From the NCBI GenBank assembly GCA_003058495.1, contig QBVC01000014.1, positions 1 to 64,000 on the forward strand: DNA of 64,000 bases, written 5' to 3'. This document shows, in pieces, positions 1-64,000 of this stretch (the stretch's first letter is position 1; every line of letters begins with the position of its first letter). Below the pieces are notes generated by a model. That model was not told where the DNA came from and did no database searches. It saw nothing but the letters and a program-made list of their open reading frames with translations. Source of the DNA: a gamma proteobacterium symbiont of Ctena orbiculata. Its GTDB lineage: Bacteria; Pseudomonadota; Gammaproteobacteria; Chromatiales; Chromatiaceae. The translations under genes and the position numbers were made by a program.

Positions 1-786
1 CACAGTCAACGGAGAGCTAAGAATTTTGTCGCCGTCAACTGCGGCGCCATCCCGGAAAATCTGATTGAAAGCGAACTCTTTGGGCATGAAAAGGGGGCCT
101 TCACCGGTGCCCAGGCATTGCGTGTCGGCAAGTTCGAATATGCCAATCAGGGGAGTGTATTTCTCGATGAAGTGGAATCCATGCCCCTGCCCGCCCAGGT
201 CCGGCTGCTGCGTGTATTGCAGGAGCGCTCTCTCGAACGCATCGGCTCCAACGAGAGCATCGAATTGGATATCCGCATCATCGCCGCCACCAAGGTCGAC
301 CTCAAGGCGGCAGCGGAGCGCGGCGAGTTCAGGGAGGACCTCTACTATCGGTTGAACGTGGTAACCCTGGATCTTCCACCCCTGCGCGAACGACGTGAGG
401 ACATTCCCCTGCTATTCCAACATTTTCTTCTGGTTGCGGCGGCTCGTTACGGCAAGGTTGCACCGGCGATACCCGGCAACATCAATCAGAAGCTGATGGC
501 CTTCAACTGGCCGGGCAATGTGAGGGAACTGCGTAATGTAGCGGAGCGCTTCGTCCTGCTCGGCGATGAGTGCGGCCTGCAACTGGACGAAAATTCCACT
601 ATCACACCCTGCATCCCAATGACCCTGCCAGAGCATGTCGAGGCCTTTGAACGGGCGATGATCGAACAGGCCCTTGCCGAATCCGGCGGGGTGATAAAGA
701 AGACCATGGATCTGCTCGGCCTGCCGAGAAAAACCCTCTATGACAAGATGCAGAAGTATGGTCTGGACAAGCGCCTCTACAAATAG
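1..786 (+). CDS. Sigma-54-dependent response regulator, DctD-like (3' part)
   Basis: The frame is open from base 1, so the receiver domain and the Walker A end of the AAA+ domain lie outside the window. Seen: the GAFTGA loop that contacts sigma-54 (codons 32-37 of the visible part), a Walker B-like FLDEVES, a DLYYRLNV arginine-finger region, and a Fis-type helix-turn-helix at the C-terminus with [10 protein letters not shown]. The terminal helix strongly resembles DctD-type regulators of C4-dicarboxylate uptake. Immediately downstream, in the same direction, lies a TAXI solute receptor, so control of a TRAP-type transporter is a sensible inference. The partner kinase is not visible. NtrC-family membership is near certain; the DctD subtype is likely. 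Confidence 0.9.
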
Positions 787-830
787 GGAGAAACGGTGAA
801 TCTTGGCAGATTGCCACACTCGATCTAACG

Positions 831-858
831 GCAAATGGGTGGACTTCCACCCATTTGC
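831..858. repeat. Strong inverted repeat after the dctD-like gene
   Basis: A perfect 12-bp stem (GCAAATGGGTGG and its complement) with a 4-nt loop lies 45 bases after the regulator stop codon. It has no T-run on either side, so it is either a weak terminator, an mRNA-stabilising hairpin or an operator for the TAXI gene that follows. Confidence 0.6.
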
Positions 859-1019
859 AAGCCATGCCCCTAGCCATGCATTTTCGGATTTTCGTTCATC
901 CAATCATCGATTTAGCTTGATACGATTCGGAAATATCCCCGCTGGCCTGAGATTTGCTCATTTCTGAAAGCCTCGTTGATATTATATTTTTTTCACACAT
1001 AAAAATCGGAGGATACCGA

Positions 1020-1991
1020 ATGAATATCACACGCAGATCTGTTCTCGCCGCCGCGACGGCCTTGTTGACAGCCAGCATGATGATACCCGTCACCGCGTCA
1101 GCCAAAGAGAGAGTGGTCTTTAGCGGTGGCCCGGCAGGTGGCACCTTCCAGGTTGTCGCCAACGCAGTCCAGGTTTATAAACCCATCAAGAGCTCCAAGG
1201 ACTTTCGTGTCAAGGCGCAATCCTCGGCGGGTTCTGTTGAGAACCTGCGCAAGGTGAACTCGGGCAAGGCGCAGATGGGCGTCGTCTATTCCGGCCATGT
1301 CTACCTCGGCCGCAATGGCCAGATGAAGAACGACACCAATAAGTACGAGGATGTGATGGCCGTCGCCTGGCTCTATGGCGCACCCGCGCAGCTGGTGACA
1401 CGCAAGGGTTCGGGAATCATGAGCACCAAGGATCTGGTCGGTAAAAAGGTCGGTGTCGGCAATGCCGGTTCCGGCGCCTTCGCCAACTGCGAACTCTTCT
1501 TCACCCACATGGGCGTGTGGGACAAGATCGAACGCAACGCCATGGGTTACAACGACGCCGCCCAGGCCTTCGGCAACAACCAGCTGGATGCCTTCTGGCT
1601 GTTCACCGCCTTCCCCAGCGGCGCTGTAATCATGGCCGCGCAAACCAACGACATAGAGTTGGTCAACGTGGGCAAGGATGCAGAGGAGAGCGGTTTCTTC
1701 GACAAATACCCCTACTTCTCCAAGTTGGCCGTGCCGGCCGGCACCTATCGCGGCGTGGAAAGCGACAGCCCCTCCTTCCAGGACTCGGCCTTGTGGGTCG
1801 CCAACTCCAAGGTCTCTGAGGACACTGTCTACAAGATGCTTTCGATCATCTACACCGATGAAGGCCTGGCCCATATGAAGACGCAGAAAAAGACCTTCAA
1901 GCACATGAGCCTCGACACCGGAACCCAGGGTGTTGTAACCCCCTGGCACCCGGGTGCCATCAAGTTCTGGAAAGAGAAAGGCATGATGTAG
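1020..1991 (+). CDS. TAXI family TRAP transporter solute receptor
   Basis: A 323-residue periplasmic solute-binding protein. The start at 1020 is chosen over the upstream in-frame one at 954 because it follows an ATCGGAGGAT ribosome site and begins a clean signal peptide (MNITRRSVLAAATALLTASM, cleavage near VTASA-KE). The mature start (FSGGPAGGTFQVVANAV) and the later LVGKKVGVGNAGSGAFANCELF block are typical of the TAXI (TRAP-associated extracytoplasmic immunogenic) family. Such receptors hand organic acids, often glutamate-like or C4/C5 compounds, to a fused TRAP permease. No permease is visible nearby, so the receptor must use one encoded elsewhere. The DctD-like activator upstream may regulate it. 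The substrate cannot be told from sequence. Confidence 0.92.
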   Translation: MNITRRSVLAAATALLTASMMIPVTASAKERVVFSGGPAGGTFQVVANAVQVYKPIKSSKDFRVKAQSSAGSVENLRKVNSGKAQMGVVYSGHVYLGRNGQMKNDTNKYEDVMAVAWLYGAPAQLVTRKGSGIMSTKDLVGKKVGVGNAGSGAFANCELFFTHMGVWDKIERNAMGYNDAAQAFGNNQLDAFWLFTAFPSGAVIMAAQTNDIELVNVGKDAEESGFFDKYPYFSKLAVPAGTYRGVESDSPSFQDSALWVANSKVSEDTVYKMLSIIYTDEGLAHMKTQKKTFKHMSLDTGTQGVVTPWHPGAIKFWKEKGMM

Positions 1992-2032
1992 CCCGCCCTT
2001 CCTGAGCCCAACGGTGCATTGGTGCGACGACA

Positions 2033-2058
2033 GGCCAACCACCCCAGGGTGGTTGGCC
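2033..2058 (+). terminator. Rho-independent terminator after the TAXI gene
   Basis: GGCCAACCACC pairs with GGTGGTTGGCC around a 4-base loop and is followed by a short T-rich stretch. It lies 41 bases after the stop codon. Confidence 0.8.
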
Positions 2059-2267
2059 TTTCTGTAGCAGATCCCGTCTGGCCCCGCTGCCGTCGAGGCA
2101 GCAATCGTTGAAGCCTAAACCATGCCTGGTTTTTCCGGTTATCCCTGTTCCGCCGCCCCTTCCGATCCATGAGCAATCCGCAGAAATCCCGGTGTTTTAT
2201 GTGACGCGCCATCATCTACAGTCTCAATAACAGAGCCATTCCGGCCACACCCGACAGGAGGTGGACA

Positions 2268-2651
2268 ATGGAATTGAAACAACGCAAGGATGATGAGACC
2301 TACAGTGAGCAAGAGGTTGAGGCGCGACTGAAGGATGAACTGCCCCACTGGTATCTGGAAAAGGGCTGGATCAGGCGCAAGTACAAAACCAGCGGCTGGA
2401 AGAGCAGCTTGATGGTGGTGAATACGGTTGGCCACCTGGCGGAAGCGGCATTCCACCATCCGGATCTGACCGTCTCCTACGCCTTTGTCATCGTCAAACT
2501 GGTGACCCACTCCGCCAAAGGCATCACCAACAAGGATTTTGAGCTGGCGCGCAAGATCGAGGCGGTGGTCTGCTGGCAGCCCGGGCTCGAAGCGGGCGCC
2601 CTCGAGGGCACGCCCGATGATGCACGATTCAAATACATCAAGTACGAATAG
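2268..2651 (+). CDS. phhB: 4a-hydroxytetrahydrobiopterin dehydratase (PCD/DCoH)
   Basis: A 127-residue cytoplasmic enzyme of the pterin-4-alpha-carbinolamine dehydratase family, which recycles the oxidised cofactor of aromatic amino-acid hydroxylases by removing water from 4a-hydroxytetrahydrobiopterin. Seen: the family core with HHPDL followed by a hydrophobic strand and VKLVTHSAKGIT, carrying the conserved histidines of the active site. The gene starts after a clear GACAGGAGGTGG ribosome site. It is about 25 residues longer than the smallest family members, mainly at the N-terminus. No phenylalanine hydroxylase gene is next to it. In bacteria lacking that enzyme the protein may serve molybdopterin or another role, so the exact job is uncertain. 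The symbol is given for the family. Confidence 0.85.
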   Translation: MELKQRKDDETYSEQEVEARLKDELPHWYLEKGWIRRKYKTSGWKSSLMVVNTVGHLAEAAFHHPDLTVSYAFVIVKLVTHSAKGITNKDFELARKIEAVVCWQPGLEAGALEGTPDDARFKYIKYE

Positions 2652-2864
2652 TTAGGGCAATATATTGCTCATAATTTCAATAATATAGACCCTGATGACT
2701 TCAGCGCAGACGGGTGGATCCGCTCAACTGCCTGTTTAGCAGGCCACATCGCCCAATGAGACCTACTACCCTTTTCTATAATTCCAGCTGAGGTAGTCTT
2801 TCTGATTCACCCTGTGCCACAAGCACCAGATCCATGCTCAGACAACACTATAAGGAACTCGGAC

Positions 2865-3443
2865 ATGTTTGATAGAAACAAACGCGAGACCCAGGACGAC
2901 AGCGGCGACCTGACACCCAGCGAAACGAGGAGATCCCCGGAGAACTTCGAATCCAAGACCCGAGTTCGCGAGGCGGCGGTCATCGGCCCATCTATCCAGA
3001 TCAATGGCGACCTTAGCGGTGAGGAGGACCTGATAATTCAGGGCAAGGTCTCCGGCACCATACAGCTGAGGGAGAAAAGCCTCACCGTGGGCAAGCAGGG
3101 TCAGGTTGACGCCAACGTACTCGCCCACAGTATCATCATAGAAGGCAAGGTGAATGGCGATCTCTACGGATCTGAACGTGTCTCCATCCGCAATACCGGC
3201 AATGTCAACGGTAACATCGTTTCACCCAAGGTCAGCCTCGACGAGGGGTGCCGCTTCAAGGGCAGCATCGATATGGATCCGGAAATGGTCAACAAGGCCG
3301 TCGGTAAATCGGGCGCTCCCTCGGCTATCCCCAAACCGGACACCGCCGCGTCCAAACCGAGGAAGGATGAGATCGGCAAGCCGGGAAAGACTGAGAAACC
3401 GACGCCGACCGACAAAGAGATTAACAGTGGCTCCATGGGTTGA
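2865..3443 (+). CDS. Bactofilin (polymer-forming cytoskeletal protein)
   Basis: 192 residues from the ATG at 2865, which follows AAGGAACTC; the frame also extends upstream to 2814, but without a good ribosome site. The centre (residues about 45-145) is a run of short beta-helix repeats (GDLSGEEDLIIQGKVSGTI, then VNGDLYGSERVSIRNTGNV) typical of bactofilins, which self-assemble into filaments without nucleotide and scaffold cell-shape or envelope functions. The ends are disordered: an acidic N-terminal tail and a Lys/Pro-rich C-terminal tail. The next gene is read in the same direction and may be co-transcribed. Confidence 0.9.
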   Translation: MFDRNKRETQDDSGDLTPSETRRSPENFESKTRVREAAVIGPSIQINGDLSGEEDLIIQGKVSGTIQLREKSLTVGKQGQVDANVLAHSIIIEGKVNGDLYGSERVSIRNTGNVNGNIVSPKVSLDEGCRFKGSIDMDPEMVNKAVGKSGAPSAIPKPDTAASKPRKDEIGKPGKTEKPTPTDKEINSGSMG

Positions 3444-3529
3444 GTCAGTCGACACCCATGGAATCATGATTCAAGGAAAAAGCCTGCCCTGCACGACAGG
3501 GCCGTGCTGAAGACAATGAAGCATAATCG

Positions 3530-4177
3530 TTGATTGCCTTGGCTTCACCCGACCATTCGATCCCACGCGGCGACGACGAACCATTCACTTCACCGCTGTT
3601 TCACGAAGCGATGACACGGTTCGACCACAGCAGGCGTCACGTGATTCTCGAACCGGGTCCCGTCAGCCCTGGTATCCTGGCGCTGCTGCAGGGAAAACGC
3701 TGCCGCCTCCTGGTCGCCGATGCGGCGGTGGCATTGAGTGAACTCAGCGGGAAATCATCTGAGAGCGAAACGCTGCTTCAGCAAGTGGGACCGCTTATCA
3801 ACGATTCCTGTAACGAAAAGATAGACACCGTACTCTGCTGGGACCTGCTCAACTACCTTAGCCTGCCGCTGATTGAGGCCTTCACCGCGCGTCTGGCCGC
3901 CCTCATGTCGCCCGCAGGCATGGTGCATGCCTATATCCATTCAGCGCACACCTCCATGCCTCGCCATCCTCAGCGCTATTCCGTGTTGGGTGAAGATCGG
4001 GTGGCATGCAGGAGTCAGGATCCGTCCGAGCGTAAAACACCGCGTTACAGCTATGGCGATCTGGATAAACATGCCACAGGCCTGCAAGTGGCGCGCTCGA
4101 TGTTGCTGCGCAATGGCATTCAGGAGTATCTCCTCCGGGTGCAACGCCCCAAGACAGAGCAAGAGGGTCGTCTCTAA
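3530..4177 (+). CDS. Hypothetical protein, methyltransferase-like fold
   Basis: 215 residues starting at a TTG (3530); the first in-frame ATG is 27 codons further in and would remove plausible sequence. The layout suggests a degenerate class I SAM-dependent methyltransferase: a strand with EPGPVSPGILALL where the glycine-rich SAM loop usually sits, then a CRLLVADAA strand, DTVLCWDLLNYLSL in the position of motif IV, and a C-terminal half with a LLRNGIQEYLL segment. A canonical GxGxG is missing, so catalysis is doubtful. It follows the bactofilin gene in the same direction. Function is unknown. Confidence 0.6.
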   Translation: MIALASPDHSIPRGDDEPFTSPLFHEAMTRFDHSRRHVILEPGPVSPGILALLQGKRCRLLVADAAVALSELSGKSSESETLLQQVGPLINDSCNEKIDTVLCWDLLNYLSLPLIEAFTARLAALMSPAGMVHAYIHSAHTSMPRHPQRYSVLGEDRVACRSQDPSERKTPRYSYGDLDKHATGLQVARSMLLRNGIQEYLLRVQRPKTEQEGRL

Positions 4178-4483
4178 TCAGTCTGAAATCCATCCCAGAA
4201 TCCGGCCTCACACGGTATAAAACACTTGATATCAATAAGATACACCACCTTCCCTCAGTCGCTCTGATGCTGATCCGTCAGGCTGTGTCAAAGGTGGATT
4301 GTTTAAGCCTCGAGCCAATAAAAAACCTTAAGAGATCTGTGTATTTGCCGTTATCCTATTTCATTAACGAGTGATATGCCCTGCAACGGACGCTGACGCG
4401 ACATGGCGTGATGTTGAGTCAAGGGCGTCGCTTGGCATCTCATCGGTAGTGACTATGGCTAGCCGCAATCAGACGGACGATTT

Positions 4484-6559
4484 ATGGAACGGAGATTTAA
4501 GTTCAATAACAAAAACTTAAGTCTTTGGACTACGCTCGCTGCTCTGCTCTGGAGCGCGGTCTTTATCTTTTCGCTGGCGTGGAACCTGCGCCAAAACCAG
4601 CGCATGGTACCCGAACAGGCCACCGCCCAGGCCCGCGCCGCGATAGAGAAGGATATGATCTACCGCAGCGTCGTCTCCCGCGTCGGCGGCATCTATATGC
4701 CCATAGACCAGGGTATCGCACCCAATCCCTACCTCGCCCATCTGCCCAACCGGGATGTCACCACCACCGATGGCCGTAAGCTAACCCTGGTGAACTCCTC
4801 CTATTTCACCCGCCTGGTCCACGATCAGGAGGCGAAGCTGTCGCCGCATGGGATTCGCGGACACACCACCAAGGAGCACCCGCTGAGACCACTCAATGTC
4901 CCGGACCACTGGGAACTGAAGGGCCTGAAAAGGCTACGCAGCGGCGAACCGGAGTGGAGCGAGGAGACCCTGATCGACGGTAAACCCTACCTGCGCATGA
5001 TACGGCCCAGGCTGGCTAAGGCCTCGTGCATGGCATGCCACCCGGAGGAGAGCGCCAAGCCCGGTGAGATCATGGGCGGAATCAGCGTACGGATACCGCT
5101 GGACCAACTGCAGGCCGGCGCCGATGCCCGCGTCCTCAGTATCGTCGGTTGGCATGGTGGCTTGTGGATACTCGGCATGATAGGACTATTCCTGGGAAAT
5201 CGGCTGCTGCGCATTCAGTCGGATGAGATGCACTACTCCGCATTGCATGACATCCTTACAGACCTGCCAAACCGGGCACTCTTCATGGACCGCCTCGAGC
5301 AGCGCCTGGAGAGCGCCAAGCGACATGAAAGAACCGGGGCCATACTCTTTCTCGATCTGGACCGCTTTAAAAACATCAACGACTCCCTGGGCCACGGCAT
5401 CGGCGACGAGCTGCTGAAACGGGTGGCGGAACGTCAGCGCTTCCTGCTGCGCGCCGAAGATACGGTCGCCCGCCTTGGCGGGGACGAATTTGTCATCCTC
5501 CTGGCCGACCTGCACGCCGATCCGGAGCTGGCGGCCATCGAGGCGCGGAACGTGGCGGAAAAGGTCCTGGAGGCCCTCTCCCAGCCCTACCACATAGACA
5601 ACCATACCCTGCACTCGACACCCAGTATCGGTATTGCCCTTATCTCGCCGGAATCGGGTGGGAGCAGCGAGATCCTCAGACAGGCCGATGCGGCCATGTA
5701 CCAGGCCAAGCAGTATGGCCGCAACAATTTCCGCTTCTTTCTGCCCAGCATGCAGATGCTTGCCGCGGAAAGACTTGAGCTGGAAAACGCCCTTCACAGC
5801 GCCATCACCCAGAACCAGCTGGTGCTCCACTACCAACCCAAGGTGACCATTGCGAGAAGAACGGAGATCCTGGGGGCCGAGGCCCTGATTCGCTGGCAAC
5901 ACCCGACCCAGGGGCTTTTGCCGCCGGGCGAGTTCATCGCCATCGCGGAAGAGAGCGGATTGATTCTGCAGCTGGGCGAATGGGTACTGCGGGAGGCCTG
6001 TTTGCAGATCAAGGCCTGGGAGCGTCTTTTCAAGGGAAAATCCTTCGGCAGGATCTCGGTGAACATCAGTCCAAAACAGTTTCAGCAGAAGGATTTCGTT
6101 CAGCGGGTGGTTTCAACCATAACCGAGACAGAGGTGGATCCAACGAGACTGGAACTGGAGTTGACCGAGAGTTCGCTGGTAGAGGACATCCATGATGTAA
6201 GGCACAAAATGGAGGAGCTGAAGCAACTCGGGATCCAACTCTCCATCGACGATTTCGGTACCGGTTACTCCTCGCTCGCCTACCTCAAGATGTTGCCCGT
6301 GGATGTGCTTAAGATCGATCGATCCTTCATCAGAGACATCGGCATAGATCCGAATGACGACGCGATCGTCGAAACCATCCTCGCCATGTCATGGCGCCTC
6401 GGTTTCAGTTCCATTGCCGAAGGTGTCGAGACGGATGAACAGCTGAAGTTCCTCAAGGCCCGGCAATGCGATGGGTATCAGGGTTATCACTTCAGCCGGC
6501 CGCTGGTTGCCGACGAGTTCGAGGCCATCCTATTCGAATCAGCGGATATCAGGGCTTAG
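4484..6559 (+). CDS. Haem-c sensor GGDEF-EAL protein (c-di-GMP turnover)
   Basis: 691 residues in the inner membrane. Order: transmembrane helix (about 12-36), a periplasmic DUF3365/Tll0287-like sensor domain with one c-type haem motif CMACH (about 182-186), a second membrane helix (about 220-240), a GGDEF domain (GGDEF near 331) and an EAL domain (EALIRW near 464). An RxxD inhibitory-site motif (RAED) lies just before GGDEF, so product feedback is expected. The EAL domain keeps DDFGTGYSSL and the KIDRSF segment, so both halves look catalytically intact. The haem suggests redox or gas sensing (inference). The gene stands alone, with its own upstream gap of about 300 bases. Confidence 0.93.
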   Translation: MERRFKFNNKNLSLWTTLAALLWSAVFIFSLAWNLRQNQRMVPEQATAQARAAIEKDMIYRSVVSRVGGIYMPIDQGIAPNPYLAHLPNRDVTTTDGRKLTLVNSSYFTRLVHDQEAKLSPHGIRGHTTKEHPLRPLNVPDHWELKGLKRLRSGEPEWSEETLIDGKPYLRMIRPRLAKASCMACHPEESAKPGEIMGGISVRIPLDQLQAGADARVLSIVGWHGGLWILGMIGLFLGNRLLRIQSDEMHYSALHDILTDLPNRALFMDRLEQRLESAKRHERTGAILFLDLDRFKNINDSLGHGIGDELLKRVAERQRFLLRAEDTVARLGGDEFVILLADLHADPELAAIEARNVAEKVLEALSQPYHIDNHTLHSTPSIGIALISPESGGSSEILRQADAAMYQAKQYGRNNFRFFLPSMQMLAAERLELENALHSAITQNQLVLHYQPKVTIARRTEILGAEALIRWQHPTQGLLPPGEFIAIAEESGLILQLGEWVLREACLQIKAWERLFKGKSFGRISVNISPKQFQQKDFVQRVVSTITETEVDPTRLELELTESSLVEDIHDVRHKMEELKQLGIQLSIDDFGTGYSSLAYLKMLPVDVLKIDRSFIRDIGIDPNDDAIVETILAMSWRLGFSSIAEGVETDEQLKFLKARQCDGYQGYHFSRPLVADEFEAILFESADIRA

Positions 6560-6916
6560 TCCGCATAGTCTGGTTGCCGAAGTTTGTGCCATTCGCACGG
6601 GGACCTTGACCCCCGGCACTGCTATTTTTCTGCTTGTCATCCACTTGTAACGAACCCGCATACAAAAGACTGGGGGAAAACCCTACTTTTGCCTCTGCTG
6701 TATTGACGCAAATTGGATTCATCAGTATTTTTTAATCTGAATCTTATAATCTGTGTAGGAATTTTAATCTAATCATACAGTTATAAGCAAAGTACTGTTT
6801 GAATTCACTTAGTTGTATTTCATTATACTGGCTGTTTCAAATCGACTGGCTTTAGCATGAACTTGGACTAAGGGGCATGTATTTATAAAACCGCATCCGG
6901 TTTTATGGAGAAATTT
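6560..6916. promoter_or_regulatory. AT-rich intergenic region before the LuxR-type regulator
   Basis: No gene is seen in these 357 bases. A GGGGGAAAACCC block occurs near 6670, followed by very AT-rich DNA with several TATAAT-like stretches. A loosely similar GGGGGATATTTACCC lies at about 25073, upstream of the giant surface-protein gene. A shared operator is only a suggestion. Confidence 0.35.
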
Positions 6917-7603
6917 ATGGATACCATTAGGATACTGATTGTCGAGGACCACACCATAGTCCGTTCCAGTCTCAAAGCACTGCTCTCGAAGATGAAATAT
7001 ATCGACGTGGTGGGCGAAGCAGAGGATGGCCTGGAGGGAATCAAAAAGGCGAGCGCGCTGACACCAGATATCGTTCTCATGGATATCCGCATGCCCAGGA
7101 TGAACGGAACCGATGCGATCAAGAAGATCGTCCGCCAGAATCCCTCGATCAATATCATCACCCTGACCCTGCACAAGGACGAAGAATATGTGCATATGGC
7201 ATTGAGTTCCGGTGCCATGGGATACGTGTTAAAGGATGATCCTGAAGATGTCCTTCTGTTTGCGATCAAATGCGTCAATTCCGGTCACTTCTTCCTGAGC
7301 CCCTCAATCTGTGACTGTATCATCAGGGGTTACCTGGCTAGGCCGGAAAAATCCGAATCGGTGACACTGCTCGAGGAACTCACGGAACGGGAACGACAGA
7401 TCATCAAACTGATCGCTGAAGGCTATAAGAACAGGGAAATCGCCGATTATCTTTCGGTGAGCAATAAGACAGTGGAAAAGCACCGGGCCAACCTGATGCG
7501 CAAGCTGGACGTACATAGCGCATCGCAGATTACCGCTTTCGCAATCGCGCATGGAATTGCCGGCGATGTGAATAACACCAATGGCCAGAGTCTGATCAAT
7601 TAA
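6917..7603 (+). CDS. NarL/FixJ-family response regulator
   Basis: 228 residues from the ATG at 6917, preferred over the one at 6905 because GGAG sits 5 bases upstream. Receiver domain at residues 1-120 with the acidic pair (VEDH), phosphoacceptor Asp in VLMDIRMPRMNG, Thr in TLTLHK and Lys in YVLKDDP. A C-terminal LuxR helix-turn-helix begins at LTERERQIIKLIAEGYKN. No histidine kinase lies beside it. It is transcribed toward the SCO1 gene 30 bases downstream, so the two probably share a transcript, and it is the best local candidate for control of the copper-oxidase block (inference). Confidence 0.92.
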   Translation: MDTIRILIVEDHTIVRSSLKALLSKMKYIDVVGEAEDGLEGIKKASALTPDIVLMDIRMPRMNGTDAIKKIVRQNPSINIITLTLHKDEEYVHMALSSGAMGYVLKDDPEDVLLFAIKCVNSGHFFLSPSICDCIIRGYLARPEKSESVTLLEELTERERQIIKLIAEGYKNREIADYLSVSNKTVEKHRANLMRKLDVHSASQITAFAIAHGIAGDVNNTNGQSLIN

Positions 7604-7633
7604 ACGAAATCCAACTGCATTACGCATTTCGCA

Positions 7634-8266
7634 ATGAAACAATGGCGTCATAGCGTACTATCGCTAACCCTTCTCTCACTCGGTACCTTCGCTCCCGATG
7701 CGTCGCTGATCAACAGCGCCCGCGCGGAGACTGCGCCCGCGCAGATATTGCGGCTCTATGTGAAGGGCTTTGGCGGCGATTTCACCCTGACGGATCACCA
7801 CGGCGACTCTTTTTCGCTGCAGCAGATGCGCGGGAAAGTGGTTGTCCTCTACTTTGGTTACACAGCCTGCGCCGACATCTGCCCGACAACGCTTTTCGAT
7901 GTGGCCAGTGCGATGCGTGCCTTGGGCCCCAAGGCGGCGCAGGTGCAGCCGTTGATGATCACGATAGATCCGAAACGGGACACGAAAGATCGTCTCAAGG
8001 CCGTCCTGCCCTATTATCACCCGTCAATTCTCGGACTTACGGGCAGTGAAGCCGAAATCGAGGCGGTGGAGAAGCAGTATAGGGCCTCCAGCCATATCCG
8101 CCCTCCCGACAGGAATGGATTCTATGCTGTCGACCACACCTCGCATCTCTACATCATCGATACCGAGGGGAGATTGGGTTATCTGATCCCCTTCGGAACC
8201 CCTGCTGAGAAAATCACAGCGGTCTTGCAGGAATTACTGGAACAAGTCAGTACCGCGCAAAAATAG
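7634..8266 (+). CDS. SCO1/SenC copper chaperone
   Basis: 210 residues with an N-terminal signal sequence or membrane anchor ending near SARAE. The thioredoxin-like SCO fold is complete: the copper-binding pair in YTACADIC (cysteines near residues 78 and 82) and the distal histidine in AVDHTSHLY (near 166). SCO proteins carry Cu(I)/Cu(II) in the periplasm, classically to the CuA site of cytochrome oxidase. Here no oxidase subunit is nearby; instead a second SCO domain and three copper-oxidase-like proteins lie downstream, so delivery to them is a reasonable inference. It overlaps nothing and follows the response regulator by 30 bases. Confidence 0.92.
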   Translation: MKQWRHSVLSLTLLSLGTFAPDASLINSARAETAPAQILRLYVKGFGGDFTLTDHHGDSFSLQQMRGKVVVLYFGYTACADICPTTLFDVASAMRALGPKAAQVQPLMITIDPKRDTKDRLKAVLPYYHPSILGLTGSEAEIEAVEKQYRASSHIRPPDRNGFYAVDHTSHLYIIDTEGRLGYLIPFGTPAEKITAVLQELLEQVSTAQK

Positions 8267-8506
8267 TGTTCGATAGTGGGGACGGCGCAATGCCACTCAC
8301 TGCATCTGGATGAGTCATTACCGGCGGGATCCGCTCACGGAAGCCAACCAAAAATCACTGAACAGTGACGCTGCAGACTAGACATCCCTGTATCTACCCA
8401 ACATCCCTGCTTTACAATTCACCGTCACCCTGATCGATCAAGCGCTTGAATCGATGATCAGCTGGCCACCGGGGGGATAGATAGCATTCACCCCGGCGGA
8501 CTCTCT

Positions 8507-10612
8507 CTATTGCTGCTCTACAGCGATGGACTCCTGACCTTCCACGCCGTATACAGTTATCGAAACAGGCGCTGAACCAAACTTAACAGTAAAATTGTTG
8601 AAGTATTTCTGCCAACGATTTTTCGAACCAACCCATCGCATCGATCTATCGAGCCCGCTTCCACCTGCTGCACGATAGATGATCAAGCGCAGATCGGCCG
8701 CATCTGCCAGCCCCGACGTCGTCCAGACAATCAGCTTATCGCTGCTGCTGATATAACGGGCACGGGTTATTTCCAAGGTCAAATCGTAGCCGTTGCAATC
8801 CTGATCGATGCCATCATGCTTTATTTCCATGGCCCCGGGATAGACGGTCGGATCGGCATCATCACAGTCCAGGCTGGAGGTGAAGCCATCGCCGTCGCCA
8901 TCCGCCGGATCATCCTCGACTATGGTCAAGCCAGCGGCACTCTGAGCCCCCAGGCTTGCCCCGCCGGTGGCATTGCTGAGGGTCAGATCGAGGGTTTCAT
9001 CGCCCTCGAAGACTGTGTCGTCGAGGATAGTAACCGTAAACGACTGGCTGGTCTCTCCATCAAGGAATGTCAGCGTCCCGCTGGCCTGCTGATAATCTTC
9101 AGCCGCCAGCGCGGTGCCGTCGGAAGTGGCGTAGTCAACCGTGATATCGCCCGCGCTTCCCCCGCTGCGGATGACATTGACGGTAATGGTGCCGGCGTTT
9201 TCATCCACAGAGTAACTTGCGTTTTCAAAGTCAAGCTGGCCCGGTTGACTGTTCAATACCAGCCAGTTATAGGCTGCCTGCAGATCGATCATGCCATAGC
9301 CGGAATCATTGTCGGGTCCGGCCGCGCCAAGATCAGCCGCACTCTGCCGCAGCGCCTCTTCCAGCAGTGACACCTCCACGTTGGGAAAGGCCTGTTTGAG
9401 CAGCGCCATGCCACCGGCCACATGGGGTGCGGCAAATGAAGTACCGGTTACCTGGGTCGTCCAGGCCACGGGTAGACCGGAGGTGTGGGCCGATGTGGTG
9501 ATACTCTGTCCGGGCGCCACGACATCGGGAAAGATCCCGCCTCCACAGGCTGAACTGCCGCGCGCACTCATATCGATTACCGCCAGATTACTGTCCACGG
9601 CACCTACCGAAAAGGCCCCGGGATTGTTGGCCGGGCTGACACTGGAGTTGGCATTGGGACCGGTATTGCCCGCGGCGAACACCAGGGCGATACCCGCTGT
9701 CTTCATGACTGCGATGTCATTTGCAAACTCGGTGTCACAGCTATTCTGCGTGCCTTGGAGGTACCATGAGTTATTCACAATGTCAGGTGCATCATCGGTA
9801 TTCGGATTGCTATCAGGATCCAGCAGCCACTGGAAACCGGCATGGATCGCACTTAAGGACGCCAAACCCTGGTCATTGAATATCTTTACCGCTATCCACT
9901 GTGCGCCAGGGGCCATGCCGATGGAGTCGCCGCTGGCGTTGCCGCCGACAAGCACCCCCATTACATTGGTGCCGTGGCCGGTGGATGCACTGGCACTGTC
10001 GTATGGGCTGGTGGAGTTTACATCATAGGGGTTGTACCAGCTATTGCTGCCACCGCGGTATCTTGTGCTCAAGTCGAGATGGCTGGGCTCGACACCGGTA
10101 TCCATGCTGGCAACGACAATCCCGGTTCCGTCGTAGCCGGCCGCCCAAAGGGTATCTGCGCCAACAGCCTGCAGATTCTGTTCCGGCAACCAGTTCGACG
10201 CGGGCACGACCACGTTTGCATCCAAGCTGATGCTCTCGACGTAAGTGCGCCTTGCGAGCCATGCAATCCTATCGACGCGCAGACTCAAGCTGAGACCGTT
10301 GGTAATCCAGAGATCCTTTATGCTTTGCGCACCCTGGGTCCTGAGTTCCCGCTTCAGATTGACGACCTCCTGGCTGGCCATCTTCCCTTTCAACGCCGAG
10401 ACCAATCTCCTTGTGCGCTGATTTCTGTTGCTGTCATTGAAGCTGTTCGGATTGACCTTGTCATTGAATCTGACGATGACGTCGATATAGCTATCTTCCG
10501 GAACGCTCGCTATCCGGTCGAGCAGCGCCTGATCCAGGGTTGCGGCTTGAAGCGGTATAGACAGGAGAAATATGACTACTGCTGAAATAGTCAGTTGAAT
10601 GGATTGTTTCAT
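8507..10612 (-). CDS. Secreted subtilisin-like protease (S8) with Calx-beta domain
   Basis: 701 residues from the ATG at 10612, which follows AGGGGT; the upstream in-frame start at 10636 would spoil the signal peptide (MKQSIQLTISAVVIFLLSIP, cut near LQA). Residues about 25-140 form an inhibitor/chaperone propeptide (SIKDLWITNGLSLSL). The catalytic triad is present: Asp in SMDTGVEPSHLD (about 168), His in GHGTNVMG (about 210) and Ser in GTSFAAPHVAGG (about 388). After it come a Calx-beta domain (about 465-575; VDYATSDGTALAAEDY) and a calcium-type DGDGDGFTSSLDCDDADPT repeat, then a short beta domain. It is exported. A stand-alone relative of its propeptide is encoded at 13190-13651. Confidence 0.93.
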   Translation of the reverse strand: MKQSIQLTISAVVIFLLSIPLQAATLDQALLDRIASVPEDSYIDVIVRFNDKVNPNSFNDSNRNQRTRRLVSALKGKMASQEVVNLKRELRTQGAQSIKDLWITNGLSLSLRVDRIAWLARRTYVESISLDANVVVPASNWLPEQNLQAVGADTLWAAGYDGTGIVVASMDTGVEPSHLDLSTRYRGGSNSWYNPYDVNSTSPYDSASASTGHGTNVMGVLVGGNASGDSIGMAPGAQWIAVKIFNDQGLASLSAIHAGFQWLLDPDSNPNTDDAPDIVNNSWYLQGTQNSCDTEFANDIAVMKTAGIALVFAAGNTGPNANSSVSPANNPGAFSVGAVDSNLAVIDMSARGSSACGGGIFPDVVAPGQSITTSAHTSGLPVAWTTQVTGTSFAAPHVAGGMALLKQAFPNVEVSLLEEALRQSAADLGAAGPDNDSGYGMIDLQAAYNWLVLNSQPGQLDFENASYSVDENAGTITVNVIRSGGSAGDITVDYATSDGTALAAEDYQQASGTLTFLDGETSQSFTVTILDDTVFEGDETLDLTLSNATGGASLGAQSAAGLTIVEDDPADGDGDGFTSSLDCDDADPTVYPGAMEIKHDGIDQDCNGYDLTLEITRARYISSSDKLIVWTTSGLADAADLRLIIYRAAGGSGLDRSMRWVGSKNRWQKYFNNFTVKFGSAPVSITVYGVEGQESIAVEQQ

Positions 10613-10672
10613 ACTAATTACCCCTATCGACTTCACTTCTATGAGATATCAGGATTACCGGACTCACACCAC

Positions 10673-12658
10673 TCAGTTGTCCGCCTGAAACGCGTGCCTT
10701 TGCCCTTCGAGCAAAACCTGCTCGATTTGAGTTGCCATCTCCAGGGGGTCGATTCCATGATCAAAGTAGTTGATGGGGCGACCATCCGGACCCACAAAAT
10801 AGGTCCATGCGGTATGGTCCACCACGTACTCCCCATCCACGTCACCGGCAAAATATTGGGCTTGATAGGCCTTGGCCGCCCTGCGTATCTGCTGCGCCGT
10901 GCCCGTCATTCCCACTATTTGCGGATGAAAGTAGTTGACATATGTCGCCAGTTTTTCAGGTGAATCGCGTTTTGCATCCACACTGATGAATATCGGTTGC
11001 ACACTTTCGCCCAGTTCACCCAGGATCTCCAGCACATTGGCGATCGTGACCATGTTGGTCGGGCAGATATCCGGGCAGAAGGTGTAGCCGAAAAACACCA
11101 GCAGGTGTTTTCCGTAAAAGTCCTCTTCCGTTACCGTCTCACCATGGTGATTCACCAACTCAAACGGGCCGCCGAACTTCTTCGGCGGTTCCAGTTCGTA
11201 GCCCTTGTAGAGATAGCGGTCACCATAGCGATTGATGCTGCAATGAAATCGAATCAGCTGCAGTTGATACAGATGGCGGTTCAGGTCGTTTTCACTGAGA
11301 TCGAGTTGTTCAAGACTTCCGGCATGAGATGCGGTTTTCTGCAGATGATCAAGGAACGAGGCGCGTTGGGGATTCTCTGCACTGATCAGATGATCGGCAA
11401 ATGAGAGCCAAAGGTTTCTGGCATCGGCACTCTGTTGAACAGCCTGGGGAATGTCCTCTTCCGCATAGCCGAGTATTCTCAGTACCTGCTCCCAGTCAGG
11501 CCTCAGTGTCGACTCGTGAACAGCCTTGGTAAAATCATCAACGTTACCCAGGCAGTACTCGGAAGTGAAGCCATAGCCATCCAATTTATCCTGTTGCACC
11601 GGTTGGACTCCGCTGCAAAGTTCGCGGTCCTTCGTCTTGGCCGCGAGTGCCGTCAGGCACGCCGAACGCACGGGTATCATCAGGAATCCGGGATCGATCG
11701 ACCACCCTATTCCGATCACGTTGTCCGGGATCTTGCGACATAGATCGGGGTTGTTGAATCTCACTGCCATGTCGTAGTAAGCGCGTTCCAGGTCGCTGAC
11801 CTTGCGATAACCGCTGGATATGCGCTGGTCGTCCGCTTCAGCCGTCACCGATGAACCGCTCCCCTTTTTCAATCCAAGTGCAACCATGGCTTCATTGTCC
11901 ACTTCAGCCGGGCTGTACCTGAACTGGGCGAACCTCTCAGCGCAATCCTTGCTGATGCGCCCCTGGACACAAAGCCGCATGGCTCGGCTCATTACCCAAT
12001 CCAGCTCCCGCTCCTTCTGTTCTGCGGTGTAGTAGTGCAGTTGATCCTCGGCCCGTTCCATATTGCTGAAATCGGGGAGTTTCTGCAGCCTCTCGAGGAA
12101 ACCTTCGCGCTGTTTTCCACTGCTGATCGTCTGATAAAAACGCTTCCACGCTACAGTGCCACTCGCAACATATCGGGGTGTCAAGTCAGACTCGGAATAG
12201 CCCAGCTCTCTTAACAGGTGCTCATGGTCAAAATCGAAGGGGAAGGGTTTTTTCAACTGGATCAGCCGACCGGCCTGATAACGGCATCGCTCGGGATCGA
12301 GCCAATTCATGACGCCGGCTCCGTAAGGGATCGGCGTTACCTTGTCACACCAGCTCAGATCGGCACTGTTGACGGCGAGATAATAGTAGCAATGCGATCG
12401 CGCCAAATTGGGTTTGCGCACCCGATGCAGGGCATTGGGTGAGATCTTCTCGCACATCTCGGGCAACTGCAGATCCGCGGCAACGCCGATATAGGCGAAC
12501 TCCAGTTGATTGGGTTTTCGGAAGCTGGTCAGATCCTTGGCATATAGCGATGTAACCGATAATAGTGCTGACACACCCAGAACAATGACAGCGACTGATT
12601 GTATCGCATTTCTCAGTAATACATTAGGTTCTGCTGTGTGTCTCTGTATTGAAGCCAT
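10673..12658 (-). CDS. Large exported protein with C-terminal SCO1/SenC domain
   Basis: 661 residues. An N-terminal hydrophobic segment (about 17-40) should export it. Residues about 45-490 match no family I know; they are rich in Cys, Trp and Tyr and contain two related stretches (ELGYSESDLTPRYV near 160 and ILGYAEEDIPQAV near 385), each followed by a similar helical segment, so the region is probably an internal duplication. Residues about 500-650 are a full SCO domain: copper cysteines in YTFCPDIC (near 529 and 533) and the distal His in YVVDHTAWTYF (near 611). SCO proteins are normally about 200 residues, so this fusion is unusual. It lies between the subtilase and the small secreted proteins, all on the minus strand. 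Confidence 0.8.
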   Translation of the reverse strand: MASIQRHTAEPNVLLRNAIQSVAVIVLGVSALLSVTSLYAKDLTSFRKPNQLEFAYIGVAADLQLPEMCEKISPNALHRVRKPNLARSHCYYYLAVNSADLSWCDKVTPIPYGAGVMNWLDPERCRYQAGRLIQLKKPFPFDFDHEHLLRELGYSESDLTPRYVASGTVAWKRFYQTISSGKQREGFLERLQKLPDFSNMERAEDQLHYYTAEQKERELDWVMSRAMRLCVQGRISKDCAERFAQFRYSPAEVDNEAMVALGLKKGSGSSVTAEADDQRISSGYRKVSDLERAYYDMAVRFNNPDLCRKIPDNVIGIGWSIDPGFLMIPVRSACLTALAAKTKDRELCSGVQPVQQDKLDGYGFTSEYCLGNVDDFTKAVHESTLRPDWEQVLRILGYAEEDIPQAVQQSADARNLWLSFADHLISAENPQRASFLDHLQKTASHAGSLEQLDLSENDLNRHLYQLQLIRFHCSINRYGDRYLYKGYELEPPKKFGGPFELVNHHGETVTEEDFYGKHLLVFFGYTFCPDICPTNMVTIANVLEILGELGESVQPIFISVDAKRDSPEKLATYVNYFHPQIVGMTGTAQQIRRAAKAYQAQYFAGDVDGEYVVDHTAWTYFVGPDGRPINYFDHGIDPLEMATQIEQVLLEGQRHAFQADN

Positions 12659-12673
12659 GACAATCCTGCCCCG

Positions 12674-13186
12674 TCATGGTTGATAACCGCAGTGGCGGCT
12701 ATAGGTAAAGTAGGATCGCAGAGAGAGGCATCGTTTATAGCTACTCTCATCCGGGTGGGATTCACACTGCGCCCTTGCCTGTTCGGCCAAATCACAATAG
12801 TACTGTTCCTTGAAGACCATGTGTTCGGCAATAGTGTAATCACCAACCGTTTTTTCATCTGGTAATGGCTGTGAGGGTATAATCCGGAAGCGGTCTTCCC
12901 AAGTGGTTTCGGCACGCTCTACCCTTTGAGGCTGTGCTTGAGTTACGATTGACTTGGATCTTGACAGGCTAACGGCTGTAGCAGACACAGCGGGTGTCTG
13001 ACTTTTTTCCTGTCCCGTTTGATGCTTGATTTTCGTTGCCTGTCTTGAATTTTCAGGCGTCAGATTGTCACTCCGATGTTCGGTAAGCCAGAGGAGCAAC
13101 AACGTCACTGCAAAGATAAACATAAAAAGAAGTATGAGTTTATCTAAACCAGTTTTATCTTCCACGTCTATTTGGTCTTTTATCAT
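12674..13186 (-). CDS. Hypothetical membrane-anchored protein
   Basis: 170 residues. One N-terminal transmembrane helix (about 16-37, LDKLILLFMFIFAVTLLLLW) is preceded by an acidic cytoplasmic stub, so most of the protein is probably periplasmic. After a Ser/Thr/Gln-rich linker, the C-terminal 80 residues contain several aromatics and four cysteines (YYCDLA, QCESHPD, KRCLSL, RHCGYQP), suggesting a small disulfide-bonded domain. It starts 3 bases after the stop of the upstream propeptide-like gene and ends 15 bases before the SCO-fusion gene, so these are likely one operon. No family recognised. Confidence 0.65.
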   Translation of the reverse strand: MIKDQIDVEDKTGLDKLILLFMFIFAVTLLLLWLTEHRSDNLTPENSRQATKIKHQTGQEKSQTPAVSATAVSLSRSKSIVTQAQPQRVERAETTWEDRFRIIPSQPLPDEKTVGDYTIAEHMVFKEQYYCDLAEQARAQCESHPDESSYKRCLSLRSYFTYSRHCGYQP

Positions 13187-13189
13187 TCA

Positions 13190-13651
13190 TCAATCTCCTT
13201 GACCGACAGGAGCCGCGTCAATCGACTTGGGAGAGGAAACAAACGGTAACTCTTTATCCAGACGGATAGCTGACACATCCGTTCGTTCAGCAATCATTGG
13301 TATGAGTTCAGATCGGACAGTCGCGGCCAACAGGTTGGTAACCCATATAGATCGCAGATTTCTGCTGCCCTTAGTCTTCAGGTACTTAATCAGATCTGCC
13401 TGTGTGGTTTCCGCATGTGATCGTAATACTTGTGGCAGTGCTCGCCGACGCTCAAGCGTGGAAAGCTTTTTGATCTTGCTGAGATCTGCTTTCTCGGCCA
13501 TGGTAATAATGATCGCTATTTCCTCTTCTGGCTCGGATACCGCCAGTCTTGATTCCAAATCCTGACTTAAGCTGTTGCCGAATACTGTTGCAGCGAATAG
13601 CGAGATAGTAACGAAGATTACTGCCATCATGCTTACGATCATTCTTGACAT
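13190..13651 (-). CDS. Stand-alone subtilase propeptide-like protein
   Basis: 153 residues with a signal peptide (about 1-25, cut near FGNS). The mature part resembles the propeptide of the subtilase encoded at 8507-10612: RNLRSIWVTNLLAATV here against QSIKDLWITNGLSLSL there, each followed by a helix and a terminal RTDVSAIRLD or RTYVESISLD strand. Such I9-like domains fold and inhibit subtilases. No catalytic domain follows, so this is probably a separate inhibitor or folding helper acting in trans (inference). It is packed in the operon between two small exported proteins. Confidence 0.7.
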   Translation of the reverse strand: MSRMIVSMMAVIFVTISLFAATVFGNSLSQDLESRLAVSEPEEEIAIIITMAEKADLSKIKKLSTLERRRALPQVLRSHAETTQADLIKYLKTKGSRNLRSIWVTNLLAATVRSELIPMIAERTDVSAIRLDKELPFVSSPKSIDAAPVGQGD

Positions 13652-13671
13652 CTATTATCCTTCGCTGCGCA

Positions 13672-14187
13672 CTACTCGATCTCCATGTCTTCAATTACCA
13701 AGTCCCCGATGACCAAAGTCACCTTGTCACCGCGCTTGAACCGGCGGCCGGGATTGGCAAACATGGTGGTATAGATATTGCCTTCGCGGGCGTCATTCTT
13801 ACCCTGCCGAAGTATGCCCACCTTGGTGCTGGGAGGCACAACGGAGATATTGGCCTTGGGATCCCAGACATAGGGCTGGATCTTGTAGCTATGCAGATAG
13901 GCCGCCTTTTTCGCATCCACAACCTTGTGCCTGAAATCCAACATATATCCAACTGCCGACAATCGCAGGCTTTTTATCTCGACCCCGAATTTATCGACGA
14001 TACTCTTCAGATGCTCCTCATTTTCTGCGGAGTAACGAATTTCCGGCAGTGCGGGTTGCAGAGCCGGTGCGTTCGCAGAGAGAACGACCGAATTGAACAG
14101 CACAAATCCAAGCAGCAAAACCAAAAGATAGCTGTTAGCTGAACTCGTCATGACCGCAGGCCGGTTTTTGAAAATAGCGGTTGACAT
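13672..14187 (-). CDS. Hypothetical exported protein
   Basis: 171 residues from the ATG at 14187, which follows CAGGAGTGG; a longer in-frame start at 14208 lacks a ribosome site. An N-terminal hydrophobic stretch (SYLLVLLLGFVLFNSVVLSA) marks export. The mature part is mixed alpha/beta, ending in a beta-rich RGDKVTLVIGDLVIEDMEIE tail. It has no cysteines in the mature part and no motif I recognise. It is the first gene of the minus-strand group that runs down through the propeptide-like protein to the SCO-fusion protein. Confidence 0.65.
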   Translation of the reverse strand: MSTAIFKNRPAVMTSSANSYLLVLLLGFVLFNSVVLSANAPALQPALPEIRYSAENEEHLKSIVDKFGVEIKSLRLSAVGYMLDFRHKVVDAKKAAYLHSYKIQPYVWDPKANISVVPPSTKVGILRQGKNDAREGNIYTTMFANPGRRFKRGDKVTLVIGDLVIEDMEIE

Positions 14188-14266
14188 ACTACCACTCCTG
14201 TAATTCATTCATATTCACATTGCATAGGCGAGGATAATGCAACTCAGATCGATTATTAAGATGACT

Positions 14267-14302
14267 GACTCCGCCAGTGGGACCTGACCCACTGGCGGAG
14301 TC
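14267..14302 (-). terminator. Long perfect hairpin after the oxidase-like gene cluster
   Basis: A perfect 15-bp stem (GACTCCGCCAGTGGG and its complement) with a 6-base loop lies 25 bases past the stop codon of the minus-strand copper-protein gene. It lacks a strong U-run but is the likely transcription end or attenuator between two gene groups. Confidence 0.65.
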
Positions 14303-14326
14303 CATGCTATCTTTCTTTCCGAGTTA

Positions 14327-15592
14327 TCAGGGGCCTACTGCAACAGCCGGCGTAACCCCGGTCACAGGAGGTATCTCTCCGAAACGATCGAGTTCCAGCA
14401 TGAGTTGATACCCGAGAGGACCTCCGTCATCAGGATCAACATTGTTCACATAGATATCCCTGGTCTGCAGCGGTGAAACAAGAAACACCTCCTGCATCTT
14501 CTCGTAGACAGTACCGGTATCGTCCTTCAAATCGGCACCATCGAGTGCGAACCTGTAGAGATAACCGTCCTCTGCAATCGCGCGTGCACCAAAACCGCGC
14601 GGTTCATCGGCGCAGAACTTACAGGCAATTGAGTGGTAGCGGTTGCCTGCGCTGCGTACCCGCAGCAGAATCTTGCGATTGGCATTGGGAAGTCCAATAT
14701 CCGTCTGCAGATCCAGCTTCGATCCATCGAAGGGTTCGCCGTTGATCAAAATGTATTTCGGTGCATATTTGATGGTACTGGTCGTACGCAGTCCCTGGTT
14801 CGCGGGAGAACAAGCACCCGCATCCGCATCGGGTCCGTAACAACCACGATCCACTGCGAGATGGATTGCGGGATCGATCTCGCTGTAGAAGAGGGATGCT
14901 TCACGGAAATAACCAGTACGTGCGCCCGTGTAGGGCCTGTTACCGCCACCAGCGCATCGTCCCTGTGTTGCATTGTAGGGTGAAGTGGAAGGACAGACCG
15001 TCAGCGGACCATGCAGACCCATCTGCACCTGTACCTGCATATGGGTCGCGCTGTGGTAGATGAAGGTCCCTTCGCGAACATTGCTGAAGGTATAGGTTAC
15101 CGCCTGCGGACGACCGCTGGAAAGCCGCCGTGTCTCTTTGACCTGCGACCGCATCCGACCCGCGAAATTGGGATTGCCGCCGCCGTAGTATCTTGGTCCG
15201 TCAGCTGCATTGTTACCTGGATTCGGATCAACCACCGCCGGCATGGGCTGGCCGGGTATCATTACCGATGTCCTGTTGTCGGCCACCCGGTTATCGGCAC
15301 CCGGGATACAGTTCAGCAGATGCACGACCACGTCGTCGCCGGCGTTGGTCACGATCTCAGGTCCCGGCGCCTGCAGGGCAGCGTTATTGTTAACCTGGCT
15401 GCAGGCTGTAGGCGCTGAACCGGGATCGTAGCTCATGTATCCCCACATGGGGATAGCTTCACCGTTGATCGTCTGCAAAAACCGTCCGGCAGCCAGGTAG
15501 ACATCTACCGCACTGGCCATTCCCGACCAGAGCATACCGAAGGCGCCGACCAAGGCTGTCGCTTTCAAACTGTTCTTAACTAAGGATTTCAT
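14327..15592 (-). CDS. Secreted cupredoxin / multicopper-oxidase-like protein A
   Basis: 421 residues starting after AAAAGGAGATT, with a signal peptide cut near GMASA. The fold hallmarks of multicopper oxidases are present (FSNVREGTFIYHSATHMQ, then VQMGLHGPLTV), but the copper motifs are partial: HSATH replaces the usual HSH, and I do not see HWHG, HPxHxHG or the HCHxxxH type-1 signature. A later CKFC pair near YHSIA could bind metal or form a disulfide. It is the last of three such genes, spaced 28 and 64 bases apart, following a giant surface protein. Probably exported or periplasmic. The substrate is unknown, and it may be a structural subunit. Confidence 0.75.
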   Translation of the reverse strand: MKSLVKNSLKATALVGAFGMLWSGMASAVDVYLAAGRFLQTINGEAIPMWGYMSYDPGSAPTACSQVNNNAALQAPGPEIVTNAGDDVVVHLLNCIPGADNRVADNRTSVMIPGQPMPAVVDPNPGNNAADGPRYYGGGNPNFAGRMRSQVKETRRLSSGRPQAVTYTFSNVREGTFIYHSATHMQVQVQMGLHGPLTVCPSTSPYNATQGRCAGGGNRPYTGARTGYFREASLFYSEIDPAIHLAVDRGCYGPDADAGACSPANQGLRTTSTIKYAPKYILINGEPFDGSKLDLQTDIGLPNANRKILLRVRSAGNRYHSIACKFCADEPRGFGARAIAEDGYLYRFALDGADLKDDTGTVYEKMQEVFLVSPLQTRDIYVNNVDPDDGGPLGYQLMLELDRFGEIPPVTGVTPAVAVGP

Positions 15593-15620
15593 TGCTTTAA
15601 TCTCCTTTTACCTTGACCGC

Positions 15621-17192
15621 TCAGCAGCCGGAACCATTATTGCTGTCGAAACAACTGCCCCTGGGAATCGTAACAGTGTTACCGTCGGGATCCTCAAAGG
15701 GCTCAACCATCATGATGCTGAGATAGCCGCCGGGAAACACATCTTTGTTGATCAGCTCTTTTTCCCGGTGGGAGTGCCAGATCATGGCCAGTCCGCCGTT
15801 GGCGTTCAAACCGCCCTCACCCGGTGGCAGGGTGCCGAATTTGCCGAGGAAGGGGCTGCCGCTCCAGAAACCGCCAAAGGCGAGGTCGGAGAGCGGTGGC
15901 TGGGATGTCGGCAGGGGCACACCGCGATCGGCGGCATCGACGATACAGAGGGGATCGTCCACGAACGGCTGAAATACCTCATCAGGCACTCCTGGCGGGC
16001 AGACCACGCTCGCATAATCGGTTGCAGCGTTACCGTAGACATCGAATCCCATCCCCTTGGGCATCCAGTTCCAGGTGACATCCACCGTCTGTCCGGGGAT
16101 CTGGTCAATGGTGTATTCACGCCATTGCAGATTGGGAGCAGCACCCCCAGGATTTGTGACAGCGTTACTTATACTGGCGTGGGCTATACGACCATCCACG
16201 GCCACAATCGCAGACTCATCGCCATGGGGATGGAAGGGATGAACCTGCCGCCCCCCAGCAACATACCGCACCAGTGAAGTCTGTCCAGGGTGGGTCTGAC
16301 TGATACCTGAATATGGCTGAGTCGGCAGCCAGGGTAGATTGTTGCCCTGGAAGTTATCGAATGCCGCACGGCCGTTGATAAACCAATACTCGGGGAAAAA
16401 GCCCTCGATCAGGCGTCCACCTGGAGAGATCTGCGTTATGTTACGCAGCGCTTCAGTAAGCGCCACGATTCTCTCCTCCTGGGAGGCGCAAGATGTCTGG
16501 CCGAGATTGAGGCATGACTCCCAATCCTGTTCACCTGTGCCACGGACGATCTGGTGGTAATCCGCATCCAGATCAGTGGCGAAGATCAGATACTCGTGAT
16601 CGTACACGGTCTGGTTTGACGGGTAAGCCTTTTGAGTGGCACCTGACATCGGGACCGGGGCGTTGGGATTTTCGACATGGGCGAAGCCGTCGGGGCGAAT
16701 GACGATAGCCCCTGTCAGCCCCATCGCCACACCAAGATCGGTGCGGTAATCACTGTAGTAGGTATAGGTGCCCGGTCGTTTGATAATGAATTGATAGGTC
16801 TGTGTGGCACCCGGTGCCACCGAACCGCCGGGACCATCAGGACAGTCAGTACAGTAGACATTGAGTCCCGGTGCCGTGAACGAGACGGGCATCTCCCCAG
16901 GCTCACCGCTGAGACTGTTGGTCAGGGTCACTGTAACCACCGTATCATTCCCTGCCGGTCCCTCCTGAAGGATCAGGGTCGGACCGGGATATTGGGGGAC
17001 GGGCTGGCCCACCACACCATACATCCACATATAGCTGACGCCACCATCCGGCGTGGATATGAAGTTGGCCTTCGCCTCCAGATTGAAGCTGGTACCACTA
17101 ATACCCGGAATAGCGGCTTGAAGGCTGAATGGGGCAGACATCAGCCCCGACAGCATCAGGGCGGCCGCACCGCTCTTTATGATCTTATTCAT
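15621..17192 (-). CDS. Secreted multicopper-oxidase-like protein B
   Basis: 523 residues from the ATG at 17192, which follows CCAGGAGCAGG; the in-frame start at 17237 would add a polar extension before the signal peptide (MNKIIKSGAAALMLSG, cut near LQAA). The first cupredoxin domain has lost its copper motifs: TYTYYSDYRTD stands where HSH is expected. The last domain keeps QVHPFHPHGDE (the HPxHxHG motif) and MIWHSHREKELINKDVFPGG (an HxH with the PGG turn). It therefore carries about half of the usual trinuclear-site ligands. Protein C, encoded next to it, carries the opposite half. Confidence 0.8.
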   Translation of the reverse strand: MNKIIKSGAAALMLSGLMSAPFSLQAAIPGISGTSFNLEAKANFISTPDGGVSYMWMYGVVGQPVPQYPGPTLILQEGPAGNDTVVTVTLTNSLSGEPGEMPVSFTAPGLNVYCTDCPDGPGGSVAPGATQTYQFIIKRPGTYTYYSDYRTDLGVAMGLTGAIVIRPDGFAHVENPNAPVPMSGATQKAYPSNQTVYDHEYLIFATDLDADYHQIVRGTGEQDWESCLNLGQTSCASQEERIVALTEALRNITQISPGGRLIEGFFPEYWFINGRAAFDNFQGNNLPWLPTQPYSGISQTHPGQTSLVRYVAGGRQVHPFHPHGDESAIVAVDGRIAHASISNAVTNPGGAAPNLQWREYTIDQIPGQTVDVTWNWMPKGMGFDVYGNAATDYASVVCPPGVPDEVFQPFVDDPLCIVDAADRGVPLPTSQPPLSDLAFGGFWSGSPFLGKFGTLPPGEGGLNANGGLAMIWHSHREKELINKDVFPGGYLSIMMVEPFEDPDGNTVTIPRGSCFDSNNGSGC

Positions 17193-17256
17193 CTTCCTGC
17201 TCCTGGGAGATTCGTTGGATATGCGATCGTAAGTCATGTTTCTCTCCTCTGCGGCC

Positions 17257-18630
17257 CTAATTGATCCGGATCTCGGTCATGCCGCCACCGATATCCTGTT
17301 CGTTGTTGGAGAGGAACTCCAGATTGGAGACATAGAGGAAATAGGTCCCCGCCGGGACATCGGTCGTGTCCAGGAGAATGTCCCAGGTCCTGCCACCACC
17401 CAGGGTGGCCGAATGGGTCTTGAAGTGACGCTTCAGCCCGCTGTCCAGTCCGTTGGGACTGGCTCCCTCATCCATCAATTCACGTGCTCCGGTACCGACG
17501 ATCCGCATCGGCACTGCCGGTGACTGGAGGGTCAGAATATCCGTGGTCGAGAGATTGGAGAGTCGTATCAGGAAGGTCTCCCCGGCAGCGATGTCGATGA
17601 TGGAGGGCAGTTTCTGCGCCGCAGAGCTCATATCGTCATTTGCGACGTCAGCGGGTCTGGGATTACCCTGGTTGGTTCGGGCGGCGAACTCGGTATCGCC
17701 ATTGGGTATCTGGGTGTCAGGATTCACCGTGTCGGGATAACCACGGCCGTTGAACATCAGATAGTCATCCTTCATGCCGAGAAAGTCCAGTGGCTGCACA
17801 TTCTCGGAGGCATCGTGGAAAATGCCATCGTAGGTGATCATCATCAATGGCATCTCATCGTTATAGGCTGTCGAGCCATCGCCGTCGTTGAAGACATAGT
17901 TACCCGGCGGCGTGGCATCATCAAAGACGCCACCGCAATCGTCGGGACCGTAGCCGGTAGCACAGGCACCCTGGTTCTGCCGCGGCTCCACCCAGAGGTT
18001 GGCGAACATGCCCATCTGCATATGCTCGGTTGCCTCTACATGGCAGTGGTAGAAATAGGTGCCCGGATCCACCAGGTTGTAAAAATAGGCCAGGCTCGCC
18101 AGGGGATTGGGCGCCAAGGACATCTCCGGCACCCCGTCATAGAAGTTGTTGGCGTTGGCGAAGCCGTGATAGTGAATGGTGTGGGCGTCGAATAGGTCAG
18201 GACGCGGGGTGAAGGGAAAATTGGACAGGGTAATGAACCAACGCTGCCCTTCACGCTGGACCACGGTCGGTGCCGGTTGATCGCCGCCCAGCTGTATCTC
18301 TTTCATGAAGTTTTCAGGTGGAACACCTGACAACTCTCGTGGCGTACCGTCTACAGCCGGAGCGGTCGGTGTGACATTTTCAAAACCGAAGGTATAGAGC
18401 CTGCGGCCGTCTGCCATCATATTGTAACCGTCGGTTCCAACGACATGGATACAGGCGTAGTCGTTGTCGATAATGCCGTCGGAATCCAGGTCGCCTTCGA
18501 TGCCCGGATTCGCCACATCGGGATCCTCTGGACACTGCACATAGAACTGCGAGGCAGTTGCCGATCCCGCAGCAAGGAGCAGTGTTAACGAGGCCGCCAC
18601 GGTTGTAAGTGGGAATCGTGTAAGTTTCAT
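17257..18630 (-). CDS. Secreted multicopper-oxidase-like protein C
   Basis: 457 residues, signal peptide cut near GSATA. The N-terminal cupredoxin domain has HTIHYHGF (about 149-156) and YFYHCHVEATEHMQMGM (about 190-206), the second giving a Cys-His-Met type-1 site plus trinuclear-site histidines. The C-terminal domain has LTLQSPAVPMRIVGTG where HPxHLHG should be, so its second half-set is missing. An acidic DLDSDGIIDND loop near residue 48 may bind calcium. It begins the trio of oxidase-like genes and lies 70 bases downstream of the giant protein gene, separated by a hairpin. Confidence 0.83.
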   Translation of the reverse strand: MKLTRFPLTTVAASLTLLLAAGSATASQFYVQCPEDPDVANPGIEGDLDSDGIIDNDYACIHVVGTDGYNMMADGRRLYTFGFENVTPTAPAVDGTPRELSGVPPENFMKEIQLGGDQPAPTVVQREGQRWFITLSNFPFTPRPDLFDAHTIHYHGFANANNFYDGVPEMSLAPNPLASLAYFYNLVDPGTYFYHCHVEATEHMQMGMFANLWVEPRQNQGACATGYGPDDCGGVFDDATPPGNYVFNDGDGSTAYNDEMPLMMITYDGIFHDASENVQPLDFLGMKDDYLMFNGRGYPDTVNPDTQIPNGDTEFAARTNQGNPRPADVANDDMSSAAQKLPSIIDIAAGETFLIRLSNLSTTDILTLQSPAVPMRIVGTGARELMDEGASPNGLDSGLKRHFKTHSATLGGGRTWDILLDTTDVPAGTYFLYVSNLEFLSNNEQDIGGGMTEIRIN

Positions 18631-18661
18631 GATGTTGTCTCCATCTATTTCGCCTTAGCGG

Positions 18662-18695
18662 AAACGCCGCCGGGGATGGCCCCAACGGCGTTTTT
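18662..18695. terminator. Bidirectional-looking hairpin between giant protein and oxidase C
   Basis: AAACGCCG...CGGGG pairs with CCCC...CGGCGTTT and is flanked by a T-run on the plus side and a shorter one on the minus side. On the minus strand it could end or attenuate transcription from the giant gene before the oxidase trio. Confidence 0.65.
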
Positions 18696-18700
18696 CCTCA

Positions 18701-21700
18701 TCAATTAATCAGGTTAACGACACCATCAGCGGTGCGATTATTGGGTGTTGAACGTACGATGATGTGGTCACCAGCCTGGGGTATGGCTGCCGGATCAGCA
18801 GGTGCCACCTCACCAGTAACCCAATCGCCATTTGTATTAACCGTGACTCCGCTGGCGATCAGCGCCCCATTTCTATGGAGCCTGATTTCCATGGTGCCAC
18901 CAGTCGTTATCAAGCTGGTTTGACCCTGAACACTCCAGGTTTCGGCATCCTGCTTGTAGTTCACCGTTGAAATGGTGATCGTCTCTGGCAGGGCTGCCGA
19001 GCAGTTGACCCGGGTGAGTACATCTGCGGTGTCAGTCAGCGCGCCGCTGTCTTCGATCTCGTAGGTGAACGACTCACGGGGGACACCGACAGCATCGCAC
19101 CTCGCGGCTCTGGCGGCGTTGGTGTCACCACCCACGTAGCCACCGTAGGGCCGGTAGAGGATCGTGCCGTCACCCTGGATCTCGCTGGTACCGTTGGCCG
19201 GGTCCACCGTGATCTGGCTGACGGAGATGACATCACCTGTATTGGGATCGGAGTCGTTGGTCAGCACCGAGATGACGACCGGGACACCTTCGTCCGTCAC
19301 ACCACCGGCCGGACCCGTGTCGATGACGGCATTCGGTGCAATGTTGATCGCACCGGTGCCGCTAGAGACCTGGTCAGCACCGGCATCCTGCGCACCGATT
19401 CCACTTGGGCGGGATTCAGCATCCACGTCCACGGACAGCGGCGTACCCAGGGAACCGTAGCGACTGGTCAGATCCTGAGCGACACCCACCGCATTGGAGA
19501 ATGGGCCGATGTGGTAGTCATACTTCGACAGCGGATTCTCAACCTCGACCAGCGTCAGCGGGGTGAACAGCAACTGGGTATCGTTGCCGCCTTCGTCCGC
19601 CGCAGTGGACGCCAAGAGGTCGTTGACAACCGGATTGACGAAGCCCGCACTCAACGCGATATCGTTGTTAAGGCCGGCACTGCCATAGACACAACCGTCC
19701 GGTGTATCAGCTCCGCTGCGTGCCAGCAGCGAGTAGCGGGGCCTCATGCACTCACCCGGCATACCGACCACACCCAGATCCCAATCGTCGTTACCTACAC
19801 CTGTGTAGGCGGGATGCTGGCTCAGCGGACGAATCGTCTCTACAACACTCTTATCCAGCCAGAAGGAGCGGTTGCCGTTGAAGATGTTGTTCTTCAACAC
19901 TGCCGGATGGGCGTAGGTCACCCGATCGTTGCCGCCGCCGATCGCGGTCTGGGTGGCCATCGCGGCCGCCAGACCGGTGCTGTGCACCTGCGCGGCCAGA
20001 CCTGCAGGCTGCGGATCGGAGAGATTGCCGCTGGGATCACGGACGTCCTGGGCCACGGAGGCGTTGTCGTTGTTGGCAACGGTGTTGTGGATCACGTCCA
20101 CCCGTACCGCGTCGGACAGGTTGATACCGGCGCCCCACTGACCCGAAACGTTGTTCTGAACCAGGTTGTTGAGCACCAGGATCCGGTGCCAGCGGCCCTG
20201 GCTGGTCAGACCATCGTTGAGGGCAGTGACGTCCTCACCGTTGATGCCCTTGAGCGAGATGGCGCCGCCAGGTGCCGAACCGCCCAGGTTGCCGTGGAAC
20301 AGGTTACGGTCGATGGTGATCGAGCCGGTACCTTCGGTCAGGCCGGAGCCGGGGATGTTGCCGAGCGCGGCCGGGGATTCACCGGCCAGCTCGATGCCGC
20401 CGCCACCGCCGCCGATCTCGTTACCCTGGAACACCTCGTTGAAGATGATCCGGTTGTCGCGAATCACACCGTCCTCGGCATTGCCGTCACCGGGTGCACC
20501 GGCACCCAGACCGCCGACACGACCGACCTGCGAGATGCCGCCGCCACCGGTGCGGCTGAAGTTGCCGCAGACCAGGTTGTTGGAGACCTCGTAGTTATCC
20601 GCGCCGGTGTAGAGGGCGATACCGCCGCCGTTGAAAAAGCCCTTGTTCTGGACAACTTCGTTATAGGCGATGGTGATGTCAGGATTGCTCCCTTCCAGGT
20701 CGGCGGGATCGAGGTCCTGCTGACCGCCCGCTCCACGTGCGAGGAGATTGGCCTGCAGCGGGTTACCGATACGGATACCGCCGCCATATTGACCCAGGTT
20801 GCCGATGGTCTTGTTGTTGCTGATGAACAGCCCGTCGGCATAGGCGTTGACGAAGATGCCGCCGCCCAGGTTGGAGCCCTGGATATGGAAGCCGTCGATT
20901 CGCGCGCTGCCGGGATTGTTGGCAAACCGGTTCACACTCGGCATGACCAGGAAGCCGGGGGCGTCCTGAGCCGGCAAGGTATCGAGCTGACCCGGGATCA
21001 CGCCAACGTCGCCGCTGGTAACGAGTGCGGCCAGCTTGTTCTTCCAACGCACAAGCTTGTCGCTCTCACCCGGCAGCTGCGGGGTGCCCGCACCGAGGGA
21101 GAGTGGCGAGGCGAAGAGCTGGGTGGACGGCGCGCCGGCCCCCTGAACCACAACCTCTTTATAGACGATAACGTTCTCGTCGTAGTTACCGGCGGTAACC
21201 AGGATCAGGTCGCCGTCATCTGCCGCATCGACTGCGTCTTGGATCGGCAGGCCCGGATCAGCCGGGGTGACGACAGTGACCGTTCCGGCATCGACACCAA
21301 CATGCAGGGTGACACCGGTAGTAGTCGTCTCACCGTTGTCGCCGCGGGTAACGACGAGCTGGCCGGTCTGCAGGGCTGCTGGAGCCGGGGTTGGTACGGT
21401 AGCGACCACTTGGCCGTTGGTCCAACCCAGCTGTGCGACCGGGAAGGTATATTGACCACCCTCATAGACCACACTGACTGTGCCGACTGTGCTGCCGAAG
21501 CCGTGGTCACGCAGGATCCGGTCTGTCAGATTGCCACTGCTGGGATCGGGCACCAATTCGTTGCCCTGGGAAACAATGGTTATCGTCTTACCTGCAGCGT
21601 CGCCGGAAAGCACCGGACCCGCATAGTCGCTGGTGGCCACACTGTTGATCACCGGCTCACCAAATGCTGCCGAGCAGTCGGTCTGCGCCTGCAGCGGACC

Positions 21701-24700
21701 GACGAATGCGGCGAGGCGAATCACAGGTGTATCGAGATAGGTCGCCTTACCCGGTTCGAAGTTGAAGGTATAGCAGGTAGTGCTGTACCGCGGATCATAG
21801 AAGGGATCCGGGAAGGTACCATCTGCGAGTGGACCCGGGTGGTTGTTACAGAAACGCACCATCATCGGCGAGATGCCGGATGGAATCGGCAGACTCTGCG
21901 AGACAGTGGCAGGCAGCAGTGTATTATAGGACGAGAATTCACTGCTGTAGATACGGGTAATCTCCCTGCCTGCGTAGTCGAAGAACGAGATCGGCAGGAA
22001 AGGAGGCGCGAACTTCTCGGTCGAGGTCGGTTTACCGGCGGCCAGCTCGTTTGCCAGGTCGTCGGTAATCCGTCCAATCGCCTTGGCCGCGATCGGCACT
22101 TCAGTATGCAGATAGAAGTTCACCGCGGAGTTCTGGGCTAGACCGGCCTCACCGGCATCCGCCAGAAACTGGAAGCGCTGATTACAATGACGCAGGGTCT
22201 CTCCGGCCAGTGGCGCATCAACCCCAGGGAACAGGGCGAGTTCCGCCGGTACGGTATAGGATCCACCCGTGCATCGACCCAGGCCTTCAGGCAGGGCTGC
22301 CGTGCTCGGGGTGAATTCAGGACCGAAATCGACGTTCTTGTCCTGGGAACGCGAGACCTTGTAGACGGGCTGCGGTATACCGCTTGCATTTTGGAACCTG
22401 GATGTCGGCGGATAGACCTGGACGATATATCCGGCGGATCCACCCGGCAGATGACCAGGTGCGGCCGGTGTGAAGTTGTTTGTGATAAAACCAGGCAAGC
22501 CCGCGAGGTCCGACGGAAAGTTGCCGGTTGGATTCTCATAGCCACCGGCGCCGAATGCGTAGCCACCGTCAAACACACCGTCCTTGATCTGGTTCCAGTT
22601 GGAAAGACCGTCAAGACAGACATCCTGCGGTACACCCTGCGCGGTCTTCAGCGCGGGATCGAGGGTGTCTACACAGCCAGTCGGTTTACTATCATCCCAA
22701 CTGTCGGTCCAGGCGATGTCGATGGCATCGCCATAGTCGAAACCGTTGGTGTAACCGACACCGGGCTGTACGTGCGTACAATTGGGACCCGCCACGTCGC
22801 AACGGTTGATATCCTCGGGACCGGGGAAGTTCTCCAACGGCCAGTTATTCTGGTCAGGTTGTTGAAGCCCGCCAATACCGTTGACATTGACTATGTTCTC
22901 ATTCTCATAGGCAGTTCCGGCATTGATGATGCGTCCCGCAAATAGGGCCACCTGGACATGGGGAATACCAGGCTCCCAAGGTTCCGGAGCGTATCCCTCG
23001 GGGTCGTCTTCCGCGCGGGTGGCGGCATAGTGGACGATACCGGAAACACCACCGTTCTCACCTGGCCCCCAGAGCGCCTTACCCCAGTCGATGCGCAGGC
23101 TCTGACCGGCAAAGCCCTGAATGGCCTGGGTCAGGATGGGACCGCCAGCGTCGGCGGAAAGCTTGTGCTCCACATGGGGATTACGAACACCTTCACCGAA
23201 ACCGCCATCCACTACTGCACCGCCCAGATCGTTGACGACGGTTGCGCCGGTCGCCTTGAAACGGGCGAAATCGACCTCGGTCACCAGCCAATGGAACCAG
23301 GGGAAGATCGACTCATAGGGTGCGGAGCCCGCACCGTCGGTGGGGAAGGCCTGATACTCGGTACCGTCGCGGAAACGGAGCAACGTGGCCTGCTCGAGCA
23401 GAGGCAGTTCCCCATCATCCCAGACGGCGTTCTCGTTGCTGTCGAAGAAGACATTCTGGGTCAGCTCGTTGAACCACATCTTTGCCTGGACCCCGCCAGT
23501 AGGCAGTGCGCCCAGGTCAACATTGGCATCCACGATCTCCACCGTCTGGAAACCGATGATGATGTGCAGGAACTTGTCCCAGACCACCAGTTGATAGAGA
23601 CCGGAGGCAAAACCACCGATGGTGAAGTTGCCGTCGGCATCGCACTCGGCAACCCCGGCACCCTCGTTGCTCACCCCGCCGATGGTATTGACAGCGACCA
23701 GGCAAACGCCATTCTGGCCGACCAGAAAGGGAGGACCATTAAAACCGTCCCGATTGGGGGGTGCCGACAAATGGCTCTTGTTGACCTGACCGCTGATCGA
23801 GTAGGCACCGTCAACACCCAGATCGAAGCGCTGATCGTGATCAGCAGGCGTCCAGCCGTGAAAGATGTGCGGGAAGGAGGGACCGAACTCCACCAGGCGC
23901 TGACCGTTGCCCGGCGCCACCCAGGCGTCGACAACCTTGGTGCCCTCGATGGTGGTATTCTGATACCAGCCGGGCGCGCACTGCGGATTGGATGCGATCT
24001 CCTCGATGGTCTGCGTATTGGGATCGCAGGCGGGATCGTTGAGATTGGCCGTCGGCGGCACGGTGATGATGCCGTACTTGCCGGGGGCGAGGAACTTGAT
24101 CACCAACTCGCCGTCACCCGGGGCAGAACAGTCCGCTACGGAACAGCTGGTGACGATCTCACCGGTACCCATTACATCGACCACCGGCATACCGCCTACC
24201 AGGACAAAGGTGCCGTCCGGATTCTGTTGATAGGTGGTGCCCAGGGGATTGCCGAAGGCATCCTGCTGCACCTGGCCGCCGGCATCCTCAACCAACACCG
24301 AAAAACCGGCGAGGCCGGGTTCGCCGACGTCCGGTGAATTGTTCAGGGGTCCGCCGAAACCGTCGTAAAAGACCTTGACCGAAATCTGAGAGGTCTGAAA
24401 CGGTTCGCCGTTGGGGACAACCACGGTGGTGTTGGTGTTACAACCGGGCACCTTCGCGGCGCCTGTCTGCACCCCGGGGTTCGGGTTGTTCGGGATGACC
24501 GAGACAAAACAGTCGTTGATCCCCGTGCCCGTCAGATCGCCAAGATCGACAACAGATGCAGAGCCATTATTGACTCGACCCTGCTTGATGGCATGGCAGT
24601 GACTTCGGTGGAAATTGAAGGACTGGTCCCCTTCAGGCGTCGGATCGGCAGCCTGCGGATCGACAGGGAACATGCAGTCCTCCTGCACGAGATAACGGAA

Positions 24701-24841
24701 ACCGTTATAGGGATTGCCGTCGCCATCTACAATGCTGAGATTGAATGTCTCAGCTTGAGCATTAGGAGATGTGGCTAAACCTGTAAATATAAATCCGCCC
24801 AATAGTGCGGCAGCGATCCTAATTCGTTTAGTCTGTTTCAT
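18701..24841 (-). CDS. Giant secreted multidomain surface protein (2046 aa)
   Basis: Starts after GCAGAGGAATA with a signal peptide (cut near NAQAE). Near residue 75-90 there is a His/Cys cluster (FNFHRSHCHAIKQG). Residues about 130-1060 hold beta-sandwich modules of the SdrD-B/carboxypeptidase-regulatory kind (YSISGQVNKSH; a VFFDSNENAVWDDGE calcium-like loop). About 1080-1185 is an IPT/TIG-like domain. About 1200-1700 is a right-handed parallel beta-helix beginning AVDAADDGDLILVTAGNYDE with many N-N-G turns. About 1835-1925 is a cadherin/VCBS-type module (VLTNDSDPNTGD), followed by a final beta domain. No membrane anchor, LPXTG or autotransporter barrel is visible. Its place directly before three copper-oxidase-like genes suggests an extracellular scaffold or the substrate-binding partner (inference). 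Confidence 0.82.
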   Translation of the reverse strand: MKQTKRIRIAAALLGGFIFTGLATSPNAQAETFNLSIVDGDGNPYNGFRYLVQEDCMFPVDPQAADPTPEGDQSFNFHRSHCHAIKQGRVNNGSASVVDLGDLTGTGINDCFVSVIPNNPNPGVQTGAAKVPGCNTNTTVVVPNGEPFQTSQISVKVFYDGFGGPLNNSPDVGEPGLAGFSVLVEDAGGQVQQDAFGNPLGTTYQQNPDGTFVLVGGMPVVDVMGTGEIVTSCSVADCSAPGDGELVIKFLAPGKYGIITVPPTANLNDPACDPNTQTIEEIASNPQCAPGWYQNTTIEGTKVVDAWVAPGNGQRLVEFGPSFPHIFHGWTPADHDQRFDLGVDGAYSISGQVNKSHLSAPPNRDGFNGPPFLVGQNGVCLVAVNTIGGVSNEGAGVAECDADGNFTIGGFASGLYQLVVWDKFLHIIIGFQTVEIVDANVDLGALPTGGVQAKMWFNELTQNVFFDSNENAVWDDGELPLLEQATLLRFRDGTEYQAFPTDGAGSAPYESIFPWFHWLVTEVDFARFKATGATVVNDLGGAVVDGGFGEGVRNPHVEHKLSADAGGPILTQAIQGFAGQSLRIDWGKALWGPGENGGVSGIVHYAATRAEDDPEGYAPEPWEPGIPHVQVALFAGRIINAGTAYENENIVNVNGIGGLQQPDQNNWPLENFPGPEDINRCDVAGPNCTHVQPGVGYTNGFDYGDAIDIAWTDSWDDSKPTGCVDTLDPALKTAQGVPQDVCLDGLSNWNQIKDGVFDGGYAFGAGGYENPTGNFPSDLAGLPGFITNNFTPAAPGHLPGGSAGYIVQVYPPTSRFQNASGIPQPVYKVSRSQDKNVDFGPEFTPSTAALPEGLGRCTGGSYTVPAELALFPGVDAPLAGETLRHCNQRFQFLADAGEAGLAQNSAVNFYLHTEVPIAAKAIGRITDDLANELAAGKPTSTEKFAPPFLPISFFDYAGREITRIYSSEFSSYNTLLPATVSQSLPIPSGISPMMVRFCNNHPGPLADGTFPDPFYDPRYSTTCYTFNFEPGKATYLDTPVIRLAAFVGPLQAQTDCSAAFGEPVINSVATSDYAGPVLSGDAAGKTITIVSQGNELVPDPSSGNLTDRILRDHGFGSTVGTVSVVYEGGQYTFPVAQLGWTNGQVVATVPTPAPAALQTGQLVVTRGDNGETTTTGVTLHVGVDAGTVTVVTPADPGLPIQDAVDAADDGDLILVTAGNYDENVIVYKEVVVQGAGAPSTQLFASPLSLGAGTPQLPGESDKLVRWKNKLAALVTSGDVGVIPGQLDTLPAQDAPGFLVMPSVNRFANNPGSARIDGFHIQGSNLGGGIFVNAYADGLFISNNKTIGNLGQYGGGIRIGNPLQANLLARGAGGQQDLDPADLEGSNPDITIAYNEVVQNKGFFNGGGIALYTGADNYEVSNNLVCGNFSRTGGGGISQVGRVGGLGAGAPGDGNAEDGVIRDNRIIFNEVFQGNEIGGGGGGIELAGESPAALGNIPGSGLTEGTGSITIDRNLFHGNLGGSAPGGAISLKGINGEDVTALNDGLTSQGRWHRILVLNNLVQNNVSGQWGAGINLSDAVRVDVIHNTVANNDNASVAQDVRDPSGNLSDPQPAGLAAQVHSTGLAAAMATQTAIGGGNDRVTYAHPAVLKNNIFNGNRSFWLDKSVVETIRPLSQHPAYTGVGNDDWDLGVVGMPGECMRPRYSLLARSGADTPDGCVYGSAGLNNDIALSAGFVNPVVNDLLASTAADEGGNDTQLLFTPLTLVEVENPLSKYDYHIGPFSNAVGVAQDLTSRYGSLGTPLSVDVDAESRPSGIGAQDAGADQVSSGTGAINIAPNAVIDTGPAGGVTDEGVPVVISVLTNDSDPNTGDVISVSQITVDPANGTSEIQGDGTILYRPYGGYVGGDTNAARAARCDAVGVPRESFTYEIEDSGALTDTADVLTRVNCSAALPETITISTVNYKQDAETWSVQGQTSLITTGGTMEIRLHRNGALIASGVTVNTNGDWVTGEVAPADPAAIPQAGDHIIVRSTPNNRTADGVVNLIN

Positions 24842-25839
24842 TGGACTTTATTCCTCTGCCAGTTTCTTTGATCGATTGATCCATTCACTGTCTGCTTACG
24901 CTGGATGTCGCCCCTAGGCCAGGTTCAATCTCTACTCCACCGATACTCACTGACGCAGCGAGACTGGGACTAACCCCATAGATATGCATCCGTGATTAAA
25001 TTTACATTCTTCGGCTTTCTGGGAATGGTGGGAAAAGACAGTATTTTTTATTTCAGAATCCCTCCCGGTGGGGGATATTTACCCGATTCTTGACGAATCG
25101 CTAAAAAATACTTATTATGGAGAGTTGGCTATCAAAAATATTAGGTCATTGCGGCCTAAAATGCAGACATGACGTCTCCTATCTCCCCCCCTGCTCCCCT
25201 AGCCAGGAAATCACCAGCGCGGCCCCGCTGCGTATCCTGATCCAAGCATCTAAGTAACAAGAGGGAATTAGGATTAGACTTTATACATTACCGGTGGTGT
25301 ATTGCAAAGCAGATTGCATCGCTTGATTGCTTCAAATCCAGCGCGGCAGATGAATGACACAGCATCCTCGCCTGACATGTTGCAGTAGCCACAGCTGCAC
25401 CCTTGCCACAGTACGACACTTCAAATCGACCGGAAATCCAATCTAAATCTCTCTTGATCTACTACGGCGTCTCTACCGCGCAATTGCAGAGAGGATGACG
25501 GCCAGCCCCTCGGCCCATATATCCGAATACGGGCATGCAATGGAGGATCAGGCCCAGGATGCAAACATGCTCAATCGCCAAGGCGGGTGAGCATGTGACC
25601 TGATCAGGGCGGTCGGATCATCCATTCTGTTTTGGGAATCACAGTCCTATTTCATACTACTATTCACAATTAACAAGTCTGTTTAGCGCGATGCGGTCCA
25701 GGTCGCTGCCGTCCGTTTGCCTGGACTGATGCAGAAACAACAGGAAAGGGCGGATTGAGTTGCATCAGGCAAGATATCCGACCAGCAATGCTGAGAACGG
25801 AGATTCATTCCGGAACATAGCGTAACGTCAGGAGAAAAC
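24842..25839. promoter_or_regulatory. Large intergenic region between divergent genes
   Basis: About 1 kb with no gene I can support. It must hold the promoter of the giant gene (minus) and that of the lysozyme-like gene (plus). A CCCTCCCGGTGGGGGATATTTACCC-type G/C block lies near 25060-25085 and is followed by AT-rich DNA. No sigma-54 type -24/-12 element was seen. The rest appears featureless. Confidence 0.4.
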
Positions 25840-26487
25840 ATGAAAACAAGAGTCGAGATGCTGAAGGAGATGGGCGTTTCATCTACAGATGCCGAGCAAT
25901 ATATTGACGACCTGGAGCTGACACTGCCTAAATACGGCATTGCCAATTCGAAAGTGAGGTTGGCGCACTTCTTCTCGCAAGTGCTGCATGAATCGGGCTG
26001 CATGAGATACGACATGGAGAACCTGAACTACTCCGCAAAGGCGCTGCGCGCGGTGTTTGGAAAATATTTCAAAACCAAGCGCCAAGCGGAAGGCTATGCG
26101 CGGCAACCGGAGAAGATAGCCAACAAGGTCTATGCGAACCGCATGGGTAATGGCGCCGAATCGAGCGGTGATGGCTGGAGGTACAGGGGGCGCGGCCTGA
26201 TTCAGCTCACCGGCAAGAATAACTACCGGACATTCGCGAAATGGATAGGCGACGATAGGATTATCGACGACCCTGACCTGGTGGCATCGGAGTATGCCGT
26301 TCATTCGGCGGTATTCTATTGGGATAAAAACAACCTCAACCGGATAGCCGACAAGGACGATGTGGTGCGGATGACAAAACGCATCAATGGAGGAACCAAT
26401 GGCCTTGCCCACCGCACCGAGCTGCTGACCAAGGCAAAGGGCTTGCTGGCGATGCTTGATCTTAAACCTGCCCGGCGTACAGCATAG
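25840..26487 (+). CDS. GH19-type lysozyme / chitinase-like hydrolase
   Basis: 215 residues, no signal peptide, start after GTCAGGAGAAA. Family 19 features: the catalytic glutamate in VLHESG (about residue 50), the SAKALRAVFGKYF helix, YANRMGNG, and the GWRYRGRGLIQLTGKNNY block with the second acidic and sugar-binding residues, then INGGTNGLAHR. Bacterial proteins of this size usually cleave peptidoglycan and are phage endolysins or relatives. No holin, tail or packaging gene lies nearby, so it is an orphan rather than part of a prophage. How it would leave the cytoplasm is not evident. Confidence 0.87.
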   Translation: MKTRVEMLKEMGVSSTDAEQYIDDLELTLPKYGIANSKVRLAHFFSQVLHESGCMRYDMENLNYSAKALRAVFGKYFKTKRQAEGYARQPEKIANKVYANRMGNGAESSGDGWRYRGRGLIQLTGKNNYRTFAKWIGDDRIIDDPDLVASEYAVHSAVFYWDKNNLNRIADKDDVVRMTKRINGGTNGLAHRTELLTKAKGLLAMLDLKPARRTA

Positions 26488-26581
26488 AAATCCCATGAGC
26501 GGATTAATGTATCGGCGAAGGTCTCGATGCAGCACCGAAAGCCGCTAATAGGGGCATGGGATTGTACGACATTTGTTTGCC

Positions 26582-27793
26582 CTAAAGATCTGCTGCGCCG
26601 GCAAGATTCCTCCAGACCTCCATGCGTTCGGCCAGCTTCAGCTGATCGATGTATTCATGATCGATCAGCTTCTCCAGAGACGCATCATCATCCATGGCAT
26701 GCACCAGGGCATTGGCGGCGTGAACCACCGTGAGAACACTGAGCGCTCTCTCTCCCTGCAGTCCTGGCTGAGCGTGCAGGGCCACCGCCTCCACGATCGA
26801 CTGGGGTATTCCCCACAAACCCAGAAGATAGGCGCCCACCGCGCCATGGGTGGTGCCGAATACCTCTTTCTCGGCCTGCATCTGCTCCGCTGTGTCCGCT
26901 GTCGCTTGCTTCAGCTGCGCATACTCGGCGGGTTGGTTGACCACCAGGATCAGCTTGCCGATGTCATGCAGCATGCCGGCAAGCAGACTGTCCTCGACGG
27001 CGGGAGATCCCATCTCTTCTGCTTTTGCGATCAGCTTGGCAAGGGCGCCAACCCGCGAACTATGGCTCCATAACGCATCCATGGAGAATACCCTGTCATC
27101 GATCTCGCTCGCCTCGAACTGCCTGAATACACCGATCGACAACACCAGCGGTTTGAGTATTTCAAGTCCCAGCAATGATGCCGCTTCCACGGGATTTGAG
27201 ACCCTGCGACCGAGGCCGAAAAAGGCCGAGTTGACAAGCTGCAGAATCTTCACCGTCATCGCCGGATCCTTGGCGATCAATCTTCCCACGTCGGCGACGG
27301 AGACATTCGGATCCTGCACGAGGTTCAACAGTTCGCTGTAGAGCACAGGCAGGCTTGGCAGCGCACGCATACCCGAGACCAACGTTTTTAGACAGCCCTC
27401 GCCGAGCAGCTCGCGTAATGAAAACGCGCGCGCCAGGGTTGCCTTCAGGATTTCGATATCACAGGGTTTGCTCAAGTACTGATGGGCCGGACCCACAGTC
27501 TTCATAACCGACGCCTGGTCCGATTGACCGGAGAGGACAACGCGGATCACATGCGGATGCTTCTCCGCGATACGGTCGAGCAGTTCGGCGCCATCCATGC
27601 CGGGCATGCGCATGTCGGTGATCACCGCATCGTAGTCAGCTTCATCGACCTTTGCCAATGCCTCTTGTCCTGAGTTGACAAAATCCATCTCCCACTGTTT
27701 CCGCTGATCACGCAATGTACGCCTGAGGCCTGACAGCACGTTGGGTTCGTCATCGACGAAAAGGATCTTTTTTTTCCCCGTGGAGGCGCTCAA
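26582..27793 (-). CDS. Response regulator with HDOD output domain
   Basis: 403 residues. Receiver domain 1-125 with VDDEP, phosphoacceptor Asp in AVITDMRMPGMDG and Lys in YLSKPCD. An HDOD domain follows (about 145-350; KILQLVNSAFFGLGR, MLHDIGKLILVV). HDOD proteins lack the full metal phosphodiesterase site and usually act in signalling, often with c-di-GMP. Its start codon overlaps the stop of the upstream sensor kinase by 4 bases (ATGA), so the pair is translationally coupled and almost surely a phosphorelay. Confidence 0.92.
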   Translation of the reverse strand: MSASTGKKKILFVDDEPNVLSGLRRTLRDQRKQWEMDFVNSGQEALAKVDEADYDAVITDMRMPGMDGAELLDRIAEKHPHVIRVVLSGQSDQASVMKTVGPAHQYLSKPCDIEILKATLARAFSLRELLGEGCLKTLVSGMRALPSLPVLYSELLNLVQDPNVSVADVGRLIAKDPAMTVKILQLVNSAFFGLGRRVSNPVEAASLLGLEILKPLVLSIGVFRQFEASEIDDRVFSMDALWSHSSRVGALAKLIAKAEEMGSPAVEDSLLAGMLHDIGKLILVVNQPAEYAQLKQATADTAEQMQAEKEVFGTTHGAVGAYLLGLWGIPQSIVEAVALHAQPGLQGERALSVLTVVHAANALVHAMDDDASLEKLIDHEYIDQLKLAERMEVWRNLAGAADL

Positions 27794-29928
27794 ACCATCT
27801 CCTCCTGCAGGGGCAGCTTGATGATGAAGGTTGTGCCCGCACCCAACTCCGTCTCAAAGCTCAACTCTCCATCGTGCTGATCGACGATGATCCTATGACT
27901 CAGCGAGAGTCCCTGCCCGGTACCCTGACCCACATCCTTGGTGGTAAAGAAGGGATCGAATACATGCTCCCGCACACCTTCGGGGATGCCGGTGCCGTTA
28001 TCGGTAATCCGGACAACCCCCCAGCCGCCCTCACAGCCTGTGCTGATGCGAATCAGCCCCTTATCACCGCTGTCGCCCACTCTCTCCGCGATCGCGTGTG
28101 CGGCATTGACGATAATATTCAATATAACCTCATTGATCGGGCCCGGCAGGCAGTGAATCTGAGGCATGGCCTCATCCAGATCCAGCTCCAGTTCGGCATG
28201 ATATTTCCAGACATTTCTGGCCACGGTTGTGGTGCTGTTGACCGCCTTGTTGAGATCGATCAAGGTCTTTTCATCGGAACCCGGATGAGAAAACTCCTTC
28301 ATCGCCCGCACGATGGTGGCGACACGATCCACGCCATCCAGGGTCTGGTTGATCGCAGATGGAACCTCCTCTTGCAGATACTCCAGATCGAGCTCCTCGA
28401 GCTTATCATCCAGCTGCGCATAACTTTGCTCCGATACGGTGCCGCCGCGTGCAGCTTCAACCACTTCGTGCTGGTTGCTGATAATGTCGTTGAAATCCTC
28501 GTATGCATCCCTGAGAAAACGCACATTGTCGCTGACATACTGGATAGGCGTATTGATCTCGTGAGCTATACCTGCCGCAAGCTGACCGATCGACTGCAGC
28601 TTTTGCAGTTGCTGCATCTCGGAGTCCTGCTGCTTCTGCTCGGTGACATCATCGATGATCAAAAGATAGCCATCGTTGTCGGCACTGTCGCCAATAAAAG
28701 GTGTTGCGCAGATTGAGAGCAGTCGATTCACGCCACTCTTCGGCTTGAAACGCACTTCGAAGCGGCTGTTTTGGTTAGCTTCATTCTGCAGCTCGTGTAT
28801 GCGTTGGGAAACCGTATCCCAATCCCAGCAGAGCTGACTTGATGTTATCGGCTTGCCGAGCACCTCTTCCGCTGTCATGTCAAATATCTTTGCCGCCTCC
28901 TCATTCCAGTGGCTGACGCGTTCCTGGTCATCGACGCCGATGATGCTGGAGGTTATCGAAGAGAGAAGACGACTGTTCTGTTCATGGGCCAATGCCAACT
29001 GGTCACTGGTTCGCGCTCGCTCGATGATGCCGGCGAGGGTGTCCGCCACACCTTGAAGAAAAAGCGCTTCATCTTCCCGGCGCTGATGACCCTCCTTGAG
29101 ATAGAGCACGAGCACCCCCAGCGTTTCATCCTGAGAGATAATGGGCACACAGTAGTGCCCGTGGGGCTCCATCCCCGGCACCCGGTTCTCGTGCCGCTGG
29201 TCTATGCAGTCAGCATATTGCAGCTCGCCACTCAACGCGGCCTGACCGCAGAGGCAGCGACCGAAGGGAACCCTGTCGCAAAGCTCGACTATCCGGTGAT
29301 CGAGATTCGAATGAGCCCTCAGCACCAGCTGTTTGCTGTTGTTTTCCACGACAAAGATACCGCCCTTGTGCAGCATCTCGGTGAACGGCGCGGAGAGCAC
29401 CACCTCCAGGCATTCATGGAGCAACTGATCGAAAGGCTTTTCCTTCAATGAGAGGCTCAGCAGGGTGTTGAGGATATGGTGGGTTCGACTGCGCTGATGC
29501 AGTTTGGCATAGGTGAGGGAGCGCTTGATCGCATAATTGACAACCCGACTCAGCACACCTTCGGTCACCACGCCCATAAACAGACAATCGTCGGCGCCCT
29601 CCCCCACCCACATCGCGGCCAATTCCGGGTCTTCGTATTTCGAGGTGGCGATGATCGGCGCATAGGCGAAGGCGTCGCGCAGGGAGCGGATGGCTGACGG
29701 CGTCGGCATATCCGCCAGTCCTGTATCCAGCAGGATGATGTCGTAGTGGTTTTGGCTGATCTCAGCCAGGGCCTCCGCCAGCAGCTCCACGATCTTGTAT
29801 TCAATCTGGTGTGGAATATCCATATGACACAGCAACTTAGCAGTTTCTTCCGCCGCGTCTGGATCATCGTCAACCAACAATACTCGAATGCAGTTCTGGG
29901 GTTGGTGATGCGACTCGTTAGTGGGCAT
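27790..29928 (-). CDS. Hybrid sensor kinase: REC-GAF-PAS-HisKA-HATPase
   Basis: 712 residues from the ATG at 29928, which follows GAGGAG by 10 bases; an in-frame start at 29976 is poorer. Order: receiver (about 12-135, LLVDDDPDAAEE, Asp in IILLDTGL), GAF domain (about 165-320), PAS domain (about 335-455), then a histidine kinase core (H-box AAGIAHEINTPIQYV near 480) with N-box NIIVNAAHAIAE, G1 box DNGTGIPEG and TGQGLSLSH. It is cytoplasmic, with no membrane segment. Receiver at the N-terminus plus the coupled HDOD regulator suggests a multistep relay. The signal is unknown. Confidence 0.92.
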   Translation of the reverse strand: MPTNESHHQPQNCIRVLLVDDDPDAAEETAKLLCHMDIPHQIEYKIVELLAEALAEISQNHYDIILLDTGLADMPTPSAIRSLRDAFAYAPIIATSKYEDPELAAMWVGEGADDCLFMGVVTEGVLSRVVNYAIKRSLTYAKLHQRSRTHHILNTLLSLSLKEKPFDQLLHECLEVVLSAPFTEMLHKGGIFVVENNSKQLVLRAHSNLDHRIVELCDRVPFGRCLCGQAALSGELQYADCIDQRHENRVPGMEPHGHYCVPIISQDETLGVLVLYLKEGHQRREDEALFLQGVADTLAGIIERARTSDQLALAHEQNSRLLSSITSSIIGVDDQERVSHWNEEAAKIFDMTAEEVLGKPITSSQLCWDWDTVSQRIHELQNEANQNSRFEVRFKPKSGVNRLLSICATPFIGDSADNDGYLLIIDDVTEQKQQDSEMQQLQKLQSIGQLAAGIAHEINTPIQYVSDNVRFLRDAYEDFNDIISNQHEVVEAARGGTVSEQSYAQLDDKLEELDLEYLQEEVPSAINQTLDGVDRVATIVRAMKEFSHPGSDEKTLIDLNKAVNSTTTVARNVWKYHAELELDLDEAMPQIHCLPGPINEVILNIIVNAAHAIAERVGDSGDKGLIRISTGCEGGWGVVRITDNGTGIPEGVREHVFDPFFTTKDVGQGTGQGLSLSHRIIVDQHDGELSFETELGAGTTFIIKLPLQEEMV

Positions 29929-30331
29929 GGAGATTGAACTCCTCAACACCGTCAGGATTTCCCAAGCGGTAGACATCCCTATTCCGCATTCACATCTTAA
30001 TAAACCGACTTACCTCCGGTAGACAAGGCATAAAGAAGGTTTGCAGTTACTACTCTATCGGCACTTGGCAGCCACAACTTTAGAAAACCGGCAACCAATC
30101 CTGGGCGGAAACGCATCCCGCCGGACCGGGCAGATAAAGGCAGGTCAGCTCCACGACGCCTACAATCGTAACTGCCTTTTCCAGCTGGTTTCTTGCTGCC
30201 ATATTCAACCGGTTCCGCACCGAAATACACAGTATTGCCGTAGACTTTATACCGGCTTCGATTTCGAACAGGGGTTAATGAATCATAAATCACGTACAAT
30301 GCCGTGCTCTGAACCCATGTAAAGCCGACGG
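29929..30331. promoter_or_regulatory. Intergenic region between divergent kinase and transporter genes
   Basis: About 400 bases holding both promoters. I see no gene, RNA or clear operator in it. Confidence 0.4.
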
Positions 30332-31270
30332 ATGCTGCTCAATATCCTCAATATCGTCGCACCGGTCTTTCTGGTTATCGGTGCCGGTTATCTCTATCTG
30401 CGAAGCGGCTGGTTTGCAGACTCACTGGTCGACGGCCTGATGAAGTATGCGATACAGCTGGCGGTGCCCTGCCTGCTGTTCCGTGCCACCTCGACGCTTG
30501 ACCTGGCATCGGCCTTCAACTGGCAGATCATCTCCTCCTTCTACTTGGCGGCAAGCCTAAGTTTTTTCGCCGCTTGCCTGGTGGTCTGGAAGTGGTTCAG
30601 GCGTAATCCAGAGGAGTCGGTTGCGATCGGGTTTGCCGCGCTGTTCTCCAATTCGGTCCTATTGGGACTGCCGATCTCGGAACGCGCCTGGGGCGTCGAT
30701 AACCTGTCCGAGGTCTATGCGATCATCTCGCTACATGCGCCCTTCTGCTATCTGCTTGGCATCACCTTGATGGAGATTATCCGTTCCGATGGCCGGCGCT
30801 GGCCGGAGACCGCCAGGATCGTCGTCGCGGCGATGTTCAGTAACAGTTTGATGATTGGTATCGGCCTGGGTTTCGCGGTCAACCTGAGCGGTTTTGCAGT
30901 ACCGCAGATCGTCACATCGGCGGTCGATATCATCAGCGCTTCGGCGCTGCCCGTCGCGCTGTTTGGCTTGGGTGGCGTATTGGCAAGGTATCACTTCGCC
31001 TCCGAACTGAAACTGGTCGCCATGGTTTCGCTTTTCTCCCTTGTCGTCCATCCCGCACTTGCACTGCTGTTCTGTCATCTGCTACAGGCGGATCTGACAC
31101 ACGCGCGTACAGCGGTTTTGCTGGCCGCCATGGCCCCCGGCATCAACAGTTACCTGTTCGCCAGCATGTATCGGCAGGGCCAGGGCGTTGCCGCCAGTAC
31201 CGTGCTGCTGGGAACCGGGGTTTCGGTGTTGAGTGTTAGCGTCTGGTTGTGGCTATTGAGCGGAAGTTAG
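30332..31270 (+). CDS. AEC family (auxin efflux carrier-type) transporter
   Basis: 312 residues, about ten hydrophobic helices in two five-helix halves, which is the usual length for bacterial AEC permeases. Seen: an N-terminal NIVAPVFLVIGAGYLYLR helix, LMKYAIQLAVPCLLFRA (the crossover proline helix), FSNSVLLGLPI and the second-half SASALPVALFGLGGVLA, then AAMAPGINSYLFASMY. Bacterial members move small carboxylates such as malate or malonate, but the substrate cannot be read from sequence. It is a single gene that converges on the radical SAM gene. Confidence 0.9.
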   Translation: MLLNILNIVAPVFLVIGAGYLYLRSGWFADSLVDGLMKYAIQLAVPCLLFRATSTLDLASAFNWQIISSFYLAASLSFFAACLVVWKWFRRNPEESVAIGFAALFSNSVLLGLPISERAWGVDNLSEVYAIISLHAPFCYLLGITLMEIIRSDGRRWPETARIVVAAMFSNSLMIGIGLGFAVNLSGFAVPQIVTSAVDIISASALPVALFGLGGVLARYHFASELKLVAMVSLFSLVVHPALALLFCHLLQADLTHARTAVLLAAMAPGINSYLFASMYRQGQGVAASTVLLGTGVSVLSVSVWLWLLSGS

Positions 31271-31415
31271 GGGATCCCTTTGGGCCTGCAAGGTCGAGTC
31301 TGGTTTTCAATCTGTTAAACCTGAGTACCTAGCAGCCATCGCCCGAATCCCGTTAACGCTCTTTACAGCATGACACATAAATATGACAGGTCCGTTGGAG
31401 CGGTCTGGTTTAACT

Positions 31416-32831
31416 TCACCGTTTCACCGGCACGCAGTGACGTGATGTTGAGCTATGCGTGGCGACCTTCTGCCGCGTCATCAGCAGGGCTTCCAGCAGT
31501 GGCCTTGCGGCACCCAGTTGCTTCAACTTGATAACCGCATTCCAAAGCGGCTCGAACTTCTTCCACCCGGCTGTGTAACAAAACTGCCTGAGCGCATGGG
31601 TTGGACGATCCATATGTGCCATGCTGGAGCGCACGATGGAACCCCATCGGTAGAACGAGCGGTAGGCTTGGTCATAACCGGCCTTGAGCGCCGCGGCGGA
31701 CATATGCCTCGGCCGAAAGACAACCTCGCGGGTGTTATACATGTCCCAGTTGTCGGTCAAAAGGCGTCCCTCCGTTTTCAGCTGTCGGTAGAGGTGGGTA
31801 CCCGGATAGGGTGTGAGTATATGAAAGGTGGCGGTGGTCACTCCCGCCTCCAACGCCCAGTCAACGGTACGCTGAAAAACCTGCGGATCATCCCGGTCCA
31901 TGCCGAAGACGAAGCTCGCGTTGATCATCACCCCGAGAGCGGAGAGACGGCGGATCGCGTTCCGGTAGTCCCGTAGCGAATGCTGTCGCTTGTTCGCCTC
32001 CTTTAGATTCGCGCCGTTCAAGGTTTCAAAACCGACAAAGAGGCTGCGCAGACCCGCCTCTGCTGCTTTTTCTATCAGATCGCCACGCAGCACGGAATCG
32101 ACAGTGGCGGCAGCCTGAAACAAACGCCCCATGCCGCGCATGCCTTCGAACAGTTGGCTGGCGAAGTAGGGATGTCCCAACAGATGGTCGTCGAGAAAAT
32201 AGAGATGGCGGCCCGGTAGCGACTCGATCTCCGCCAGTGCCCGATCGACCCGCTGGGTATAGAAGGAGCGCCCGCCGAGATAGAAGGCCTCCTTGTAGCA
32301 GAAATCGCAATGGTGGGGACAACCCCGGCTGACCACCAGGGAATTCGGCACCAGGTAGAGTTCCCGTTTGATCAGATCACGTCGCACATCCGCTATATGT
32401 TCAAAGGAACGTCGAGGAGAGAAGTAGAGCCGGCGCGGCCTGCCGCGACGAAAATCCTCCAGGAACTGGGAAAAGGCAAGATCCCCCGGCCCGATGACGA
32501 TACTGTCGGCGTGCCTGCCGGCCTCTTGGGGCAAGGCGGTCACATGCAGACCGCCGAGTATCACATGGCTGCCCCTGGTCCGGTAGTGATCGGCCAGCGC
32601 ATAGGCGCGATAGGCATTGGTGATATAGACCTGTATAACCACCAGGTCAGGGATGTCATCGAGCCTGACCGCTTCAACATGTTCGTTAACCAGTTCAACC
32701 TCATCGTCGGGACGCATATGGCCGGCAAGGGTTGCCAGACCCAATGGCGGAAACAGTGAATATTTGATCGGCCGCCAGGATGGGCTTTTCGCCTCGACCA
32801 AGGCGGGTAGAATGAATTTCGCTCGCATCAT
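31416..32831 (-). CDS. B12-binding domain radical SAM protein
   Basis: 471 residues. The N-terminal 140 residues form a cobalamin-binding-like Rossmann domain (FPPLGLATLAGHM, VIQVYITNAYRAY, HVILGGLHVTALP). The radical SAM core follows with CPHHCDFC at about 169-176 holding the 4Fe-4S cluster, then the FLDDHLLGHP, VGFETL and TPYPGTHLY segments typical of class B methylases and related enzymes. The C-terminal 100 residues are helical. Possible roles include lipid, hopanoid or secondary-metabolite methylation, but the substrate is unknown. It was probably next to the initiator tRNA gene before the island inserted. Confidence 0.88.
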   Translation of the reverse strand: MMRAKFILPALVEAKSPSWRPIKYSLFPPLGLATLAGHMRPDDEVELVNEHVEAVRLDDIPDLVVIQVYITNAYRAYALADHYRTRGSHVILGGLHVTALPQEAGRHADSIVIGPGDLAFSQFLEDFRRGRPRRLYFSPRRSFEHIADVRRDLIKRELYLVPNSLVVSRGCPHHCDFCYKEAFYLGGRSFYTQRVDRALAEIESLPGRHLYFLDDHLLGHPYFASQLFEGMRGMGRLFQAAATVDSVLRGDLIEKAAEAGLRSLFVGFETLNGANLKEANKRQHSLRDYRNAIRRLSALGVMINASFVFGMDRDDPQVFQRTVDWALEAGVTTATFHILTPYPGTHLYRQLKTEGRLLTDNWDMYNTREVVFRPRHMSAAALKAGYDQAYRSFYRWGSIVRSSMAHMDRPTHALRQFCYTAGWKKFEPLWNAVIKLKQLGAARPLLEALLMTRQKVATHSSTSRHCVPVKR

Positions 32832-32952
32832 CGACTCCTCTGCTGTGAGAAGTCAGCTTACAAACACAGATTGGCATGAAGCGGGCGAAATAGTGGCAAA
32901 AAGTGGCAGTCTCAACAATGGTGGGAGAGCAAATGTATTGACCGCTGAGAAT

Positions 32953-32984
32953 AAAAAAAGCCAGGGACTCGAAGCACCTGGCTT
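32953..32984 (-). terminator. Terminator, probably the original one of the tRNA-fMet gene
   Basis: On the minus strand AGCCAGG pairs with CCTGGCT and runs into a run of seven U. It sits just past the tRNA 3' fragment at 32996-33029, in the position where the tRNA terminator would have been before the island inserted. Confidence 0.75.
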
Positions 32985-32995
32985 TCCTATTTTGC

Positions 32996-33029
32996 ATTTG
33001 GTAGCGGGGGCTGGATTTGAACCAACGAC
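32996..33029 (-). repeat. Left attachment site: 34-bp copy of tRNA-fMet 3' end
   Basis: 34 bases identical to 62785-62818, covering the 3' end of the initiator tRNA including the CCA and most of the T-arm. After 33029 the match resumes for 9 bases (GGTTATGAG) with 5 bases missing. It is a fragment with no acceptor 5' half or D-arm, so it is not a working tRNA. Confidence 0.92.
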
Positions 33030-33479
33030 GGTTATGAGAGCGATCAATTAGACAGGTATTATACGTTTTTATCTATTGGTTTTTGTCTTTATTTGTTTAT
33101 ATACAGAAGATTATGAGCTATCATAGATTCGAAGGAATCGCCTTACCACTACACTTTATACCGAATATCAGATCATATAGCCCATAATCTGTGGTATGCA
33201 GACATTACCTTCGGGCTACTGGATATCCGGGATGATGTCCTCACCTGTCTCAGGAGAGAGATCTTATCTAGGATCCAAACCTGATTATAGATACCTTCTC
33301 CTCCGCCTCAACGCTGGCTATTGACCGGTCCAACTTCCAAAGGTTGTGCTTTATTTCAGTCTGTTGCCCACTCATCATCCTGGCGTCAATTCAGTATGGT
33401 GAGATGGATATAGTTAACACAGAGCGATAGAGTAATAGAGGTGTGTCCATCCTTAAATCGATATGGCAGACTTAGCCCT
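33030..33479. other. Island left end, no gene seen
   Basis: 450 bases between the attachment site and the first cargo gene. I find no coding frame with support and no repeat. The promoter of the gene at 33480 should lie in the final 100 bases. Confidence 0.4.
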
Positions 33480-33968
33480 ATGAAAAGGCGAGACTTTTTA
33501 GAGAAGTGGGGGCTCTCCGGCCTCAAGATCAACCTGGGCTTTCTTGAAACCGAGTTTGCGCCCAAGGATCCTGACCGCGCTGCGGCATGGGAACTTTACG
33601 TAGAGCTGCTGACGCGTATTACCACCCAATCCCTGGCGCCGGAGGATGGCGATGAGAAAACGGCGCTGGACAGTATCCATGCGATCTTCCCTCTCACCAG
33701 AGAAATCCTGCGAAGCCACGGCTCGGGCTGTGGGGAGTTTGCCAAACTGGCTATCCCCGTACTCAACCAGATCATCCGTCCGTTCACGGCCAAATGGCAC
33801 CGGTCTGCCCTTGCCGGGGCGTTCGACGATCCCAATCAGTGCAAGCTGTTTCGCAAGGAGCTATCGCGACTCCAACCACAGCTACGTGACTATACTCGCG
33901 CCTTGGCCGACATGGCCAATGTGGAAGACCTGACATCGTTAGAAGAAGAGGACCAGCGAGGGGAGTAG
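33480..33968 (+). CDS. Small protein equal to the C-terminal domain of a DUF2235 protein
   Basis: 162 residues from the ATG at 33480; a GTG at 33441 is in frame but adds no homologous sequence. The whole length aligns by eye with the last 150 residues of the hydrolase at 48279-49799: the DRAAAWELYVELLTRI helix against DRALAWDIYVELQTRI, the FTAKWH block, and a C-terminal LQPQLRDYTRALADMA against LQPVLGTLAGALSDLA. It is all helical and cytoplasmic. Its stop is 8 bases before the TIR-STAND-FGE gene, so the two are almost surely co-expressed. A shared adaptor or effector-associated domain is the best inference; I do not know a family name. Confidence 0.7.
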   Translation: MKRRDFLEKWGLSGLKINLGFLETEFAPKDPDRAAAWELYVELLTRITTQSLAPEDGDEKTALDSIHAIFPLTREILRSHGSGCGEFAKLAIPVLNQIIRPFTAKWHRSALAGAFDDPNQCKLFRKELSRLQPQLRDYTRALADMANVEDLTSLEEEDQRGE

Positions 33969-33975
33969 CTAAGGC

Positions 33976-36717
33976 GTGGAAGCATTGCAGCATCAGGTTT
34001 TTATCAGCTATCGTCATGAGAGCGATGAGCACGCAGCAGCGGCACGCCGCCTGGGTGAGCAACTCCAAGCTGCCAACATCAGGGTGGCTTTAGATCAGTT
34101 CTTTCTCGAAGCCCATCCCGGCGGCCCTAATAATGGCTGGCCCAGATGGTGCGAAGAGTGTGCGAACAAATCCTCCCACATACTCATCATTGCGTCGTCA
34201 GCCTGGTTTTCAGTTTATGAAGGCTCAGAGTCACCAGGTGACAGCTTGGGTGCTGCAGCAGAAGCTGATCTCTTCCGCCAGGCACTATGGGATCAAAAGG
34301 GACAGAACGAGCGCATCCGCCTTGTCTATCTGGATAACATCGAATCAAACAAGGTACCGATCCGACTTCGCGCGTGGGAGCCATTTCGCCTATTCCATGA
34401 TTTCGAAACAGAGTCTGAGCGCCTGATCAAATGGATTCAGAGCCGCCCAGTCGACTCGATTGAAAAAGAAACCATTCAACCCGAAACACCACCTCCCCTG
34501 ACGGCTGAAGAAGCGACACGAAACATCCCCAACCCCTACCCTGGGCTTGTCACTTTCAACCCCGAACAGCACCGTTATTTCTTCGGGCGCGATGAAGACA
34601 CGGCCCGGGTGATCGAGAAACTGAACGAGACCCACTTCGTCAGCCTGATCGGCCCTTCGGGCACCGGTAAGTCCTCGCTGGTGGCCGCCGGCCTGGTCCC
34701 GGCCTTGCGCGATCAGCATCCGACTCTCACCTATCTGAGTTTCAAACCCCGGACCAATCCCTTCCAACAGCTCGCCAAGGCCCTGGACGGCGCGTTGCCC
34801 GAAAATCGCTTATCGTTCGGAACTCCACGTGACGAACGCATAACGCAGGAGCTGGAAAAAGGCCCGGGCCAGGCCATAGAGGACTACTTAGGGCAATTCC
34901 AATCCCCTGTTTTACTGCTGGCAGATCAGTTCGAAGAGCTCTACACCCAAACTCCACCTGAAACCGCTTCCCGATTCCGCGAACTCCTCGAACCGCTGCG
35001 TCAGCAACAAGATCTCTATCTGGTGTTGACCCTGCGTGACGAGTTCATGCACAGACTCAAGAACTGGATGGGGGGCAAGCTATTTGACACCTCATTGGTT
35101 TCTCTAGATCCAATTGAAGGCAAGGAACAACTGTGTGCCATTATCGCCCGTCCCGCCGAAGACAATGGCGTGCCGGTAGAACCCCAGCTCATGTCAGCAC
35201 TACTCAAGGCGACTCAAGCCACCAAAGGCGCCCTGCCCCTGATAGCCCTGGCGTTGCATCAGTTGTTTGAACAACGCGATCCTCAAAAAGGTCTGACACT
35301 CGATGCCTATCAACGCATGGGCGAGTTGGAAACCGTGGTAGAGAACATCGCCGCCGACATCGACCAGGCCATCAACAGCGAACCGGGTCTGGAGCAGGCC
35401 TGCACACGGCTCTTCTCGGAACTGGCGACAGTCATCGATGACATGCCCACCCGTCGTACCACCGAGGTGAAACCACTGCGAGCCTATCCGGATATAGGTA
35501 GACTGATCGAGGCACTGCGCGCCCAGGGCTTTCTTAATGACCCGGACCCAAAGCAGATAGAACTCGCCCATGAGACCCTCCTCAGCAACTGGCCGCGTCT
35601 ACGTGAGTGGTGTAATCAGTATGCCGATAAGCTCTCCCTGCGCCGTCAGGCTGAACATGCATCCAAGGAGTGGCTGCGGGCCGTTGAAAGGGAGTCGGCT
35701 GAACCGGACGGCAAAGTTCGCGGCAGTGATACATTTCGTTGGACCTGGGAACGGCAAAGACCAACACTTAAAGGGTTGCTCGCATTAAATCATCTACTCC
35801 CGCGTGATGTACCTGGTTATTCAGACCCGGGCATCCTCGCCTGGCATGCCCTTGAACATAATATGGATGAACCCCTGCGAAGCTTTCTACACCCCGAACC
35901 CTTACGTCTGCTTGACGAACTCCAGTCCGACGAAACATCTCACCAGCGCCGCGAGGAGATCGGCCTACGTCTCAACCAGATGGGTGACCCACGCCGGGGC
36001 ATTGGCCTGGATGAGAACGGCCTACCGGACATTGAGTGGGTGGAAGTAAACGAAAAAGGTGAAGCAATTCTCGAAGCTGATCCACCTCGAACCTTCCCGG
36101 TCAAAGCTATGCGGATTGCCAAATACCCCATCACCTGGCAGCAGTACCATGCCTTTCTTAAAGCGGAAGACGGCTACCACAACCCACGCTGGTGGAATAG
36201 GTTAAAACAAAAAAAGGAACCCGGTAAAGTGCTTTGGGGTTTTGCAAACTATCCAGCCATCAATGTCTCCTGGTACGATGCCATGGCTTTTTGCCACTGG
36301 CTCAGCCACAAATTTTCGCTGATAGACAACACAACAGTCCGCCTACCCACAGAATGGGAATGGCAGTGGGTGGCACAAGCTGGTACAGAGACGAGGGAAT
36401 ATCCCTGGCGTGGTAATTGGGATACACAGCGCGCCAATACTACCGAGAGTGGCATTGGCAGAACGGTGGCAGTGGGGCTCTATCTAAAGGGTGCTTCGCC
36501 TTGTGGGGTAATGGATATGGCTGGCAATGTCATGGAATGGTGTCTAAATAAATATGATGCCCCAGAAGATACTACCATCGATGAGAGTGGGTATGCTCGG
36601 GTGTTGCGCGGTGGCTCTTGGGTCCGTAGTCGAGAGAATGCACGCGCCGCAAACCGCTACAGGAACCATCCAGGGGACCGGGGCTACTATAGGGGATTTC
36701 GTGTTGTCTGTGTGTAA
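33976..36717 (+). CDS. TIR/SEFIR - STAND NTPase - FGE/C-type-lectin protein (DGR target)
   Basis: 913 residues from a GTG start 8 bases after the previous gene, with GAGGGGAG upstream. N-terminus (1-150): a TIR/SEFIR-like domain (QVFISYRHES, then ILIIASSAW). Residues about 188-560: a STAND-type AAA NTPase with Walker A GPSGTGKSS (about 225-233) and Walker B VLLLADQFEELY. The linker MGDPRRGIGLDENGLPDIEW (about 665-684) leads into a formylglycine-generating-enzyme-like C-type lectin domain, which ends in DGR variable repeat 1 (VLRGGSWV...GFRVVCV). By family knowledge such proteins sense a ligand with the lectin end and fire the TIR effector. The lectin lacks an obvious oxidase Cys pair, so it is a binding fold, not a sulfatase activator. 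Confidence 0.88.
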   Translation: MEALQHQVFISYRHESDEHAAAARRLGEQLQAANIRVALDQFFLEAHPGGPNNGWPRWCEECANKSSHILIIASSAWFSVYEGSESPGDSLGAAAEADLFRQALWDQKGQNERIRLVYLDNIESNKVPIRLRAWEPFRLFHDFETESERLIKWIQSRPVDSIEKETIQPETPPPLTAEEATRNIPNPYPGLVTFNPEQHRYFFGRDEDTARVIEKLNETHFVSLIGPSGTGKSSLVAAGLVPALRDQHPTLTYLSFKPRTNPFQQLAKALDGALPENRLSFGTPRDERITQELEKGPGQAIEDYLGQFQSPVLLLADQFEELYTQTPPETASRFRELLEPLRQQQDLYLVLTLRDEFMHRLKNWMGGKLFDTSLVSLDPIEGKEQLCAIIARPAEDNGVPVEPQLMSALLKATQATKGALPLIALALHQLFEQRDPQKGLTLDAYQRMGELETVVENIAADIDQAINSEPGLEQACTRLFSELATVIDDMPTRRTTEVKPLRAYPDIGRLIEALRAQGFLNDPDPKQIELAHETLLSNWPRLREWCNQYADKLSLRRQAEHASKEWLRAVERESAEPDGKVRGSDTFRWTWERQRPTLKGLLALNHLLPRDVPGYSDPGILAWHALEHNMDEPLRSFLHPEPLRLLDELQSDETSHQRREEIGLRLNQMGDPRRGIGLDENGLPDIEWVEVNEKGEAILEADPPRTFPVKAMRIAKYPITWQQYHAFLKAEDGYHNPRWWNRLKQKKEPGKVLWGFANYPAINVSWYDAMAFCHWLSHKFSLIDNTTVRLPTEWEWQWVAQAGTETREYPWRGNWDTQRANTTESGIGRTVAVGLYLKGASPCGVMDMAGNVMEWCLNKYDAPEDTTIDESGYARVLRGGSWVRSRENARAANRYRNHPGDRGYYRGFRVVCV

Positions 36718-36718
36718 C
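36598..36718 (+). repeat. DGR variable repeat VR1
   Basis: 121 bases, same length as the template at 39114-39234 and aligned without gaps, running to the stop codon of the TIR-STAND-lectin gene. Template AAC codons are replaced by CGT, TAC, GAC and GGC. Changes at template adenines and at other bases are about equally many, so the copy is older or came from another template. Confidence 0.85.
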
Positions 36719-36732
36719 CCATTGTCCACACA

Positions 36733-36753
36733 GAGCGCCGCAATGCGGCTATC
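36733..36753 (+). repeat. Hairpin after VR1
   Basis: GAGCGCCGC-AAT-GCGGCTATC, an imperfect member of the hairpin family found after VR4, VR5 and VR6 and followed by GCGATT. Possibly the cruciform used in DGR retrohoming, a terminator, or both. Confidence 0.65.
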
Positions 36754-36936
36754 GCGATTATTCAAACCTGGTTAGATTCTTTCTCTTTAAGCACCTGATT
36801 CATACGTGAAATGGTTCAGATCTAGCCGAAGGATAACCCATACTGACCACAACTTATACACTATACTCAAAACCAATGATCTTCATTGTGATTCAAGAAA
36901 ACATCTCATACTGGAAGATACTCATACGAGCGATCA

Positions 36937-37704
36937 ATGAAAGGTTCACCTGCAACACATATACATAAAACGATCAAATTATTGCCAGATATTGACTGGG
37001 TGGAGATCCCGGCCGGGGAGTTTATCTATGGAGAAGAAGAACAACTGCGGTTAACCTTGGATAATTTCTATATCACCCGCTACCCGATCACGAACGTTCA
37101 GTATCAAACTTTCATCGACGATGGAGGATATGAGGACGACCGCTGGTGGAACAGTATAACGAATAAATCCCTAGAAAAATCGTACTTTGTCCAACCCAAC
37201 CGCCCCCGGGAGACTGTCTCCTGGTATGAGGCAGTTGCCTTCTGCCGCTGGCTGTCGCAGCAAATGGGCTACGAGATACGCCTGCCGACAGAGCAGGAAT
37301 GGGAAAAAGCGGCCCGGGGCACGAATGGGTGGGAATATCCCTGGGGCAATGGTTACCAGGTCGGATTTGCCAATGTGGATGAAAGGGAACCACATGTTGG
37401 ACCAAGCGATCTTTTTCGAACCACTGCTGTGGGACTCTACCCTCAGGGGGCTTCGCCCTATGGGGTCATGGATATGGCCGGCAATGTCTGGGAGTGGTGT
37501 TTGAATAAACTTGATGATCCTGATGACACCACAATCGATGAGAGCGGAGATGAACGGGTGTTACGCGGCGGTTCTTGGATTGACTTTCCTGAACATGCAG
37601 TTGCATATTTACGCCGCGGACTTCATCCAGAGAACCGTAATAAACCTTGGGGTTTTCGTATTGCCTGCATGACCCCTTTTCCCCATAGATCATCAAACCA
37701 CTGA
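36937..37704 (+). CDS. Stand-alone FGE/C-type-lectin domain protein (DGR target)
   Basis: 255 residues consisting almost entirely of one formylglycine-generating-enzyme-like lectin domain (LPDIDWVEIPAGEFIYGEE, RYPITNVQYQTFIDDGGY, RLPTEQEWEKAARG, GVMDMAGNVWEWCLN), ending in variable repeat 2 and a short tail. It is very close to the C-terminal domain of the protein encoded at 39350-42088. No effector domain, signal peptide or strong ribosome site is seen at the start, so it is either a free diversified binder or a gene that has lost its 5' part. It lies 219 bases after the TIR-STAND gene, in the same direction. Confidence 0.78.
   Translation: MKGSPATHIHKTIKLLPDIDWVEIPAGEFIYGEEEQLRLTLDNFYITRYPITNVQYQTFIDDGGYEDDRWWNSITNKSLEKSYFVQPNRPRETVSWYEAVAFCRWLSQQMGYEIRLPTEQEWEKAARGTNGWEYPWGNGYQVGFANVDEREPHVGPSDLFRTTAVGLYPQGASPYGVMDMAGNVWEWCLNKLDDPDDTTIDESGDERVLRGGSWIDFPEHAVAYLRRGLHPENRNKPWGFRIACMTPFPHRSSNH
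37555..37675 (+). repeat. DGR variable repeat VR2
   Basis: 39 codons matching the template in length and frame (VLRGGSWIDFPEHAV...GFRIACMT). It is more diverged than VR3 and VR6, including in the constant positions. The gene continues 8 codons past it, unlike the other targets. Confidence 0.75.
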
Positions 37705-37852
37705 CCACTGTACCAGTAACAAATGAGTGCGTTGCGTGGAACTCATGTATCAACAATCCAGTGAATGCACACATCTTCAATCGAAGATGAATATTGGCAT
37801 AAGTATATGATTGGCCTCCTTTTTACTGACGGTGCATAAAGAGTCAGAGTAG

Positions 37853-38107
37853 ATCTTTCCAGTCACTAAGGGTGTTCTCTGGCTGGGATTTGTCATATTC
37901 CACAACTAGCGGATGAAAAAAACCCAGAAACTACGCCACACGTTCTACCGGTTTACGGAACGGTTCGTTGCCTAGTATTACGGCGCGATCAGCTTCGTGA
38001 AGCTTGATGCCTACAATCAGGGCTGAATCAGCTATGTTCGCAACGCCAACAGATTGGGATTGCAGGAGCAGATACTGAGCTGGCTCGTGTGGGAGCCTGT
38101 CGCATAG
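37853..38107 (+). pseudogene. Reverse transcriptase C-terminal remnant with in-frame stops
   Basis: One frame reads PVTKGVLWLGFVIFHN-stop-RMKKTQKLRHTFYRFTERF and, after more stops, ISYVRNANRLGLQEQILSWLVWEP. This matches the C-terminal half of the reverse transcriptase on the other strand ([56 protein letters not shown]). At least three internal stops are present (near 37904, 37961 and 38021), so it is dead. It shows that a second DGR reverse-transcriptase copy once lay here in the opposite orientation. Confidence 0.82.
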
Positions 38108-38197
38108 GATGTAAGAGCTTGATTCGATATAAAAAACATGAGCGCAGTGCTCACAGTGGGCAGTGGATTGCTGGCCAGTGGTTCAGTGAGCCAGCGC

Positions 38198-38290
38198 TCA
38201 GCGGATAATGGGGGACAAACTAACAACACGAAAACCCCCGCCGAAGCTCCGGATATCGGGTCGATTCCCGTTGCGGTCGGTGGCACGCGC
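38198..38290 (-). pseudogene. Orphan DGR variable repeat VR3 with its stop codon
   Basis: On the minus strand it reads ARATDRNGNRPDIRSFGGGF then RVVSLSPIIR and a stop. Against the template, 11 of 13 differences between 38290 and the GAT/GGT codon before the constant end fall on template adenines. The upstream part of its gene is gone: at 38291 it abuts a plus-strand lectin fragment head to head. A short hairpin (38140-38152) and a T-run lie past it on the minus strand. Confidence 0.82.
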
Positions 38291-38291
38291 A

Positions 38292-38525
38292 CCCTATGGG
38301 GTCATGGATATGGCCGGCAATGTCTGGGAATGGTGCCTGAATAAATTGAATAACCCACAAGATACCACCATAGATGGGAGCAGGAGTAGTCGGGGGTTAC
38401 GGGGTGGCTCTTGTTTCCGCACACCAGAAGATGCTCGCACTACTAACCGCAATGGGGCTCATCCCGTGTTCCGCGATGACTACAGAGGTTTTCGTGTTGT
38501 TAGTTTGTCCCCCATTATCCGCTGA
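38292..38525 (+). pseudogene. Truncated FGE/lectin gene end carrying VR4
   Basis: The plus strand resumes at YGVMDMAGNVWEWCLNKLNN, the conserved last third of the lectin domain, and runs through variable repeat 4 to VSLSPIIR and a stop. The first two thirds of the domain are missing. The C-terminal SPIIR is shared with VR3 on the other strand, so the two pieces derive from similar genes joined by inversion or recombination. Confidence 0.82.
38391..38511 (+). repeat. DGR variable repeat VR4
   Basis: 121 bases aligned without gaps to the template. About 16 of 36 differences are at template adenines, so this copy has also drifted at other bases, as expected for a repeat in a dead gene. Confidence 0.75.
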
Positions 38526-38555
38526 GTGCTGCCATATAGAACCACTGGCCACTGA

Positions 38556-38576
38556 GAGCACCGCGCAGCGGTGCTC
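38556..38576 (+). repeat. Hairpin after VR4
   Basis: GAGCACCGC-GCA-GCGGTGCTC is a perfect 9-bp stem followed by TTGATTTTTTT. Two compensating base changes relative to the hairpins after VR5 and VR6 keep the stem intact, which argues that pairing matters. Confidence 0.75.
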
Positions 38577-38594
38577 TTGATTTTTTTATCGATT

Positions 38595-39100
38595 TCAGAT
38601 TCTCTCACCGTAAGCGTCCGGTCCCCATACAAACCGGCTCAATATCCGTTCCCGTAATCCCCAACTGTCGGCGTAGCGAAGATGGTTGATCCAGCCCTGA
38701 ACAGAGGCATCAAACTCCGCGGAGCTGATCGCTTCGCAACACCAGGCATCGAACCGTTCCGACAAGCGGTGGCAGGTGTGGCGCAACTTCCGACCCTTTA
38801 TCCGACGGTATTCGGGATATACAACGAACCCCAGCCAGGGAATGCCTCGCTCGACAGGAGAGACCTGGGCCGACTCCTCATACACCCTCAGGCGAAAAGT
38901 CTCCAACCGTTCGCATATCGCCCTTTTCCATTGCCAGAGTTCCCGCTTACTGTCCGAGAAGAGTGTAAAATCATCCACATAGCGCAGATAGGCCCGACAA
39001 CCCAACTCCCGCTTGATGAAGAGATCCAAGGGATGGAGATAACAGTTGGACCAGAACTGGGAGGTCAGATTGCCGAGGGAGCATGCCGGTCTGTTGAAAC
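38595..39100 (-). pseudogene. DGR-type reverse transcriptase, C-terminal half only
   Basis: The open frame covers the palm from the [20 protein letters not shown] motif (GNLTSQ is typical of DGR and group II-like enzymes) through the catalytic [11 protein letters not shown] to the thumb ([21 protein letters not shown]). The finger region with the first catalytic Asp is missing: just before GNLTSQ the frame runs straight out of the template repeat. No ribosome site or start is apparent. I read it as a 5'-truncated, inactive gene, though it has no internal stop, so the truncation may be recent. An intact enzyme elsewhere in the genome could still serve this template. Confidence 0.85.
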
Positions 39101-39113
39101 GCGAGCGGAGTGT

Positions 39114-39234
39114 GGGACGCACAGACAACACGAAAATCCCTGTTGTTGTTCCGGTTGTCGGGTTGATTCCTGTTGCGGTTGGCGGCACGCGCATTCTCTG
39201 GATTGTTGATCCAGGCGCCGCCGCGCAACACCCG
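39114..39234 (-). repeat. DGR template repeat (TR)
   Basis: 121 bases on the minus strand that, if read in frame with the variable repeats, give [20 protein letters not shown] followed by [19 protein letters not shown]. The unusual density of AAC/AAT codons is the hallmark of a DGR template, because adenines are the mutated positions. It lies between the end of a target gene (VR5 at 39378) and the reverse transcriptase half-gene, the classic VR-TR-RT order. It has no coding role itself. Confidence 0.92.
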
Positions 39235-39298
39235 TTGTGTACTGACCGGATTGCCCCGCCGGTAACCTGGCAGGGATCATAATAGCAAAATAAATCGC

Positions 39299-39319
39299 GA
39301 GCGCCGCATAGTGGCGCTC
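39299..39319 (-). repeat. Hairpin after VR5
   Basis: GAGCGCC and GGCGCTC pair around a 7-base loop. On the minus strand it is followed by GCGATTTATTTTG. Same element as after VR4 and VR6. Confidence 0.7.
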
Positions 39320-39349
39320 TCATTTGGCGGTGATTCAGTAGTCAGCAGC

Positions 39350-42088
39350 TCATTGTGACAATGCTCTGCGATTAATGGGGGACGTACAGACAATACGAAA
39401 ACCCTGACCTTGATTCCGGTGGTGTGGAAGATCCCAACCTCGGCGTGTAGCACTCGCATTCGCTGGAGCGCCAACCCAAGAGCCACCGCGTAATACGCGA
39501 TAAGCCCTCTTATCATCAATAGTGTTATTTTCCGGGTCGTTATATTTAGTTAGACACCATTCCCAGACATTTCCGGCCATATCCATGACCCCATAGGGCG
39601 AAGCCCCCTGGGGAAAGAGCCCAACTGCCGTAGTGCTTGATAGTCTAAATGGCCCGACTGTCCTCGTCTTTTCATCCACATTGGCATATCCGATCTGGTA
39701 ACCCTCACCCCAAGGATATTCCCGTCCGGCCGTGCCCCTGGCCGCCTTCTCCCACTCCTGCTCCGTGGGTAGGCGTATCTCGTAGCTCAACTGTTGCGAA
39801 AGCCAATGGCAGAAAGCAACTGCCTCGTACCACGAGACCCTATCCCAAGGACGGTTGGGTTGATTCCAGCGTGACTTTTCGAGGTTTTGTTTAGTTAAGC
39901 CATTCCACCAGCGTTCATCTTCATATCCCCTATCGTCGATGAACCTCTGATACTGGGCGTTGGTGATGGGGTAGCGGGCGATAAAATAGCTATCCAGCGT
40001 TAGCCGTTGTTGTTGCTCGTTTTCGCCATAGATGAACTCCCCACCCGGGATCTCCACCCAGTCGATGTCGGGCAAGCCCTGCTCATCCAGCCCGACGCCG
40101 GGTCGTGGATCTTCCAGCTGCGCCAGTTCGTCCCCGATTTTCAGGCGGCGTTCCGGTTTGGTTTCACTGTTGTCTATCTCATCCAGCAGGGCCTCTATCT
40201 CCGGGGGGTACTCGATTCTCTCGAACTCCCGCACCCCGACCCCTGGCCTTGTATCGCCCATTTCCGCCAGTTGATCACCGATATTCAGACGTTCTTCCGG
40301 TGTGGTCTGCGGGTCTTCAATCTTTTTCAGCAGTTCGTTGAAAAGATCATTTTCTGGTGCTTGACTCAGGCCCAGGGCCTGTTCACAACGACGAATCAGT
40401 TCATCCCAAGGGATGGGCTCTTGCACGAATTCAATCGCCTGAACCATGGTCAGGTATCGTGGAATCTCGGCTTTTTCAACCCGAATGGGAATGATCGCCT
40501 TGCCATGACTCGAAGCGAATTCCAACTCACGAGAGACAAATTGACTATTCATCAAATCCTCTGTCACCACGACTATCAGACAGGCACTTTGCGCCAGCGT
40601 TTGTCTCATTGCATCGCTCCAGGCGTCACCCGGTAGTATGACATCGTCAATAAGCCGAATAGTGAAGCCATGACTCGCAAGATAGCTTTGAATACTATTA
40701 GCCCACTCTTTGCCATGCTCTGAATGGGTAATGAAAAAATCCTTCCCCGTATGGACTGTTCCCTCAACCCAACTGCCGATTTGTGCCGCCAACTTGCGGG
40801 CCAATTCATCCGCGCTGTCCTGCTGCCAATTGCGAATATCGATAACCTGTCCCGGAGAGGAGAATCCGCTCGGAGCCTGGATGTCATCGATCTGCAGTAA
40901 CAGGCTGCCAGCAGCATTGGCTTTTTGTTCCTTGCTCCTTTCATTCCAGAGCCTCTGCATGCCTTGCGACCACAGACGCATGACCCGAGTCGCCGGATCT
41001 GTCATAGCGGTGATGGGTGCAAATGGTTTTTCTTCGATCAATTCAACATCGATCGCCTGGGTCTTCAGCCAATCTTGAATCTGCATCGCCTGGCTTTCAT
41101 CGGTCTTACTGAAGGCCAGATAGAGCTTTGGCTTGTCCTGCTGCTTTTGTGGCGGCGACTGTGGCAACTGGTTGATCTGCAGACGATAGTGTCTTCCACT
41201 ACGGGTGGTCATTTCGATCTGAGTCGACTCGGCGTCGAGTTCAAACAGGCTTCCCTGGCTGACTCGCACCCATGGCGTCTCCAGTCCGACGGCGCGAATA
41301 TGCAGGCGGGCCGGTAGCGGGCTGTCAAATGCAATTGTCTCCTGTCCATTGGCGGGTTCGGAAAAGTGGAGGATGTTCTTCCCGCGGACAGCGTCGTGAC
41401 GAAGCTCAACCGCCAACCTGTCGCCCTGGCGCTCGGGGATGGCTTTCACCATCCAGTCCGGCAGCCGGACTGGTTCCACGTTATCACTCCAACCGCCCGG
41501 ATCGTGCAGGCTATCGAAGGCAAAATTGACCAGGTGTTTGCCATCACCGGCATTGATCTGCTCTTCGTTCAGTATGGCCGTGCTGTACTTGATGCGGCGG
41601 GCCAGTTCCAGAAGTTTTGATCGTTCGGTTTCTCCACCCTCGGCATAGCGGGAAATTAGGCGCAACATATCCCGATAGACCTGGATCAATCCTTCGTTGT
41701 TTTGGCTCAAGGCAAAGAAGTAGAGGTCCCTCTCGAGCCTGTCCAGTGGTTTCCAATGCCGGGTCAGTCTCTGGCACTGTTGCCAAAGCGCCTCGAGATC
41801 AAACGATTCGGGGTCGGCCCTGACCTTATCCGCAAGCAGTCCTGCCATGCCAGGGCTGAAGATAAAATTACTGGTGTTACGCGCATGTACCAGGTTACTG
41901 AACCAGAGCTGGTGCTCGTACAGAGCATCCAACTGCGGCAGAAAGGTCAGGCGGATGCCGCGCAGCAGGCGCGGCTCGACCCGTGGCACGAAGACGACGT
42001 GGCAGGCCAGTCCTAGCAGTTCCGGAGCTTCCTGTTCAAACGCCTGGAACAGGTCGATCTCCCTTTGCGAAACGGGCGTCAGACTCAT
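39350..42088 (-). CDS. VMAP-like / TIR / FGE-lectin protein of a ternary conflict system (DGR target)
   Basis: 912 residues from the ATG at 42088, which overlaps the vWA stop codon (ATGA); the frame is open further upstream inside the vWA gene, but coupling favours this start. Residues 1-315: helical N-terminal region of the type that accompanies MoxR-vWA pairs (QREIDLFQAFEQEAPELLGL), then a beta-rich part. About 320-450: a TIR-like fold (KPKLYLAFSKTDES). About 450-575: a second, clearer TIR domain (DFFITHSEHGKEW, ACLIVVVTEDLMNSQF, and a glutamate in SRELEF). Two copies of an ERxLxIGDxLAxxxDxRPGVG linker follow, then an FGE/C-type lectin ending in VR5. Inference: a sensor-effector held by the ATPase/vWA pair. 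Confidence 0.85.
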   Translation of the reverse strand: MSLTPVSQREIDLFQAFEQEAPELLGLACHVVFVPRVEPRLLRGIRLTFLPQLDALYEHQLWFSNLVHARNTSNFIFSPGMAGLLADKVRADPESFDLEALWQQCQRLTRHWKPLDRLERDLYFFALSQNNEGLIQVYRDMLRLISRYAEGGETERSKLLELARRIKYSTAILNEEQINAGDGKHLVNFAFDSLHDPGGWSDNVEPVRLPDWMVKAIPERQGDRLAVELRHDAVRGKNILHFSEPANGQETIAFDSPLPARLHIRAVGLETPWVRVSQGSLFELDAESTQIEMTTRSGRHYRLQINQLPQSPPQKQQDKPKLYLAFSKTDESQAMQIQDWLKTQAIDVELIEEKPFAPITAMTDPATRVMRLWSQGMQRLWNERSKEQKANAAGSLLLQIDDIQAPSGFSSPGQVIDIRNWQQDSADELARKLAAQIGSWVEGTVHTGKDFFITHSEHGKEWANSIQSYLASHGFTIRLIDDVILPGDAWSDAMRQTLAQSACLIVVVTEDLMNSQFVSRELEFASSHGKAIIPIRVEKAEIPRYLTMVQAIEFVQEPIPWDELIRRCEQALGLSQAPENDLFNELLKKIEDPQTTPEERLNIGDQLAEMGDTRPGVGVREFERIEYPPEIEALLDEIDNSETKPERRLKIGDELAQLEDPRPGVGLDEQGLPDIDWVEIPGGEFIYGENEQQQRLTLDSYFIARYPITNAQYQRFIDDRGYEDERWWNGLTKQNLEKSRWNQPNRPWDRVSWYEAVAFCHWLSQQLSYEIRLPTEQEWEKAARGTAGREYPWGEGYQIGYANVDEKTRTVGPFRLSSTTAVGLFPQGASPYGVMDMAGNVWEWCLTKYNDPENNTIDDKRAYRVLRGGSWVGAPANASATRRGWDLPHHRNQGQGFRIVCTSPINRRALSQ
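39378..39498 (-). repeat. DGR variable repeat VR5
   Basis: 39 codons aligned to the template, VLRGGSWVGAPANASATRRG and so on to GFRIVCTS. It is the copy nearest the template, yet well diverged at non-adenine positions, so it has not been overwritten recently. The gene ends 7 codons later. Confidence 0.8.
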
Positions 42089-43089
42089 GGAGCGACCCGA
42101 TGGCCGATGCCGATCAGGCTTTTGACCTGGCTGGCGCTGGTTGCGGGTGACCAGTGGAACAGATAGGGATATCCTCCCAGATTGTTGCTCAGCCAGTCGT
42201 CGTGCTCCCAGGGGATCAGAAAGATCAGGGGGCATTGGGCCTTTTCACAGCGATCGATGAATGCCCGCCAGCGCCGTTGTAGCCGGTAGGTGGAGCGTTG
42301 GTTCGGCAGGCCGAAGTCGGTCGCCACCAGATTGGGGATTCCGCCTAGTGGCTTCCAGGTTGCTGGAGTATCGGCATCCGTCCAGCATTCCGCCTGCTCG
42401 GGATTGTCGGTGAATTGGAAACGGTTCACCAGCGCCTTACCCAGGGTTTTGTTCAACTGATTGTGGAGGGCCTCTAAATCGTTCCACCAGGGGATCATCG
42501 AGTCGGAAAAGTCGAGCAGCAGTTGGCAGCCGTGTTCCAGTGAACCCGTCTCCTGATAAGGAAAGCGACTTGGCAGGATACCCTTACTGGATTGCCGAAT
42601 CAGTTTAACGAGGTCAAGTTTCCGACTTTCCCGTACCGTTTGCAGAAGTGCGGTCAACAAACCGCGGCTGGTATTGTCCAGGAACAGCGAAGAAGGATCG
42701 ATTGCGCTGTATTCGTGCTCATCGAAGCGTTCAAAGTTCAGGTCGGGTTGCTGGGCCTCATCTGCAGGCGGAGTCAGATCTTCCAATCGGCTCAGCGTTC
42801 CAGGTAATGTGCCATCGGGTAGTTCTATGCGTGGTGCAGGCGCGGTGGGTGTAGAGATCGTTTTGTTGGGCGAAGGCAACGATTGCCTTGCCCGGATGCG
42901 ATTTCTGGTACCCGTCACCGGCATGGAACGGTTTGTTTTAACCTTGTGCTGCTGTGGATTCTGCTGACTGAAACCGAGTGCCGCGGCAATCTTCCTGGCC
43001 TGTTCCTCACTCTGCCACGGCAGATCACTGAGTGCCTGGATCAGGTCATCCAGATGAATCTCGCTGCCTTGGTTGCGAGAAGAAGCCAT
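42085..43089 (-). CDS. vWA domain protein of MoxR-vWA-VMAP system
   Basis: 334 residues. A disordered, Pro/Gln/Asn-rich N-terminal third precedes a von Willebrand A-type domain: the MIDAS-like DxSxS in LLLDFSDSMIPWW (about residue 190), a VATDFGLPNQ segment and a C-terminal strand QCPLIFLIPWEHDDW. Such proteins bridge a MoxR ATPase to a target. The gene lies 8 bases after the ATPase and overlaps the VMAP-like gene by 4, so all three are one translationally linked operon. Confidence 0.85.
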   Translation of the reverse strand: MASSRNQGSEIHLDDLIQALSDLPWQSEEQARKIAAALGFSQQNPQQHKVKTNRSMPVTGTRNRIRARQSLPSPNKTISTPTAPAPRIELPDGTLPGTLSRLEDLTPPADEAQQPDLNFERFDEHEYSAIDPSSLFLDNTSRGLLTALLQTVRESRKLDLVKLIRQSSKGILPSRFPYQETGSLEHGCQLLLDFSDSMIPWWNDLEALHNQLNKTLGKALVNRFQFTDNPEQAECWTDADTPATWKPLGGIPNLVATDFGLPNQRSTYRLQRRWRAFIDRCEKAQCPLIFLIPWEHDDWLSNNLGGYPYLFHWSPATSASQVKSLIGIGHRVAP

Positions 43090-43097
43090 GGCGATGC

Positions 43098-44027
43098 TCA
43101 GGCCTTCTTACGCAATATCGAGTTCTCGACCTGACGCCATACCCGTGAAGACTCATCGGGGCTGATGTTACGCGCCATGCAGACCTTCAGTGTATCGAGA
43201 AACTCACTGGTCCCGGGAACCCGCAGGCCTTCGGTCTCTTCCCTGTCTCGGTAATCGAGAATCTTATTCACGATCTTCTCGAGCAATGTCTCATCAATTG
43301 TTTCACCCAAGTGGCTTTTGGCGATCTTCTTAAGATCATCCGCACCTGGCTCTTCGATGTAGAGGGAGACGCAGCGACGCAGGAAGGCCGCAGGCAGTGC
43401 GCGCTCCTGGTTCGATGTGATGATGGTGAATATCTGTGAGGTCTGGTCTGCATCGATGAAGGAGCCATCGCGCAACTCGATGCGCCGTCGCTCGATGGTG
43501 TCGAGCAGGTCGTTGGGCAGATCGGGTTCTGCCTTGTCGATTTCATCGATCAGCAATAGCGTATTGTTGGCACCGTCTTTCTGCTTCCGCTCCACGCCTT
43601 TGAAAGCGGTGCTCTCCCGCTGATGATCCTCTCCCCTGTTTTGTGCAGACACACGATTGAACGCCCACCAGAAAATACCGGGGCGGTTGTATTCCCAGTC
43701 CGACTTGAGTGAAACGCCTTTGACACCGGCGCTGTGGGCGTCGTGAAGGCGCTTCAGATTATCGTATTCGTTGGTGAGATCCTCCAGCGTAGTGCGGGAG
43801 GTGATGGATTTGTTCAAAAAATGCCAACCCTTGATCGCAGCCAATGCCTCTGCCAGACGGCTCTTGCCGCAACCAGGTTTGCCTTCGACAAGCAGTGGAC
43901 GCCCTGTGATATGAGCAACATCAACGGCAATGGCGATGTCTTCGGTGAACACATAGGGCTCGACATCGCCCACGCGGGAAAAGGTATCTTCAGGTGGCAG
44001 ATCGAAAAAATCGGGTTTGTAATTCAT
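43098..44027 (-). CDS. MoxR-type AAA+ ATPase
   Basis: 309 residues. Walker A in VEGKPGCGKSRLAEA (about 43-57), a Walker B-like LLLIDEIDKAEPDLP (about 156-170), sensor-1 region TIITSNQERALPAAFLRR with the arginine finger, and a helical lid with GTSEFLDTLK. MoxR proteins act as chaperones for vWA partners. Context: the TIR gene is 8 bases upstream and the vWA gene 8 bases downstream, matching the ternary architecture described for prokaryotic conflict systems. All key residues appear intact. Confidence 0.92.
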   Translation of the reverse strand: MNYKPDFFDLPPEDTFSRVGDVEPYVFTEDIAIAVDVAHITGRPLLVEGKPGCGKSRLAEALAAIKGWHFLNKSITSRTTLEDLTNEYDNLKRLHDAHSAGVKGVSLKSDWEYNRPGIFWWAFNRVSAQNRGEDHQRESTAFKGVERKQKDGANNTLLLIDEIDKAEPDLPNDLLDTIERRRIELRDGSFIDADQTSQIFTIITSNQERALPAAFLRRCVSLYIEEPGADDLKKIAKSHLGETIDETLLEKIVNKILDYRDREETEGLRVPGTSEFLDTLKVCMARNISPDESSRVWRQVENSILRKKA

Positions 44028-44035
44028 AAGTCATG

Positions 44036-45376
44036 TTACCTGGATAGTGGACTGAGAATTCCTTGCAGATCGCAGTCGTTGAGGTACTGATCGTCTTCAA
44101 TTTCGATGTCAAGCGCAGGCTCTATTGGTTGGATGCCGGGCAGTTCCCCATCTAGTGGTTGCTCACCGGACGCTATCACGACACGTAGATTGGGGTAATG
44201 CTGTCTAAGACCAATGATCTCCGTCGCACGCTCAGCATCTGGTAGACCAGTAGAAACATCCTTGACCGGCAAATACACTACTACGAACTCCTTGCGGTTC
44301 ACCTGCTTGCGAAGTCGCTTGGGATCTGAGTTGGGATTATAAATGCGGCACTTTTTCCAAATCTCTTCCTCGATGCTTTCTATTGTGGTCTGATCCGTCA
44401 GTGATACCAGCACACCTTGGACGTCGTTGTGCCATATCCGTTTGATATAACGATCGACCGTAAAATTATCGGTATATTCCATACCAATGCTTCCACGGTC
44501 ATTGAGATGTATTCCATTCAAAGCGAGAATTGCGTCGCCACGATTGATAGCGGGCAACCAGGTTGCCGCACCTGCATTGACCCAGATCGCCCGCAATGCC
44601 CCATGAACTTCCTGCATACGCTCACGGGTTTCTCTGCGTTTGATCAGCGTGGCAAATTCATAGAGTTTCTGCATGCATTCTGCGGGTGATACCAATAGAA
44701 ATCGAATCAGGTTATTCACCAGCGCTTCGATGGAGTTCACCGGAGCGGCTGGTTTGTCCGCATGATTGAGGTTATTCCAGGCAGCCTGCAAGTCAGAAAA
44801 TATCCGTTCATCGCCGAGATGAATTTTCAACTCCTTGGCGATATCGGTGAAAGGTGTGGTAAGCGGTTCTTGTGACTTCAGGCGATCCAGTAGCTGCTGA
44901 AACCTTGTCTGTTTCTCGATCTCATCGACAATGGCCTCGGCATCCCTGGGACAGGTGGCCGAATTGACCTGCGGCAGACCGATGGCTCTCCAAAAACTCG
45001 CCTTGGCGTCCTCTATGTTGGTTTCACCTTCAATGAAAACGGGCAGCAGAGGAAAACCTTTTTCCACCTGCCAGCGCCAGTTGAGTATTGTTGCCTCTTT
45101 CATGACCCAGTCGGATTGCTGCAAGGCACGTTTTGAATAGAGGATAATGGCGGCATGGCATTCGGCCAGCCAGAGGTTGAGGTGTTTTTCCCAGTCCGTG
45201 CCGGTGCCGATAAACTGGTCGACAAGCACCTCGACCTCCACGTCTAAGTCTCTGGCTTTGATGGCATCAGAGAGCTCTTCCAACAATGCCCAGTTTTCAT
45301 TTGTATCCCGAGCTCGGGCGCCATCGACATCATCGAGTCGCGAACTGTGGCTTATGAATAGTTTGAGAGTAGTCAT
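44036..45376 (-). CDS. TIR-domain protein, first gene of the MoxR-vWA operon
   Basis: 446 residues. N-terminal TIR domain (1-150; LKLFISHSSRLDD, AAIILYSKRALQQSDWVMKE with the likely catalytic Glu in the WxxxE position). The middle 150 residues are helical, and the C-terminal part is beta/alpha with ILALNGIHLND and FVVVYLPVKDV segments I cannot assign. No membrane helix. It is the first gene of the operon that continues with the ATPase, vWA and VMAP-like proteins, so it is probably a TIR effector or signal protein controlled by them. NADase activity is typical of bacterial TIRs but not shown here. Confidence 0.82.
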   Translation of the reverse strand: MTTLKLFISHSSRLDDVDGARARDTNENWALLEELSDAIKARDLDVEVEVLVDQFIGTGTDWEKHLNLWLAECHAAIILYSKRALQQSDWVMKEATILNWRWQVEKGFPLLPVFIEGETNIEDAKASFWRAIGLPQVNSATCPRDAEAIVDEIEKQTRFQQLLDRLKSQEPLTTPFTDIAKELKIHLGDERIFSDLQAAWNNLNHADKPAAPVNSIEALVNNLIRFLLVSPAECMQKLYEFATLIKRRETRERMQEVHGALRAIWVNAGAATWLPAINRGDAILALNGIHLNDRGSIGMEYTDNFTVDRYIKRIWHNDVQGVLVSLTDQTTIESIEEEIWKKCRIYNPNSDPKRLRKQVNRKEFVVVYLPVKDVSTGLPDAERATEIIGLRQHYPNLRVVIASGEQPLDGELPGIQPIEPALDIEIEDDQYLNDCDLQGILSPLSR

Positions 45377-45624
45377 CCCTTTGTTTCTAGATATTATTTT
45401 GCCTTATCATATTATAAATAGTAGCTTTATAACAGTGGGCGATCAGCTCATGACCTGATGATCTTTAAAATAGAGCTATTTTATTGAATGGGCCTGATCT
45501 TCCATCTAGTTGTTACCGCAATTTCGCCCCTATAGGATGTATGTTATCTCCCAATAATAAAACGATATACTGTCTTGGCAACCAATCAAGAATATACAGA
45601 TCAAACGTAATATAGATATTAAAT

Positions 45625-47124
45625 CTATATACCAAAAACTTGTGCCCAACCAATAATGACTCTTTCTAGGACTGACAATTCTCTATAGATGGAAATGTTT
45701 CGATTTTTCAAAAGTACAAAGTTCGTTCTGCCAACATCACCGATATAGGTCTCCTCGCCTGTCATATCGTTATTACGGAGACTAATAAAAGACTCCCCTT
45801 CAACCAGATAGGGGCCGGGCCCATTAGGCGCACCTGATGTTACTGACAAGAAAATATTACCTAATTTGCTATTGACATGAAAATCATAGAGCTCTGCACT
45901 TGATAGTGAATCTGGTATTTTAAACGGCTTCCATACAGAATCACCATGTTTATAGGTCAACATCTGTTTACCACTGATGTCATATAGCCAAGTTGTTTCA
46001 TTGTGTGTCTGAATTGAAAGCGTCTTCCCTATATACTTATAAGGCAAATCAGGTGCTAAATGCTCAATACCGTCTCGACTGATGATCAGTTTTGCGTTTT
46101 TTGGGCCTTCAGGATCATTTAATTGTTGCACGCCGATATATTCATATCCACCTCTCCGCCATATAAGTAACTCGATACCTGCCCATCCCTGATTTTGAAG
46201 ATTTTTCTTAACCTCTCTAATTCTCGAATCACCCGCAGACATTAAGTTTAGATTAGATTTTGAATAAAAATCATTCTGCAACTCTAAAAAACCATTACTA
46301 TGTCTCTGGAACATGCCTTCACACGGCGGTGCAGGTAAATGGTTAAAGTTGTCAGCTGTTATTTCACTCCTACAGTTTATAACAGTACCAAACTCATCAA
46401 TTGTCAGAATTTCCGCGTAATTATTTGTATCATATCCTTCCCATGAGACCGGCATGGATCTTGCGATTATATATTTCGACTGATTCCCCTCAACAACATA
46501 TGCACTCTGAATATATCGACCACCTATATCAGCATCCACCCACCGATCATTTGGCGCTTGCGCTGCAACTACAAACGTCGCAAATATTACAATAATTGTA
46601 AATATCAAAATAACAAGAGAAGTGATTATTGCTCGTATTGCATTGATGCGACGCTTTTTCCCAGCTAAAGATTCTTTTATTGAGTTGATAATATCAGTGG
46701 ATACGCTCTCCCATGATGATTCATAAACACCAAGATTACCGCTAAATTCAGGCCAGTCCTCTTTCCAATTGTCATTGTCATAAACAGGAATTACCGAAGT
46801 TCCGCCTTGTTTTATAAAACTATTTAGCTCAAGCCGAATCCAGGTTGAATTTTCCGCACCTTTACCTAGGATTGAAACTAAGACTCGACTCTTCCCTAAT
46901 GAACGATCAAGATTTGCTGTTAACTTTGCGCCTGGCTCAAGGCCTGTATCATCGGTAAAAACAGCTAGACCTGACGAATCCAGCTTCGATTTCAACTCCT
47001 TAACGTATGCTTGGTGTGTTATCTTTCGATATGAGATAAAAACATCATAACCTATGAATGACTGAACTGTTGCTACATATCCATGAAAGAGTTGTTTTAG
47101 ATTTGTAGACAACGTAGTTTTCAT
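45625..47124 (-). CDS. Membrane TIR protein with extracytoplasmic sensor region
   Basis: 499 residues. TIR domain at about 24-160 (GYDVFISYRKITHQ, RVLVSILGKGAENSTWIRLEL). One strong transmembrane helix at about 168-192 (SLVILIFTIIVIFATFVVAA) is followed by about 300 residues of beta-rich sequence with repeated W/Y-containing strands, possibly a beta-propeller. The TIR should be inside and the sensor outside. AT-rich codon use sets it apart from the operon next to it. It looks like a receptor-type immune protein; the trigger is unknown. Confidence 0.78.
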   Translation of the reverse strand: MKTTLSTNLKQLFHGYVATVQSFIGYDVFISYRKITHQAYVKELKSKLDSSGLAVFTDDTGLEPGAKLTANLDRSLGKSRVLVSILGKGAENSTWIRLELNSFIKQGGTSVIPVYDNDNWKEDWPEFSGNLGVYESSWESVSTDIINSIKESLAGKKRRINAIRAIITSLVILIFTIIVIFATFVVAAQAPNDRWVDADIGGRYIQSAYVVEGNQSKYIIARSMPVSWEGYDTNNYAEILTIDEFGTVINCRSEITADNFNHLPAPPCEGMFQRHSNGFLELQNDFYSKSNLNLMSAGDSRIREVKKNLQNQGWAGIELLIWRRGGYEYIGVQQLNDPEGPKNAKLIISRDGIEHLAPDLPYKYIGKTLSIQTHNETTWLYDISGKQMLTYKHGDSVWKPFKIPDSLSSAELYDFHVNSKLGNIFLSVTSGAPNGPGPYLVEGESFISLRNNDMTGEETYIGDVGRTNFVLLKNRNISIYRELSVLERVIIGWAQVFGI

Positions 47125-47364
47125 ACATTTTCACTTTAGCCATCTTATAACAAAGGTAATCGAAGCTATTTCTATATCGATTTATGTAATGATTACTCTA
47201 TCTCTGATCATTACAATGTTTAAGCCGACCTAAACAATCATCACTGTAACAGGATACGTATTATTTCTCGTATTCTTGACTATTGTCTATGAATCTAAGG
47301 TAACGATAGATTTACATGAAAAAGAGTACATATACTGACAACATCTCCTAAAACTCTTTCGTGT

Positions 47365-48033
47365 TCACATACCCCGAAAGTCCTCAGCATCGAATAAAGT
47401 ATAGGTAAAACTGTTACCGAGCCCCTTCTGTCGCTGTTTTCTGGCTAAAGGCATCAGAATATAGTCATGAGCGTAACTCACTTCAGCTACTTGGCAACCG
47501 GCTGACCAATTCGATACGACCTTGTTTTTACCGATGACTTTGCCTTCATTCCAGGAATAAGCCTTGTGACAGTTGAGACCGGTTACATCTGTGTAAATTT
47601 TGCCTGACCTATTGATACTGCCATCACGATTATGATCTCGCCATACATTAAACGGCTTTCCGTTCTGCACCAATGCAGGATACTTTTTCTTTCCATGGAC
47701 ACCGATTTTCCAACAGCGTCTATACTGTCCGGGAATTAATACCGCTGTACCTGATTGGTTCCCCATTTTTCCGGAGCCAAGAAAATAGAGTCCAGGGTCT
47801 GTTGTACATGACCACATGGCAACGCGCCAAGTTGAACGCTCATCGATAAATGCAACAAAAAATGAGTCATCGAATCGATTCGGTACATTTGTATCATTTC
47901 TAATTGCACCGATATTCAAGTCGTATTTTCTATCCTCAAAGAATACATACCCTCTCTTGTCATACGCCCTGCGTAACATATCCAACGCACGTAATTCGGC
48001 AGGTGGCGTGTGTTTATTCGAGAAGTCATTCAT
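47365..48033 (-). CDS. Hypothetical protein with SxGC motif (YkuD-like?)
   Basis: 222 residues, no signal peptide. The second half has GLNCHKAYSWNEG and, further on, NWSAGCQVAEV. A His followed by a Ser-x-Gly-Cys is the pattern of L,D-transpeptidase (YkuD) active sites, but the spacing and the rest of the fold are not convincing, so this is only a hint. An acidic RDHNRDGSINRSG stretch could bind calcium. It lies head to head with the DUF2235 gene at 48279. Function is unknown. Confidence 0.5.
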   Translation of the reverse strand: MNDFSNKHTPPAELRALDMLRRAYDKRGYVFFEDRKYDLNIGAIRNDTNVPNRFDDSFFVAFIDERSTWRVAMWSCTTDPGLYFLGSGKMGNQSGTAVLIPGQYRRCWKIGVHGKKKYPALVQNGKPFNVWRDHNRDGSINRSGKIYTDVTGLNCHKAYSWNEGKVIGKNKVVSNWSAGCQVAEVSYAHDYILMPLARKQRQKGLGNSFTYTLFDAEDFRGM

Positions 48034-48278
48034 ATTGCTGTCCTTTTTTATAAAGGTTCAATAACAAATATAGTCAAGCGTGAAACTACATCAACGCAAT
48101 ATCTAAGATAATGATAATTAATAAAATGTTTAGTTATCTATACAATCCATACATAAGCACTCACACAACAAAAAAGGTATGGATCCAAGCGCAAACTTTT
48201 AATTTATAATAAAATAGGCGAGGATTATCAATGTTTCAATAATATAATTGTCGTCTAGCGCAAAAGGAGAAACAAGCA

Positions 48279-49799
48279 ATGGCACTGTATGCTTTCGATG
48301 GAACCTGGAATGACTCAAGCGCACCAGATGATGAACGCGACATAAGAAACGATACAAACGTTCACCGCTTTCGATTACGTTATGGAGAAAATCACCATTA
48401 TGTTGATGGTGTAGGCACAAGATATAGTATCATTGGCAAGATCGTAGGAGGCGTAACGGGAGCTGGAGCACAAAAGCGGATCGAAGAGCACTTTCAAGCC
48501 TTGAAAGAAAACTTTGCCGCCGGTGACAAAACTATTGATATCATTAGATACAGCCGAGGCGCAGCTATTTCAAGGATGTTCGTTCATTATATCGACCGTA
48601 ATTTCGATGACTTGATCGATAATAGTGGCAATCACCTCCCACATCCTCCAAAAATCCGGTTCCTTGGCTTGTTCGATACTGTTGCATCCTTCGGTATTCC
48701 CTGGAATGAAGACGAGCACAATTTCGAAACAAATATTCCCGAAATCGTTGAAAACACCTTCCACGCAATGGCTCTTGACGAAACTCGTGAAACTTTTGGT
48801 ATCGAGCGTTGCCTGGGTAATAGAGACAAAATCACCGAGGTCTGGTTTCGTGGCGGTCACGGTGATATCGGTGGCAACGCAACATTTACCGGCCATAAAG
48901 GGAAAGAGTCTAATCGTAGAAGATCAAATATCGCTCTTGAGTGGATGTTGAATAAAGCTCGCGCCTGCGGACTACCCATCATAACGGCAGATGAAGCGAC
49001 CCATATTGAAACTGACACAGATGCACATGTGACAGCTCAAAAAGATCGACTTAGCATCGGTAATGTCGGCACATTATCACGCCGTATACACATTGGCGAT
49101 CTCGTACACTACAGCGTCGAAGATACCAAACTGACACACAGTATTGATGGCCGCTTACTTCGCCGTATCGAAGTGCTGACACGCATAGAAGATGAAACTC
49201 TTGAACAATGCGCTAAAGCAATGAACTGGACACCACCGTTTGAGCTCGACCATAGTCCAGACAATGTGCGTATAACTGAATCCCCACCTTCAATCGTTAG
49301 ATTGAGTCTTCGCCGCTATCCATTCGATATATTGCCAGCCCGTACATGGGACGCCTGGATGAGACATTGGGAAATCGAAAACCCAGGCATTGAAGATAGA
49401 CATATCGACGAATTCTGGGCGCCCAACGACGCAGATCGTGCGCTCGCATGGGACATTTACGTAGAATTACAGACGCGCATTGCAGTACAAGAACTGGCAG
49501 ACGATGAAGGCGACGATACTACCGCTCTGAAAAGTATCGCAAAACTATTCAGTCTGTCGCGAGAAAGCATGCGTAAGCATGGTGTTAACTGCTCCAATAC
49601 AGGTTCGCTGGTGACCTCCTATCTGAACCAGAAAGTGCGAAATTTTACTGCCAAATGGCACAAGGTTTCACTCGCAGAGAAATGGAAAGAAAACCCGGAT
49701 ATCAAACACCCTGAATTCAGAGAAGAGTTAAAACAGTTACAACCTGTACTTGGCACCTTGGCTGGTGCTTTATCGGACTTAGCGGACGCACGCCTATAA
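48279..49799 (+). CDS. DUF2235 alpha/beta hydrolase with extra C-terminal domain
   Basis: 506 residues, start after AAAAGGAGAAAC. Residues 1-330: DUF2235 (relatives include T6SS phospholipases): ALYAFDGTWNDS, HYVDGVGTRYS, a nucleophile elbow reading IIRYSRGAA, an acidic FLGLFDTVASFG and VWFRGGHGDIGG with the likely His. The elbow is RYSRG instead of GFSRG, so the first Gly of GxSxG is lost. Residues about 360-506 match the small protein at 33480-33968. No signal peptide or secretion gene is nearby, so it is probably an intracellular lipase-like effector (inference). Confidence 0.82.
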   Translation: MALYAFDGTWNDSSAPDDERDIRNDTNVHRFRLRYGENHHYVDGVGTRYSIIGKIVGGVTGAGAQKRIEEHFQALKENFAAGDKTIDIIRYSRGAAISRMFVHYIDRNFDDLIDNSGNHLPHPPKIRFLGLFDTVASFGIPWNEDEHNFETNIPEIVENTFHAMALDETRETFGIERCLGNRDKITEVWFRGGHGDIGGNATFTGHKGKESNRRRSNIALEWMLNKARACGLPIITADEATHIETDTDAHVTAQKDRLSIGNVGTLSRRIHIGDLVHYSVEDTKLTHSIDGRLLRRIEVLTRIEDETLEQCAKAMNWTPPFELDHSPDNVRITESPPSIVRLSLRRYPFDILPARTWDAWMRHWEIENPGIEDRHIDEFWAPNDADRALAWDIYVELQTRIAVQELADDEGDDTTALKSIAKLFSLSRESMRKHGVNCSNTGSLVTSYLNQKVRNFTAKWHKVSLAEKWKENPDIKHPEFREELKQLQPVLGTLAGALSDLADARL

Positions 49800-49957
49800 A
49801 CATCCTAAATGAGAGCTGGAATAGGTTTGTATACAATTTCGTATTCAGTTTTAGCCCTAATGGTTCAAGCCGATGCCAACACTCTCCTATTCCGGTGCAT
49901 TTGCATATTTTAAAGGCCTGTGTAAATGACGATTTTCATATGCATAGCACAACTATG

Positions 49958-52261
49958 CTAAGTCTCAATCTTCTCTTTTGCAATATCCTTCTCTAATTTC
50001 AATTTACAGAGCCCTTTTCCTATTAACCCTGCAACCTCACGAAAGCTTTGAGAAGTCCACAGTCTCTCGTTTTCATCCTGCGATAAACCATTATCTGGCA
50101 AATTTCTATCTATTTTACGAGAATCTATAAACTCCCATAATCGATTCAACTGTCTATCTGGAGCAAGATAGGATGCAGCCCTCTCGATATCGTTACCTAG
50201 CATCTGCATCATTTCCGGATTACGCGAATTTTGAACAAAATAGTTAAACGAAAGCTCTTCTGGTTTTTGCTTAGGTGGTTCATTGAGCCATCTAGCAACC
50301 ATCCCTGCAGCTCCGCGAGATGCGCCAACTATAAATGATGGCTGCCCTGCCTCGAATGCACGCAGGATCTCTTCCCACACACCGGGAATAATCCCGGAAA
50401 AATCATGTATTTTTCCTCCTATGAAAAGATGGGCCAAAGGAGTAAATTCAAAGTTCTCAAAATCAGGAGTATCGCAATGAATTTTGCTACATACCATCTT
50501 GCGCATCGCGTTCAAACAGAGCGCGGTATTTAGGCGTTGCTCTGGCGTTTTCTTATCTTCATCGAAAACAGGAGATTCAATTAGCTGTTGGATACCTGCA
50601 TCTTCTTGAGTAACACGGATGAATGAACAGGTATTGATCCATTGTGCCTCTTCCTTGATGCTAAATTTCGTAGAATATGGCCATGCACTAAGATTAAATA
50701 ATCGAGGTGCGGGGGCTAATACCTCTGATTTCGTTGAATCTTTTTTCTTATCTCTTCGTTCCTTCTTTTCTGTATTTCTTTCGGCTAAAAGGTAATCTAG
50801 AAAGGTCTCAGTAAAATTGATTCGGCTTTCCCATGCCTCTTTCTCATTTTGCCCCCATGATGGTAGTGAACCACCATACAATAACGATATACCCTGTTTG
50901 AAGGCAGGCCTCAGAATTGCGCGTAACAACTCCACCGTATGATCATCACTAATACCTGCAGTGAGAATATCGGTCGATTCCGACACCGATACCCCTAGCA
51001 CTTCTCCAGAAAAGTAATTCTCTATCTTTATCTTATCTGGCATTAATTCCTTACATAGTTCGGCATCGTAATTGGCGCCAAAAGCTTTAAAGCGCATTGT
51101 ATAGATGTCCTGCATTCCTCTTTTTTCCACCCCTGTCAATCCATGCCCAGGATGATGAATAATCACGCCATCACGTGATCCATACATTATTTTCGCGTCA
51201 CGGCAAACATATTCGACCATGACGGGATCTGGAGGCCGATTCACCAGTATATTAATTTTTTCGTCAGAAGGTTCTATATTTCTTTTTGCTGCTTGCGCTA
51301 AAAGCCGATAGAAACTTGAAAAAAGAATTTCTCTTAGAATCGTAACCACAGCTCTACGCGCTGCATCATCAGTCCATTGCAAACAAGATGCATGACCTAG
51401 CTCTGGAATCGTTCTAGCTGACTTATTACCTGCAAAATTAATCACAACTACAGCAGGCATTATCGAATACAAAATACCGTCAGTCTCCTCCGGATCACCA
51501 ATCCTGTGTGGCTTTAGAAAATCCCGTATCTCTTTACGACACCAAGGCCTGTCTGCGTAATGATCTCCCTGAATAACAAGCAAACCTGCCGAATCAGTCT
51601 CTAACGCCTCCTTAATCTCATCGCTGAAGTCATGACCGTAGTTGATATCGTTTTCATCAAAGAAAGTATGGCATTGGGTTTCAGTTTGAATGTAATGTTT
51701 TATCTTCTTTGGAATCTCTGTACCATCTGCTTTGGCATGGCTGAGAAAGATCTTTATTGGCGTTGTTTTCTTTCCTACCACGACTTCACGTAAAATCAAG
51801 CCCATTGCTTCCGTCAATTTAATCAACATAATTTCGTAATCTATCTTGCTCTTTTCATCAAGATGACGGATAAAATTAAGTCGGTTGACGACTGATGGCA
51901 TTTGATATGCCGTCACATCCAAGGCGATTGGGAGGATCTTATAATCAGCATTTGACTGACTTCCTCTCTTTTTATGTTGAATCTCATTCGCTTTGATAAC
52001 GAGGGACTCTACATAACGCCGCCATGCCAACGACGCCACCATGTTAGGCTCCACTAGAGGAACTATGATATTGAGATCACAATCATTGTCCCTTATAGAT
52101 GGAATATCTTCTTCTTTGTCCTTCCAACAGCGGAAATAGACAGGTATCCCCTCCCCTGTGGACAGTCTAAACCAATGATATATATGACGAGCTAGTTTTA
52201 TTCCATCCTTATATGCAGCATGCCATAATACATAGATGCGTACTGGTGTTCTTACTACCAT
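49958..52261 (-). CDS. Double TIR-like protein with SLOG-type domain
   Basis: 767 residues, start after GACGGAGAT. N-terminus (1-150) is a TIR-like fold of unusual type (IYVLWHAAYKDG, NIIVPLVEPNMV). About 168-300: a second TIR domain (IKIFLSHAKADG, AGLLVIQGDHYADRPWCRKEI, with Cys and Glu at the expected catalytic helix). The middle is unassigned. About 430-640 resembles a SLOG/LOG Rossmann domain (LLYGGSLPSWG, FIVGASRGAAGMVARW). SLOG domains bind nucleotide-derived signals such as cyclic ADP-ribose variants. Having TIR and SLOG in one chain suggests a self-contained signal maker and sensor (inference). Confidence 0.78.
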   Translation of the reverse strand: MVVRTPVRIYVLWHAAYKDGIKLARHIYHWFRLSTGEGIPVYFRCWKDKEEDIPSIRDNDCDLNIIVPLVEPNMVASLAWRRYVESLVIKANEIQHKKRGSQSNADYKILPIALDVTAYQMPSVVNRLNFIRHLDEKSKIDYEIMLIKLTEAMGLILREVVVGKKTTPIKIFLSHAKADGTEIPKKIKHYIQTETQCHTFFDENDINYGHDFSDEIKEALETDSAGLLVIQGDHYADRPWCRKEIRDFLKPHRIGDPEETDGILYSIMPAVVVINFAGNKSARTIPELGHASCLQWTDDAARRAVVTILREILFSSFYRLLAQAAKRNIEPSDEKINILVNRPPDPVMVEYVCRDAKIMYGSRDGVIIHHPGHGLTGVEKRGMQDIYTMRFKAFGANYDAELCKELMPDKIKIENYFSGEVLGVSVSESTDILTAGISDDHTVELLRAILRPAFKQGISLLYGGSLPSWGQNEKEAWESRINFTETFLDYLLAERNTEKKERRDKKKDSTKSEVLAPAPRLFNLSAWPYSTKFSIKEEAQWINTCSFIRVTQEDAGIQQLIESPVFDEDKKTPEQRLNTALCLNAMRKMVCSKIHCDTPDFENFEFTPLAHLFIGGKIHDFSGIIPGVWEEILRAFEAGQPSFIVGASRGAAGMVARWLNEPPKQKPEELSFNYFVQNSRNPEMMQMLGNDIERAASYLAPDRQLNRLWEFIDSRKIDRNLPDNGLSQDENERLWTSQSFREVAGLIGKGLCKLKLEKDIAKEKIET

Positions 52262-52601
52262 TTTTTATCTCCGTCCTTTAGCTATTCTTACCTATGGCAA
52301 CAAAATCGTAGGCGTATGATTAATTTCCATTTAAGATAAATATGTTTGCTTTATCAGCACTCTAAGATCTTGTCATTTTCTTCTCTCGTAACATCAAAGC
52401 GGGAACCTCGTCAATTTATCTGATCCACGACAATTATTTTAATTGGTTCTGCCTCATCCGTTCACTTCTTAGGCATAGGGAGAGATAATGAAATAATTCA
52501 TCAGAAATTCTTCTCATATCTCTTGACATGCCAGAACAAAAACTATTACCTCTTAGGCCCAACTCTAGAATTCAAGCTTATCTATTGACAACATTTACAA
52601 C

Positions 52602-53837
52602 CTATTCAGTACGTGTAATTTTAACCCTCAAGAATCCAGAGTTATTGCCGTATTTTGACCGCATATCATTCGCGAAAAGATAAAGATCAGCACTCTTAGA
52701 TGGTTGAAATGGTGCCTTTTGGTCACCAATATAGATTAAACAATCATCTTCATCGCCTAGCGCAGCAATCAAGGCAAACCAATTTGCATCCGGTTCCCTG
52801 CGTAGCCTCTCTGCTAACTCGACGATACCCTCCTGATACCACGGCAGCTCATTCGATTGCCAACCATCTGGGCCACACTCAACATCACCATCTTTCCAAC
52901 CATCAACATCAACGACTTCACAAACATAAGTCACATCTTCAACAACTCTCACTCCCGTCCAATTATAGAGTGCCTTGGCGGATACCTTACATTGATGACT
53001 TTCACCGACTTTCAATTCAACTGCGTGCGCAGTTGGGTGGATTATATCGTCAGCTCCCCGCTCTCGCCGCGGATCGAGTTGAATATCTTTATTCTGAAAA
53101 ATCGGTGCGAACTTATTTGTCTCGCTATAACGCTTTGCAGTAGCCTTCTCGTCATCAAATTCAATACCACAGGACCTGGCCTGTTCTATCATCCATTGCA
53201 ATGCAATGTTCGAGCGGGAGATTTCGCCGTTGCCACCACCTATATCACTATGTACTCCGCGGAACCATACCTCTTGAACATTTGCATGACTACACCCAGG
53301 ATCGAGACGAAGAACTCTGAAGGCTTCACGTCGCTCATCCATTGCCATCGCGTGGTAACAGTTATCAACACAGACATCAAGCGTGCTTAAATTCCAACCT
53401 AAATTAATACTCTGAAAATCAATAATCGTATCAAATGACAGACCGAAGGAACCGACCATATCCCAGATACCTAAAAAGCGTACCCTGGCACTCTTGTCGA
53501 AGTTACCATCAGCCAACTCAACTCCCCGTTCACCAATCAGATTGGCAAAATGTACAGCCAACGCCGCTCCGCGACTAAAACCAATGATGTCAATCTCTTT
53601 ATCACCATTCTGCCAGTTGCTGGACAACTCCTCATACATCTCCTCTATTCGAGTCTTCCCTCCACTCCCAAACAGACCGCCAAACAGCGCACCAATCTTT
53701 CCAAAACGAGTACCCACACCTGCGATATATTCAACCGATCGTCCTTTGTATAGCTCAGCAAACCGCACTACATTCGTATCGACCGTTGGCTCATCTTCAT
53801 CAGAATTCCATGTTCCATCAAATGCATATAGCGCCAT
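52602..53837 (-). CDS. DUF2235 alpha/beta hydrolase
   Basis: 411 residues from the ATG at 53837, which has a textbook GAGGAGGAATTG site; an in-frame upstream start at 53915 is rejected. Features: ALYAFDGTWNSDEDE, EYIAGVGTRFGKIG, nucleophile elbow IDIIGFSRGAAL (an intact GxSxG), acidic FLGIWDMVGSFG and VWFRGVHSDIGGG. The last 120 residues are a beta-rich domain with KVGESHQCKVSAKAL, unlike the paralogue at 48279. It is probably a lipase or esterase-type effector. It lies between a TIR-SLOG gene and a lectin-type TIR-STAND gene, all on the minus strand. Confidence 0.85.
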   Translation of the reverse strand: MALYAFDGTWNSDEDEPTVDTNVVRFAELYKGRSVEYIAGVGTRFGKIGALFGGLFGSGGKTRIEEMYEELSSNWQNGDKEIDIIGFSRGAALAVHFANLIGERGVELADGNFDKSARVRFLGIWDMVGSFGLSFDTIIDFQSINLGWNLSTLDVCVDNCYHAMAMDERREAFRVLRLDPGCSHANVQEVWFRGVHSDIGGGNGEISRSNIALQWMIEQARSCGIEFDDEKATAKRYSETNKFAPIFQNKDIQLDPRRERGADDIIHPTAHAVELKVGESHQCKVSAKALYNWTGVRVVEDVTYVCEVVDVDGWKDGDVECGPDGWQSNELPWYQEGIVELAERLRREPDANWFALIAALGDEDDCLIYIGDQKAPFQPSKSADLYLFANDMRSKYGNNSGFLRVKITRTE

Positions 53838-54098
53838 CAATTCCTCCTCATTCCTAGTTATTGCTATGTGCAAATTTCTATACCACCGGTAATTTGCATA
53901 TCGAAATTTCATCATAGGATAGCAATTGTAAAAATTCTATTAGCAATGATTGTCGATGGCTACAATTTGGATAGAGATGCAACAGTCTCCTGTCTGGGCA
54001 TATTCACTAATCCACTGACAATTTGACGCTCATGGTGTGGCTACACATATTGTGAATAATCAAGCGGTAATCATCCTATACGGGCGGTAGGGGAATAA

Positions 54099-54257
54099 AA
54101 TCCATACGCTGACGAAGATAAGCCTGACGCAAGCTTCCACGCCCAGGCTGGTCTGGCGCAGGCGCTCAACAACGGCCTGACGGAAACCGAAAACCGGGAG
54201 CTGATGAGCTCAATCGATGCTCAGCGCATCGCCAAGCTGGTGCTCACCGGACTGTGA
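54099..54257 (+). pseudogene. C-terminal gene remnant
   Basis: After a stop at 54096 the plus strand reads ADEDKPDASFHAQAGLAQAL, then a helical stretch ending IAKLVLTGL and a stop. It has coding-like composition and no start, so it is probably the tail of a lost gene. No family recognised. Confidence 0.4.
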
Positions 54258-54295
54258 CGGCTCTGACCCGAAAACTTCGCATCAAAAAAAATCGC

Positions 54296-54316
54296 GAGCG
54301 CCGCATGGCGGCGCTC
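54296..54316 (-). repeat. Hairpin after VR6
   Basis: GAGCGCCGC-CAT-GCGGCGCTC (minus strand) is a perfect 9-bp stem followed by GCGATTTTTTTT. It sits 46 bases past the stop of the target gene. Confidence 0.8.
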
Positions 54317-54361
54317 TCAGTGGGCGGTGATTCAGTGTTCAGTGGCTCAGTGAGACGGTGA

Positions 54362-57238
54362 TCAGCGTAATATGGGGGACGCACAGACAACACGAAACCC
54401 CCCGCGGTCGCTCCGGCTGTCGGGTAGAAACCTGAAGCGGTCGGCGGCACGCGCATCCTCTGGATTGAAGCTCCAGGCGCCGCCGCGCAACACCCGATCA
54501 TCGCCAGTTTCATCAATGGTAGTATCTGCAGGATTTTGATATTTGTTCATACACCACTCCCAAACATTGCCGTGCATGTCATGCAGCCCCCAGGCATTGC
54601 CAGGAAAACTTCCAACTGGTGCGGTCTGCTCAAAATCCCACTTGCTGCCACAACCGCGGCAATTCGCCAACCCCTTGCCAGCGAGGGTATCGCCGCCGCT
54701 CTCCTTCGGCAGGGCATAGGCCTTTTGCGTACCGGCCCGGGCGGCATACTCCCACTCTGCCTCCGTAGGCAGACGACAAGTCCTTCCTGTGCGATCACCC
54801 AACCATTGGGCATAGGCCAGGGCCTGGTACCAGTCGACGTTGATCACCGGTCGATCATCGCGCCCCCAACTCTCATCAGGCGGGTAGACGAGCTTTGTAT
54901 CCACCGGCAATTGTGTCAATAGATTATCCTGTTGGTCCCGAATCAATGGCTGGGTCAGCCCCTGGCGCTGCTGATCCCAGATATAGTAGTCATATTCCAG
55001 AAAGCTGACCTCGTACTTGCCCATCTCGAAGGGTTGGCTGACCTTGACCTCTTTCGCCTCCCCTTCTTTACAAGTTGCTCCCGCAACATCATCACGCCCC
55101 GGCAAGCATCCCATTGTGAAGGTGCTAGGTTCAATCGGCACCATCTCCGGCAGAGGAGTGAATAGGCCCATGAAATCGAGACGCCAAACTACTTGGTGGG
55201 CGATGTAGCTAGGATCTAGTTTATGACTATTCGCCCACCAGGCAGAATGGCTGAACAGCCCCAATATCAGTACAAGCAACAGGGCCTGTATGCTCTTCCA
55301 TCGCCGGCTCCAGGTGAGATAACGGCCCTCCTCGCCCCGTTTGTTGAGCCTGAGATTCCGGTAGCGAGACAAGTCACCCCATCCTGCCAGATGCCACCAG
55401 CGCCCAAACAGGCCGCTCTTGGCCCAGCGACTGGCCTGCAGCCTGAGCTGTTGACGGCGCAGGCTGCGGTCACGGTTTTTCTCGATATAGTCATAGAGCG
55501 TCGGCCAGTAGCCGATGCGCTTGCCGGTCTGCTCATCCCGCTTACGGGGTCGGATCAGGGTTTCGTGGATGAGATCGACATAGTCTGTGGTTGCCCCAGC
55601 CGTTTCCTCTGTGCTGATGGTGATGAGACGCAGAGCACCGTTAGCCGCCTCGCTGGGGGCATTGTCAGGCCGTTCGCCGGAGAGTAGCCGCACCACCCGT
55701 TCGCCAATCTCCCGGTTGCCCGCACCGGCCACCACTACCGCCTCTTCCCGGGTCAGGCGCTGGCGCGTGTGGCGGCCTTCGTCGTTGATGCGGGTAAGGC
55801 TAAGCAGCAGCTCCAGTGCTGCCTTCCTACCTTTGGTGACATCTCGATTGATACGCTCCAGCAGGGCGTCGGCCTGTCTGCTGAGGATACCGATCAGTCC
55901 GCCGGCTTTGGTGTACTGATCGCCACTCAAGCGATTGTTATCCTCCCGCTGTTTCCAGAGGACAGTGAGGGCGTTTTCCACCAGCGGCAAAGCACCGAGT
56001 TCAGCTTCCGTCTCTTTGAAAATAGCGGTGGTGATTTCGCTGACATCAAGATCCGCTAGGGCTGCGGGCTCTTCGATGGCCTCTCGCAATCCTTGCTCGG
56101 TGATGATCGGTAGAAAGTAGCGGGCACAGTGACTGTTGTAGATGGCCAGCAGTGCGGAGAGTTGTTCGTAGCGATCGAGAAAATCGGCGCGCACGGTGCT
56201 GATCATGAACAGCGGGCACTCCGGGTCTTGCAGGGCGTTGGCGAGCAGGGCATCGAAGTGCTTGCGTGGCGCATCGTCGGCAAAGGTGAAGAGTTCCTCG
56301 AACTGATCGACGATGAGCAAAAAGGCGTCCTGCTCCTGACGCCTGTCCCTCAGTGCGAGAGCCAATGCGCGTTTATCCTGTTGAAGCTGCTCAAGCCGCT
56401 TGAGGCTATCCCGCTGTTCGGCATCGGTCACCAGGCCCCGTTCGACGACCTCAGCCAGTTTGGTCAGTGGATCTTTGCCCGGCATCATGGGACCGAGAAC
56501 ACGCCATTGGGTGAACCCGGTGCGCGCCCAGAGCGCGCCCTGCTCGATCATAGGCAACATACCGGCCTGCACCAGAGACGACTTGCCTGCTCCACTGTTG
56601 CCCTCGATCTGCAGCCAGCGCCGGTATTGGCCGGTCTGCCCGGCCTGCAGCCGATCGGGGTTGGTCTCCTGTTGATCGCCAAGACAGGCGAGGGCTTCCA
56701 GGGTCTCCTTGCGCCGGCCGAAGAAAAGATGTGCATCCTTGCGGCGGAAAGCATCCAGACCGAGGAAGGGACAACCTTCGATGATTTGCTGTTTATCCCG
56801 GCGGAATACTCTTTCTTTAATGGCCGCCACCAGATCACCTGACAGCGCCTGGGACGGTGACCAGTGTTCTGCCTGAATCCTGGCAAGAAAAACCGGCAGG
56901 GAATCGATCTGCGCCTCTTCCAACAGTATGGGGAAGATGGGCAGCCGCTTCTTCTCGTCACGTGTGGAGAGATGTCGAATCAGCGCGACTTCCACCTCTG
57001 CCCCTACCCAGCCTCGAACACCCTCTTGCCCAACCAGTACCACGAAGGCAGAGCAGTCACGCAAAGCCTCATCAAGTCGCGTGACCCAACGATCACCTGT
57101 GCGGATGGATTCATCATCCTTGAATACCGCAACTCCCGCCCGTTGCAGCTCGATGCGCAGGGCGTTCGCTGCCTCAAGGTCGTTGCGGCTGTAGCTCAAG
57201 AATAGTTGATTATTATCAGTTATATCGTTTAGTGACAA
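54362..57238 (-). CDS. TIR - STAND NTPase - membrane helix - FGE/lectin protein (DGR target)
   Basis: 958 residues from a TTG at 57238; no ATG lies upstream in frame, and TIR homology starts at residue 11. TIR domain about 10-150 (LFLSYSRNDLEAAN, AFVVLVGQEGVRGW). STAND NTPase: CPFLGLDAFRRKDAHLFFGR, Walker A GNSGAGKSS (about 213-221), Walker B FLLIVDQFEELF (about 302). One transmembrane helix near 650 (ALLLVLILGLF) places the C-terminal lectin outside the cytoplasm. The FGE-like domain (about 699-958) has CRLPTEAEWEYAARAG and HDMHGNVWEWCMNKY, and ends in VR6, the most template-like variable repeat. This one is therefore predicted to be a surface-displayed diversified receptor with an inside effector (inference). 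Confidence 0.87.
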   Translation of the reverse strand: MSLNDITDNNQLFLSYSRNDLEAANALRIELQRAGVAVFKDDESIRTGDRWVTRLDEALRDCSAFVVLVGQEGVRGWVGAEVEVALIRHLSTRDEKKRLPIFPILLEEAQIDSLPVFLARIQAEHWSPSQALSGDLVAAIKERVFRRDKQQIIEGCPFLGLDAFRRKDAHLFFGRRKETLEALACLGDQQETNPDRLQAGQTGQYRRWLQIEGNSGAGKSSLVQAGMLPMIEQGALWARTGFTQWRVLGPMMPGKDPLTKLAEVVERGLVTDAEQRDSLKRLEQLQQDKRALALALRDRRQEQDAFLLIVDQFEELFTFADDAPRKHFDALLANALQDPECPLFMISTVRADFLDRYEQLSALLAIYNSHCARYFLPIITEQGLREAIEEPAALADLDVSEITTAIFKETEAELGALPLVENALTVLWKQREDNNRLSGDQYTKAGGLIGILSRQADALLERINRDVTKGRKAALELLLSLTRINDEGRHTRQRLTREEAVVVAGAGNREIGERVVRLLSGERPDNAPSEAANGALRLITISTEETAGATTDYVDLIHETLIRPRKRDEQTGKRIGYWPTLYDYIEKNRDRSLRRQQLRLQASRWAKSGLFGRWWHLAGWGDLSRYRNLRLNKRGEEGRYLTWSRRWKSIQALLLVLILGLFSHSAWWANSHKLDPSYIAHQVVWRLDFMGLFTPLPEMVPIEPSTFTMGCLPGRDDVAGATCKEGEAKEVKVSQPFEMGKYEVSFLEYDYYIWDQQRQGLTQPLIRDQQDNLLTQLPVDTKLVYPPDESWGRDDRPVINVDWYQALAYAQWLGDRTGRTCRLPTEAEWEYAARAGTQKAYALPKESGGDTLAGKGLANCRGCGSKWDFEQTAPVGSFPGNAWGLHDMHGNVWEWCMNKYQNPADTTIDETGDDRVLRGGAWSFNPEDARAADRFRFLPDSRSDRGGFRVVCASPILR
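54376..54496 (-). repeat. DGR variable repeat VR6 (best adenine signature)
   Basis: 121 bases aligned to the template with no gap and identical flanks on both sides. Of 18 differences, 16 fall at template adenines (for example AAC to TTC, GAC, AGC or CGC) and 2 elsewhere (T to G in both). This is direct evidence for adenine-specific diversification. Confidence 0.93.
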
Positions 57239-57499
57239 ACTTAGTCCGTTTTAGCGTGTTAGTGTTACGAATTATGTTTACTATGCTGCAGCAAGATAAT
57301 ATCCATTGTGTCTTTTTGCTCCTAGCATTAGATGCTTACTCAGTTCCTCTTCAGGATGTTCTCACGAGTTAAGCAGGCATGATAGTATCGGATACAATAT
57401 TGCGGCCCCATGAACCTTCTTAGGTAAGTACAGGATTTTAAGATTGACCTAATTACATACCACTAGTTCTTGCTAAGAACATACATGTATTTATCTATA

Positions 57500-59455
57500 T
57501 CAACCAAGTTCTCGAAGTTTTTTCAGAATTTGATTGGCTGTTATATGATCTTCTTGGTTTTTCACAGATAGTACTCCCCATGCCCCAGAGAAATCTTTGG
57601 GTCTAGTATCATCGATGGCAAGAAACATTACACCTTTATTATCGTGAAGGTGAATAACTTCCAATATACTTTCCCACTCGAGCCCGCACCATTTTGATTC
57701 ATCGTACCCAAGTCCAAATAAAGCAACGATGAGCTTTGTCTGCTTTTTATATATATTCATCAGCTTTGATATTCGATCCGCTGTAGCAAGATCATCTTCG
57801 CGTTCAAAGTCAATAAACATTGATACTCTGGGCCTAATCTTTCTTATTTCGTCACTAATTTGTTTGACTTTATCTTCACATCCGCGCGGATAAGAAAAAG
57901 CTATATCAAAATATTGTTCACTTAATGGGAATACTTGTTTCTCATCTCCGTGACTACTAATAATTCCTTGTGGAATATACTCTTTCAGAAAGCTATCTCG
58001 TAATTCTGAACTAATGTAATTTGTTAATACTCCTGATGCGGTCATGTTCGATTTATAAAAGTCGTGAGCATCTTCACCTTCGATACGCTCTACAAGATCG
58101 AAAAAATTTGGCCCAGCTTCGATATGAGATAGTTTGGAACAAAGAAGCACTACCACATCTGATTTATCTGTATGGCGAGAGAATAAGAGGAAATCCTCCT
58201 TTTCCATTAAGGTGGCGCAGTTCGCATAGTCTTCCCATACCACGCCATTCTTCTCATGAATACAGTTCTCTAGCTCAGCTATAAAGTATACACCGTCCGA
58301 ATTTAGTCCAGCACTATCTTCGGGCGTAATTGGAAAATGAAAAATAACAATGTTTTTTTGTTTACCACTAGTAGTGAGATGCGCGTATCTTCCGTACCCT
58401 CCCCACCACAAAAAGTAAGCAAGCTTTCTTCTTTCACGAGAAAATTCTACCAATTTATTATAATTTTGCGGTCCAACTGAAATTACAGCCCCCCCTATAT
58501 GACTCTTATCAAAATAAATTTGAACTGATTCATGCCTTGAATCTAATAATGCTCGCACCTTATGCCTCAAAAAAGATATTGCCGCATTTTTCTTACAGAA
58601 TTCTTCAATTGCTGGATCGTATGAATCTGCAAATACTAAACGTGTTCCTGGATGATTTGGAAATAAATCACCTCTTAAGTCAGGACAGTCCTCATCTATA
58701 ATAATTAAACAATTAGCATTGATAACTGCATTCTTTTTAAGATCACCGTCAAAAGTGTCTTGTGCAAATGGCATCTCAAGTGTACGAGAAAAAACATATT
58801 CTGACGTATCATCATCAATATACTTCGTTACTGGACCTTTATCCCTAAAGCAGCGCAGTCGATTCTGTAGAATCCAGTCAACCATACCCAAGAAATCAAA
58901 TGGATCTCCTGAATATTTTGGATGTAATTCCTTCACCATTAGATAGAAGAAATCACCCATGCGATACCTTGAACTTACAATACTTGAAATCTTAAAGCCT
59001 TGCTCGTGAAAGAAAGCAATCATCTTAGTTTCCCTAGGGGGAATCTCGATTGAGATACGATTAAACGCTCTTCTCTCACAATAACTATATGCTTTCTCAA
59101 GTAATCCTACTTGCGCATCTTTAAGTTCTTTTTCAGAATCGAAGTTTTGAGTGTCAATTAAAAAATTCTTTAGCTCAACGCTATCTCCATACAGTCTCTG
59201 CTTTAATATGACAGATCCTGAAAAGGCTAATTTACTATTAACATCTTCATTTTTTGGATGCTCAATTACAGACACATAAATCCCAAAGGCAATGCGTTCA
59301 CCTGTAGCAACCTGACTGCAGGCTTGTTTTACCCAATCGTCGTGAAAAGGATAATCATCATATAACCGGGGAGCAACGCGCTGTATTCTTTTGAGTTCAT
59401 TTATTTCATTTACCAATACACGCCGCACTAACCATCGTCTACTGATCTCTGACAC
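57500..59455 (-). CDS. GNAT-like / TIR fusion protein
   Basis: 651 residues from a GTG start. Residues about 1-175 look like a GNAT acetyltransferase fold (KLAFSGSVILKQRL, then SIEIPPRETKMIAFFHEQGFK at the usual helix). The centre (about 180-505) is unassigned, with IIIDEDCPDLRGD and VVVLLCSKLSH strands. The C-terminus (about 513-640) is a TIR domain (FDIAFSYPRGCEDK, LIVALFGLGYDESKWCGLEW, with Glu at the catalytic position). A GNAT-TIR fusion is uncommon. It is AT-rich in codon use. The two N- and C-terminal assignments are likely, the middle is unknown. Confidence 0.7.
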   Translation of the reverse strand: MSEISRRWLVRRVLVNEINELKRIQRVAPRLYDDYPFHDDWVKQACSQVATGERIAFGIYVSVIEHPKNEDVNSKLAFSGSVILKQRLYGDSVELKNFLIDTQNFDSEKELKDAQVGLLEKAYSYCERRAFNRISIEIPPRETKMIAFFHEQGFKISSIVSSRYRMGDFFYLMVKELHPKYSGDPFDFLGMVDWILQNRLRCFRDKGPVTKYIDDDTSEYVFSRTLEMPFAQDTFDGDLKKNAVINANCLIIIDEDCPDLRGDLFPNHPGTRLVFADSYDPAIEEFCKKNAAISFLRHKVRALLDSRHESVQIYFDKSHIGGAVISVGPQNYNKLVEFSRERRKLAYFLWWGGYGRYAHLTTSGKQKNIVIFHFPITPEDSAGLNSDGVYFIAELENCIHEKNGVVWEDYANCATLMEKEDFLLFSRHTDKSDVVVLLCSKLSHIEAGPNFFDLVERIEGEDAHDFYKSNMTASGVLTNYISSELRDSFLKEYIPQGIISSHGDEKQVFPLSEQYFDIAFSYPRGCEDKVKQISDEIRKIRPRVSMFIDFEREDDLATADRISKLMNIYKKQTKLIVALFGLGYDESKWCGLEWESILEVIHLHDNKGVMFLAIDDTRPKDFSGAWGVLSVKNQEDHITANQILKKLRELG

Positions 59456-59495
59456 TTAAATCATCCATCAATTTACAAAAAGATATGCAAAAAAG

Positions 59496-59786
59496 CTAAT
59501 AAACTGCATTTTGCATGCATACAATCCGCGGACCACGAGTATTATCAATACCCCTAAATGCCTCACAAAGACGATTTGCATCCTTTGGCGTCATTGTTCC
59601 ATGAAACAAACATTCATGGTATTGATCAAAACCCAGCTCATGCTTAGATAATAAATTTTGACAAAACCTCTCAAGATGTCCTGCGATATCACGACAATAA
59701 TTCGTTACAGTACCATTACAATTTACAGATCTGATTGTTATCCTATATCTACGAACTTCACCCTTGTTCCTCGATTTTCTTGACAT
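59496..59786 (-). CDS. Small basic hypothetical protein
   Basis: 96 residues from the ATG at 59786, which has GGGAG 8 bases upstream; a second ATG at 59801 overlaps that site. It begins with a Lys/Arg-rich segment (MSRKSRNKGEVRRYRITIR) and contains five cysteines and HECLFHGTMT. It lies 40 bases upstream of the GNAT-TIR gene in the same direction and may be co-transcribed with it. No family recognised. Confidence 0.55.
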   Translation of the reverse strand: MSRKSRNKGEVRRYRITIRSVNCNGTVTNYCRDIAGHLERFCQNLLSKHELGFDQYHECLFHGTMTPKDANRLCEAFRGIDNTRGPRIVCMQNAVY

Positions 59787-60130
59787 AAACACAACTCCCA
59801 TGATTTAAGGTTAAGAAAGTGATTTACTGGATGCTATGAATGTGGAACAGATACACATCAAATTATTTTTAACAGATCGTCCATAAATACTGTTTAAAAA
59901 CTTCACACTAATCGCATCCTGATTACTTCATCAAGTGAATGAGCCGTTGATCACCTACCTCTATTAATCGTCCCCAAAGATTTGGAAATGGGCACGAAAA
60001 TGTTAAATATATATTACTTATTTATCTTATAATAATATAAGCAACTTGCTTGTTTTCAATCGACTCTAAACTATCTTTAATTCGTCAGATAGACTACCAC
60101 AACAGTACTTTACACCAAACCTCGGAGTCT

Positions 60131-62377
60131 ATGGATCAAAGTCAGCACTATGGAGAGAAGCAATTCCATATACCAGAGATCTGGGACAAAGTTATCACTT
60201 GGGCAAAACGCCATGCTGTTGTCAATGACCTAACCCTGATCATCGACACCTGCCGCCTCCTTGACCACGAAACATCAGGTCTCGGCACGGTCCTCCAACA
60301 CCTCACCCCAGACAGAGCCCGCAATCAATTATTGGTGTGGGCTGACTACCACCCAGCCTGCGCAGGTCTCTACCGCCTGGCTGAGGCCTGCTACAGAGAC
60401 ACTACCCTCTTTTAAAAAGCCAGAAGATCTCTTTGAAGGCAACCTCAAGAAGATGTACCTGCTGGCACTTCTAACCCGAGTACCCTCTCAAACTGGCATT
60501 GCACACTCAGACTGTTTGGAAATGATCATTCTCTGGATACTCGTCCAGGCCGCAATGCGTACTGAAAAGGGAATCACGCTGGATCGCAACCTCCAAGAGG
60601 TCTCCTCAAAAATTCGCAAGGTGTTTACACCTGAGGATCACATTGACCTCAACTCTATCGTCTGGACGATCGACCCATCGTCCCCATTAGACCTCAGCCA
60701 AATCAAAATGTGGCTCATTGGAAAAGCCTCCTCGGTCGCCTCAAAGCACCGAAATGAATCCGAGGTGCAGTTCATGAACGCCCTCATGGCGATAGCAGAG
60801 GAAAAAGATAATAAAATAGAGGACATCCAGGCTCGAGGCACAAGACTCTACGATCCCGCAGTCCAGACTCCACCCGGACCCAAGGCCCCTGACGTCACGC
60901 TAGTCAATACCGATACCCTAGATAAACCTGAACAGCTGCTCCTCTTTGGGGCAGATTCCGAGACTGCCTACTTAACTACTGAGGTTGATGAGACTGAGTC
61001 ATATACCCATCAGCGGCTCTCCAGTCTGACGACCTGGCGCCTCAAGGCAGAGCTGACCCATTTTTTACCCTGGTCCTGGGATCAACTGACACCGATCGAG
61101 ATTCAGCACCTGGAAAATACTGTTGATCAGTGGATGACTTCTGATATTAAGCTGACCCAACTACTTGCGTCCCTCACATGGCTGGCAATACATACCGGTC
61201 GCACGCTTGTCCAGATACTGGATATCGAAACAGGAGAGGATCCACAGGGTGAGTGGCGACTGAACCCGAGTACAGGAGAACTCCATCGCCTTCCTCCCAA
61301 ACGCCAGAGTGACTGGGTACCCGACGGGGACTGCGATGCGTGGTTAAGGCCGGCGGCTGACCATGAGATTTTGGTAATACCCAATGCTGTTGCTCAAACG
61401 CTGATCCGGCTACTCAAGAATCACCCCCACTGTCAGGTGCTCGGTGATCTTTGGGGTTCCCGTACTTCTGAGTCGATCGAAAAGTCCTTTGCAGATCGTA
61501 TGACAGGTCCACTCGCCCGTGTGCGCTCCGGGATGCTGACCAATGTACTGGATCGTCGGGTCTTTGAGTCGACCGGAAATAGCCACCTTTCGCGGATGAC
61601 GGGCTTTCACCCGCAGGCTGGTATGGGTGGAGCCTTTGCCTATGGCAACTGGGATCAACGGTTCGTTCAACGACTCTTACACCCTCACTTACCCAAAGAG
61701 GATATCACCGGATGTTCCGAGATCATCGGTTTTGGCAGTCGTTTTGAACCTCTGGACAACCGGTTGGTCAACTCTATTCAATCAGCAGGAAGCCGCCTCA
61801 GAGTGATTCGACAATCTGATGCTGTAGCATTCCATAACGCCTATACCATCTATCTTGTAACTGCCCTTCTAGCTGCAACAGGCGCACGGCCAGTTCACGC
61901 CCCCTTCGAATCCCCATCGCACTTCAATCACGACCTGCCGTGTGTGTTTGTGAATGACAAAAACGACCAGGGATTTCATCAAGGCAGACCATGTCCACTT
62001 CCAAGGACGCTGAGTCGGATTGTAGATAAACAGTACTCAAAACACCTCAGCCATCTTGCCAAGGCACTTGAGGTGGCAGGCTCTGAACTCACCGGCCCTG
62101 TCTCAGCACTCGCGGAGGGCAAATCCGCGAATCTTCCCTACTTCTTTCTGCTCGACGCCTCTTCTTCACTTGGAAAAGCATTTCAGTCACCACAACCAAA
62201 GAACAGGCGCTTTTTGATTGGCCTCTGCCGGTAAACCTCTTCCGCCAGCGCATTATCAAAAAGTTGTTACGAGCTGGAATTGACCAGGAGATCATCAATG
62301 GTTGGATGGGGCATGCGGAAAATGGTATGACCCCGTACGGTGATATTTCCATCCGCTGCTGGTTGAAGGACTTTTAG
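60131..62377 (+). pseudogene. Large tyrosine-recombinase-like integrase, two frame breaks
   Basis: About 750 codons in three pieces. The first reads from MDQSQHYGEKQFHIPEIW to TTLF-stop at 60415; one surplus base in the TTTTAAAAA run near 60408-60416 throws it into the next frame, which continues SFKKPEDLFEGNLKK. The second break lies near 62150-62170; after it the frame reads TTTKEQALFDWPLPVN, LFRQRIIKKLLRAG and GWMGHAENGMTPYGDIS to the stop at 62377. FRQRI, GH and the final Tyr-Gly resemble box II of tyrosine recombinases. Its place next to the tRNA-fMet attachment site supports an integrase role. It is either inactivated or the sequence has two indel errors. Confidence 0.75.
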
Positions 62378-62784
62378 GAATCAAGAGACGCTTTTTAGGC
62401 AATCTATGAGCAATTGGGTTTTGATGCTTTTTCAACCTGGCGGCAGACGCCCGTCCTGAAAACCAGCGCTTCGGCCCCCTACAGCGGCCAGCATAAAAGG
62501 GCTGTTTCATCTCGAAACAAGTCAGATTCATAGACGACTCACAGCATGGTCTCTATCACCACTTGTTTTGAACAAAAATGGAACATGCATGAAGACCTGT
62601 TTTTCTAGGTACACTGCCTTAAGGCCAGGCTAATTACCGACCTTAAGGTTAAAGGTCCAAAGGTCAATTCTGACTAAAATTCCTAACTCAGAATTTTTGC
62701 TGGGCACGGAATGGGCACAGGGATTTTTTGCCGCAAATAACAAAAAAGCCAACCACCGCTAAGTGATTGGCTTTAGTGTTTTTT

Positions 62785-62787
<3 letters not shown>
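62378..62787. other. Island right end, non-coding
   Basis: 410 bases with no supported gene. At 62741-62773 a minus-strand terminator (AGCCAACCAC paired with GTGATTGGCT, then a U-run) replaces the original tRNA terminator now stranded at 32953-32984. Confidence 0.6.
62741..62773 (-). terminator. Terminator of tRNA-fMet supplied by the island
   Basis: Minus-strand hairpin AGCCAATCAC...GTGGTTGGCT ending in six U, 15 bases past the tRNA CCA end. Its stem sequence differs from the original terminator, but position and function match. Confidence 0.8.
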
Positions 62788-62864
<77 letters not shown>

Positions 62865-63110
62865 TCAAGGAGGGGGCATACTACCCGTGTTACAGCCGGA
62901 TGGCAACCCTCGATTTGGAAATACGAAATAAAAACCCTGAATCCAGGATTGGAAAAGTAAAAAACCATTCTTTTTTTTAATAATCAGGAACTTTAGGCAA
63001 GTTCAGAATTAAAAAATTCCCTATCCTGCCAACATCTGAACCTATTATTCACCAGCCACAGGTTTGGGTGTTGGCTGGCAAGCTCCCGAATTTTCGGCCC
63101 AACTCATACC

Positions 63111-64000
63111 TCAACCGCCAATGGCAGTTTGGCAGAGGGAAAACAGACCCGCCGGAAAGAGCCCGAGCACCAACATGGCAAGGCCGTTCAGGGAGAGCGC
63201 CACCTGGGTATCCACACCCATGGTCAGCGGTGACTCGTCAACCGGCTCATCGAAATACATCAGCTTGACGACGCGGATATAGTAAAAGGCGCCGATGATG
63301 GAGAAGAATACGCCGACCACCGCCAACCAGGTCAGACTGACCGAGACAACCGCATCGAGCACGAACAGCTTGGCGAAGAAACCGACCGTGGGGGGCACCC
63401 CGGCCATGGAGAACATCAACAGCAGCATCATGCCGGCAAACCAGGGGTTGCGCTGGTTGAGCCCCTTGAAGTCGTCCAGATTCTCCGCCTCGAAGCCCTT
63501 GCGGCTGAGCGCGATCACCACACCGAAGCCCCCCGCCGACATCAGCGCGTAGACCAGGGCATAGAACATCGCCGCGGTATAGCCCTCCTTGGTGCCCGCG
63601 AGGATACCGAGCAGGATGAAGCCCACATGGGAGATGGTGGAGTAGGCCAGCATGCGTTTGATATTGGTCTGGGCGATGGCGATCAGGTTGCCGACGGCCA
63701 TGGAGAGGACCGCGAGGATGATCAGCATCCCCTGCCAACCCTCCCAGCCGCCATGCAGATCGGCCAGTCCATCCACCAGCAGGCGCATCGCCAGGGCGAA
63801 CGCCGCGATCTTCGGCGCGCTGCCGAGAAAAAGGGTGACCGCCGTGGGCGCGCCGTGATAGACATCGGGCACCCACATGTGGAAGGGAACCGCGCCCAGC
63901 TTGAAGGCCAGGCCGATCACCAGGAAGACGATGCCGAACACCATCACCAGCTGGTTCATGTCGCCCTTGTCCACCACTTGCGCCAGCTCGTCGAAGCGCA
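63111..64000 (-). CDS. nuoN: NADH-quinone oxidoreductase subunit N (3' part)
   Basis: The frame is open to the right edge, giving the C-terminal 296 residues of a protein usually about 480 long. Hydrophobic helices of the Mrp-antiporter-type fold are clear: [20 protein letters not shown] (with the key Lys and His), [31 protein letters not shown]. Complex I couples NADH oxidation to proton pumping in the inner membrane, and NuoN is one of three antiporter-like subunits. It is normally the last gene of the nuo operon, consistent with the tRNA following it. Confidence 0.96.

Follow-up and report, generated by a model that had tools for sequence, protein, structure and literature searches.

The 121-bp repeat at positions 39,114 to 39,234 raises the question of whether a diversity-generating retroelement (DGR) is still rewriting the receptor genes around it, or has left only its products behind. 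It lies in the window, the 64,000-nucleotide stretch of contig QBVC01000014.1 analysed here, from a gamma proteobacterium symbiont of Ctena orbiculata. The source genome (assembly GCA_003058495.1) is a 4.53-Mb draft in 51 contigs, 99.12% complete, and this one draft assembly is the evidence base; comparisons within the genus used 22 genomes, including the source genome. An earlier note on the window had read the repeat as the Asn-codon-rich template of a DGR beside a reverse transcriptase (RT) half-gene, with six further copies of the unit, one of them partial, at the 3′ ends of FGE/C-type-lectin genes of TIR/STAND/MoxR type or of a free lectin.

All seven units are present, the one noted at 39378 framing best at 39379–39499. 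Units 36598, 37555, 39379 and 54376 form the 3′ ends of FGE-sulfatase-domain genes with open frames, unit 38391 ends a truncated FGE fragment, and unit 38212, only a fragment, runs in the opposite direction. The products carry TIR_2, SEFIR/TIR and nSTAND1 domains or, in one case, the FGE domain alone (Pfam), so the description of the targets stands as well. TIR, nSTAND1 and AAA_5 domains occur in targets and neighbours (Pfam), and we take the neighbouring gene 43098–44027 to be a MoxR gene. The repeats and their genes are as follows, with differences from the template (TR1) counted at template adenines (A) and at all other positions (non-A); A and B are the two cassettes described further below.

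33976–36717, plus: target-type gene of 913 aa, SEFIR/TIR, nSTAND1 and FGE (Pfam)
36598–36718, plus: variable repeat, probably old; 13/29 A, 16/92 non-A
36937–37704, plus: free FGE-domain protein of 255 aa (Pfam)
37555–37675, plus: variable repeat of this free lectin gene, VR1 position of cassette B; 17/29 A, 27/92 non-A
38212–38299, minus: partial variable repeat, VR2 position of cassette B, from inverted repeat I8; 13/24 A, 7/64 non-A
38391–38511, plus: variable repeat of the truncated FGE fragment, convergent with the RT like the VR2 of relatives, VR2 position of cassette A; 16/29 A, 24/92 non-A
39114–39234, minus: TR1, template repeat, with A-restricted difference to 54376 and a CACA end
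39350–42235, minus: target-type gene of 961 aa, TIR_2 and FGE (Pfam), VR1 position of cassette A
39379–39499, minus: variable repeat of this gene, which adjoins TR1, with no fit to TR1; 20/29 A, 21/92 non-A
54362–57238, minus: target gene of 958 aa, TIR_2, nSTAND1 and FGE-sulfatase (Pfam)
54376–54496, minus: variable repeat fitting TR1, in the final codons of this TIR-nSTAND1-FGE gene; 16/29 A, 2/92 non-A

Genome-wide blastn with the 121-nt template returned 54376 (E 1.6e-33), 36598 (E 8.4e-20), 38212 (E 5.3e-13; 88 nt, template positions 34–121) and 38391 (E 8.7e-4), the remaining matches elsewhere in the genome being at most 24 nt long. Units 37555 and 39379 are absent from this list; local blastn recovered 39379 over its full length (E 4e-9) and 37555 as two separate matches (best E 3e-4).

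The pattern of differences tells the units apart. In 54376, none of the 72 template G or C positions and only 2 of the 20 T positions differ, both of them T-to-G changes, giving an adenine excess with a one-sided Fisher p of 2.3e-10. When the comparison is reversed and 54376 is taken as the template, 0/13 A and 18/108 other positions differ; the signal is gone, hence the direction from TR1 to 54376 is the right one. The ends of the repeats also differ: TR1 is followed by ACAC and its end thus reads CCCACAC, giving CACA (in full CACAC, not CACAT) at the place where CCCAT stands in all the other repeats but 37555 (five of six), and these distinct 3′ ends may mark the homing site. These data confirm 39114–39234, on the minus strand, as a genuine DGR template. 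By eye, hairpins are seen ~50–70 nt behind several variable repeats; they could be retrohoming stem-loops or terminators.

Repeats 36598, 37555, 38391 and 39379 also differ from TR1 preferentially at its adenines (p ≤ 0.005). Note, however, that comparisons between variable repeats give some low p values too, e.g. 4e-5 for 36598 against 54376; the adenine excess alone is thus weak evidence, and it is the low non-A count that singles out 54376. The four repeats have so many non-A differences (16–27 of 92) that TR1 did not write them recently, and among the codons hit at non-A sites a good part are synonymous (6/14 in 36598, 10/22 in 37555, 10/20 in 38391 and 8/19 in 39379). They appear to be old members of this family of variable repeats, written from other templates. 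One template serving four live targets, as the earlier note had it, is therefore rejected; apart from the 38212 fragment, 54376 is the one repeat that fits. Differences lying away from template adenines were to count against the reading of the note: 54376, the single intact target that fits, passes this check, the 38212 fragment passes it for the most part, and the remaining four repeats do not pass it cleanly. A history without any DGR, in which all the repeats are simply old FGE paralogues, would suit these four, with their non-A differences and many synonymous codons, yet the adenine-restricted pattern refutes it for 54376. It is also opposed by the template-type end of TR1, by the DGR-type RT fragment beside TR1 and by relatives that share the layout and have RT and Avd complete, and we consider it scarcely credible.

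The FGE body of the 54362–57238 gene is also the most distant of the four, sharing 81/206, 85/222 and 82/223 identical residues with those of 36598, 37555 and 39379, respectively, and 37555 and 39379 share 156/224. Its FGE domain matches PvdO (PDB 5hha, E 5.7e-28) and Treponema denticola variable protein 1 (PDB 2y3c, E 8.8e-14), the latter presumably a DGR-diversified protein; the window fuses this lectin fold to TIR-nSTAND1. We found no close orthologue of this domain in the 21 other same-genus genomes: at a threshold of E 1e-20, G016 alone gave a match, 55% over 167 residues.

Between the repeats lie what is left of the machinery:

37746–37768, plus: probable second-template remnant, 21/23 identical to TR1, AAC and AAT codons present
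37799–38107, plus: second RT remnant, cassette B, 46% identity, 6 stops
38595–39092, minus: C-terminal part of an RT in open frame, YVDD kept, from alignment with full-length relatives
39093–39110, minus: approximate deletion scar, TR1 abutting mid-RT; relatives have avd, spacer and RT N half here

On the minus strand the order is the 39379 gene, TR1, the RT part and then 38391 on the opposite strand (cassette A); on the plus strand it is the 37555 gene, the probable template remnant, the RT remnant and, running the other way, the 38212 fragment (cassette B). From order and strand, these look like two tail-to-tail cassettes of which B is the older, the 38212 repeat and the FGE fragment being fused head-to-head at ~38292–38299. 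Aligned with the 354-aa RT of a Lamellibrachia symbiont (L081), the RT remnant of cassette B shows 37% identity and four stops. Because TR1 does not fit its own neighbour 39379, it may come from another cassette by recombination.

The RT half-gene of cassette A is indeed no more than a C-terminal part. Its open reading frame (38595–39323, minus strand) covers Pfam RVT_1 positions 111–204 of 205, under the curated cut-off, and aligns with the Lamellibrachia symbiont RT from residue 201 over 148 residues at 67.6% identity. Alignment with relatives shows ~200 N-terminal residues to be missing, a half that presumably contains the first catalytic motif. The remainder is open over 165 codons, which neither demonstrates nor rules out upkeep, as only ~0.5 new stop is expected at 2% divergence. 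The RT sequence begins within ~20 nt of the end of TR1, and the distance from the start of the template to the start of the RT query is 142 nt here versus ~1,230 nt in the Lamellibrachia symbiont; hence ~1.1 kb is gone, holding avd, the TR–RT spacer and the RT N half.

The lost parts were not recovered elsewhere in the assembly. RVT_1 matches in the contigs of the source genome are the DGR fragment and an RT-Cas1 fusion, nothing else; an RT N-half query found only that fusion on the other contigs; and the search for another DGR RT gave only the six-stop remnant at 37799. The bAvd profile has no match in the source genome, with matches in four of four named DGR genomes and none in the same-genus genome G004, and a separate avd search of the source genome, made without a positive control, was also empty. 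Use of TR1 in trans by another RT of the genome would have precedent, since Dore et al (2024; PMC10907252) report such service in trans for DGR targets, and one other full RT is present (contig C25:48956–49579; L001). That RT, however, is the RT-Cas1 fusion, an open frame of 697 aa carrying RVT_1 and Cas_Cas1 domains; in the N half it shares only 27% identity with the DGR RT, and avd and the priming spacer would still be missing, which makes such a rescue very improbable. Fusions of this type are part of CRISPR systems that may take up spacers from RNA.

The locus therefore combines an A-restricted TR/VR pair, a variable repeat at the 3′ end of a C-type-lectin/FGE gene and distinct TR/VR 3′ ends with neither a complete DGR-type RT near the template nor an Avd-type accessory gene, and since the RT is incomplete and avd absent we file it among DGR remnants and not among complete DGRs. 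For the reconstituted BPP-1 DGR, inactivation of RT, Avd or TR is reported to leave repair at ~1e-9, and the spacer to recruit RT-Avd, hold the priming adenine and prime the cDNA (PMC12875486). With RT, Avd and spacer needed there, and the RT cut and the other two missing here, the element is probably inactive by that standard. The earlier note mentions neither this probable inactivity nor the second dead cassette and the tRNA island.

A scan of genome contigs with the RT fragment gave 52 loci, of which 42 were run through a TR–VR finder and 10 left out, no RT frame having been accepted. The nearest relatives of the RT are found in Accumulibacter, Nitrosomonas, Thiohalocapsa and others. A same-strand variable repeat lies within 450 nt upstream of the template in 27/42 loci, an opposite-strand one close behind the RT in 14/42, and 15/42 have at least two variable repeats; contig ends make these counts lower bounds, and some loci have no repeat or one in an odd place (e.g. 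L067, L076). Multi-target templates are thus not the rarity that the earlier note supposed, all the more so as targets in trans are published. By eye, an antisense ORF of ~115 aa lies between template and RT in seven of seven loci (L081, L035, L042, L055, L036, L082 and L068); it is Avd by NCBIfam NF033474 in 4/4 tested, three above cut-off, and bAvd by Pfam in 3/3 tested, so that profiles support five of the seven loci directly and L082 via its genome. The template reads CACAT where the variable repeat reads CCCAT in 12 of the 14 pairs of relatives listed, the two pairs of L058 having a gap or N there. Four scanned targets of relatives are SEFIR/TIR-NACHT-FGE, NACHT-FGE, EAD8-NACHT-FGE and TIR-nSTAND1-FGE proteins.

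The layout VR1, TR, antisense avd, RT and convergent VR2 is complete in Nitrosomonas marina (L055), the Lamellibrachia symbiont and Leucothrix pacifica (L042), with STAND-FGE targets as in the window; the 925-aa TIR-nSTAND1-FGE target of N. marina has the architecture of 54362–57238. In these three the RT is in one piece, whereas in the window the TR–RT stretch is cut in each of the two cassettes. Over the wider set, the RT is in one piece in 39/48 loci and broken in nine, four more of the 52 being cut by contig ends. Two of the nine are doubtful, with a stop near the query end (L072) or a gap in frame (L068). Among the seven clearer cases, L082 and L079 keep clean template–variable pairs, the latter (Thiohalocapsa) with only 5 A differences, L039, L047 and L060 have none or a weak one, and L054 and L084 lie outside the TR–VR scan. 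In L082, from Rhabdochromatium marinum, the RT is wrecked (residues 91–170 lost, frame breaks) and two variable repeats fit the template with 1 and 0 non-A and 17 A differences in 70-nt windows; the other RT matches there are only 26–30% identical, with no closely related RT besides. Its region spans ~2520–4440 and, unlike the window, keeps avd; match places in G025, of the same family as the source genome, equal those of L082. RT loss after recent activity is thus seen in more than one case.

All DGR parts of the window lie in a 29.8-kb island enclosed by two tRNA-Met ends:

32999–33038, plus: imperfect duplicate of the tRNA-Met 3′ end (sequence repeat), left island end
62788–62864, minus: intact tRNA-Met, right island end; empty site in same-genus G004

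The tRNA-side flank is found in 22/22 genomes of the genus and the left flank in four (the source genome, G004, G010 and G020). The flank matches are 117 nt apart in G004, an empty site, 49 kb apart on one contig in G010, and on two contigs in G020, with short tRNA-end matches at G010:C10:14559 and G020:C27:8992; from the differing spacing and these matches, the tRNA-Met site is probably an insertion hotspot with other islands in G010 and G020. The RT gave no match in any of the 21 remaining genomes of the genus. A phage source (a single IMG/VR contig, 56%) and a plasmid source (35 plasmid records matched, all <60% identity) were rejected. The island also carries two Tle1-like phospholipase-domain genes beside TIR genes (48279–49799, 52602–53915), a TIR fused to a SLOG cluster2 domain (LD_cluster2; 49958–52261) and, by the tRNA end, a 657-aa ORF with no Pfam or NCBIfam match (60261–62234), which we would guess to be the island's divergent recombinase.

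The reading that very probably holds is a broken DGR with a fixed receptor left as its last product. The DGR would have arrived with the island at tRNA-Met; template RNA from 39114–39234 would have been copied by an Avd-bound, adenine-error-prone RT, and the cDNA would have taken the place of the matching 3′ end of an FGE/C-type-lectin gene, with changes in codons that have an A in the template. The last clear product would be the remote repeat 54376–54496, a putative randomised C-terminal sensor for the TIR-nSTAND1-FGE receptor. A later deletion of ~1.1 kb immediately 3′ of the template would then have taken out the RT N half together with avd and the priming spacer, freezing the receptor, in the assembled genome, into one inherited like an ordinary gene; the tail-to-tail sister cassette would have decayed earlier.

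Note that the deletion could also have arisen in assembly, or belong to one variant while others are intact. The misfit of TR1 to its neighbour 39379, the two T-to-G differences of 54376 and the CACAC end of TR1 also tell against the broken-DGR reading. If the DGR were still active in part of the population, with deleted cells living beside intact ones and the assembly having taken the deleted variant, the nearly perfect fit of 54376 to TR1 at non-A sites would be expected, and in Thiohalocapsa PB-PSB1 intact and disrupted DGR variants are described as coexisting within single aggregates (PMC10907252). No contig of the source genome carries a second RT N half or avd, and we hold this explanation to be unlikely, though still to be reckoned with; it overlaps the broken DGR and differs from it on whether intact cells exist today.

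Dore et al (2024) describe clade 5 DGRs of Thiohalocapsa PB-PSB1 and other aggregating bacteria, with FGE/CLec sensors on TIR, STAND (nSTAND1/NACHT) and MoxR-associated conflict proteins, two-target loci, degenerate loci in which parts are lost or pseudogenised, and trans targets whose matching template lies elsewhere in the genome (PMC10907252). The window shares with them the FGE sensors on TIR/STAND conflict proteins and the degenerate locus; unlike the loci described there, no complete locus was found in the source genome. The likeness to clade 5 is one of targets and of nearest RT relatives. The gap between template and mid-RT has the look of a simple deletion. Among the sources consulted, theirs is the nearest account of RT loss in such DGRs. 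The window is a further member of this published kind, in a dead state and otherwise ordinary.

Returning to the broken DGR, its loss might have been favoured: the RT would be lost repeatedly, and soon after a useful sensor has been written, a fixed proven receptor being worth more than a changing one, and islands would spread the frozen receptors. The two window cassettes cut in the same stretch, and the broken RTs with clean pairs in L082 and L079, would be consistent with this; plain decay would predict as much, and no clean pair came from three further broken loci, so that we regard the idea as doubtful. If it were true, RT loss selected after writing would resemble the fixing of a proven receptor. 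Roux et al (2021) state that their own approach would miss remote targets (PMC8144416), and frozen sensors like that of 54376 would escape screens for complete DGRs. Overall, the element shows the end of a DGR's life, in which a receptor written by targeted mutagenesis would be left fixed after the machine was lost.
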